DNA of 35,461 bases from Planifilum fulgidum. GTDB lineage: Bacteria > Bacillota > Bacilli > Thermoactinomycetales > DSM-44946. Location: contig NZ_FOOK01000032.1 of assembly GCF_900113175.1 (NCBI RefSeq), positions 1 through 35,461 of the forward strand. The letters run 5' to 3'. The notes under the pieces were generated by a model. It did no database searches. It worked only from the letters and a program-made list of their open reading frames with translations, and was not told the origin of the DNA. Both the position numbers and the translations under genes were made by a program. Position 1 is the stretch's first letter. The number at the start of each line of letters is the position of its first letter. This document shows, piece by piece, positions 1-35,461 of the stretch.

Positions 1-227
1 TAACGGGGGTGAAGCGATTTCATCCCTTCCTTATTAAACCGGTGAATCAACCGTCGAACGTGATCCTCGGATAGGTGATACAGTCGGGCGATGTTTGGGA
101 CGGTCATCTTTTGGGCGGATGCCAGAATAACCATTGCCCGCCGGACTTTCACCGGATGGGATCCTTTTCGAATGATATGTCTTAATTGATTGCCTTCCTT
201 GGTGGTCAAGTCACGAACGAAAATCAT
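1..227 (-). CDS. IS630-family transposase, N-terminal part (cut by window edge)
   Basis: The minus strand is open from an ATG at 227 to the left edge, giving the first 75 residues. They form the helix-turn-helix region typical of IS630/Tc1-mariner transposases: an arginine-rich segment (VKVRRAMVILASAQ), then NIARLYHLSEDHVRRLIHRF, then FNKEGMKSLHPR. In this family the N-terminus binds the element ends and a DDE catalytic domain follows; that domain lies outside the window, so activity cannot be judged. An AGGTGA ribosome binding site sits 5 bases before the ATG. The element runs into the exported-protein gene at 211-645, whose stop codon lies inside this reading frame. Confidence 0.85.
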   Translation of the reverse strand, partial: MIFVRDLTTKEGNQLRHIIRKGSHPVKVRRAMVILASAQKMTVPNIARLYHLSEDHVRRLIHRFNKEGMKSLHPR

Positions 228-645
228 TTCGATCACCTATGAATCCATTCGACCATGAGGTAACATTTTCCTTCGGAATTTCCCGATCTAAGTTAGTCGA
301 CGGGGCATTAGATTGGCCGCCGGAATTTCCGGACTTCGCCTGAGAGCCCTCCTGGGCGGGAGATTCGGGAAGATCCGGCTGTTCAATCGGAACGTTGCCT
401 TCAGTGGAATCTTCCTCTTCCGGTTCCGGCTGAGATCCTCCGGTCTGGTCCCCTCCGGAATTTTCACCATCCTCATTACCGGGGTTCTCTACGCCGGGCA
501 TCTCCTCCTCGTCCATCCCGCCATTGTCGCCTCCGGTGAAAATGCGAATAAAATCACTGAACGGATTGGCGGAAGCGACAGGCATCGCCACAAAAGTGGT
601 ACCGAAAAACACGATAAAGGCAGCAATGAGCGATTTCCTCATCAA
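211..645 (-). CDS. Small exported acidic, low-complexity protein, possibly truncated by the IS
   Basis: I do not recognise this 144-residue protein. It starts with a clear Sec signal peptide (MRKSLIAAFIVFFGTTFVAM, then PVASA before NPF), so it is probably exported with cleavage after ASA. The mature part is rich in Glu, Asp, Gly, Ser, Pro and Asn, has no cysteine, and looks disordered. The start is TTG at 645 or ATG at 642; an AAGGGGG site lies 11 bases before the TTG and 14 before the ATG. A good promoter lies upstream at 807-835. The stop codon at 211-213 falls inside the IS630 transposase gene, so the last residues may be read from the element and the native C-terminus may be lost. Confidence 0.6.
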   Translation of the reverse strand: MMRKSLIAAFIVFFGTTFVAMPVASANPFSDFIRIFTGGDNGGMDEEEMPGVENPGNEDGENSGGDQTGGSQPEPEEEDSTEGNVPIEQPDLPESPAQEGSQAKSGNSGGQSNAPSTNLDREIPKENVTSWSNGFIGDRNDFRS

Positions 646-806
646 TCGCTGAAAAACCCCCTTGTTTTATTCCCGTACGCAATTCCCGACCGACGATGAA
701 TCGCGGGGAACGATCCGGAGGAAGCGAACCCTTCGCCTGCCCAAAAACACCGAACCCCCCGGTGCGAACCGAGAAGTTCTTCCTCTGATGGTTTCTGCCT
801 ACCAGG
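646..806 (-). other. Untranslated leader of the small exported protein gene
   Basis: About 150 bases separate the predicted transcription start near 800 from the start codon at 645/642. I see local hairpin potential (for example GCGAA with TTCGC near 723-736) but no known riboswitch class and no convincing gene. Confidence 0.35.
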
Positions 807-835
807 AATATACTAATAGATTCGACAAACGTCAA
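807..835 (-). promoter_or_regulatory. Sigma-A type promoter for the small exported protein
   Basis: Read on the minus strand: TTGACG (830-835), a 17-base spacer, then TATATT (807-812). Both boxes are close to consensus and the spacing is ideal. Confidence 0.7.
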
Positions 836-945
836 CACTTTTTTCTTTTTTCTTAGACATTTTCTCCATAAACAGTAAGAGATTGCAACGCGCCCGGCGG
901 CGAATACGACTTACTTACGATATGACTACAACTTTCGGGCTAAAA

Positions 946-990
946 ATCCCAAAAAAAAACGAAAAACGGGAGGCTTAAGGAGCCCCCCGT
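946..990 (-). terminator. Rho-independent terminator of the TRAP operon
   Basis: On the minus strand a GC-rich hairpin (966-990, ACGGGGGGCT paired with AGCCTCCCGT, one G-U pair, TTAA-containing loop) is followed by TTTTTCG and a run of nine T. It lies about 40 bases after the permease stop codon. Confidence 0.85.
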
Positions 991-1028
991 CAGGCAACCG
1001 CGGTTTTGTTTTGCCGCTTCCAAGCGGA

Positions 1029-3125
1029 TCAGCTCGTTTTGGCCGATCTGCGCGCCTGCAGGAAGTAGATCAGGGCGAGAATCCCGATCCCGACCGCATC
1101 GGTGACCAGCCCCGGATAGATCAGGCTGATTCCGCCGACAAACAGGATGAGGCGTTCCAACAGGTTGCAATGGGTGCGGAAGTAACCGAGCATCGCGCCG
1201 CTGACTCCGAACATCCCGATCAAGGCGGTTGCCACCGCCAGGGGGACGTTCCACCAGGTGGCCCCCTCCAGCACCAACACCGGATTCAGCACAAAGATAT
1301 ACGGGATGAGGAAGGCGCCGACGGCGAGCTTGGTGGCCGTCACTCCCGCCCTGAAGGGGTTGGCGTTGGCAATTCCCGCCCCGGCGTAGGCGGCCAGCGC
1401 CACCGGCGGCGTGATGTCGGCCACGATTCCGAAGTAGAAGACGAACAGATGGACGGCGATCAGCGGAATCGTCGGATCCAATTTGATGATCGCCGGGGCC
1501 GCCATCGTCGCCATGATGACGTAGTTGGCCGTCGTGGGGACGCCCATCCCCAGGATGATGCAGGCGATCATGGTGAAGAACAACGTGAGGATCAAGATGC
1601 CCCCGGCCAGCTCAATGATCCCGCCGGCCACTTTCAATCCCAGGCCGGTCAGGGTGACCACGCCGACGATAATCCCCGCGGCGCCGCAAGCGGCGATCAC
1701 TCCGAGGGCCGTCCGGGTCCCCTCTTCCAACACGACGATCAAGTCCTTGAAGGTAAATTGGGAATGCCGGAATTGATGGATCAGGAAGGCGACAAAAAGC
1801 AGGCCCAACGCTCCCCAGGTGGCGGGAAGCGACGTCTTGCTGAAGACCAGGTACAGCAGTCCCAAAAGGGGCAGCAGAAGATACCAGCGCTCAACCAGCG
1901 TCTGCTTCAGGGACCCGCCTTCGAACAGACCGACCGTCACCGCCACCAGGATTGCGATCAGGGCGGCGGTAATGGGGGATTGCCCCATGACCAAAACGCC
2001 GATGATCGCAAGAAGCGGCAGCAGAAGATACCCCCTTTGCAACATCACTTCCTTGAGGCGGGGGATCTGGTCGGCGGGCAAGCCGAGGATGCCCACCCGT
2101 TTGGACTCCAGGTGCACGGCGATGAAAATGCCGGCGAAATAAAGCACCGCGGGAATCGTCGCCGCCAGGGCGATCTGTCCGTACTCCATCCCGATGAACT
2201 CGATCATCAGGAAAGCGGCCGCTCCCATGATCGGAGGCATCAGCTGCCCTCCGGTGGAGGCCGACGCTTCCACCGCCGCGGCAAATTCCGGCCGATAACC
2301 GGTCTTTTTCATCAGCGGAATGGTGAAACTGCCGGAACCGACGGTGTTGGCGACGGAGCTTCCGGTGACCATCCCCTGAAAGGCGCTGGCCACCACGGCC
2401 GCTTTGGCCGGCCCCCCCACCATCCTCCCGGTGATGGCAAAGGCCAGATCGTTGAAAAACTGGCTGATCCCCGTGTGGCGCAGCACGACGCCGAAAAAGA
2501 GGAACAGGTAAATAAACGTGGAGGAAATGGCGATGGGAATACCCAGAATCCCCTCCGTCCCCAGGAACATGAAGGTGCTGATCCGTTCCAGGCTGAAGCC
2601 CTGATGTTGGGCGAACCCGGGGATATAAGGCCCGAAATAGGCATAAAGCAAGGCGAGGGACGCCACGATCACCAAGGGAAGTCCCACAACCCTCCGGGCG
2701 GCCTCCAGGGTGAGCAACACCCCGATGACGGAAACGGCGATATCCAGATCGGTGTAGAGAAACCGGTTCACCAATTCATCGTAAAAGATCACGTGATAAA
2801 CCCCGGTGCCCAAGGCGAGCAGGGCAAGCAGAATGTCCAGGACGGACACTTTGCTGTCCGTCTTCCCTTTTTTCCAGGGATAAAGCAAAAAGATGATTGC
2901 CAACGCCACGGTCAAGTGCGGCGCCCGCTGCAGCTGGGAGGGCAAGGTGCCGAAAAAGGCCGTGTACAGCTGAAACAGGGCGAGCCCGACTGCCAGCGCG
3001 GTGACAACCCATTTGATTTTCCCCAGATTTTTTCGAAAAGCATGTTCCCGGTCGTATTTCTCCAAAACGCGTTCCACGTTTTGGCCGTTGGCGGGTTCCG
3101 TCACTTTTGCGGCTTGTTTCGCCAC
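1029..3125 (-). CDS. TRAP transporter fused permease (4TM/12TM, DctQ-DctM fusion)
   Basis: This 698-residue integral membrane protein belongs to the TAXI-type TRAP permeases, in which the small DctQ-like four-helix subunit and the large DctM-like subunit are one chain. TRAP systems take up organic acids or similar solutes using an ion gradient and a periplasmic or lipid-anchored binding protein. Residues about 30-150 form the small-subunit part; the rest is the long hydrophobic DctM region with the family stretches GMVTGSSVANTVGSGSFTIP, EASASTGGQLMPPIMGAAAF and ILGMGVPTTANYVI. The start is GTG at 3125, with GAGGAGGTG five bases upstream. The gene overlaps the end of the DUF1850 gene by 25 bases, so the two are probably translationally coupled. 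Substrate unknown. Confidence 0.93.
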   Translation of the reverse strand: MAKQAAKVTEPANGQNVERVLEKYDREHAFRKNLGKIKWVVTALAVGLALFQLYTAFFGTLPSQLQRAPHLTVALAIIFLLYPWKKGKTDSKVSVLDILLALLALGTGVYHVIFYDELVNRFLYTDLDIAVSVIGVLLTLEAARRVVGLPLVIVASLALLYAYFGPYIPGFAQHQGFSLERISTFMFLGTEGILGIPIAISSTFIYLFLFFGVVLRHTGISQFFNDLAFAITGRMVGGPAKAAVVASAFQGMVTGSSVANTVGSGSFTIPLMKKTGYRPEFAAAVEASASTGGQLMPPIMGAAAFLMIEFIGMEYGQIALAATIPAVLYFAGIFIAVHLESKRVGILGLPADQIPRLKEVMLQRGYLLLPLLAIIGVLVMGQSPITAALIAILVAVTVGLFEGGSLKQTLVERWYLLLPLLGLLYLVFSKTSLPATWGALGLLFVAFLIHQFRHSQFTFKDLIVVLEEGTRTALGVIAACGAAGIIVGVVTLTGLGLKVAGGIIELAGGILILTLFFTMIACIILGMGVPTTANYVIMATMAAPAIIKLDPTIPLIAVHLFVFYFGIVADITPPVALAAYAGAGIANANPFRAGVTATKLAVGAFLIPYIFVLNPVLVLEGATWWNVPLAVATALIGMFGVSGAMLGYFRTHCNLLERLILFVGGISLIYPGLVTDAVGIGILALIYFLQARRSAKTS

Positions 3126-3670
3126 GGTAACACCTCCTCAACCACTGATATCAAGGAGTCTGCCCGGATTTGAACATAGGTTCCACCCCCCGCAAGCCGC
3201 GCCAGGTCGGCGACGGTGCCGTCGTCGAAATGCAGGCGATGTCGGGCGATCACTTGGCCCACCCGCAGATCCAGTGACGGATAGACGGTCTCATCATAGC
3301 GAACCACATATTTCCCGTCCCGGACGAGAAACTCCGTCAATCCGTCTCCGTCCTTCTCCGGCCGGACCGGCAGATTGGCTCCGAAGCGATCAAACTCCAT
3401 CTCCACGATGGCGATCCGACGATCCTCCGTCACCCGGAATGTTTCCCGGACGGGGCGTTTGGTGATGGAGTGGGTGTGGACCATGGAAAAGGTTTCCCCG
3501 ACGCGAATCAAACGTCGGAAAACAACCCGCTCCCGCTCCATATCGACAACTTTCAACACCGCCCAGCCGGAGGAAAACCAAGCGAAAAGGAAGCCCATCA
3601 GGAGAAGAAGGAGGCCGAGGGCGGCCCCCTTCTTCCAACCGAGACGGGGTTTCAATCCGCGCTTTTTCAT
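3101..3670 (-). CDS. DUF1850 family membrane-anchored protein of the TRAP operon
   Basis: This protein of 189 residues has a basic N-terminus (MKKRGLKPRLGWKKG), one membrane helix (about residues 15-32), and an extracytoplasmic domain with the DUF1850 pattern (FSMVHTHSITKRPVRETFRV, then GANLPV and GDGLTEFLVRDGKY). DUF1850 genes are commonly found between the binding protein and permease genes of TAXI-TRAP operons; their function is not established. The frame stays open upstream to 3724, but the ATG at 3670 is preferred: it has a GGAG site, lies seven bases after the binding-protein stop, and gives a normal membrane anchor. The 3' end overlaps the permease start. Confidence 0.8.
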   Translation of the reverse strand: MKKRGLKPRLGWKKGAALGLLLLLMGFLFAWFSSGWAVLKVVDMERERVVFRRLIRVGETFSMVHTHSITKRPVRETFRVTEDRRIAIVEMEFDRFGANLPVRPEKDGDGLTEFLVRDGKYVVRYDETVYPSLDLRVGQVIARHRLHFDDGTVADLARLAGGGTYVQIRADSLISVVEEVLPWRNKPQK

Positions 3671-3677
3671 TCGCGTA

Positions 3678-4664
3678 TTACTCCGGCAGCGGAATACCCT
3701 TTTCTTCAAAGTATTTCTTCGCACCGGGATGAATCGGCGTGGTCACACCCTCCAGCGCTTTCTCCAGGTCGATCTGGCTGCCTGCCTGGTGGGCGCTGGC
3801 GATATCATCCTTTTTCTCGTACATGATCTTGGTCAGATTGTAGACGAGATCTTCGCTCAGTTCGTTGTTGGCGTACATGACGGCCTTCAGGGTCGCCGTC
3901 TGGACATCTTCATCCTGTCCCTTGTAGGTGCCGCCCTTGACCGTCAGGGGCTGATAGAAGGGGTATTTTTCCTGCAACTTTTTCATCGCCTTGTCGTCCA
4001 CTTCGAGCAGGCGAACTTCCTTGGCGGTCGTGATGTCTTCGATGTTGGACGCAGGCAGGCTCAACAGTCCGAAGATCGCATCGACCTGGCCGTCCTTCAG
4101 CTTGGTGGCGGCATCGCCGAAGCTGTCGTAGAAAGGCTGGATATCGTCAAAGGTGAGTCCATACGCTTCAAGAATGTGTTTCGTGGTGTTGACCGTTCCG
4201 CTGCCCTGGGGACCCACGGCGACCCGCTTCCCTTTGAGGTCCGAAATGGTTTTAATACCGCTGTCCTTGGCCGCCACGGCCTGCACCACTTCCGGGTAAA
4301 CGACGCCCATCGCCCCGAAATTGGTCACCTTCTGGCCTTTGAAATCGGCCCGGCCGTTGTAGGCATCGTCGGCGTTCATGTTGACCACCATCGCCAGGTC
4401 GGCTTCCCCCTTGGCGAGAAGGGCCAGGTTTTCAACGGAAGCGCCCGTGGCCTGAGCCGTGACGTTCACACCTTCCACATTTTTATTCCAAACGTTGGCA
4501 ATGGCACCGCCCAACGGATAATACGTGCCGCCGGTACTTCCCGTCGCCAAAGAAAGATCCTGGCTGCCTCCACCCTCATTGCCACCGGATCCGCTTTGGC
4601 CGCAGGCTGCCAAAAAGACCGATGTGATGAGAACGAGAGTGAGTAGTACGGACCACTTTTTCAC
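3678..4664 (-). CDS. TAXI family TRAP transporter solute-binding lipoprotein
   Basis: The product of 328 residues is the extracytoplasmic substrate receptor of the TRAP system. It starts with a lipoprotein signal (basic VKKW, hydrophobic stretch, lipobox LAAC with Cys21), then a Gly/Ser linker. Family hallmarks follow: LATGSTGGTYYPLGGAIANV, then TAQATGASVENL, LAMVVNMNADDAYNG, KGKRVAVGPQGSGT and the C-terminal HPGAKKYFEEKG. The GTG at 4664 is chosen because AAAGGGGG lies eight bases upstream and the signal peptide begins there, although the frame is open to 4742. It is the first gene of the operon with the DUF1850 and fused permease genes. The bound solute cannot be told from sequence. Confidence 0.93.
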   Translation of the reverse strand: MKKWSVLLTLVLITSVFLAACGQSGSGGNEGGGSQDLSLATGSTGGTYYPLGGAIANVWNKNVEGVNVTAQATGASVENLALLAKGEADLAMVVNMNADDAYNGRADFKGQKVTNFGAMGVVYPEVVQAVAAKDSGIKTISDLKGKRVAVGPQGSGTVNTTKHILEAYGLTFDDIQPFYDSFGDAATKLKDGQVDAIFGLLSLPASNIEDITTAKEVRLLEVDDKAMKKLQEKYPFYQPLTVKGGTYKGQDEDVQTATLKAVMYANNELSEDLVYNLTKIMYEKKDDIASAHQAGSQIDLEKALEGVTTPIHPGAKKYFEEKGIPLPE

Positions 4665-4709
4665 CTGTATGACCCCCTTTGTTATCGTGCAGACGCAAAC
4701 AGCACACTT

Positions 4710-4742
4710 ATTATACAATAAACTTTCAGCATAATTGTACAA
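4710..4742 (-). promoter_or_regulatory. Possible promoter of the TRAP operon
   Basis: On the minus strand a perfect TATAAT (4710-4715) lies 46 bases before the GTG start. The best -35 (TTGTAC at 4737-4742) is 21 bases away, which is longer than usual, so the -35 assignment is uncertain. Confidence 0.45.
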
Positions 4743-4783
4743 TATGAATGATTTTCATGTAAATGGAATCGGTTTCTTATGTC

Positions 4784-5082
4784 TTAATATTCCGCATTAT
4801 GGGCATGAAGAACCGCCGTGAAAAAACCCGTTTGATTCCCTTCGATTCCGGTTATATAACATACCGTACCTGTCGCCCTATTATTCAAAACCAAAGTCCG
4901 ATGCAGCACCTTTTGCGCCATACATAACCGATTGAGATTGTCCATTTCCCTCCACTCGATCACCGGGGCGTCCGCTCCGTCCCCCATGCAGGATACTCGC
5001 GCTCCTTCTTCCCGGAGATCTGCCAGGAAACCTCGACTTGACGCAGGAATAACTCTTGAAAAATCTCCTTTAAACCGCCCAT
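4784..5082 (-). pseudogene. Small unknown gene with an apparent frameshift
   Basis: I do not recognise this gene. An ATG at 5082 with a strong site (GAGGGG, five bases upstream) opens a 40-codon frame beginning MGGLKEIFQELFLRQVEVSW that stops at 4960. A second overlapping frame carries the more protein-like continuation (GFLADLREEGARVSCMGDGA, then IEWREMDNLNRLCMAQKVLH) to a TAA at 4784. Joining the two near 5030-5040 would give one protein of about 98 residues. The choices are a decayed gene, a sequencing error, or two tiny genes, the second starting at a GTG overlapping the first stop (CGGTGATC). It lies upstream of the TRAP operon and divergent from asnO. Confidence 0.4.
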
Positions 5083-5159
5083 GCTTTCCCCTCTTTTTCT
5101 CAAGCTTCCCCAATCGGTTCCCAAATATTCTTCTTCAGTGAGGAGTGATGTGAAGACTC

Positions 5160-6926
5160 ATGTGCGGCATTTGCGGAATTATCGATCTGGACGACAACCG
5201 GATCCAACAAAATCAATTGCGCTCAATGCTTCCCCCCTTGGAGCGGCGCGGTCCCGACGACGAGGGCTGGCTGGTACAACCGGGCGTGGCCCTGGGCCAT
5301 CGCCGCCTCAGCATCATCGACTTGACGGAAAAGGGACGGCAACCGATGGTGGACGAAGAGCTGGGACTTACCGTCGTGTGCAACGGGGAGATTTACAACT
5401 TTCGCGAATTGAAGCGGGAGCTTACGACCATGGGATACCGGTTTTTCTCCTCCAGCGACACGGAGGTTCTCCTGAAGGCCTACCACGCCTGGGGAGACAC
5501 CTTCGTCACCCGCCTCAAGGGAATGTTCGCCTTCTGCCTCTACGACGCCAAGCGAAGACGGTGTATCCTGGGACGCGACCGCTTGGGAATCAAGCCCCTC
5601 TATTACGTGGATGAGGGCAGCACCTTCTATTTCGCTTCCAACATCCAGGCCCTGATGCGGGCGGACGCCGTCCGTCCCCGGCTTTCAAAGCGGGCGCTCC
5701 ACCACTACCTCACCTTTCACGGCGTCATCCCGGCACCCCTGACCATCTTCGAGAACGTTCAAAAACTGGAACCGGCCACCCTACTGGTCATCGAATCAAA
5801 CGGACGGAAAAGCAAGCAAACCTACTGGAAGCTGAATTTCGACGAAAAATGGAACCTGAGCGAAGAGGAGTGGATCGAACGACTCCTTCACACCCTCGAA
5901 ACCAGTGTCAAGCGGCGGATGGTGAGCGACGTTCGCGTCGGCGCGCTGTTGAGCGGCGGAGTGGACTCCAGTCTGATCGTCGCCTTGATGGCGCGGATGG
6001 AACCCGAGTCCCTCCGGACCTATTCCATCGGCTTTGAGGATGTAGCCGGAGAAGAGGGTAACGAGTTCCGTTACAGCGATCAGGTCGCCGAGATGTTCGG
6101 CACGCAACACCGCAAGTATTTCATCGATTCCAGACAGCTCCTTCCCCACCTGCAGGATTGCATCCGGAACATGTCCGAACCGATGACGAGCCACGACGCC
6201 GTCGGATTTTATCTCCTGTCCCGGGAGGTGAGCCGGGAGACAAAGGTGGTGCTGAGCGGCCAGGGCGCCGATGAAGTGTTTGCGGGATACCACTGGTATC
6301 CCCGGGTGAACGACGGAACCGGCCGCCCGTCGGACCGGTATGAAAAAGCCTTTTTCGACCGGGACCACCTGGAAATCCTGGAGGCGCTGGAGCCGGAATA
6401 TCACGGGGACGACTGGTCCAAACAATTCGTCCGCGACCACTTCGGCATGCCCGGAGCCTCCCATCCCGTCGACCGGGCTCTCCGGCTCGACATCACCGTG
6501 ATGCTGGTGGACGATCCCCTCAAGCGGGTGGACAACATGACCATGAGCTGGGGGTTGGAGGCCCGGGTGCCCTTCCTGGATCACGAACTGGTGGAGCTGG
6601 CGGCCGCCATGCCGCCGGAAATCAAGCTGTCCGGAGGAGGAAAGGGGATCCTGAAGAAAGCGGCGGAACGCCTGCTCCCCCGCCGGATCATTTACCGGAA
6701 AAAGGGCTACTTCCCCGTCCCCGCCCTTAAGTACCTGCGTGGGGAGTACCTGGAATTCGCCCGGGATATTCTCCTGTCCGACCGGGCGCGCAGCCGAGGT
6801 TTGTTCCGACCGGCATACGTGGAAAAACTGCTGGCCGCCCCGGAAGAGCACATTACCGTGCTGGGAGGCAGCAAACTGTCGCAGCTAGCCCTGTTGGAAT
6901 TCTGGCTGGAGGAAATGGGGTGTTGA
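5160..6926 (+). CDS. asnO: N-acetylglutaminylglutamine amidotransferase (asparagine synthase-like)
   Basis: This 588-residue class II glutamine amidotransferase probably makes the terminal amide of the osmolyte N-acetylglutaminylglutamine amide (NAGGN). The start is fixed by the catalytic Cys2 (MCGICGIIDL), exposed after Met removal. Residues 2 to about 200 form the glutaminase domain; the synthetase domain follows, with the ATP pyrophosphatase motif SGGVDSS at 265-271. The stretches EGNEFRYSDQVAEMFGT, MSEPMTSHDAVGFYLLS and SGQGADEVFAGYHWYP match the NAGGN-type (TIGR03104) branch, not housekeeping AsnB. GAGGAG lies 14 bases before the ATG, rather far. The next gene starts two bases after the stop and completes the pathway. 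Confidence 0.9.
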   Translation: MCGICGIIDLDDNRIQQNQLRSMLPPLERRGPDDEGWLVQPGVALGHRRLSIIDLTEKGRQPMVDEELGLTVVCNGEIYNFRELKRELTTMGYRFFSSSDTEVLLKAYHAWGDTFVTRLKGMFAFCLYDAKRRRCILGRDRLGIKPLYYVDEGSTFYFASNIQALMRADAVRPRLSKRALHHYLTFHGVIPAPLTIFENVQKLEPATLLVIESNGRKSKQTYWKLNFDEKWNLSEEEWIERLLHTLETSVKRRMVSDVRVGALLSGGVDSSLIVALMARMEPESLRTYSIGFEDVAGEEGNEFRYSDQVAEMFGTQHRKYFIDSRQLLPHLQDCIRNMSEPMTSHDAVGFYLLSREVSRETKVVLSGQGADEVFAGYHWYPRVNDGTGRPSDRYEKAFFDRDHLEILEALEPEYHGDDWSKQFVRDHFGMPGASHPVDRALRLDITVMLVDDPLKRVDNMTMSWGLEARVPFLDHELVELAAAMPPEIKLSGGGKGILKKAAERLLPRRIIYRKKGYFPVPALKYLRGEYLEFARDILLSDRARSRGLFRPAYVEKLLAAPEEHITVLGGSKLSQLALLEFWLEEMGC

Positions 6927-6927
6927 C

Positions 6928-7740
6928 ATGACTCAGCGCACGTTGGTCCGACACTTGAGGCGCTCCATCTCCACAATGCCCCCGTCCGGATGGGTCGAGG
7001 AGCCGCCGCCAGTCAAAACACGGGGAATCAAGCGCAATACCGCCCTTTTCTGCGGATGGGGAAGGCTGATTTTCGGACAAACCTTCTCCGACCACAACCG
7101 GATTATCGACATCTTTTCCTCGGAACCTGCGGGAAAGCGGGATTTGGCCATCTACGTCAAAAACCATCACGTGTTGCTGGCCAAAGCCCCCAACCTGCTG
7201 TTTGTTGACCCCTCCCACACCTACCGCCTGTGGCTGCACCATTACCGGATGCCGCGGAAACGATCTTCCCATTTCCACATCCGTCTGCTGAAGGGGAAAG
7301 AGGACGCAGAGCAGGTGAACACCATCTACCGGAAATGCGGCCTGATCGAAAGCCCCGTCTCCACCATCGTGGAAAATCAAAAAACCCACACCTTCAGCTA
7401 TTTTGTCGCCGAGGATTCCACCGACGGGCGGATCATCGGCACGATTACGGGAATCGACCACAAGGAGGCCTTCAACGATCCGGAAAACGGGGCCAGCTTT
7501 TGGTGCCTGGCGGTGGACCCGGACCGACGGGCCCGAGGGGTCGGCCGCGCCCTCGTCCGTTGCGTGGCGGAACATTACCTGGCCAAAGGGCGGGAATACC
7601 TGGACCTGTCCGTTCTCCACGACAACCACAGGGCTATCCGGCTGTACCGCTCCCTCGGCTTCCGCCGGGTGCCCGTCTTCGTGGTCAAGCGAAAAAACGA
7701 AATCAACCGGATCTATTACACGGGAGGACCCAAACCGTGA
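6928..7740 (+). CDS. ngg: GNAT acetyltransferase half of N-acetylglutaminylglutamine synthetase
   Basis: This 270-residue protein matches the N-terminal half of Ngg (TIGR03103), which acetylates glutamine and joins it to a second glutamine. Residues about 40-110 carry the family-specific lead (CGWGRLIFGQTFSDHN, LLFVDPSHTYRLWLHHY). Residues about 115-260 form the GNAT domain, with FWCLAVDPDRRARGVGRALV including the acetyl-CoA loop RARGVG, then DLSVLHDNHRAIRLYRSLGF. In described proteobacterial homologues this domain is fused to an ATP-grasp domain; here the chain stops at TGA 7738-7740 and the ATP-grasp part is a separate overlapping gene. A GGGGTG site at the end of asnO serves the ATG at 6928, so expression should be coupled. 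Confidence 0.85.
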   Translation: MTQRTLVRHLRRSISTMPPSGWVEEPPPVKTRGIKRNTALFCGWGRLIFGQTFSDHNRIIDIFSSEPAGKRDLAIYVKNHHVLLAKAPNLLFVDPSHTYRLWLHHYRMPRKRSSHFHIRLLKGKEDAEQVNTIYRKCGLIESPVSTIVENQKTHTFSYFVAEDSTDGRIIGTITGIDHKEAFNDPENGASFWCLAVDPDRRARGVGRALVRCVAEHYLAKGREYLDLSVLHDNHRAIRLYRSLGFRRVPVFVVKRKNEINRIYYTGGPKP

Positions 7741-8702
7741 ACATTTACGCGCAAATTCTCATCGATGAAGCCAAGCGCCGGGGAATTCGAGTGAAAGTGA
7801 TCGACAAAGCGACAGGCATGTTTGTCCTGGAGCATAATGGGAAGCGGATCCGCTGCCGGGAATCCCTCACCGACCGGACCTCCGCCGTCGCCATGACCAT
7901 TTGCGAAAACAAGGCGCTCACCCGCCGGCTCCTAAAGCGGGAGGGATTCTCCGTGCCGGAACAGGTGGTTCTCAGCCGGGATGCGAATCCGGAAGAGATC
8001 CGCTCCGCTGCGGAAACGCAACTGAAAAAGTGGGGAAGCGCCGTCGTCAAGCCCCTCCGGGGGGAACAGGGCGCAGGCATTACCGTGGATGTATCCACTC
8101 CCGGAGAGGTGGAACGGGCTTTCCGTTTTGCCGCGGAAAACGGGGATGAGGTGGTACTGGAGCAATATGTAAAGGGAAGGGATCTCCGGATTATCGTCAT
8201 CGACCACGCCTTCGTGGCGGCCATCGAGCGGACCCCCGCCCGAGTGACCGGAGACGGCCGTCACACCGTTCGTCAGCTGGCGGAGAAAGCCAACCGGAAG
8301 CTCCGGGAGCAAACCGGCGGCGAAGCCCGGATTCCCTTGGACGAAGAAACCCGCCGGGTGGTCCGGCAGGCCGGTTTCGACTGGGATGCGGTTCCTCCCG
8401 CGGGAAAAACGGTGCCCCTGCGCAAGACGGCCAACTTCCACACGGGGGGAACCATCCGCGACGTGACCGACCAGGTGCCCCCCCGATTGCGGCGAATCGC
8501 CGAGGAGGCGAGCCGCATTCTGGACATTCCCGTCGTCGGCTTCGATTTCATCGTACCCGACTACACCGGGGAGCGCTACGTCATCATCGAAGCCAATGAA
8601 CGTCCCGGATTGGCCAACCATGAACCTCAGCCCACGGCGGAACGGTTCATCGACTTTCTCTTTCCGGAGACCAAGGAAGAGGCGAAGGAGCGGGCCGGTT
8701 GA
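7737..8702 (+). CDS. ngg: ATP-grasp half of N-acetylglutaminylglutamine synthetase
   Basis: This 321-residue ATP-grasp protein matches the C-terminal half of Ngg and should form the peptide bond between acetylglutamine and glutamine. It opens with VNIYAQILIDEAKRRGIRVK, then CRESLTDRTSAVAM, the ATP-binding segment VVKPLRGEQGAGITVDV, LRIIVIDHAFVAAIERTPAR, TANFHTGGTIRDVT and the closing EANERPGLANHEPQPTAERF. Start is GTG at 7737, with GGGAGG nine bases upstream, overlapping the GNAT stop as GTGA. The frame is open further upstream, but that part is antisense-frame noise over the GNAT gene. Joining the two genes would need only a one-base shift, so this is a fission (or pre-fusion) form of the family. 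No M42 peptidase gene, present in some NAGGN cassettes, follows. Confidence 0.88.
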   Translation: MNIYAQILIDEAKRRGIRVKVIDKATGMFVLEHNGKRIRCRESLTDRTSAVAMTICENKALTRRLLKREGFSVPEQVVLSRDANPEEIRSAAETQLKKWGSAVVKPLRGEQGAGITVDVSTPGEVERAFRFAAENGDEVVLEQYVKGRDLRIIVIDHAFVAAIERTPARVTGDGRHTVRQLAEKANRKLREQTGGEARIPLDEETRRVVRQAGFDWDAVPPAGKTVPLRKTANFHTGGTIRDVTDQVPPRLRRIAEEASRILDIPVVGFDFIVPDYTGERYVIIEANERPGLANHEPQPTAERFIDFLFPETKEEAKERAG

Positions 8703-8849
8703 CAAGGGGTGCACAGGATTGAGACAATTGTGAAAAAAGCGACCATCCCGGCAAGGTGTATTGGCAGAAAGCCCCTTGCACGACGGGGCCTATTCCCTTG
8801 ATCTCACAAGCCGTTCTCAAGGTCCATTCACATATGAGGGAGAGCGTTC

Positions 8850-9581
8850 ATGATCAGCGTCACGAAACCGCGGAACCGGCGACAACGTGTAAAAAACCTG
8901 CTGGTGCCCTTTTTGGAAGAGCACATTTGGCCGTTGCTCGAACCGGAGGGTTTTTGCTGGCGCCGGTCCCTCCGTTTCTGGAGGGGCGATTCCTCCGGGC
9001 GGCAGGCGCTGGAATTTGCCTTCCGCTTGTCCCGCCGGCGGACCGATCCGGTGCTTGCCTACCTATGTCCCCGCATCACCGTCCGGAAACCGGGCCTCGG
9101 CAAGCAGGTGCAAAAGCTAATGGGAGAAGAAACAACGGCGAAGAAAAATCCGGAGGTCCTCGTGCACCAGTCCGTGGGACTGGTCAGTCCGGATAGGGCG
9201 AATACCCGATGGATCCTCTTCGGCGAAGAGGATCTTACCGACCTCGGCCCTTTTCTGGGGGAATATGTGAAAACCTATGTCCTCCCCTTTCTCAACCGCT
9301 ATCGGTCCTGCCGGGACATCGTGGAGGGCTGGGAAAGCGGCGACGAGCGATTGGCCCCTCCTCCGGGCGGTTGGATCCAGATGGTGGCGGCCTGTCTGGA
9401 GGCCGGACGCAAGGAACAGGCGGCCAAGATCCTGTGGTCAAAGGTGTGGGGAAAAGCCGAATTGCGCGAGGAATACCGCTTCGCCCTCCGCCAATTGGGA
9501 ATCGATCCGACGCCCGGACAGCGGGAGGAGCCGGAAACCGTCCCCGGGACGGCGCAAATCCTTGATGCGCCACTTCCTTGA
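8850..9581 (+). CDS. Hypothetical protein downstream of the NAGGN genes
   Basis: I do not recognise this 243-residue protein with certainty. It is soluble, with no signal peptide or membrane helix, and very rich in Arg, Trp and aromatic residues near the N-terminus (PFLEEHIWPLLEPEGFCWRR). A helical stretch follows (FLGEYVKTYVLPFLNRYRSC) and the C-terminal tail is Pro/Glu-rich. The overall pattern faintly recalls DUF4304-type proteins, but this is weak. The ATG at 8850 has GAGGGAGAG seven bases upstream. It follows the ATP-grasp gene after 147 bases without a visible terminator, so it may belong to the same transcript. Confidence 0.65.
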   Translation: MISVTKPRNRRQRVKNLLVPFLEEHIWPLLEPEGFCWRRSLRFWRGDSSGRQALEFAFRLSRRRTDPVLAYLCPRITVRKPGLGKQVQKLMGEETTAKKNPEVLVHQSVGLVSPDRANTRWILFGEEDLTDLGPFLGEYVKTYVLPFLNRYRSCRDIVEGWESGDERLAPPPGGWIQMVAACLEAGRKEQAAKILWSKVWGKAELREEYRFALRQLGIDPTPGQREEPETVPGTAQILDAPLP

Positions 9582-9931
9582 CGGATGGAAAGGAAAAAGG
9601 GACAACCCCGGTGATCGCATCGGAGACGACAAACGATGTCACGGGCCCCATCGCATCCCTCGCGCGTGGCTCCCGCTTTCCTTCGCAGAAATCGCCCCGA
9701 CCCAATCCCCCCGATGCGCAAATCCCCCACCGTGGCGATTTTCCGGATGCCGAAGGCTTGCGCGGGAGGCTCAGGCAAAGGATTTAAGCCGCTCGGAACC
9801 CCCGGGTAAGTGCCGGAAAATTCCGCAAATACGGCGCAGATTCCTGAACAGGCCTTTCATCCCTTTTCTCCCCGTGGGACAAAGCTTACAATGGTAACGA
9901 TGGACTTGACGGCCGACGGGGGTGATCCCTT
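9582..9931 (+). other. 350-base gap without a supported gene
   Basis: Several frames are open here because of high GC, but none has a good ribosome binding site or a recognisable protein. A TACAAT (9887-9892) just upstream of the DUF5819 gene could be a -10 box, though no good -35 sits 16-18 bases before it. In particular I found no small cysteine-containing toxin precursor ahead of the SdpAB-like pair. Confidence 0.4.
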
Positions 9932-10531
9932 TTGCATATCCGTCGAAGAATCGTCTGGATTTGGGCGGGAGGGCTGGGCCTGCTTCTGGCAATGCACTTC
10001 CTGCTGACCATCCTTTATCTGGCCCCCGACAATCTGCTGAAAAGGCGCTTTTCTGAACCCCTTCAGCGGTACATGGATCCCCTCTTCGCCCAAAACTGGC
10101 AACTGTTTGCCCCCGACCCGATTTCCCAGCACCGCTCCCTTGTGATCAAGGCCAAATACCGCGACCCGGCAACCGGTGAAATCCGGGAAACGCCGTGGAT
10201 GGACATCACCCGGCCCCGGGTGCGGGAAATATGGGAAAACCGGCTGTTCAACGGCAGCCGGGCCCTCCGCTTCCAGACCTCCGCCATCGCCATGTACCGA
10301 AGCGAAGACCCGGACCGAAAGGCCCGGGGCCTCCGGATGCTGCGCCGTCTGGCCCTGCACTTTTTGAACGAGGAAACGAATCTCGCGAATGTGGATAAGG
10401 TCAAGGTGCGGATCGTCCTCAACCGGTTTCCCCGTTATCCGGAGCGGCAAAGGCCCGACCAAATGGGCACCCTCTACTTTGACGAGACCGATTGGATGAC
10501 GGTGCGGGACGTTGGGGGGCGAAAGCCGTGA
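9932..10531 (+). CDS. DUF5819 family membrane protein (SdpA-like)
   Basis: This 199-residue protein has one N-terminal membrane helix (about residues 8-30) and an outside-facing domain with the DUF5819 signature (PLFAQNWQLFAPDP), then SRALRFQTSAIAMYRSEDPD and DKVKVRIVLNRFPRYPERQR. DUF5819 proteins are typically encoded beside HTTM membrane proteins, as here. The arrangement and topology resemble SdpA, which works with the HTTM protein SdpB to mature the SDP toxin in Bacillus subtilis; equivalence here is inference. The start is TTG at 9932, seven bases after GGGGGTG. The stop overlaps the GTG of the next gene (GTGA), implying coupled translation. Confidence 0.75.
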   Translation: MHIRRRIVWIWAGGLGLLLAMHFLLTILYLAPDNLLKRRFSEPLQRYMDPLFAQNWQLFAPDPISQHRSLVIKAKYRDPATGEIRETPWMDITRPRVREIWENRLFNGSRALRFQTSAIAMYRSEDPDRKARGLRMLRRLALHFLNEETNLANVDKVKVRIVLNRFPRYPERQRPDQMGTLYFDETDWMTVRDVGGRKP

Positions 10532-11907
10532 TCCGGAAGCTGCATCGCCTCCTCACCACGGAACACCTGCTCACGGGTGTCAGCCTGGCCCGCATCGCTT
10601 ACGGCCTGTTCCTTCTTTTTTATTTCATCAGCCATTATGCCGAACGGTATCTTCTGTGGGGACCCGGCGGCCTTTTGCCCCACGATGCCTTCCTGGAGAT
10701 GGCAGAAGCCCGGGGCATCCTCACCCTGTTCCACCTGAGCGGGGAGCCCTGGTTTTTCGAGCTGGTGTACCACGCGGGAATCGTCGTCGCCTTTCTCTAT
10801 CTGATCGGATACCGCACCCGCCTGACCGGCGTGCTCACCTTCATCCTGTTCTGGTCCTTTTATTTCCGGAACCCCCATCTCACCAACGGCGGCGACAACA
10901 TCCTGCGCATCCAGCTGTTTTATCTTCTGTTCGCCCAAACGGGGGCGCGTTTTTCGCTGGACGCCCTGCGGAGGAGAAAAACGTCTTCTCCCGGAAGAAA
11001 GGGCGTCGCAAGAGAGATGTCGGCGGTCCTCCACAACGCCGCCGTCCTGGCAGCGGCCCTTCAGCTCGCCCTCCTGTATTTCACCGCGGGCATGTATAAA
11101 GTGATGGGAGCCTACTGGCAGGAAGGAACCGCCCTGTACTACGCCACGCGCGTCCAGGAATTCCACTGGCCGGGAATCAGCGAATGGCTCTGGGAATCGG
11201 AGTTCCTCCTGGTTTTATTGAGCTACGCCACGGTGATCTTCCAGGTCTCCTTCCCCTTCCTGCTTCTGAACCGGATCACCAAACTGATCGCCGTGGGATG
11301 TGCCGTCCTCTTTCACGGCGGAATCGCCCTGTTCATGGGGCTCATCGGATTTTCCTGGATCATGATCGGAAGCGAGCTGATCCTTTTGACCGACAAGGAT
11401 TACCGCCTCATCGGCGCCGCCGCGCGGCGGGCGGGAGCAAAGGCCGCCGGACCGCTCCGCCTTCTGAGGGACCGCATCGCCTCCCTTCCCGCCGTTAAGG
11501 GCAGGCAGTTGATCGTCTTCTACGACGGCTGGTGCCCCCTGTGCCGGGCCAGCGTCGCCTCCTCCCGCAAGCTGGATTGGTTCTCCCTGATCCGCTTCGT
11601 CTCCTTCCGGGAGCCCGGCGTCATCGAACGGTACGGGCTGGACGCCGACAAGGTGGAGCGCCGCATGCACAGCACGGCGGACGGCCGGCGATTCGCCGAG
11701 GGAATCGACGCCGTGATCCAGATGGCAACCCGGCTACTTCCCCTCTGGCCGGCGGTGCCCCTTCTCCTTTTGGCCCGCTGGATCGGCATCGGTCAACGGG
11801 CCTACGACTTCATCGCCGGCCGGCGCACGATCCTCCCCACCGGCGGATGCGACGGACATTGCTCCCTGGAGGACGGAAAAAAGGGACCGGTCACCCTCGA
11901 CAAGTGA
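10528..11907 (+). CDS. HTTM (vitamin K carboxylase-like) membrane protein fused to DCC1-type thiol oxidoreductase domain
   Basis: This 459-residue two-part protein begins with an HTTM domain: residues about 1-300, several membrane helices, LLTGVSLARIAYGLFLLFYF, WGPGGLLPHD, NPHLTNGGDNILRIQLFYLL and FTAGMYKVMGAYWQEGTALY. About residue 320 a DUF393/DCC1-like domain starts (LIVFYDGWCPLCRASVAS) with a CPLC redox motif, and ends in a Cys-containing tail (GGCDGHC). HTTM domains occur in gamma-carboxylases and SdpB-type proteins; DCC1 domains are thioredoxin-like. The GTG at 10528 overlaps the previous stop and has GGGGGG eight bases upstream; an upstream in-frame start at 10492 is less likely. The fusion suggests membrane-coupled thiol or disulfide chemistry on a partner, not identified. 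Confidence 0.82.
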   Translation: MIRKLHRLLTTEHLLTGVSLARIAYGLFLLFYFISHYAERYLLWGPGGLLPHDAFLEMAEARGILTLFHLSGEPWFFELVYHAGIVVAFLYLIGYRTRLTGVLTFILFWSFYFRNPHLTNGGDNILRIQLFYLLFAQTGARFSLDALRRRKTSSPGRKGVAREMSAVLHNAAVLAAALQLALLYFTAGMYKVMGAYWQEGTALYYATRVQEFHWPGISEWLWESEFLLVLLSYATVIFQVSFPFLLLNRITKLIAVGCAVLFHGGIALFMGLIGFSWIMIGSELILLTDKDYRLIGAAARRAGAKAAGPLRLLRDRIASLPAVKGRQLIVFYDGWCPLCRASVASSRKLDWFSLIRFVSFREPGVIERYGLDADKVERRMHSTADGRRFAEGIDAVIQMATRLLPLWPAVPLLLLARWIGIGQRAYDFIAGRRTILPTGGCDGHCSLEDGKKGPVTLDK

Positions 11908-11945
11908 AGTTTCGCGCGACCTTTCCGGGAGGAGATGAAGGAAGA

Positions 11946-12728
11946 TCATCCGACAAACTTCATCAACAGCCGGTTCATCTTGTCCCGCTCCTCCCAGAAG
12001 GGGCCGTGGCCGCTGTACAAAAACGGGACCAGCCGTGAACGGTCGATTCTTCGACTCAGTTCCTCGGCCTGGGAAAAGGGAATCACCTTGTCGTGAATGC
12101 CGTGAACGATCAATGTGGGGACATGGATCCTGGGCAGATCGGCATCCAGCCTTTCATCCCTCAGGGTCCGGATGATCGCCGCCGTCGACCATCCCGCCGC
12201 CTGCAGGGCCAATCGGAAAAACCAGTCCGAAAAGGGCCTGCTGATGTACTGAAAGAAAAAGTCGTCGATCACTTCCCGCACCATCTTGGGCCGGTCGTTC
12301 AGCGACGCGGCGAGGAGCCGGTCGGCGGTCTCTTTCGTAAAGCCTGCGGGGGCCGCCGCGTCCATGAGGACGAGCTTGGATAATCCGCGCCCGCGATGCC
12401 GGGCCGCGTAACGGACAGCGATCGCTCCTCCCGTGGAATGGCCCACGAGCGTGAAGTCGTCCAACCCGAGCGCATCGACCACCGCCAGGACATCATCGGC
12501 CAACCGGTTGTAGTGGTATCCGTGCACGGGTTTATCCGAACGGCCGAACCCTCTCCAGTCAATCCCTATCAAGCGGTACCCCTTGGCGGGAAGCACATTG
12601 AACTGGTATTCAAACTGTTCGTGGCTGAAGGGCCAGCCGTGCAGAAAGACGAGGGTCTTTTTTCCCGCGGGGTTGAGGTCCTCCACGTACAGGCTCACTC
12701 CCGGTTCCACACAGACAAAATAGCCCAT
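11946..12728 (-). CDS. Alpha/beta hydrolase (haloperoxidase/esterase-like)
   Basis: This 260-residue alpha/beta hydrolase fold protein shows the oxyanion-hole motif HGWPFSHEQF, the strand RLIGIDWRGFGRSDKP, the nucleophile elbow GHSTGG (catalytic Ser), an acidic member in VHGIHDKVIPF, and the catalytic His in SGHGPFWEE. The order and length match non-haem chloroperoxidase-like or simple esterase enzymes; substrate unknown. The ATG at 12728 has GGAGGG six bases upstream. The frame is open far upstream over mntD, but that extension is out-of-frame noise. It converges on the HTTM gene (38-base gap) and follows the terminator-like hairpin of the mnt operon. Confidence 0.85.
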   Translation of the reverse strand: MGYFVCVEPGVSLYVEDLNPAGKKTLVFLHGWPFSHEQFEYQFNVLPAKGYRLIGIDWRGFGRSDKPVHGYHYNRLADDVLAVVDALGLDDFTLVGHSTGGAIAVRYAARHRGRGLSKLVLMDAAAPAGFTKETADRLLAASLNDRPKMVREVIDDFFFQYISRPFSDWFFRLALQAAGWSTAAIIRTLRDERLDADLPRIHVPTLIVHGIHDKVIPFSQAEELSRRIDRSRLVPFLYSGHGPFWEERDKMNRLLMKFVG

Positions 12729-12744
12729 GCCGATCCCTCCGTTC

Positions 12745-12810
12745 CATTTGTCGTCTAAAATAAGATACTCACCCGGAAGGCACGGGTGAGTATCGCAAAG
12801 ACGACAAATG
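12745..12810. repeat. Large two-part inverted repeat between mntD and the hydrolase gene
   Basis: Outer arms CATTTGTCGTCT (12745-12756) and AGACGACAAATG (12799-12810) pair over 12 bases. Inner arms GATACTCACCC (12764-12774) and GGGTGAGTATC (12784-12794) pair over 11 bases around a 9-base loop. Only a 7/4-base internal loop separates the two stems, so the 66 bases could fold into one long hairpin. Confidence 0.85.
12757..12794 (-). terminator. Likely terminator of the mntABCD operon
   Basis: On the minus strand the inner 11-bp hairpin (12764-12794) is followed by TTATTTTA, a modest U-rich tail. It is the first plausible terminator after mntD; a second GC-rich hairpin without a U-run (12858-12897) sits directly at the mntD stop codon. 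Confidence 0.55.
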
Positions 12811-12895
12811 TGTCCGGAGTTTTTTGCCTTACCCGAAATTGCGGCAAGTCGCCAATTGAGCCGAAGCCCCGGGCGCTGCAATGCGCCCGCTTCGC

Positions 12896-13783
12896 TCATT
12901 TTTCCGCTCCGGCCGCTTTCAGCCGCCGCAGGATCAAGCGGCGGGTGACGATCCCGTGGAGAGGCGAGAACAGAAACGCCAGGAGGAACAACAGGGCGGC
13001 GGCGACCGTCATCGCGCCGGCGATGGAGACATCGAGCCACACGGCCAAGACGTAGCCGAGTGCGGCGCTGAGGGTTCCGATCAGGACGCTGAGTCCCAGC
13101 ATCCGTCCCAAACGGTCGGTCAGCAGATAGGCGGTCGCCCCCGGAACGATCAGCATGGCCACGACCAGGATCGCCCCGACGCTTTCGAAGGCGGAAACGG
13201 TGGTGATCGACACCAGGCCCATCAGCAGATAGTGGAACAAAGCGACCGGGATGCCGATGGCCGCGGCCATCTGGGGATCGAAGGCGCAAATCTTGAACTG
13301 CTTGTAAAACAGTCCGATCACGGTCAGGGCGAGGACAAAGGCGAAGCCGTTGACCCAGACCGCCTTGGGGCCGATGGCGGTTTCGCCCACCATCAGGACA
13401 TCCCAGGGGACGTAGGCGATTTCCCCATAGAGGACGCAGTCGAGATCCAGATCCACCTGGCGCGAATAGAGGGAGATGAGCACCACGCCGACGGCGAACA
13501 GCGCGGTGAAGGAGATGCTGATGGCCGCGTCGTTCTGAACCCCGCGCCTGCGCAGCGTCTGGATCAAAAAGGTGCACAGCAGGCCGAAGGCGGCCGCCCC
13601 CAGCAACATCGGGAGCGATTCCCGGCTGCCGCTGAGCAAAAAGGCGACGGCGATCCCCGGCAAAACCGCATGGCTGATGGCGTCCCCCACCATCGCCATC
13701 CGCCGGAGAATCAGAAAGCATCCGAGAAATCCGCAGGCGGAGGCAACCAGCGCACCGGTCAGAATGATCCAGAAATGGTTCAC
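12896..13783 (-). CDS. mntD: Manganese ABC transporter permease MntD
   Basis: This 295-residue ABC-3 family permease has the same length as Bacillus subtilis MntD. It has about eight or nine hydrophobic helices and the family motifs GCFLILRRMAMVGDAISHAV near the N-terminus and GAILVVAMLIVPGATAYLLT in the C-terminal half. It should pair with MntC to form the membrane channel for Mn(II). The start is GTG at 13783, overlapping the mntC stop as GTGA, with AAAGGAGG upstream; an extension to 13861 in this frame lies over mntC and is rejected. It is the last gene of the operon, followed by hairpins at 12858-12897 and 12745-12810. Confidence 0.9.
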   Translation of the reverse strand: MNHFWIILTGALVASACGFLGCFLILRRMAMVGDAISHAVLPGIAVAFLLSGSRESLPMLLGAAAFGLLCTFLIQTLRRRGVQNDAAISISFTALFAVGVVLISLYSRQVDLDLDCVLYGEIAYVPWDVLMVGETAIGPKAVWVNGFAFVLALTVIGLFYKQFKICAFDPQMAAAIGIPVALFHYLLMGLVSITTVSAFESVGAILVVAMLIVPGATAYLLTDRLGRMLGLSVLIGTLSAALGYVLAVWLDVSIAGAMTVAAALLFLLAFLFSPLHGIVTRRLILRRLKAAGAEK

Positions 13784-15093
13784 CCCGTCCCGCCTCCTTT
13801 CATCCCCGGATCCAGCGGCTGCCATTTCGGCAGACGTCCGTGGGTCGCCAACAGATCCCACAGCTGGTTGAAGATCTCGGCGGGGATCGGTTCGGTGAGA
13901 TAATCGACATCGGCGGCGGGAGACCCCAACCGGCTTTCATGCATGTGCCACATCTCCACCATGCGCCACCGCAGAACGATGTCGTAAGCGGCCTTCAGCC
14001 CCTTTTCCGTCAAGGAAACCTCCCCCTCGGAAGGAAACTCGACCAATCCATGCTTCGCGAGGGCGCGCAGGACGGACGCCAGGCGGCGGCGGGAGAGCCC
14101 TTGAGAGGTTGTTAGCTCGTGGATGGAGACCCGGTTTTCCCCCGTGCGCTCCCCCTCCTCATACAGCGCGCGCAACAGGTTTTCCCGGGCCGTGCGCGCG
14201 CGGTTTCCGGCCAGGTTCAGCGCCCTGGCCAGAAGTCCCCGCCTGGGCGCGAAAAGGAGGGAGAACAGGAAGACGGCCGTCGCGGCCAGAACGATCAGCG
14301 GACCGGTGGGAAGGTGGAGGGAAAAGGTGCTGATCACCGTTCCCAGCGCTCCCGACGCTCCCCCGAACAGGGCGGACAAAACCACCAGCCGGCCCATCCG
14401 GTCCGTCCAGTATCGGGCGGCGGCGGCCGGCGTGATGATCAGGGCCGCCATCAGGACGACGCCCGCCGCCTGCAGCCCGATCACGACGCCGACCACCAGC
14501 ATCGACATCAGCAACAGATCGATCGCTCCCATCGGAAAACCCAGGCTCCGGCCGAAGGCGGCATCGAAGCAGAGCAGTTTCAGTTCCTTGAAGAACAAGG
14601 CGCTGATGAGCAGCAGCAGGGCGGAGACGCCTCCCATCACCGCCAGATCCTCATCCACGAGGGAGGCGGCCTGACCGAACAGAAACTTGTCGAGGCCGCT
14701 CTGGTTTCCCGCTCCGCTCTGCTGGATCAGGGTGAGGAGGACGATGCCCACGCCGAAAAAGACGGAGAGCACCAGGGCGAGGGCGGTGTCCTCCTTGAGG
14801 CGCGAATGGCGGATGATCCCGTTGATGGACAGGGAGGCCAAAATTCCCGTCGCGATCGCCCCGACCAGAAGAACCAGGGGGTGCTTCAAACCGGTCAACA
14901 TAAAGGCGATGCAGATGCCGGGCAGGGCGGCGTGGGCCAGCACGTCGCCCATCAACCCGCGCTTGCGCAAAAAGGCGAAGGAGCCGATCACCCCGCTGCT
15001 CACTCCGAGCAGGGTGGTCCCGCCCAGAACCCAGAGGGCATTCGGGTCGGTGACAAAAGCGCGAAGGACCGCCATGCCGTCCACCGGCCTCAC
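13780..15093 (-). CDS. mntC: Manganese ABC transporter permease MntC with C-terminal MntR/DtxR-like domain
   Basis: This 437-residue protein has an ABC-3 permease domain for about the first 290 residues (FAFLRKRGLMGDVLAHAALP, VVLMAALIITPAAAARYWTD). A soluble winged-helix tail related to DtxR/MntR regulators follows (VSIHELTTSQGLSRRRLASV, then HGLVEFPSEGEVSLTEKGLK and WHMHESRLG). Bacillus subtilis MntC is about the same length, so the fusion is a family trait. The GTG at 15093 overlaps the mntB stop (GTGA); an ATG at 15075 is an alternative start, neither having a strong site. The tail might sense metal or contact the ATPase; that is inference. Confidence 0.9.
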   Translation of the reverse strand: MRPVDGMAVLRAFVTDPNALWVLGGTTLLGVSSGVIGSFAFLRKRGLMGDVLAHAALPGICIAFMLTGLKHPLVLLVGAIATGILASLSINGIIRHSRLKEDTALALVLSVFFGVGIVLLTLIQQSGAGNQSGLDKFLFGQAASLVDEDLAVMGGVSALLLLISALFFKELKLLCFDAAFGRSLGFPMGAIDLLLMSMLVVGVVIGLQAAGVVLMAALIITPAAAARYWTDRMGRLVVLSALFGGASGALGTVISTFSLHLPTGPLIVLAATAVFLFSLLFAPRRGLLARALNLAGNRARTARENLLRALYEEGERTGENRVSIHELTTSQGLSRRRLASVLRALAKHGLVEFPSEGEVSLTEKGLKAAYDIVLRWRMVEMWHMHESRLGSPAADVDYLTEPIPAEIFNQLWDLLATHGRLPKWQPLDPGMKGGGTG

Positions 15094-15851
15094 CCCGTGT
15101 AGACCGGGTCCGCCACCTGGGGCAGGGCGGTCAACCGGCCGCCGTACGTCTTTTGCAGATTGTCCGCGGTGAACACCCGGGAGGTGGGGCCGAAGGCGAT
15201 CGGACGGATGTTCAACAGGAGCAGCCAGTCGAAATATTCCCGGACCGTCTGCAGGTCGTGATGGACGACCATCACCGTCTTCCCTTGCCCTTTCAGCTCG
15301 TTCAGCACCTTTATGATCGCCTTTTCCGTGGCGGCATCCACGCCGGCAAAAGGCTCATCCATCAGGTAGATCCTGGCGTCCTGCGCCAGGGCGCGGGCCA
15401 GAAAAACCCGCTGCTGCTGGCCGCCCGAGAGCTGGCTGATCTGGCGGTGGGCGTAGCCGGCCATGCCCACCTTCTCCAGACAGGCGAGGGCGAATTCCTT
15501 ATCCGCTTTCCCGGGCCTCTTCAGCCATCCTAGCCGTCCGTACCGCCCCATCAGCACCACATCCAGCACATCGGTCGGAAAATCCCAATCGACGGATTCC
15601 CGCTGAGGGACGTAACCGACGATGGACCGCTGCTTTTCATACCGCTTTCCGTAAATGCGGACCTGTCCGGACGTAAGGGGCAAAAGTCCCAGAATCGACT
15701 TGATCAGCGTCGATTTCCCGGCGCCGTTCGGACCGACGATCCCGATCAGTTTCCCCTCCGGCGTTTCAAAGGAAACATCCCGGAGAACCGGCTTGCGGTG
15801 GTAGGCGACGGACAGATTCCGCACCGATATGGGAACCGTCCCTTTCTCCAT
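15090..15851 (-). CDS. mntB: Manganese ABC transporter ATPase MntB
   Basis: This 253-residue ABC ATPase energises manganese uptake. It shows Walker A (GPNGAGKST), a Q-loop in VGYVPQRESVDWDFP, the signature LSGGQQQRVFLARAL, Walker B with catalytic Glu (IYLMDEPFAGVD) and the switch His in VMVVHHDL. The DWDFP segment after the Q-loop is characteristic of the Mn/Zn/Fe chelate subgroup. The ATG at 15851 is preferred over the upstream frame opening at 15878 because GAGGAGGGG lies four bases before it. It follows mntA after about 25 bases and overlaps mntC. Confidence 0.93.
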   Translation of the reverse strand: MEKGTVPISVRNLSVAYHRKPVLRDVSFETPEGKLIGIVGPNGAGKSTLIKSILGLLPLTSGQVRIYGKRYEKQRSIVGYVPQRESVDWDFPTDVLDVVLMGRYGRLGWLKRPGKADKEFALACLEKVGMAGYAHRQISQLSGGQQQRVFLARALAQDARIYLMDEPFAGVDAATEKAIIKVLNELKGQGKTVMVVHHDLQTVREYFDWLLLLNIRPIAFGPTSRVFTADNLQKTYGGRLTALPQVADPVYTG

Positions 15852-15874
15852 GTTTCCCCTCCTCCTCGATTTCC

Positions 15875-16813
15875 TCATTTCAGCGCCGATACGATGGTGT
15901 CCACATTGTGCCGGATCATGCCGACATACGTTCCTTCCGGCGTCCCCGCTTCTCCCAGGGCATCGGAATACAGCTCCCCGCCGATGCTCACCCGGTGTCC
16001 CTTCGCCGCGGCCCCTTTGACCACCGCCTCGATGGAACGCTTCGGAACGCTCGACTCGATAAACACCGCCTTGATCTTTCGTTCCGTCAACAGATTCACC
16101 AGTTGCTGGACATCGCTCAGCCCGTATTCGGATGCGGTGTTGATGCCCTGCAGGCCGACCACCTGGATATCGTAAGCCCGGCCGAAATAGCCGAAGGCGT
16201 CATGGGCCGTGACCAACACCCTTCGCTTCTTGGGAATGGAAGCGATTTGCTTCCGGACATACCGGTCCAGATCCTCCAACTCCCCGATATACGCGGCGGC
16301 GCGGGCTTCGTAGTCCGCCTTCCGCCCGGGATCCGCCTGGATCAGATGATCCCGGACCGTTTCCACGGCGGTGATCCACAGTTGGACGTCAAACCAGACG
16401 TGCGGATCGGGTTGACCGTCCTCCGTCCGGATCAGCCGCTTCGGGTCGATCTTTTCCGCCACGGGGACGACCGGCTTGATCCGGCCCATCCGCTTCAGGA
16501 TTTTGTCCATCTTTCCTTCCAGATGCAACCCGTTGTAGAAGATCAGCTCCGCCTGGTCCAGTTTGGCCATATCCCCTTGGGTGGCTTTGTAAAGGTGCGG
16601 ATCGACGCCGGGGCCCATCAGACTGGTCACCCGGACGCGGTCTCCGCCCACCTCCCGGACGATGTCGGCCACCATCCCCGTCGTCGCGACAACCTGAATC
16701 ACGCCGTCCTGCGACGGATCGGCCTGGGTTTTGCCGCAGGCGGAGACGGTCGCCATCGCCAGGATGAGAAAGAGGAAGGCAAAAGCCCGACGGATTTTCC
16801 CCGGATATTTCAC
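15875..16813 (-). CDS. mntA: Manganese-binding lipoprotein MntA (cluster A-I substrate-binding protein)
   Basis: This 312-residue lipoprotein is the metal receptor of the ABC system. Its signal has a basic start and a lipobox VSAC with Cys26. Metal ligands expected for the family are visible in order: His in MGPGVDPHLYKAT, His in QPDPHVWFD, Glu in KAVFIESSVP and Asp in GELYSDALG. The motif IQVVATTGMVADIVREVGGD opens the first lobe. GTG at 16813 is chosen because GGGAGG lies nine bases upstream and the signal begins there, though the frame runs to 16879. No histidine-rich loop is present, which favours manganese over zinc, as do the MntC/MntD fusion pattern and the MntR box upstream. Confidence 0.93.
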   Translation of the reverse strand: MKYPGKIRRAFAFLFLILAMATVSACGKTQADPSQDGVIQVVATTGMVADIVREVGGDRVRVTSLMGPGVDPHLYKATQGDMAKLDQAELIFYNGLHLEGKMDKILKRMGRIKPVVPVAEKIDPKRLIRTEDGQPDPHVWFDVQLWITAVETVRDHLIQADPGRKADYEARAAAYIGELEDLDRYVRKQIASIPKKRRVLVTAHDAFGYFGRAYDIQVVGLQGINTASEYGLSDVQQLVNLLTERKIKAVFIESSVPKRSIEAVVKGAAAKGHRVSIGGELYSDALGEAGTPEGTYVGMIRHNVDTIVSALK

Positions 16814-16950
16814 GGCGAAATTCCTCCCTAAAGCCGACGACGATCGACCCGGAACCACCAGTTTTTCCTGTACATGCAAAAGTCATGCACAGGCGCTGGG
16901 GACCGGGGCACTAATTGGCCCTAGGTCAACATATTTGCTGTAGAGCATAT

Positions 16951-16971
16951 AAGTTTCCATAGGGCAAATCT
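16951..16971 (-). promoter_or_regulatory. MntR operator upstream of mntA
   Basis: The sequence AGTTTCCATAGGGCAAAT (read on the plus strand; ATTTGCCCTATGGAAACT on the minus strand) matches the Bacillus MntR box pattern TTTGCC-N4-GGAAA. It lies about 140 bases before the mntA start. MntR represses mntABCD when manganese is plentiful. A clear -35/-10 pair could not be assigned. Confidence 0.8.
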
Positions 16972-17081
16972 TCATTTCCATTTTATTAAAGGGGCAGCCG
17001 GGGTGTCAATGCGCCCGGGAAAAATATCCAAGCCGACGCGCCCCGGGCGTGGGGCGTCTCCGCGCCCGGGGCCGCTCTTCC

Positions 17082-17129
17082 GGAAAAAGAAGACGGCCGG
17101 GAGCGCGGGTCCTCGCCCCTCCGGCCGTC
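17082..17129 (-). terminator. Terminator of the PH-domain protein gene
   Basis: Read on the minus strand, GACGGCCGG (17121-17129) pairs with CCGGCCGTC (17092-17100) around a GC-rich loop, followed by TTCTTTTTCC. A second perfect 10-bp hairpin (17040-17072) lies just beyond. Confidence 0.75.
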
Positions 17130-17208
17130 AAAGCTGCAAAGCCTCCGCTGATCCCTCTTTTGCGCCCGAAAAAGGCCCAAGCCTTCCGGCCCGGGCCGAT
17201 CCCTGCCC

Positions 17209-17634
17209 TCAAAGGGTGTCGATGCCGATCTCCCGGACCCGTTTGCGGTCCCGGCAGATCTCCACGTGTTTGCGGATCAGGTCCATCAGTTCGTCCGCTT
17301 CCGGAACGGCCATCAACAGGGCGTCGGGCGAGCTGTGGTCCGAGGTGATCAAGCGGATGTTCCCCTTGGAAAACAGTCGAAAGATGAAGGGTTTCTCCAG
17401 AGTGATGTCCCGGACCCGGTACAATTCCAGGTCCTCCGTCCGCTTGGACAAGATCCCCTCGGTCACCCGCAGCCGTTCCGTGGTCAGCTTGTACTTCGTC
17501 GTCTTCAGCCTCAGGGCCGTGTACAGGGCGATGAAGATGGGAACGATCAACCAGAAGAACAACAGGCACAAGACATAGGTTCCCCATTTGGCCACATGGG
17601 AGGGAGATCCTTCCCAAATCGTTTCTTCCTGCAT
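17209..17634 (-). CDS. Membrane-anchored PH-domain (bPH2/YdbS-like) protein
   Basis: This 141-residue protein has a short lead (MQEETIWEGSPSHVAKW), one or two hydrophobic helices (about residues 17-43, YVLCLLFFWLIVPIFIALYT), and a bacterial PH domain of the YdbS/bPH2 type (TKYKLTTERLRVTEGILSKR, EDLELYRVRDITLEKPFIFR, LFSKGNIRLIT). Such proteins sit at the membrane and their roles are mostly unknown; some affect resistance to antimicrobial peptides. The ATG at 17634 has GAGAGGAGAG five bases upstream. It is a single-gene unit: a terminator follows and the antiporter gene lies upstream on the same strand. Confidence 0.8.
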   Translation of the reverse strand: MQEETIWEGSPSHVAKWGTYVLCLLFFWLIVPIFIALYTALRLKTTKYKLTTERLRVTEGILSKRTEDLELYRVRDITLEKPFIFRLFSKGNIRLITSDHSSPDALLMAVPEADELMDLIRKHVEICRDRKRVREIGIDTL

Positions 17635-17699
17635 GCGGACTCTCCTCTCACCGGTTTTTTCCCGCTATTTTCACTCTATCTCTTCCCGGCGGAGTGTCA

Positions 17700-17732
17700 A
17701 GGGAAACGGCGGAGATCTCACTTCTCCGCCGG
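17700..17732. terminator. Weak terminator after the antiporter gene
   Basis: GGCGGAGA (17708-17715) pairs with TCTCCGCC (17723-17730) around a 7-base loop just beyond the antiporter stop. T-runs on either side are only three or four long, so strength is uncertain. Confidence 0.4.
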
Positions 17733-17743
17733 CTTTTCGGATG

Positions 17744-19573
17744 TCAGCTAAGCATTCGCTCCACTTCGCGCACATGGGAAGGCGTTCCGCTGATGATCAG
17801 ACGGTCGCCCACCCTCAGCACCGTATCCCCCCGCGGCATGACCACTTCCCCGTCGCGATAGATGCGGATAATCAGAGTGTCGCCGATGAAGGGAAGATCC
17901 CGGATGCGCCGGCCGTCGAACTCGTGATTGTACAGGGGGATCTCCTGCAGATACCCCTCGCTCTCGGAGACGAGCCGAACCAGCGAAGGATGCTCGATCA
18001 GGGAGCGGAGGAGCGTCTTGTTGGCGAAGAAGCTGGAAATCAACCGGATGCGGGAATCCTCGGGCAGGCCTGCTTCCGTTTTGTTTTCCACCCGGGCGAT
18101 GATCCGTTCCACTCCCTGCCGTTCCGCTTCCAGGGCCAGCCGGAGGTTTTTGCTGTCATCGGCGGTGAACAGAACCACGATGTCGCTGGAAAACACCCCG
18201 TGCGACTCCAGATGTTCCCGTTCCACGCCGGGCAATTGAACGATGGCAAAGGGGCGTTCGTTCATGACCTCCAGATTGGATTTGTCCGAACCGTAGAGCG
18301 TGACATCGTACCGATCCCTGACCAAATCCCGGGCAAGCGCCAGGGTGACCGCGTTGATGCCGACCAGGGAGACCTTCGTCCGCCGCTCCTCGCGATCGTC
18401 CGGCATCAACCGTTGGAACAGCACGGGGGAGACCAGGGTGGCGATCACCGCGGACAACACCAGCGCGGTGTTCATCGTCTGATCGAGAATCCCCATCTCC
18501 TGGCCCACCTTCGCCGCCGCGATGACCAAGCTCAGGGTGCAGCTGAGCAGCACTCCGGAGGCGATCGACTCCCTCCAGGAAAACCACCGGCGGAAAAGGG
18601 GAACGACCAGGGTCCTTGAAACATAGAAGGCCAAAAGCAAAAGCGGAAGCACGGTCAAGGCCTTCGTATCCCGCGCCAGAGCGATCAGATCCAATTCGGC
18701 CCCCACCTTCACAAAAAAGATGGGGATCAAAAAGCCGTACCCAAAGGCATTGAGCTGCCGCACAAAGGATTTGTCCGGGGACATGAGGGAAACGATCACA
18801 CCGGCGAGAAAGGCGCCCAGGATGTTTTCCGCCCCGACCCCTTCCGACACCGCCACAAAAAACAGGATCAGCGCAAAAACGCCCCGCGTGCCGATGGAAA
18901 TGGTCTCTCTTCCGATCTTTTCCGGAATTCGGGACGCCCGGAAGAGGCGGACCAGGCGGTAGACGACGAAAAAAACGACGAAGAGCAGCAACAGCCACAG
19001 GGTGTTGAAGACTCCCTCCTCCGTGCGGCGCAGGGAGACCAGAACCGCCAGCAACAGCATCGTGCAAAAATCGGCGATGACGGCGGTAAGCAACACGGAT
19101 TGCCCGAGCGGATCATTGAGAAGCCCCTTGTCCTTCAGCACCGGCAAGGTGATGCTGACGGAAATGGTGGAAATGATCAACGTCATGAAAAAGATGTCCT
19201 TCACATACCCCAGGCCGTAGATGACCCACGACAGTCCCAGGGATAGGAGCAAAATTCCGAGGTAGCCGGCGATGCCGATCACAAGCGGATTTCCGCGCTT
19301 GCCGGAGTGCTTCCGACTCTTCAAAATCAGGTCGAAATCGATCTCCAGCCCGCTCAGAAACATCAGATAGATGATTCCCAACATGGACAAAAGCTGCAGC
19401 AGATGGTCCTCATGAATCAGTTGAAGGCCGCTTTTTCCCAGCACCGCTCCGACGATGATTTCCGCCACCACGACGGGGATCCAGTTCATCTTCAGGCGGT
19501 GCAGCGCGATCGGAACAAAAAAAGAGACGAGAACCACGATCATGAGGGATGTAACCGACTGATATTCTTCCAT
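17744..19573 (-). CDS. CPA2-family monovalent cation/proton antiporter with TrkA-N and TrkA-C domains
   Basis: This 609-residue KefB-like antiporter likely exchanges K+ or Na+ for H+ at the cell membrane. Residues about 8-385 form the 12-helix exchanger domain with the acidic family motifs (MFLSGLEIDFDLILKS, VIADFCTMLLL, ENILGAFLAGVIVSL, FFVKVGAELDL). A TrkA-N-like domain follows (about 400-510, TKVSLVGINAVTLALARDLV); its Rossmann glycine motif is degenerate, so nucleotide binding may be altered. A TrkA-C domain ends the protein (RIRDLPFIGDTLIIRIYRDG, LRVGDRLIISGTPSHV) and is a possible c-di-AMP or ligand sensor, by family analogy. The ATG at 19573 has GGGAGGAG four bases upstream. Single gene. 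Confidence 0.88.
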   Translation of the reverse strand: MEEYQSVTSLMIVVLVSFFVPIALHRLKMNWIPVVVAEIIVGAVLGKSGLQLIHEDHLLQLLSMLGIIYLMFLSGLEIDFDLILKSRKHSGKRGNPLVIGIAGYLGILLLSLGLSWVIYGLGYVKDIFFMTLIISTISVSITLPVLKDKGLLNDPLGQSVLLTAVIADFCTMLLLAVLVSLRRTEEGVFNTLWLLLLFVVFFVVYRLVRLFRASRIPEKIGRETISIGTRGVFALILFFVAVSEGVGAENILGAFLAGVIVSLMSPDKSFVRQLNAFGYGFLIPIFFVKVGAELDLIALARDTKALTVLPLLLLAFYVSRTLVVPLFRRWFSWRESIASGVLLSCTLSLVIAAAKVGQEMGILDQTMNTALVLSAVIATLVSPVLFQRLMPDDREERRTKVSLVGINAVTLALARDLVRDRYDVTLYGSDKSNLEVMNERPFAIVQLPGVEREHLESHGVFSSDIVVLFTADDSKNLRLALEAERQGVERIIARVENKTEAGLPEDSRIRLISSFFANKTLLRSLIEHPSLVRLVSESEGYLQEIPLYNHEFDGRRIRDLPFIGDTLIIRIYRDGEVVMPRGDTVLRVGDRLIISGTPSHVREVERMLS

Positions 19574-20604
19574 GATCTCCTCCCGAAACGGATTTGCCCG
19601 ATATGCATGTTTTTTTAAATATCCTTTGCGGCCGCCAATAAATCATACTCTTTTTTCCGGCGGGCCGTGAAGCCCCCATTTTCCCTTCCACGTCCCGCGG
19701 CGAAAAAAAGGCGCAAAGGCGCATCAAAAGGGAAAAGCCCCTCCTCCCCGGGCAAAACGGGTTTATCGCCCATTGGCCTTGGAAGGTGAAAGGCCGGGGA
19801 TAGGAAGTAAACGTTTAGGGAACGCCGAAACGGCGAAGGAAAAGCAATACCCTAGCGGATCCATAACCATTAAAGCTGGAAGCCCGACTCGTTCAAGAAC
19901 AGCGGGTCGGCCCCCCGCTTCTCCGAACGGATGCGACTTTCTTATTAGAAACGACCATTGGAGGAAAGGGACGGATTTCAGCGGAACATGGGCTTCTGCT
20001 CCTTCATTGTGAACATTGCGGAAAAGGCCACGATACCCGGACGAGGGGGGTCCGAACCGATCCACCCCAGCGGTTCCTTTTGCCGGGCGGGAGAAGGAAT
20101 CCGGCGGGGACGCATCGCGTGGCATTCGCCCCGCATAAATTGGACGGCAACTGCGCGCGGGCCTTCAGATGGTTTTTCATACTTTGGAATCCCCACTTCC
20201 GAAAAAACGCAGCCCAAGCAGCTTACAGCGAACACCCCGTCCTTAAGGACCCGCTGTATACACCTCGATTGCCAGCGGTGCAAGCGGCCCCCTTGCCGAG
20301 GAAAGAAATAGCGAGACATCCGATCCCCGGCAGGCAAATTCGTCCCCCTCCGATCACCGCCGTCCCTTTCCCTGCCCGGCTCCAAAAGTTTGAACCACGT
20401 CCTCATGTTTGTGCAAAATCCCACTTCCTGCCGGCAGAAAGAAGCCGCTTTTCCGGAGATGGAACAGCTCCTCCCCCGCATCTTTTCCAATGTTGCGTTC
20501 CCCGGAATTCTTTCCGTGCCGCACGATGAATGAAGTCCAGGATAAGATGCATCCCAATCTCCCCCGAATTCCGCTACACAGGTTGGGACTAATTGGGAGT
20601 GCCC
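19574..20604. other. 1-kb stretch without a convincing gene
   Basis: Open frames on both strands are Arg/Pro/Ser-rich, lack ribosome binding sites and match no family I know. The part nearest the antiporter start is AT-rich and probably holds its promoter, but I could not assign boxes. A structured stretch at 19775-19920 is described separately. The last 120 bases lead into the sugar operon. Confidence 0.4.
19775..19920 (+). other. Possible structured RNA of unknown class
   Basis: Several short pairings nest or follow each other on the plus strand: GGCCTT/AAGGCC (19775-19795), GGAT/ATCC (19798-19801 with 19859-19862) enclosing TAGGG/CCCTA (19816-19820 with 19850-19854) enclosing CGCCG-AAA-CGGCG (19823-19835), then AGCGGG/CCCGCT (19901-19919). 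No known riboswitch consensus fits. Chance pairing in GC-rich DNA is possible. Confidence 0.25.
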
Positions 20605-20620
20605 TTGGAAGCGGTTGCAT
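20605..20620 (+). promoter_or_regulatory. cre box (CcpA site) ahead of the PTS-transketolase operon
   Basis: TTGGAAGCGGTTGCAT fits the Bacillus catabolite-responsive element consensus WTGNAANCGNWNNCAW at every position. It directly precedes a TACAAT (20622-20627) that may be the -10 box, so CcpA binding there would block transcription. The start codon follows 31 bases after the box. Confidence 0.75.
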
Positions 20621-20651
20621 TTACAATGAAAGTAAAGGAGGCTTCTCCGCC

Positions 20652-22724
20652 ATGCTGGAAAAGAAAAGCCTGCAACTGTTTCATCTGCTTTTGTCGATGA
20701 ATCCGAAATCCTATCCGCTTTTCATCGAAAACATCCAAATGAGCAAGCGGCAATTTTTTTATCATTTGGACAAGATCAATTATTTTCTCCGGCAAAACCA
20801 GGTGCCGCCCATATCCATCACCCAGAAGGAAATCCGGGTTCCGGAAGAAGTTTTCGACCAATGGAAAACGGGACGGCTGAATATCCTGCCGAAAGATTTT
20901 CAATTCGATGAAGAGGAACGAAGTTATTTGCTGCTGATTTACACCTTCATCCGAGGGGAGCCGATTTCCAACACCCACTATCAGTTTTTGCTAAACGTCA
21001 GCAAAAACACGGCAACAGCAGCAGTCAGGCAGGCGAATCAGTTCAGCAAAAAGTTTCGGGTGGACATCCGTTACTCGAGGGAAAAAGGTTTCCATTTGGA
21101 AGGCCAAGAGGAAGACAAACGGAATTTGACGCTGAAATGCATCTCCATGTTTTCTTCTCACCCGAAAAAGCACGAAATTTTACGGCACCTCCTCCGCAAA
21201 CACGGATACGAAGACCGGTTCCAACTGTACGAAGGCAAGTTGCGGGAAATCGGCGCCTCTTTCGGACTGACGTTTATTGAGGAAAGATTGTTCGATTTCC
21301 TGTATTTGCTGCAGATGATCCATATCCGGCAAAGGCAGAAAAAATGGGTACAAATTCACGCGGACACGATGGAATTTCTGAAAAAACAGAAAATGTACCA
21401 GGTGGCAAGGACGATCCAGGAAGTGCTGGGCGAAAGCACCGACCCCCAGGAACTGGCCTACCTGACGATGCTGCTTTTGGGCATCACGTTGGGAAATTTG
21501 TCCGCCGTGCCGTCAGGGATTTTAAAAACGATGACCGAAAAGATGATTCATGATTTTGAAAAGTTTGCCTGCATTCAAATTCAAGACAAAGAAAAGGCCG
21601 TCAACACCCTGTTCAGCCACTTCAAACCGGCTTATTACAGGATGCTCTACAAGATCCCCATCACCAATCCATTATTAAACGAAATCAAAAAGGAGCATGC
21701 GACCCTTTTTCACCTGGTCACTGAAGTGATGAAACCGATTCAGGAAATGCTCAATATCGACATTCCCGAGGACGAGATCGGATTTTTGACGCTCCATTTC
21801 GGGGCGCTGCTGGAACAAAACGCGAGGAACGAAAAACCGATTCAAGCCATCATCGTCTGCCCGAACGGCGTCAGTTCCAGCTTGATGGTGGAAACCTATT
21901 TGCGTTCCCTCTTCCCTTCCTTTCGTTGGATCACTTCCATCTCAAAGGAAGAATTTTCAAAAACAGACGAAGAGCTTTACGACATCGTATTTTCCACAGT
22001 GCCGTTTAAGACGGAAAAGCCCCTGTTTATCGTCAAACCGATCATGAGCGAAGCGGAAAAGAAGATGTTGCATCACCGGGTGATGGAACATCTGTTCAAA
22101 CAGCCGGCACCCTTTCCCACGCCGGAAAGGTTGATAAAGATCATCGGCAAATACGCCGAAATCAAAGAACCGGAAAAATTAAAAGACGCCATAACCATGG
22201 AGTTATACGGGAAAACCGGAGGGACAACGATAAGGAGGATTCAACCGTTGTTAAACGAGCTGTTAACGGAAACGATGATCCAATTTGAAACGGCCGTACC
22301 GGACTGGAAAAACGCAATCGCGAAGGCGGCCGAACCATTGCTGAAAAACGGGTACATCGAACCATCCTACATCGAAGCGATGATCACCAACGTGGAAAAA
22401 ATGGGTCCTTACTTCATCATCCATCCGGGAATCGCCATTCCCCACGCACGGCCGGAAAACGGCGTCAACAAATTGGGCATGAGCTTTCTGAAATTAAAAG
22501 AACCGGCATATCTGCTGAATGAAGAAAAAAACGCGGCCTCCGTTTTCATTTGCCTGGCGGCCGTCGATAATAACACCCATTTAAAAGCCCTGTCCCAGCT
22601 GACCCGGTTGCTCGGAAACAAGGAAAGCTTAGACCGCCTTCTAAATGTGGAAAATCCCGCGGAACTCATAGCCCTAATCGAGGAGTATTCCGCTGAAAGA
22701 CAGGACGGATCGAAAAATCATTGA
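20652..22724 (+). CDS. PRD-containing transcriptional regulator/antiterminator with EIIB-like and EIIA domains
   Basis: This 690-residue regulator has LicR/MtlR-type architecture: N-terminal helix-turn-helix (residues about 1-160), two PTS regulation domains (about 180-390), an EIIB-like domain with a cysteine (IIVCPNGVSSSLMVETYLRS, Cys403), and a C-terminal mannitol/fructose-type EIIA domain (IIHPGIAIPHARPENGVNKL, His591 and His598). PRD2 keeps two histidines (SHFKPAYYR, LTLHFGALL); PRD1 appears to lack the second. Activity should be set by phosphorylation from HPr and the cognate EII. The EIIA domain may also phosphorylate the downstream EIIB, since no separate EIIA gene is present. ATG at 20652 has AAAGGAGG ten bases upstream; a start in the frame at 20409 is rejected. 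Confidence 0.9.
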   Translation: MLEKKSLQLFHLLLSMNPKSYPLFIENIQMSKRQFFYHLDKINYFLRQNQVPPISITQKEIRVPEEVFDQWKTGRLNILPKDFQFDEEERSYLLLIYTFIRGEPISNTHYQFLLNVSKNTATAAVRQANQFSKKFRVDIRYSREKGFHLEGQEEDKRNLTLKCISMFSSHPKKHEILRHLLRKHGYEDRFQLYEGKLREIGASFGLTFIEERLFDFLYLLQMIHIRQRQKKWVQIHADTMEFLKKQKMYQVARTIQEVLGESTDPQELAYLTMLLLGITLGNLSAVPSGILKTMTEKMIHDFEKFACIQIQDKEKAVNTLFSHFKPAYYRMLYKIPITNPLLNEIKKEHATLFHLVTEVMKPIQEMLNIDIPEDEIGFLTLHFGALLEQNARNEKPIQAIIVCPNGVSSSLMVETYLRSLFPSFRWITSISKEEFSKTDEELYDIVFSTVPFKTEKPLFIVKPIMSEAEKKMLHHRVMEHLFKQPAPFPTPERLIKIIGKYAEIKEPEKLKDAITMELYGKTGGTTIRRIQPLLNELLTETMIQFETAVPDWKNAIAKAAEPLLKNGYIEPSYIEAMITNVEKMGPYFIIHPGIAIPHARPENGVNKLGMSFLKLKEPAYLLNEEKNAASVFICLAAVDNNTHLKALSQLTRLLGNKESLDRLLNVENPAELIALIEEYSAERQDGSKNH

Positions 22725-22819
22725 TCGAGGAGGTGAGGGAAAAGGCAAGGGATGCGCCAACCAGCCGCTTTCATTCATATGGATGGACTTCAAGGAATCT
22801 TTGCGGAGGTGTTGTGGTG

Positions 22820-23101
22820 ATGAAAATTTTGGCCGTCTGCGGATCCGGGCTCGGGAGCAGCTTCATGCTGGAAATGAATATCCGGCAGTCCCTTCAGGAA
22901 CTCGGGGTTAACGGCGTCGAAGTGGATCACAGTGATTTAAGTTCGGCTACCAGCGACCTGGCGGACCTGTTCGTCATGGGCAAAGACATCGCCGAAGGGG
23001 GCGGCCATCTGGGAGAGACCATCGTATTGGACAGCATCATCGATCAGGATGAATTGAAGGCAAAGCTGAAAGAAAAACTCGAACAATTGGGATTACTCTA
23101 G
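22820..23101 (+). CDS. PTS ascorbate-type EIIB component
   Basis: This 93-residue phosphocarrier resembles UlaB/SgaB. The phosphorylation cysteine lies in MKILAVCGSGLGSSFMLEMN (Cys7), followed by VDHSDLSSATSDLADLFVMG. It should take phosphate from an EIIA domain and pass it to the sugar carried by the neighbouring EIIC. The ATG at 22820 has GGAGGT nine bases upstream; a GTG immediately before is also possible, and the open frame back to 22721 is leader. The 95-base gap after the regulator has a GGAGG-rich segment but no gene. Confidence 0.9.
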   Translation: MKILAVCGSGLGSSFMLEMNIRQSLQELGVNGVEVDHSDLSSATSDLADLFVMGKDIAEGGGHLGETIVLDSIIDQDELKAKLKEKLEQLGLL

Positions 23102-23113
23102 GAGGGATGCTTG

Positions 23114-24466
23114 ATGCGCCAATTGGTACTGGATATTTTAAGCCAACCGGCGGTTTTGGTTGCCGCGATCGCGCTGATCGGCTTGCTTATTCAGAAAAAG
23201 TCATCGGCTGAAATCATTAAAGGAACGACGAAAACCTTTTTGGGATTCATCGTTCTCTCCGCGGGAGCCAACGTGCTCGTCGGCTCCCTGGACCCCTTCG
23301 GGAAAATGTTTCAAGAAGCCTTCCATGTGAACGGGGTTGTTCCGAATAATGAGGCCATCGTCGCCATGGCGCTGACAAAATACGGTTCCACGACCGCGCT
23401 CATTATGTTCTTTGGAATGATCGCAAATATTCTCGTCGCCCGTTTCACGAATTTTAAATATATTTTCCTTACCGGTCACCATACGCTGTACATGGCTTGC
23501 ATGATCGCCGTCATTTTGGTGGTGGCGGGAATGGAAGGATTCCAGCTGGTATTGATCGGTTCTTTGGCTCTGGGATTGATCATGGGCGTCTTTCCCGCAT
23601 TGGCCCAGCCGTACATGCGAAAAATCACCGGCAACGACCAAGTTGGTTTCGGTCATTTCAGCACCCTGGGCTATGTTTTGTCGGGGGCGATTGGAAGCGT
23701 TGTCGGCAAGAATTCCCCTTCCACCGAAAAAATCAACTTTCCGAAAGGGTTGGGATTTTTGCGCGACAGCTCGATCAGCATCGCATTGACCATGTCGATC
23801 CTCTATATTATCGTCGCCATCATCGCGGGACCGGACTACATCGAAAAAAATCTCAGCAACGGAACCCATTTCATCGTCTTTTCCATCGTACAGGCGGTCA
23901 CCTTCGCGGCGGGGGTCTTTATCATCTTGACCGGTGTCCGTTTGATTTTGGCGGAGATCGTGCCGGCCTTCAAGGGAATCTCCAATAAGCTCGTTCCCAA
24001 CGCCAAACCCGCCCTTGATTGTCCGATTGTTTTCCCCTATGCGCCTAACGCCGTTTTAATCGGGTTCTTCTGCAGCTTCCTGGGCGGCATCGTCGGCATG
24101 TTCATCCTCGGCGCGGTCGGCGCGGTGATTATCCTTCCCGGAGTCGTTCCCCATTTCTTTACGGGGGCAACTGCAGGCGTTTTCGGCAACGCCACCGGAG
24201 GGATCCGCGGGGCGATGATCGGTTCGTTTTTCAACGGTCTCCTGATCACCTTCCTGCCGGTGTTCCTGATGCCGGTCTTGGGAGATCTGGGATTCGCCAA
24301 CACCACCTTCTCCGATTCGGATTTTGCCGCATCCGGCATCCTTTTGGGATACATTACGAAACATCTCGGTTCCGCCGGACTGACGGTGTTCGTCCTCGCA
24401 GCCGTGATCATTCCGGTTGCCGTGTATTTCCTGCGCGGGAAGAAAAGGGTGCCCGAGAATCTTTGA
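23114..24466 (+). CDS. PTS ascorbate-type EIIC permease (UlaA/SgaT family)
   Basis: This 450-residue membrane protein carries and releases a sugar during phosphorylation. Family motifs include GTTKTFLGFIVLSAGANVLV, YIFLTGHHTLYMACM, GNDQVGFGHFSTLGYVLSGA, PNAKPALDCPIVFPYAPNAV and FTGATAGVFGNATGGIRGAM. About ten to twelve helices are seen. Members carry L-ascorbate, but many homologues linked to transketolase genes carry other sugars, so the name does not fix the substrate. The ATG at 23114 has GGAGGG seven bases upstream and lies 12 bases after the EIIB stop. Confidence 0.92.
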   Translation: MRQLVLDILSQPAVLVAAIALIGLLIQKKSSAEIIKGTTKTFLGFIVLSAGANVLVGSLDPFGKMFQEAFHVNGVVPNNEAIVAMALTKYGSTTALIMFFGMIANILVARFTNFKYIFLTGHHTLYMACMIAVILVVAGMEGFQLVLIGSLALGLIMGVFPALAQPYMRKITGNDQVGFGHFSTLGYVLSGAIGSVVGKNSPSTEKINFPKGLGFLRDSSISIALTMSILYIIVAIIAGPDYIEKNLSNGTHFIVFSIVQAVTFAAGVFIILTGVRLILAEIVPAFKGISNKLVPNAKPALDCPIVFPYAPNAVLIGFFCSFLGGIVGMFILGAVGAVIILPGVVPHFFTGATAGVFGNATGGIRGAMIGSFFNGLLITFLPVFLMPVLGDLGFANTTFSDSDFAASGILLGYITKHLGSAGLTVFVLAAVIIPVAVYFLRGKKRVPENL

Positions 24467-24557
24467 CCCGGGCATCCGTGCAGGCTTCCTCGAACATTCC
24501 CCGTTAACATCCCCATACCGGGTTTGCGGCTTCAGGAAATCACAAGGGGGCACGACG

Positions 24558-25397
24558 ATGGACGCATTGGAATTGTTTAGGGACCAAATCCGGCTATGGA
24601 CATTGAAGCAGCTTTATCATCTCGGATTCGGCCATTACGGCGGGAGCCTCTCCATCGTGGAGGCTCTTGCCGTCCTTTACGGAAAGATCATGAAGATCAC
24701 GCCGGACAACTTTCATGATGAAAAGCGGGACCGCTTCATTTTATCGAAGGGACACGGCGGGCCGGCGCTTTACGCGGCGCTCGCCCTCAAAGGCTTTATC
24801 CCCTTCGGCATGCTTTTTACCCTGAATCAGAACGGCACCAAACTCCCTTCCCATCCGGACCGGAATTTGACGCCGGGCGTCGAGATGACAACGGGCTCCC
24901 TCGGTCAAGGGATTTCCGTTGCCGTCGGGGTCGCTTTATCCCACAAACTTTCCGACATCCCCGCCTACACCTATACGATCGTGGGAGACGGGGAACTCAA
25001 CGAAGGCCAGTGCTGGGAGGCGATCCAATTTGCCGCCCATCATCAATTGCATCGGCTAGTGGTATTGGTCGATGACAACAAAAAGCAATTGGACGGCTGG
25101 ACAAAAGATATCGTCAATCCCCGCGATTTCGTAGAGAAATTCAGATCATTCGGCTTCTGGTCGCGCCGGGTAGACGGAAGCAGTTTGGCGGAAATTGAAG
25201 AGGCAATCGAGGAAGGAAAAAAACAGACTGAAATGCCGGTCGCCATCATCCTCGATACGAAGAAAGGACAAGGGGTGCCGTATTTGGAAGCGAAAGAAGA
25301 CAATCACCATATCCGGCCGACCGAAGAGGACAAAAGGGCGATCGAAGCGGCTATCCAAGAACTGGAACGGAAATGTGCAGGAGGGGTTGCCCAATGA
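24558..25397 (+). CDS. Transketolase, N-terminal (thiamine diphosphate-binding) subunit
   Basis: This 279-residue protein equals the first half of transketolase. It shows the substrate/cofactor segments HYGGSLSIVEALAVLYGKIM, FILSKGHGGPALYAALA and TGSLGQGISVAVGVAL, and the diphosphate motif GDGELNEGQCWEAIQFAAHH with VVLVDDNKKQLDG. It needs the next gene product to form the complete active site. The ATG at 24558 has AAGGGGG seven bases upstream. It is 91 bases from EIIC with no terminator, so it shares the operon. Split transketolases next to sugar PTS genes, including apulose-4-phosphate transketolases, are known; the exact sugar here is not decidable from sequence. Confidence 0.92.
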   Translation: MDALELFRDQIRLWTLKQLYHLGFGHYGGSLSIVEALAVLYGKIMKITPDNFHDEKRDRFILSKGHGGPALYAALALKGFIPFGMLFTLNQNGTKLPSHPDRNLTPGVEMTTGSLGQGISVAVGVALSHKLSDIPAYTYTIVGDGELNEGQCWEAIQFAAHHQLHRLVVLVDDNKKQLDGWTKDIVNPRDFVEKFRSFGFWSRRVDGSSLAEIEEAIEEGKKQTEMPVAIILDTKKGQGVPYLEAKEDNHHIRPTEEDKRAIEAAIQELERKCAGGVAQ

Positions 25398-26365
25398 ACG
25401 CCATATCTTCCCGACGATTAAATCCCGAAGAAAAGGAAATGAGACAAGTCTATGCGGAGACGGTCTTGGAACTTGCGCAAAAAGACGCCCGCGTCATCGC
25501 CCTGGAAGCCGATCTGATGAGCTCCATTTCCACCAACAAAATCCAGCCGTTCATTCCAAAACAAATCATCAATTGCGGCATCATGGAAGCCCATATGATG
25601 GGCGTCGCCGCCGGAATAGCCCTGACCGGAAAGATCCCCTTCGTGCATACTTTCGCCCAGTTCGCCACGCGCAGGGCGTTCGACCAGCTTTTCGTTTCCT
25701 TGGCCTATGCCAAATTGAATGTCAAGATCCTCGGTTCCGACGCCGGAGTTACCGCGGAACACAACGGCGGAACCCATATGGCTTTCGAGGACCTCGGGCT
25801 TGTCCGGCTCATTCCCCACGCCACCGTCTATGAGGCCAGCGACAGCACCATGCTGAAGGAACTGCTCGTTCAAAGTTACGGGGAATACGGCGTCCATTAT
25901 ATCCGAACGATCCGCAAAAAGGCCTTGCAGATTTACGACAAAGGAGAAAAATTCCCGAAGGGAAAAGGAAAGCTGCTGAGGGACGGAAAGGATGCAGCGA
26001 TCATCGCTTCCGGGATCATGGTCGCCGAATCGCTGCTTGCCGCCGATCTGCTGGCGAACCGAGGGATTGACGTGATGGTCATCGACATGTATTCGATCAA
26101 ACCGATCGACCGGGAGCTTTTGGTTCACGCCGCCAAGAGGACCGGACTGGTGATCACGGCGGAAAATCACAATGTCATCGGCGGGTTGGGCAGTGCGGCG
26201 GCGGAAATCCTGGCCGAGACCTTCCCGATCCCGGTTTACCGGATCGGCGTGAGGGAACAATTCGGCCAAGTGGGCAAAACGGATTATTTGAAAGAATATT
26301 ACGGCCTGACCGCAAGACACATCGCGGAAACGGTACGCGAACAAATGAACAGGAAAAAAGAATAG
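25394..26365 (+). CDS. Transketolase, C-terminal subunit
   Basis: This 323-residue protein holds the pyrimidine-binding and C-terminal transketolase domains. The catalytic glutamate lies in INCGIMEAHMMGVAAGIALT; further motifs are FAQFATRRAFDQLFVSLAYA, VTAEHNGGTHMAFEDLGLVR, VIDMYSIKPIDRELLVHAA and ITAENHNVIGGLGSAAAEIL. It pairs with the N-terminal subunit to move two-carbon units between ketose and aldose phosphates. The ATG at 25394 overlaps the previous stop (ATGA), with AGGAGGGG seven bases upstream. It is the last gene of the operon; a hairpin without a U-run follows (TGACCGGG at 26380-26387 with CCCGGTCA at 26424-26431). Confidence 0.92.
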   Translation: MNAISSRRLNPEEKEMRQVYAETVLELAQKDARVIALEADLMSSISTNKIQPFIPKQIINCGIMEAHMMGVAAGIALTGKIPFVHTFAQFATRRAFDQLFVSLAYAKLNVKILGSDAGVTAEHNGGTHMAFEDLGLVRLIPHATVYEASDSTMLKELLVQSYGEYGVHYIRTIRKKALQIYDKGEKFPKGKGKLLRDGKDAAIIASGIMVAESLLAADLLANRGIDVMVIDMYSIKPIDRELLVHAAKRTGLVITAENHNVIGGLGSAAAEILAETFPIPVYRIGVREQFGQVGKTDYLKEYYGLTARHIAETVREQMNRKKE

Positions 26366-26859
26366 GCCTTCAAAACCGCTGACCGGGTGAAACCTTGTTT
26401 TCCGCGGAGGAAAAGGGGAAGTGCCCGGTCAATCATTTCCTCCGATGACTTCAATACAAAGTTGTTTTCAAAATCTCTGGGAAAAATAAATCTGCGTTGT
26501 AGTAATGAATCGAAACCGCTCCACTTTGGCAAGCCATTTTCCTTCAAACCACGGGTTTTGATTCTGAAGCGATTTTGATGATTCGGATGACGCCGCACAG
26601 TAAATAGAACCGAAACTTCCCTTTGTTACCCCCAAATTCTTCTCAAGGGTTGCATTTTTCATTCAGAAATACAACTTGAAACAGAATGCTACGGAAAATA
26701 CTTGTTTTGACAACATATCCGATTCATTCGGCGATATGCCTGACGAATTTTTCCGAAGCGGCCAATGAAACCTGCCAACGGACGCTTCCCTTCCCGTCAA
26801 GGACGGAGGGCGGTCATCGCAGGCGGATTTTCATGCTCGCTTCCAACCGGTCGCATCCA
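26366..26859. other. AT-rich gap of about 490 bases without a supported gene
   Basis: This stretch between the transketolase operon and rocA is clearly more AT-rich than the flanks. It holds the possible operon-end hairpin at 26380-26431 and short open frames on both strands with no good ribosome binding site. One minus-strand frame (26662-26468) contains LGVTKGSF, reminiscent of a TetR-type helix-turn-helix, but the surrounding residues do not fit. Confidence 0.4.
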
Positions 26860-26904
26860 GAAGAAAAAACCCCGCCTCCCCGGAGAAGCCGGGAAGGCGG
26901 GGGT
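26860..26904 (-). terminator. Rho-independent terminator of rocA
   Basis: On the minus strand a long GC hairpin (about 15 bp, 26869-26904, CCCCGCCTTCCCGG with CCGGGGAGGCGGGG) is followed by TTTTTTCTT. It lies 30 bases after the rocA stop. Confidence 0.9.
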
Positions 26905-26934
26905 TGGACGCGAGAGGCCGATGCCGACCTGCGA

Positions 26935-28482
26935 TCAAAACACCTCCGACACCAGCTTGGCTTGGGTGAAGAGGAGCAGGTAATCGTAGCCGCCGGCCTT
27001 GGAGTCGGTGCCCGACATGTTGAAGCCGCCGAAGGGATGGACTCCCACCAAGGCGCCGGTGCACTTGCGGTTGAAGTACAGGTTCCCCACGTGGAACTCG
27101 GTGCGCGCCTTTTCCAGGTTGGCGCGGTTCCGGCTGATCACCGATCCGGTGAGGCCGTATTCCGTGTTGTTGGCGATGCGGAGAGCGTCGTCGAAATCCT
27201 TGGCCTTGATGAACGCCAGCACCGGACCGAAAATCTCCTCCTGGGCGATCCGGGCGTCGGGGGAAACATCGGCGAAAATGGTGGGCTGGATGAAATAACC
27301 GTTGCCTTCCGCCTTGCCCCCTCCGGTCATCAGACGGCCTTCCTTCTTGCCGATCTCGATGTATTCAAGAATCTTCCGGTAGGCGTTCTCATCGATCACC
27401 GGACCCATGTCGACGCCGAAGGATTTGGCCTCGGCCACCTTCAGCTGCTTCGTCTTCTCGACGACCTTGTTCAACACTTCATCATACACGTCCTCCAGAA
27501 CGATCGCCCGGGAACAGGCGGAACATTTCTGCCCGGAGAAACCGAAGGCCGACGTGACGATGGTCTGGGCGGCCAGATCCAGATCCGCATCCTTGTCGAC
27601 GATGATCGAATCCTTTCCGCCCATCTCGGCGATGACCCGCTTGATCCATTTCTGGCCGGGAGCGGTTTGGGCCGCCAGTTCATTGATCCGGAGTCCCACG
27701 TCCCGGGATCCCGTGAAGGCGACGAACCGGGTCAAGGGATGCTTCACCAGGTACTCGCCCACTTCCCCGCCGGGGCCGGGCACGTAATTGACGACGCCGT
27801 CCGGCAGACCGGCATCCTGCAGAATTTCCATGAACTTGGCGGCGATCACCGCCGTGTTGCTGGCCGGTTTGAGAACGACCGTGTTCCCCGCCACCAGCGA
27901 AGCCGTCGTCATCCCCACCATGATCGCCAGCGGGAAGTTCCACGGGGGAATCACCACCCCCACGCCCAGGGGGATGTAGTACAGCTCGTTGTCCTCTCCG
28001 GGAATGCGGGTGAGGGGCTGCCGCTCGCTCAGCCGGATCATTTCACGGCCGTAAAATTCCATGAAATCGATGGCCTCCGCCGTATCCGCATCGGCTTCCG
28101 GCCAGTTTTTCCCCGCTTCATGCACCATCCACGCGGAAAACTCGTGCTTACGCCGGCGCAGGATGGCGGCCGCCCGGAACAAAATCCGCGCGCGGGCTTC
28201 CGGTGAAACCGCTTTCCACTCTTCAAACTTTTTTGCCGCCGCCTGCATCGCCTTTTCCGCCAACTCCTGGTTGGCCTTGGAAACATAGCCGATCGTCTCG
28301 TCCACATTGGACGGGTTGATGGAGCGGATCTTCTCTTCCGTCCGAATCCGTTCGCCGCCGATGATCAGGTCGTACTCCCTGCCCAGCTGGGCCCGAACGG
28401 TTTCCAGGGCCTCTTCAAAAGCCCGACGGTTCTCTTCCTTGGAGAAATCCGTGAACGGCTCGTTCCGAAAATCAACGACCAT
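26935..28482 (-). CDS. rocA: 1-pyrroline-5-carboxylate dehydrogenase
   Basis: This 515-residue aldehyde dehydrogenase superfamily enzyme has the exact length of Bacillus RocA. It oxidises glutamate semialdehyde (from pyrroline-5-carboxylate) to glutamate with NAD+, the second step of proline breakdown and the last of arginine breakdown. Visible motifs: nucleotide-binding region [20 protein letters not shown], general base Glu in [20 protein letters not shown], catalytic Cys in [16 protein letters not shown], and [13 protein letters not shown]. The ATG at 28482 has GAGGAGGGG four bases upstream; upstream codons to 28608 are leader. It is divergent from putB, which makes its substrate. Confidence 0.95.
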
Positions 28483-28522
28483 TTTACCCCTCCTCTGATA
28501 TGGCTCGGCAAATCCGCAGATC

Positions 28523-28551
28523 GGCCGTTTTCCGCCGAACGGAAAACGGCC
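28523..28551 (-). repeat. Perfect 12-bp hairpin in the rocA leader
   Basis: GGCCGTTTTCCG (28523-28534) and CGGAAAACGGCC (28540-28551) pair without mismatch around a 5-base loop, 41 bases upstream of the rocA start codon and inside the predicted leader. No U-run follows, so it is not an ordinary terminator; it could stabilise or control the leader RNA. Confidence 0.7.
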
Positions 28552-28627
28552 TCCTGCCTGCGCCCGAAGGTACTCCCTGCGGCCAGATCTCCACCGGAGA
28601 AGTTCCATCGGGCCCCAGTCCTCCCTT

Positions 28628-28657
28628 ATTTTAACCCAAGGTTTTTTTCTTCTTCAA
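28628..28657 (-). promoter_or_regulatory. Likely rocA promoter with overlapping palindrome
   Basis: On the minus strand TTGAAG (28652-28657), an 18-base spacer and TAAAAT (28628-28633) form a fair sigma-A promoter. The palindrome TTCTTC-AAAT-GAAGAA (28650-28665) covers the -35 and could be a regulator site. Confidence 0.5.
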
Positions 28658-28688
28658 ATGAAGAATCCCCGACCCGTCCATACTATTT

Positions 28689-28704
28689 TTGAAAACGTTT
28701 CCTT
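28689..28704 (+). promoter_or_regulatory. cre box at the putB promoter
   Basis: TTGAAAACGTTTCCTT fits the CcpA consensus WTGNAANCGNWNNCAW with one mismatch (T for A at position 15) and touches the putB -35 box. This suggests catabolite repression of proline use. Confidence 0.6.
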
Positions 28705-28731
28705 GTCACCCCCGCCAGGGACTCGTATAAT
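28703..28731 (+). promoter_or_regulatory. putB promoter
   Basis: TTGTCA (28703-28708), a 17-base spacer and a perfect TATAAT (28726-28731), 47 bases before the GTG start. Confidence 0.85.
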
Positions 28732-28778
28732 GGTTACGGTCCAAGACGCCGGTTCAACCAACGAAAGAAGGTGGAAAC

Positions 28779-29699
28779 GTGTCGCTGTCCCGAAGAGCTG
28801 TTCTCACCCTTGCCGGCAACCGGCTGGTGTCCCGGTTCGTCACCCGATACGGGATGCGCCTGGGGGCCTCCCGTTTCGTGGCGGGAGAAACGCTGGAACA
28901 GGCCATCGAGAAGGTGAAATCCCTCAACCGGGACGGGCTTTTGGTCACCCTGGACCACCTGGGCGAGAGCGTAACCACCCGGGAGGAAGCGCTGGAGGCC
29001 ACCCAGTCCGCCCTCGACATCTTCGACGCCATCGCGGAAAGCGGAGTCAACTCCAACGTCTCCGTAAAACTTACCCAGCTGGGACTCGACATCGATTACG
29101 GGTTCTGTCTGGAAAACATGGAACGGATCGCCCTGAAGGCCAAGGAAAGCGGAAACTTCGTGCGGATCGACATGGAAGACTCCCCGAGGGTGAAGGCCAC
29201 CATCGACATCTTCAAAACCCTCCTGAAAAAGGTGGGCAAAGAACACATCGGCCTGGTGATCCAGTCTTATCTGTACCGGTCCGAGTCGGACGTGAAGGAT
29301 CTCGGGGAATTGGGGGCCAACCTGCGGATCGTCAAGGGGGCATACAAGGAGCCGAAGGAGGTGGCCTTCCCGGACAAGCGGGACGTGGACGAAAATTACA
29401 AACGGCTGGTGGCGATGCACCTGAAAAACGGCTGTTACACCGCCGTGGCCACCCATGACGAAAAAATCATCGAATGGACCAAATCCTTTGTGAAGGAAAA
29501 CGGAATTCCGAAGGATTTGTACGAATTTCAAATGCTCTACGGGGTGCGGGGCGGGCTGCAGCGGCAACTGGCCGGGGAAGGCTACAAGGTTCGCGTCTAC
29601 ACCCCCTACGGGAAAGACTGGTATCCTTACTTCACCCGGCGAATCGCCGAACGGCCCGCCAACGCCTTGTTCATCCTCAAAAATCTCGTCAAGGATTGA
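28779..29699 (+). CDS. putB: Proline dehydrogenase
   Basis: This 306-residue monofunctional, membrane-associated flavoenzyme oxidises proline to pyrroline-5-carboxylate, passing electrons to quinone. It is a PutA-type TIM barrel. Motifs: LVTLDHLGESVTTREEALEA, SVKLTQLGLDIDYGFCLENM, VRIDMEDSPRVKATIDIFKT, GLVIQSYLYRSE, RIVKGAYKEP, ATHDEKIIEW, EFQMLYGVRGGLQRQLAGEG and the substrate arginines in YFTRRIAERPAN. The start is GTG at 28779 with AAGGTGG four bases upstream. It is divergent from rocA, so both steps to glutamate are encoded at one locus; proline serves as nutrient or its osmolyte pool is trimmed. Confidence 0.95.
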   Translation: MSLSRRAVLTLAGNRLVSRFVTRYGMRLGASRFVAGETLEQAIEKVKSLNRDGLLVTLDHLGESVTTREEALEATQSALDIFDAIAESGVNSNVSVKLTQLGLDIDYGFCLENMERIALKAKESGNFVRIDMEDSPRVKATIDIFKTLLKKVGKEHIGLVIQSYLYRSESDVKDLGELGANLRIVKGAYKEPKEVAFPDKRDVDENYKRLVAMHLKNGCYTAVATHDEKIIEWTKSFVKENGIPKDLYEFQMLYGVRGGLQRQLAGEGYKVRVYTPYGKDWYPYFTRRIAERPANALFILKNLVKD

Positions 29700-29710
29700 G
29701 AAGCGGAAGG

Positions 29711-29756
29711 GGGAAGTCCCCTCGCGGGGACCCGGAAGGCCTCTTCCCTTTTCTTT
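29711..29756 (+). terminator. Possible first terminator of putB
   Basis: GGGAAG (29711-29716) pairs with CTTCCC (29743-29748) enclosing the TCCCC-TCGC-GGGGA hairpin; TTTTCTTT follows. Confidence 0.5.
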
Positions 29757-29807
29757 CGGTCGGACAATTGCGCCGGGCCTTCCGCCTTCGGAGAGGTTTT
29801 GCTTGCC

Positions 29808-29846
29808 GAAAAAAAGGTTGCCAAGGGGATTGGCAACCTTTTTTCC
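29808..29846. terminator. Bidirectional terminator between putB and xynB
   Basis: GGTTGCCAA (29816-29824) and TTGGCAACC (29830-29838) pair perfectly around GGGGA, with an A-run before and TTTTTT after, so it can stop transcription from both convergent genes. Confidence 0.9.
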
Positions 29847-29847
29847 T

Positions 29848-31461
29848 TTACTCCTCCTCCGGTTTGTAAATAAAGTAATCAAAATCGGCGGGCAGGTTTT
29901 GCCCGGAATTGTCCTGACATTGCATTCCGACAAAAGCTCCGGTGAAAAATCCGCCGCCCCTCACGTAATCGTCCGACAGCTTGTAGGAATAAAAGTCGAT
30001 CGGGATCTCCGTCCAATGCTCGCCGTCGAAGGAATAGAAATAGCGATAGGTGTTCGTCCGGACTTTGACCCGGAGATACACGTATTCAACTTCGTCCGGG
30101 ATCTCGATTTCTTTTCCTTTCAGCGGCTGATCAAACACAAAGTTGTCGCAGGTGGTGATGGCGAGGATCCTTCCCTTTTCCTCGTCCCACGTGATCTGCA
30201 GGGCCGTCCAGTTTTCGGTGTTGTAGTAGTTCACCAAACCGGCCGCCTGCTGGAACGTGTTCGGCCTGAAGGCCACCTTCGTTTCCGCGGTGAAGCGGAA
30301 ATGCTGCCAGCGCCTGGCAACCAGCGCCTGCTTGAATTTCGACGTCAACGATTCTTTTCCGTACAGCCGCAGATGTCCGGGGCGGTCCGTCAGGGACAAC
30401 GTATCTTCCCCGAGCGGAATGCGCAAGGTTTGAAAATGCAGGTTCAACCGGTCGCTGTCAAAATCGTCTTTTTCCGGATAATCCCTCTCCCATTTCACTT
30501 CCTCGATGTCGGGTCCCTCGATCGTCAAAGAGGGCTGGTTTCCGCCGACGACATACGGCCAGCCGTCTCTCCATTCCAAACGCTGGATCGCCGTCTCCCG
30601 TCCCAGCGGACAATAGCCCCGCGGGCTGAGAAGCGGTTGGTTTTCCTTTGGAAGCGGCCGTCCCGTCAGGTGAACCAGAAACCATTCATTGGTATGCGTC
30701 TGCACGATCGACGCGTGTCCCGCCTTTTGCAGGGGATTTCTCGGATAAGGATAGGACGTGATCAACGGGTTGTCCGGATGCACTTCATAGGGTCCCCACA
30801 GATTCTTCGATCGGGCAATCGTCGCCTGATGCTCGTACCTCGTCCCCCCTTCCGCCGTCAACAAATAGTAATACTCGCCGATTTTGTAAAGGTGCGGCCC
30901 TTCCACCAATTTGACGTCGGTTCCCTTGAAGATGACTTTTGGCTCTCCGACCAGCTTTTTCTTCTCGTGATCGTACTCCTGCATCACGATTCCGTAAAAG
31001 TTGTGATTCCCGACGCGCGGATCCCAGAGCATGTTGAGCAAATATTTTTTGCCGTCCTCATCGTGGAACAAAGACGGATCAAATCCGGAACTGTTCAGAT
31101 AAATCGGGTCCGACCATTCCCCGTCAATCCGGTCACACGTCACCAAGTAATTGTGACAATCCTTCCACTGGCCGTCGGTCACCTTCACATCCGTGTATAT
31201 CAACCAAAACAGCCCGTCATGGTACGACAGTTGCGGCGCCCAGACCCCGCCCGAATCCGGATTTCCGATCATGTTCAACTGGCTCAGCCGATTAAGGGGC
31301 CTGGCAACCAGGCGCCAGTTCTTCAAATCCTTCGAGTGGTAAATTCCCACTCCGGGGAACCATTCAAAGGTGGAAACCGCAATGTAATAATCCTCCCCGG
31401 CGCGGCAAATGCTCGGATCCGGATGGAAACCCGTCAAAATCGGATTTCGGATCGTTGCCAT
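29848..31461 (-). CDS. xynB: Glycoside hydrolase family 43 beta-xylosidase
   Basis: This protein of about 537 residues hydrolyses xylo-oligosaccharides to xylose, probably in the cytoplasm as it lacks a signal peptide. The five-bladed propeller carries the GH43 acidic triad: Asp in [10 protein letters not shown] (general base), Asp in SSGFDPSLF, and Glu in [10 protein letters not shown] (general acid). A C-terminal beta-sandwich of about 200 residues ([13 protein letters not shown], ending in [11 protein letters not shown]) is typical of the XynB subgroup. In-frame starts are GTG 31470, ATG 31464 and ATG 31461; the last gives the usual N-terminus and an 8-base distance from GGGG. It is the second gene after xynP, 28 bases away, ending at a bidirectional terminator. 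Confidence 0.93.
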
Positions 31462-31488
31462 CATATCCACCCCGCATCGATTGTTTTC

Positions 31489-32865
31489 TTAACTTGCCAT
31501 AATGCTTTCGTCGCGGCTTTCGCCGACGTTTCCCTTCAAGATTTCCTCTTTCACGCGCGGAAGGAACCTTTCATAATTGAGCCCGACCTTGGTGATCAGC
31601 ATGAGCACGACCATGGCGAGGGGGAAGTAGATTTGCATCGATTTAATGGCGGTGATGGCGCTGTCCGGTTGGACCGAAGCCCCGGCGATATATCCCCCCA
31701 GCGAGAGGGACCAGGCAACCAGCGCAGCGGTGATTCCCTGACCGATTTTCATTCCCGCGCTCGTCAGACTGAACACCGAACCTTGCACGGGAACTCCCGT
31801 CTTCCAGTACACCAAGTCGCCCACATCGGCCACAATCGCAGTGAGTGCCGCCTGCAGCGGAACCAGCCCGATCGAGTTGATGACCAGGCCGATGATCATC
31901 GCCGGCAAACTTTCGGAGAAAGCCGTCATGATCACATAAGCAACAATGGATATCCCAAGCCCCCAATAGACACATCTTCGCACCCCGAATTTTCCCGCCA
32001 GTTTGGGAGCGATCAAAAGCCCCAGAATCATCGGAACCAGCGCCGCAAGGCTCATCGGTGCCATGAGGTTTGCATCATCGAAGATATATGTGGCGTAATA
32101 AACCCGGATTCCGTTTTCCGTTTGCCTCAGATACCACAACAGATACAGAACAAGCGCCAGAATGAAGTACTTATTCGTGAACAGGGCTTTGAAAGCGGTG
32201 AGAAACGACACCTTCCGCTCCTGATTTCGGGCCTTTGCGACGTTTCGTTCCTTTGCGAACCAGCCGGTGATCATGAGCGGCACGGCGCATAACAACGCGT
32301 AGAGGAACGAGGTCCATGTCCAGCCCTTCTGTCCGCCTCCAAACATCGAAACGAGATACGTCGTAAAGGTCGTGATCGACAGCACGGCGGCGTTTGCAAA
32401 AATGAAGCGGATGCTGCCCAGAGAGACGCGGTCTTCCTCATCGTTGGTCATAAAGGACGTCAGCGAGGAATATGCGATGTTGTTGGCGGTGTAAAAGACG
32501 GCGGACAGCAGCAAATAAACAATGAACACGTATGCCACCTGTCCCCCGTCCCCCAGAAAACCCGGAACATTGAACAGCATAAACGTCAATATTCCCAAAA
32601 TTGGCGCCGTCCAGAAAATCCAGGGTTTTGCCTTGCCCATTTTGGTGTTCGTATTGTCGATGACTGTGCCCATGAACAAATCGGTGAACCCGTCCGCAAC
32701 GCGCGCCAGCAAAAGGATCGTTCCGATGATCCCGGCGCTCATGCCGACCGTGTCCGTCAAATAGATGGTGATGAACGACGCGATGAACGTCCAACTGAAG
32801 TTCGCCCCAAAATCGCCCAAACCGAATGTTAGCTTCTCGATCATTGGCAGCTTGTGCGTTTTCAT
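31489..32865 (-). CDS. xynP: Glycoside-pentoside-hexuronide:cation symporter (xyloside transporter)
   Basis: This 458-residue, 12-helix transporter of the GPH family (XynP/XylP/MelB-like) probably imports xylo-oligosaccharides with Na+ or H+. Motifs: EKLTFGLGDFGANFSWTFIA, ILLLARVADGFTDLFMGTVI, DNTNTKMGKAKPWIFWTAPI and the middle loop SSLTSFMTNDEEDRVSLGSI. The ATG at 32865 is preferred over the GTG at 32874, which lies inside the ribosome binding site (GAGGTG, six bases upstream of the ATG). It is the first gene of the xynPB unit, with a long leader of about 225 bases holding a cre box. No xylR gene is in the window. Confidence 0.92.
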   Translation of the reverse strand: MKTHKLPMIEKLTFGLGDFGANFSWTFIASFITIYLTDTVGMSAGIIGTILLLARVADGFTDLFMGTVIDNTNTKMGKAKPWIFWTAPILGILTFMLFNVPGFLGDGGQVAYVFIVYLLLSAVFYTANNIAYSSLTSFMTNDEEDRVSLGSIRFIFANAAVLSITTFTTYLVSMFGGGQKGWTWTSFLYALLCAVPLMITGWFAKERNVAKARNQERKVSFLTAFKALFTNKYFILALVLYLLWYLRQTENGIRVYYATYIFDDANLMAPMSLAALVPMILGLLIAPKLAGKFGVRRCVYWGLGISIVAYVIMTAFSESLPAMIIGLVINSIGLVPLQAALTAIVADVGDLVYWKTGVPVQGSVFSLTSAGMKIGQGITAALVAWSLSLGGYIAGASVQPDSAITAIKSMQIYFPLAMVVLMLITKVGLNYERFLPRVKEEILKGNVGESRDESIMAS

Positions 32866-32925
32866 CAGCGGCACCTCATCCGTTTCATGTACTTTGTTTG
32901 GTCCATAAACGTATGAACCGCTGCA

Positions 32926-32941
32926 GTGTATGCGATTTCAA
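32926..32941 (-). promoter_or_regulatory. cre box in the xynP leader
   Basis: On the minus strand TTGAAATCGCATACAC matches the core TGNAANCGNWNNCA perfectly, with one flank mismatch. Lying about 155 bases after the predicted start of transcription and 60 before the start codon, it would act as a roadblock for CcpA. Confidence 0.6.
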
Positions 32942-33073
32942 TTCGGCGCACCGACTCCCGCAACGCTCAAAGAACGAAAACTGCCCAAAAATCGCCTTGA
33001 ACCAATCGTCCGATTCATTCGGGGCCTTGGCTTCCACGGGCGGCACTCCGGCGACCTTGCTTTTCATCCTCCC

Positions 33074-33098
33074 TTACTTTGTTTTGTTTCTAAACTAA
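33074..33098. promoter_or_regulatory. XylR-type operator of the xyn operon
   Basis: A 25-base imperfect palindrome with arms TTACTTT (33074-33080) and AAACTAA (33092-33098) and an 11-base centre. The arm spacing and sequence match the Bacillus xyl operator apart from one base in one arm. It abuts the -10 box, so XylR would block initiation without xylose. Confidence 0.65.
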
Positions 33099-33126
33099 TA
33101 TTAACTCCTTGTGTAAGCGGTGTCAA
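33098..33126 (-). promoter_or_regulatory. xynPB promoter
   Basis: Read on the minus strand: perfect TTGACA (33121-33126), 17-base spacer, TAATAT (33098-33103). Confidence 0.85.
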
Positions 33127-33164
33127 TCGAACTTCCCTTCTCCGGATAAAAGTCCACGCATTGT

Positions 33165-33382
33165 TCATTTTTGAAGGCCTGCGCAGCGGGATTGTATATC
33201 AATCCCATGTAACCGTAGAAGGCGGTCCTTTCCCCACAGCCATCGAACCGCGGATCACCAGGAAACCGGAAAAGCCGATCACCAAAATGGGGGCGAGGTC
33301 GGTGATCGTGTTGATCACGGCGAAGGTGACGCCGTTCCAGCGGGTAGGCTGCAGCGCCTTGTCCAAAAAATGGGGGTTGTAA
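33165..33382 (-). pseudogene. Relic of an ABC exporter membrane domain (frameshifted fragment)
   Basis: One minus-strand frame from about 33382 to 33199 reads NPHFLDKALQPTRWNGVTFA, VINTITDLAPILVIGFSGFL, VIRGSMAVG. This closely resembles the transmembrane domain of MsbA-type ABC exporters. After a run of G and A near 33237-33243 the match continues in another frame as TAFYGYMGLIYNP, the next segment in such exporters. There is a stop just before the fragment, no ATPase domain, and no start. It is a dead remnant next to the xyn promoter. Confidence 0.75.
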
Positions 33383-33667
33383 TGGTCTCACACCGGGACT
33401 TCCCGTCCGAAGCGAAGGAGCCCCCCGGGAAAAGGATGCCTTTTTGACAAACCGGCGGAATTCCCGGTGTTGCGCGCCTTTATTCCCCCTTCCGCCCCGC
33501 ACGCGCCGGGTTCCGTCAAGTCAAAGATGGCGTCCGCCCCGGGACAACACGCCAAAATCCCCTGCTTCCCGGGCAGGGGGCGCCGATTTTTTTGAATGAA
33601 AACCAAGGCGTCGGAAACGGAAGCCCATCGATATTGCCGGTTCCATCAAAGATGCGGCGGAAAAGGA

Positions 33668-34825
33668 TTACCGGAAGCGGCGGAAAAATTTCCGCACGTC
33701 CTCCACGAACAAATCGGGCACTTCCAACGCCGCAAAATGGCCGCCCCGGTCAAATTCCGTCCAATGGACGACGGTGTATTGGAGCTCGGCAAAGCGGCGA
33801 ACGGGAAGCTGGATATCGTGCGGGAATACCGCGACGCCCACAGGTGCCGCGCCGGGCCTGAACCGTCCTTTGGAGCGGGCATTTTCATAATACAGAAGGG
33901 CCGATGAACCGGCGGTGCCCGTGAGCCAGTAGAGCATCACGTTGGTGAGCAAAATCTCCTCTGCGATTGGACAAGACGGATCCGTCCATTCGATGAATTT
34001 CTCCGCGATCCAAGCCAGTTGGCCGACGGGCGAGTCGGTCAGGGCATAGGAAATCGTCTGGGGACGGGTGGACTGCAGCCTCATGTAGCCGGGGGGAGTC
34101 TCTCTCAGCCGTTGGGTGTTGGCGATCCTCGCCTTCTCTTCCTCCGTCAGATCACTGATGTCGGCGGATGGAGGGGGAGGCGTCGGCAGATAGTTGAGAT
34201 GCACCCCGCAAACATGTTCCGGGTCTATGGCTGCCAAGGCCCTGGAAATGGCGGAACCCCAATCCCCGCCCTGGGCTCCGTACCGGTCATAACCCAGCCG
34301 CCTCATCAGTTCAGCCCAGGCGTGCGCGATTCGGCCGACATTCCACCCCTTCTCCTTCACGGGACCGGAAAAGCCGAAGCCCGGAATCGACGGGATGACC
34401 AAGTGGAAGGCATCCGCCGGGTCACCGCCGTGGGATTTCGGATCGGCAAGCGGACCAATAATGTGAAGAAACTCCACAACGGAGCCGGGCCAACCGTGGG
34501 TGATCACCAGCGGAAGCGCCTTCTTCTCAGGAGAACGGACGTGCAGGAAATGGATCTTTGCTCCATCGATCGCCGTGGTGAATTGGGGGAAGGAGTTCAA
34601 CAATGCCTCGTATTTTCGCCAGTCGTAGCAGGTGCGCCAGTACTCCACCAGCTGTTTTAAACGATCGGGTGGAACCCCGTAGTTTCTCCCGGCGCCGGGC
34701 AGTTCAGCGGGCCAACGGGTGCGGGCCAGACGGTTTTGCAGATCGTCCAGCTCGGATTGGGGGATGGCGATGCGAAAGGGCCGAAGCGAAAAATCCGATC
34801 GGTACGGTCCCGGAAAATGACTCAT
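33668..34825 (-). CDS. Epoxide hydrolase (EPHX family, alpha/beta hydrolase)
   Basis: This 385-residue enzyme is of the microsomal/juvenile-hormone epoxide hydrolase type. The N-terminal EHN domain (RPFRIAIPQSELDDLQNRLA, RTRWPAELPGAG, LVEYWRTCYDWRKYEALLNS) is followed by the hydrolase core: oxyanion motif ITHGWPGSVVEFLH, IPSIPGFGFSGP, nucleophile Asp in AQGGDWGSAI, and catalytic His in FDRGGHFAALEVPDL. It should open epoxides to diols through an ester intermediate; substrate unknown. The ATG at 34825 gives the usual family start, with AAGGGTGA upstream; an ATG nine bases earlier is possible. A single-gene unit with its own promoter at 35024-35052. Confidence 0.9.
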   Translation of the reverse strand: MSHFPGPYRSDFSLRPFRIAIPQSELDDLQNRLARTRWPAELPGAGRNYGVPPDRLKQLVEYWRTCYDWRKYEALLNSFPQFTTAIDGAKIHFLHVRSPEKKALPLVITHGWPGSVVEFLHIIGPLADPKSHGGDPADAFHLVIPSIPGFGFSGPVKEKGWNVGRIAHAWAELMRRLGYDRYGAQGGDWGSAISRALAAIDPEHVCGVHLNYLPTPPPPSADISDLTEEEKARIANTQRLRETPPGYMRLQSTRPQTISYALTDSPVGQLAWIAEKFIEWTDPSCPIAEEILLTNVMLYWLTGTAGSSALLYYENARSKGRFRPGAAPVGVAVFPHDIQLPVRRFAELQYTVVHWTEFDRGGHFAALEVPDLFVEDVRKFFRRFR

Positions 34826-35023
34826 TTCAAACATCACCCTTTTCGAGTAAAGTGGGATGGGATTGCACTTTGGCGCGCGGATGAACGTTCCGGATGACGA
34901 TACGAATTTCCCCGGCTTCTGAATGCAAACACCCTCTCGTGGATAAGATCGAGCGCTGCCGACTGCGGTTTCTCTTTGACGCACTTACACTCGAACGTTT
35001 GTAGTAAGCCCTCACTTGCTGCC
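34826..35023 (-). other. Leader of the epoxide hydrolase gene
   Basis: About 190 untranslated bases separate the promoter from the start codon. Short frames present have poor ribosome binding sites; I see no known RNA motif. Confidence 0.35.
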
Positions 35024-35052
35024 ACTTTATTCCTCTTTCCCTCCGTTGTCAA
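35024..35052 (-). promoter_or_regulatory. Epoxide hydrolase promoter
   Basis: On the minus strand a perfect TTGACA (35047-35052), 17-base spacer and TAAAGT (35024-35029). It lies only about 90 bases from the IS3 left end. Confidence 0.75.
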
Positions 35053-35151
35053 GTGGAAGCTGCGGCGCCATTTCCTTTCCCATTCCACAAAGGTTCGCCC
35101 CCTAGGGACCCGTTTGCATCCAAAAGAAAACACACCCCCGCTTGTGAAGTG

Positions 35152-35206
35152 CACCCCTTAAAGTAGACACAGGAAAACACCCCTGTGAAAATTACTTTAA
35201 GGGGTG
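35152..35206 (+). repeat. Hairpin at the IS3 left end covering the orfA ribosome binding site
   Basis: CACCCCTTAAAGTA (35152-35165) and TACTTTAAGGGGTG (35193-35206) are perfect 14-base inverted arms. Inside, CACAGG (35168-35173) pairs with CCTGTG (35182-35187). The right arm contains AAGGGGTG, the ribosome binding site of orfA, so a transcript reading in from outside would hide it. Confidence 0.8.
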
Positions 35207-35212
35207 ATTTTC

Positions 35213-35461
35213 GTGGCAAGAAAAGGACAGAAATTCAAGACATATAGCTTTGAACTGAAAAAGAAGGCAGTGGAAATGAGGCTTCAGGGCATTCCCAAGG
35301 CAAAGATTGCTGAAGAGCTGGGGATTCAAGATGTGGGGCGATTAAAGATCTGGATGCGGAAATACCGGGAACAGGGCGATTTTGGGCTAATGGAGCACAG
35401 AGGGAGGCGGAAAGAGTACAAGGACCTGGAACGGGAAGTCAAAAGGCTGCGACTGGAGAAT
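35213..35461 (+). CDS. IS3-family transposase OrfA, N-terminal part (cut by window edge)
   Basis: The visible 83 codons start at GTG 35213 with AAGGGGTG six bases upstream. They encode an IS3 OrfA: basic lead (ARKGQKFKTYSFELKKKAVE), helix-turn-helix (MRLQGIPKAKIAEELGIQDV), W in RLKIWMRKYREQG, then the leucine-zipper-like DLEREVKRLRLEN. OrfA binds the element ends; in IS3 elements OrfB with the DDE domain is made by frameshifting, but that gene lies beyond the window. No stop is present up to the edge. Confidence 0.88.
   Translation, partial: MARKGQKFKTYSFELKKKAVEMRLQGIPKAKIAEELGIQDVGRLKIWMRKYREQGDFGLMEHRGRRKEYKDLEREVKRLRLEN

Follow-up and report, generated by a model that had tools for sequence, protein, structure and literature searches.

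A ula2-type PTS operon with a regulator-fused EIIA domain and a split transketolase of altered head-group site in Planifilum fulgidum

Introduction

Which sugar is imported by a phosphotransferase system (PTS) whose operon ends in a split transketolase, and what energises a transporter whose EIIA domain lies within its transcription regulator? Both questions are raised by a five-gene operon, referred to below as the module where it recurs in other genomes, at positions 20652-26365 of a 35,461-nucleotide stretch of Planifilum fulgidum DNA (NZ_FOOK01000032.1, hereafter the window). The operon is not a new kind: it is of the ula2 type, already known from pneumococcus. It is widespread in Bacilli and has a relative in Salmonella, and none of the papers found gives it a proven substrate. 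We favour, with modest confidence, a PTS that is energised via the EIIA domain of its regulator and feeds a ketose phosphate to a specialised split transketolase.

Results and Discussion

Operon layout and distribution

Gene calls and Pfam bore out the first-pass annotation, which had described a single operon of an EIIA-bearing regulator, EIIB, EIIC and a split transketolase; the five genes, all on the + strand, include neither a kinase nor an isomerase, nor any EIIA outside the regulator (Table 1). Inspection of the operon proteins located presumed motifs for phosphorylation and for catalysis, and the two transketolase genes overlap by 4 bases (ATGA). For the UlaR2-type regulator, the Pfam figure of 4.8e-37 describes the whole protein; PRD and EIIA both pass their cut-offs, and the EIIB-like part is sub-threshold (20.8 bits vs a cut-off of 23.6; 6e-4). 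Because the nearest family-assigned flanking genes, encoding a Na/H exchanger (17744-19573) and an aldehyde dehydrogenase (26935-28482), are on the opposite strand, the operon stands alone. Rfam and tRNA scans gave no match, and counts of sigma-70 promoter and terminator patterns were close to the shuffled mean.

Table 1. Features of the operon and its upstream region
Feature	Position	Strand	Basis
Candidate operator: ATCCCAA ... TTGGGA inverted repeat, with a 32-base offset between the half-site starts	20551-20589		about 100 bases upstream of regulator start
Regulator, MtlR/UlaR2 type: PRD, weak EIIB-like part, C-terminal EIIA with IAIPHAR motif	20652-22724	+	PF00874, PF00359
EIIA domain region of regulator (residues about 530-690), proposed phosphoryl donor for EIIB	22239-22721	+	PF00359, match at residues 537-678
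PTS EIIB, presumed active Cys in CGSGLGSS	22820-23101	+	PF02302, 8.4e-14
PTS EIIC, ascorbate (L-Asc) family	23114-24466	+	PF03611, 3.2e-154
TK-N, transketolase N-terminal (ThDP) subunit	24558-25397	+	PF00456, 6.2e-49; best solved match 6yak
TK-C, transketolase C-terminal subunit	25394-26365	+	PF02779 and PF02780; best solved match 6yaj

A genome scan found the order regulator-EIIB-EIIC-TkN-TkC in 73 of 80 named loci, and the arrangement is therefore not chance. The module is present widely in Bacilli, each gene occurring under 37 to 42 genus-level labels in one scan. Among the other 41 genomes of the order that were examined, none held a TK-C closer than 41%, which makes horizontal gain of the module probable. 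The candidate operator recurs at -99 to -101 with the same 32-base offset in four of the window's closest relatives and is absent from the other 69 of 74 loci scanned, a count that is not independent, since the pattern was derived from those same five loci. Copies in Geobacillus and Anoxybacillus read CACAA/TTGTG, with both arms changed.

The closest described counterpart is the Streptococcus pneumoniae ula2 operon (SP2131-SP2127, spd_1961-1957), which has been shown to be polycistronic and UlaR2-activated. Likened by description, it has the same five-gene order and domains and no dedicated EIIA. The window differs from it in host and in the published pneumococcal UlaR2 site, which was predicted for that operon alone, is not taken here as family-defining, and had no match in the window with up to 3 mismatches allowed. 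Identity to six named streptococci (L187, L195, L196, L198, L201 and L202) was 32-35% for the regulator, 46-54% for EIIB, 56-64% for EIIC, 57-59% for TK-N and 53-57% for TK-C. A Salmonella operon (L203) keeps the order of EIIB, EIIC and the two transketolase genes and shares a transketolase signature described below, but differs in its LacI-type regulator and free EIIA. A literature search by locus tag found no paper on L203; in one RNA-seq table, ulaA_2 and a gene annotated as a putative transketolase are up 3.5-fold together with threonate genes, though these two may not be the L203 genes.

The transketolase head-group site

An unexpected pointer to the substrate is the TK-C head-group site, with residues R17, S44, D116, N124, H128 and R174, in which D116 and N124 replace H461 and D469 (E. 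coli numbering) of the housekeeping phosphate and hydroxyl site. This D/N signature occurs in 81 of 81 module-locus transketolases; most D/N rows come from a scan whose patterns held part of the motif, and the BLAST-derived L054-L059 and L203 carry it as well. In row counts that include duplicates, none of the 44 rows without D/N belongs to the module, and 31 of these rows have the canonical RSHDHR; A replaces S at the second position in 45 of 90 R[SA]DNHR rows. The D/N clade had an SH-aLRT of 99 in a quick TK-C tree (SH-aLRT only, an 83-row subset with at most one row per genus label for named loci, and several long branches). The best solved match to both halves, the Carboxydothermus hydrogenoformans enzyme, has the same two-chain split and is reported to be a heterotetramer, but it keeps the canonical His and Asp that the window enzyme has exchanged.

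The same H-to-D change has been reported for the sulfofructose transketolase SqwGH, also a split enzyme. The window residues R17, S44, D116 and R174 match the RAFDR-type motif of SqwGH (compared at these four positions), and their spacing of 27, 72 and 58 is that of the Faecalicatena subunit (R9, A36, D108, R166). In the TK-C tree, the module transketolases group with L199, a likely SqwGH by gene order and motif that has one extra residue between motif A and D. Unlike the window, described SqwGH clusters carry an SQ isomerase, an SEu isomerase, an SAA reductase and an ABC transporter, and a reading of the window ORFs by eye turned up no SQ-pathway neighbours. Since the head-group site is of the sulfofructose-transketolase type, an unusual donor becomes likelier, and the transketolase probably acts on something other than an ordinary xylulose-5-phosphate-type sugar.

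This bears on the plain pentulose that the first-pass annotation had listed as a candidate sugar, which survives as a possibility but with an altered phosphate-site motif that favours an unusual donor more than had been supposed. Import of a ketopentose (xylulose or ribulose), with the transketolase an extra ordinary copy acting on xylulose-5-phosphate, is a possible, if doubtful, alternative. It was proposed for SP2129-30 in Bidossi 2012 (PMC3302838). The pocket also recurs unchanged in L107 and L108, and with one residue different in L109 and L121, EIICs that adjoin either a full transketolase and a DeoC-like gene or a transaldolase-like gene, as judged from gene names read by eye. Against it, all 81 module transketolases have lost both the His of the phosphate site and the Asp after it, the genome already encodes L015, a full-length transketolase with 50% identity to E. 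coli TktA across 662 residues, and pneumococcal xylulose fermentation tests in that study gave only unspecific acidification.

The source of phosphate

EIIA was found nowhere but inside the regulator in 74 of the 81 module loci. Free copies occur instead in Salmonella, where the regulator is of LacI type, and in two MAGs, one of Propionibacteriaceae and one of Erysipelotrichaceae. In an EIIA tree, the free copies of both MAGs were placed among the fused ones, and the Salmonella copy sat on a long branch flagged as meeting another long branch, with the base of the tree weakly resolved. In the P. fulgidum genome, contig C10 carries a second ascorbate-type PTS with its own free EIIA, C46 carries the EIIA of a fructose-type operon and C38 an EIIC remnant; further EIIA places on C35, C1 and C24 all lie in frames of at least 665 residues. 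By inspection of the C10 and C46 loci, and by frame length for C35, C1 and C24, no free EIIA dedicated to the operon was found in this genome, and the free EIIA on C10 belongs to another EIIBC.

The pattern of fused-only EIIA fits, without proving, a role of the regulator domain as phosphoryl donor, an idea already in print in Bidossi 2012; our literature search found no demonstrated phosphotransfer from a regulator-fused EIIA. The first-pass proposal of a self-contained PTS powered by the regulator thus agrees with the comparison between loci, including the free EIIA beside a LacI-type regulator, while the active His decides nothing. The motif [PA]HA is present in 75 of 75 regulator-fused module EIIA copies, and the His is also present, as LHA, in the L118, L119 and L122 regulators. 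It is equally kept, however, in regulators that adjoin a free EIIA (L011, L103, L104, L110), so its conservation is not proof of a donor role, and we withdrew it as an argument once it was seen in L103 and L104 (VHA, IHA) despite their free EIIA.

MtlR-type regulators use EIIA-like domains for sensing. The regulator EIIA might accordingly be a sensor only, with another cellular EIIA energising EIIB, which we regard as rather unlikely. The free EIIA proteins on C10 and C46 could act in trans, and the regulators of C10, L103, L104 and L110, which keep the His next to a free EIIA, are compatible with sensing alone; the confinement of EIIA to the regulator in most module loci, and the appearance of a free copy where the regulator is of LacI type, speak against it. 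Fused and free EIIA offer a natural comparison for whether a transcription regulator can be a transporter's working phosphoryl donor.

The EIIC pocket and the imported sugar

The best solved match to EIIC is E. coli UlaA (4rp8; 1e-51), and its pocket residues read NEHHYHFDVFT as compared to TYHIQHQDIFM in UlaA, so that 4 of 11 ligand contacts (listed in PMC6048161) are kept and 7 changed. Exactly these residues also occur in four EIICs from loci that are not part of the module (L103, L104, L107 and L108), and the pocket is therefore not specific to split-transketolase operons.

A more speculative reading, which we judge quite unlikely as it stands, is a ketotetrose system: the PTS would import L-erythrulose, or a similar ascorbate breakdown product, as erythrulose-4-phosphate, and the D/N transketolase would move a two-carbon unit to glyceraldehyde-3-phosphate, leaving phosphoglycolaldehyde. 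The reading draws on SqwGH, the enzyme with the same reported H-to-D change: 4-deoxy-4-sulfoerythrulose, which is the sulfonate counterpart of erythrulose-4-phosphate, is among the compounds it cleaves. If true, it would explain the ascorbate induction of the pneumococcal operon, the dedicated transketolase and the phosphatase-like genes of HAD or PHP type nearby.

The pneumococcal name ula2 implies a further system for ascorbate uptake, a reading that is very unlikely for this operon. EIIC passes the cut-off of the NCBIfam ascorbate IIC model NF006919 (618.9 vs 380), and ascorbate induces the pneumococcal operon 2.3-3.2 fold in a manner requiring UlaR2, although the inducer there could be ascorbate breakdown products. 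Ascorbate is nevertheless disfavoured as substrate by comparison of sequences: EIIC is related to that of the E. coli ula system (UlaABC) but has lost most of the UlaA contacts, UlaG lactonase and UlaD decarboxylase had no match in this genome at E 1e-10, and UlaG had none in 4 of 7 module genomes searched. Ascorbate-6-phosphate is not known to be a transketolase donor. Of the two observations that the first-pass annotation had named as refuting its reading, a dedicated ascorbate-type free EIIA elsewhere and an EIIC grouping closely with true ascorbate carriers that have lactonase partners, neither was made. The NCBIfam name of ascorbate transporter is thus probably wrong for this EIIC, and the differing pocket, together with a head-group change that one paper ties to sulfosugar metabolism, gives a testable reason to doubt it.

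Apulose, also named as a candidate in the first-pass annotation, fares worst, and a D-apulose PTS with an apulose-4-phosphate transketolase is highly improbable: while AptAB is also a split enzyme and its reaction would need no kinase or isomerase, the pairs beside an FGGY kinase that we take from their neighbours to be AptAB-like (L213, L210) carry S/L in place of D/N and fall outside the D/N clade, on a branch of their own with support 100. An AptAB identity for the window enzyme is disfavoured by these residues and by the lack of a kinase in the operon, the comparator itself being presumptive. A full-text search for apulose with transketolase or with apiose gave no match in the collection searched.

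Proposed mechanism

In the mechanism that we favour, inferred throughout as regards phosphotransfer, sugar identity and reaction, EIIB would phosphorylate a ketose during its entry through EIIC, with phosphate from the regulator EIIA domain. When the sugar is present, phosphate would drain from EIIA and EIIB and the PRD regulator would activate the operon. The imported ketose phosphate would then serve the split transketolase as donor of a two-carbon unit, with glyceraldehyde-3-phosphate as acceptor, yielding xylulose-5-phosphate and an aldehyde phosphate two carbons shorter.

Genes near the module

A neighbour survey found no gene family besides the five that recurs comparably near the module. 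The most frequent after them, an ABC ATPase apparently of the phosphate type, was seen in 8 labels and looks like chance, and the attempt to read the substrate from neighbouring genes was dropped. Phosphatase-like genes of the HAD or PHP type adjoin the module in a few genera; a PHP gene lies near it in 4 labels, and it adjoins the module in the same orientation at 2 of these 4 loci, as well as in L084.

A known kind of operon in a new host

Five genes of the window encode an MtlR/UlaR2-type regulator, EIIB, EIIC and the N- and C-terminal halves of a transketolase (TK-N and TK-C), the last two joined by an ATGA overlap, and the closest family-assigned gene on either side lies on the opposite strand. 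Gene content and coordinates are as the first-pass annotation had stated, and, in agreement with it, no kinase, isomerase or free EIIA lies within the operon. The EIIA domain of the regulator carries the motif IAIPHAR and EIIB carries CGSGLGSS, each retaining the residue that we take, from family knowledge, to be phosphorylated.

The identical five genes in identical order are described in Streptococcus pneumoniae as SP2131-SP2127 (spd_1961-1957), a likeness that follows the published description, with six other named streptococci serving as sequence stand-ins. In their account of this operon, Bidossi et al. tentatively suggested that the EIIA domain of the regulator energises the PTS, and proposed ketopentoses as substrates (PMC3302838). 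Afzal et al. named the operon ula2, reported a single transcript, found that UlaR2 activates it when ascorbate is present (2.3-3.2 fold on arrays), and mentioned an additional IIA in strain G54 (PMC4324149). Mutants in ulaR2 are reported to have a growth defect in vitreous humour (PMC6780617), and, among the papers listed in a literature search, titles and abstract openings name no later substrate for ula2. The main idea of the annotation, including an energising EIIA domain, is thus already in print. The operon is real and well conserved; its kind is known, its host new, and its interest lies in the substrate question and in a sulfosugar-type transketolase site.

Coordinates of the features discussed
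Feature	Location	Strand
Regulator-EIIB-EIIC-TK-N-TK-C operon	window 20652-26365	+
GH43 beta-xylosidase-like gene and apparent sugar transporter	window 29848-32874	-
Asparagine-synthase-like, acetyltransferase-like and ATP-grasp-like genes	window 5160-8702	
Second ascorbate-type PTS, contig C10	L011 5939-12895	
EIIC remnant, contig C38	C38:21706-21906 (in L012)	
Vagococcus silagei module with SIS-domain inserts	L200 4328-7143	

Conservation and origin of the module

Among 398 Bacilli genomes searched, the six TK-C genes closest to the window copy (48-69% identity) all stand in the identical five-gene order, and the genes 3' of the operon vary, one being common to two of these relatives (L085 and L086). 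A scan of named genomes gave 136 loci, and 73 of the best 80 have the full order. Two of the others end at contig edges (L150, L186), three have the transketolase pair without the module's PTS (L174, L184, L199), and in two (L182, L197) the window regulator matches the EIIA stretch only. One gene is split over two matched frames in three ordered loci (L167, L172, L195), and extra genes are inserted in the modules of L157 and L200. When the open reading frames of the 80 loci and the Salmonella locus L203 were clustered, the five module families reached 37 to 42 labels, which are partly strain names, and the next family 8; no further family recurred like the five. One record is titled Arthrobacter, and its genes group with Bacillus.

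Some loci carry neighbours of note. The two SIS-domain genes inserted in Vagococcus silagei, one 5' of EIIB and one 3' of EIIC, are possibly sugar-phosphate isomerases. HAD- or PHP-type phosphatase-like genes on the same strand adjoin the module in six loci (L152, L154, L156, L127, L162, L084) and lie inside it in L157, the one case examined with Pfam; these are possible sixth module genes. In L142 and L161, TK-C is succeeded by a co-oriented gene that looks by eye like a transaldolase/FSA (gaps of 117 and 60 bases).

GC content is 0.47-0.55 in the five 1.5-kb bins from 19501 to 27000 and 0.58-0.65 in 10 of the 13 left-hand bins; since the right-hand bins have 0.53-0.60, the contrast is one-sided. 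No TK-C match above 41% was found in the other 41 genomes of the order searched, two of which are of the same genus (one of these 67% complete). Geobacillus and Anoxybacillus TK-C are ∼80% identical to the window copy, and the module was probably acquired horizontally from a thermophilic bacillus.

EIIA within the regulator or as a free gene

EIIA is found solely within the regulator in 74 of 81 module loci. It is solely a free gene in three, namely Salmonella L203, in which the regulator is LacI-type, a Propionibacteriaceae MAG and an Erysipelotrichaceae MAG, although Pfam also detects an EIIA domain in the regulator of the last. Two loci are truncated, one has the EIIA stretch in a separate frame (L167), and one has an additional EIIA match in another gene (L171). 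The motif [PA]HA is present in 75/75 fused module copies, as PHA in 74. This pattern fits the proposal that the regulator's EIIA domain may be the working phosphoryl donor. However, four loci outside the module (L011, L103, L104, L110) retain the regulator histidine with a free EIIA adjacent, so that a histidine-bearing fused domain also occurs where transport need not depend on it, and the pattern does not amount to proof of the donor role. An apparent loss of this histidine in L103 and L104 was rejected, as it came from an overly strict motif pattern.

A sulfosugar-type transketolase site

As compared to the E. coli TktA, human and C. hydrogenoformans enzymes, the window TK-C keeps R358, S385, H473 and R520 (E. 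coli numbering), with D116 in place of H461 and N124 in place of D469. This D/N pair is found in all 81 module loci, in L174, L184, L199 and L205, and in six BLAST-found rows (L054-L059), totalling 91 of 135 rows with duplicates counted; the remaining 44 include no module locus, and 31 of them have the canonical RSHDHR. A candidate sulfofructose transketolase of Faecalicatena, the split enzyme SqwGH, is described as having the same H-to-D change (RSFHR to RAFDR), and its R9, A36, D108 and R166 have spacing equal to R17, S44, D116 and R174 of the window enzyme; the paper's sections on the enzyme make no mention of the position of N124 (PMC11659671). Locus L199, read by eye as a reductase, G, H, an RpiB-type isomerase and two transaldolase-type genes, resembles in gene order the sulfoquinovose cluster described there (PMC11659671), and its enzyme and the module enzymes form one clade in the TK-C tree (SH-aLRT 99). 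Outside this clade are the pairs beside FGGY kinases (L213, L210), with S/L at the D/N positions, which we presume to be like the split apulose-4-phosphate transketolase AptAB. An Enterococcus gilvus plasmid (L206) has a split transketolase beside genes for dihydroxyacetone kinase, RpiB, FSA and a member of the triose-phosphate isomerase family, a set that represents a different pathway.

EIIC pocket and candidate substrates

The operon would most likely serve, through a self-contained PTS and transketolase, a ketose with a phosphate other than the ordinary transketolase donors. The boldest reading of the substrate, one of low probability, is a ketotetrose such as erythrulose, with three points in its favour. 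Ascorbate breakdown yields erythrulose-like compounds. SqwGH is reported to cleave also the sulfonate analogue of erythrulose-4-phosphate (PMC11659671). In a Salmonella RNA-seq table, from a confounded comparison, ulaA_2 and a putative transketolase, which may correspond to the L203 genes, rise alongside threonate genes (PMC8341724).

Eleven residues of the E. coli ascorbate EIIC, UlaA, are described as contacting vitamin C (PMC6048161); the window EIIC keeps H135, H194, D314 and F362 and has the other seven changed, and the ascorbate IIC model of NCBIfam also matches it. Among 80 module EIICs the pocket reads NEHHYHFDVF[ST] in 67, NEHAYHTDVFS in 10 (every one shown being Enterococcus) and otherwise in 3. 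Of 20 EIICs whose operons lack the split pair, four (L103, L104, L107, L108) are identical to the window pocket, 15 have a single Y to F change and one has two changes. Three such operons (L107, L108 and L109, the last with a near-identical pocket) continue from regulator-EIIB-EIIC into a full-length transketolase accompanied by a DeoC-like aldolase, and the downstream gene is transaldolase-like in L121 and epimerase-like in L117, all by eye. These genes point to pentose-level metabolism in the wider EIIC group, and favour the rival substrate, a ketopentose.

Other PTS, transketolase and sugar genes

A profile search of the P. fulgidum genome placed PF03611 in the window operon, the C10 system and a C38 remnant, the last an open frame of 98 residues, the longer protein match being interrupted by three stops. 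PF00359 was found in seven places, that on contig C46 belonging, by reading, to a fructose-type operon. Contig C1 encodes a full-length transketolase (L015) that shares 50% identity with TktA of E. coli across 662 residues, and the E. coli ascorbate lactonase UlaG and decarboxylase UlaD have no P. fulgidum match at E 1e-10. The C10 PTS is complete, with its own regulator, free EIIA, EIIB and EIIC, and the phosphotriesterase-like, creatininase-like and SIS-domain genes downstream (by eye) suggest import of a different sugar, perhaps a lactone or N-glycoside.

Elsewhere in the window, the GH43-like gene (Pfam) and the transporter (by reading) likely serve xylo-oligosaccharide use, and the glutamine-hydrolysing asparagine-synthase-like gene and its two companions (by eye) look like an osmolyte dipeptide cluster.
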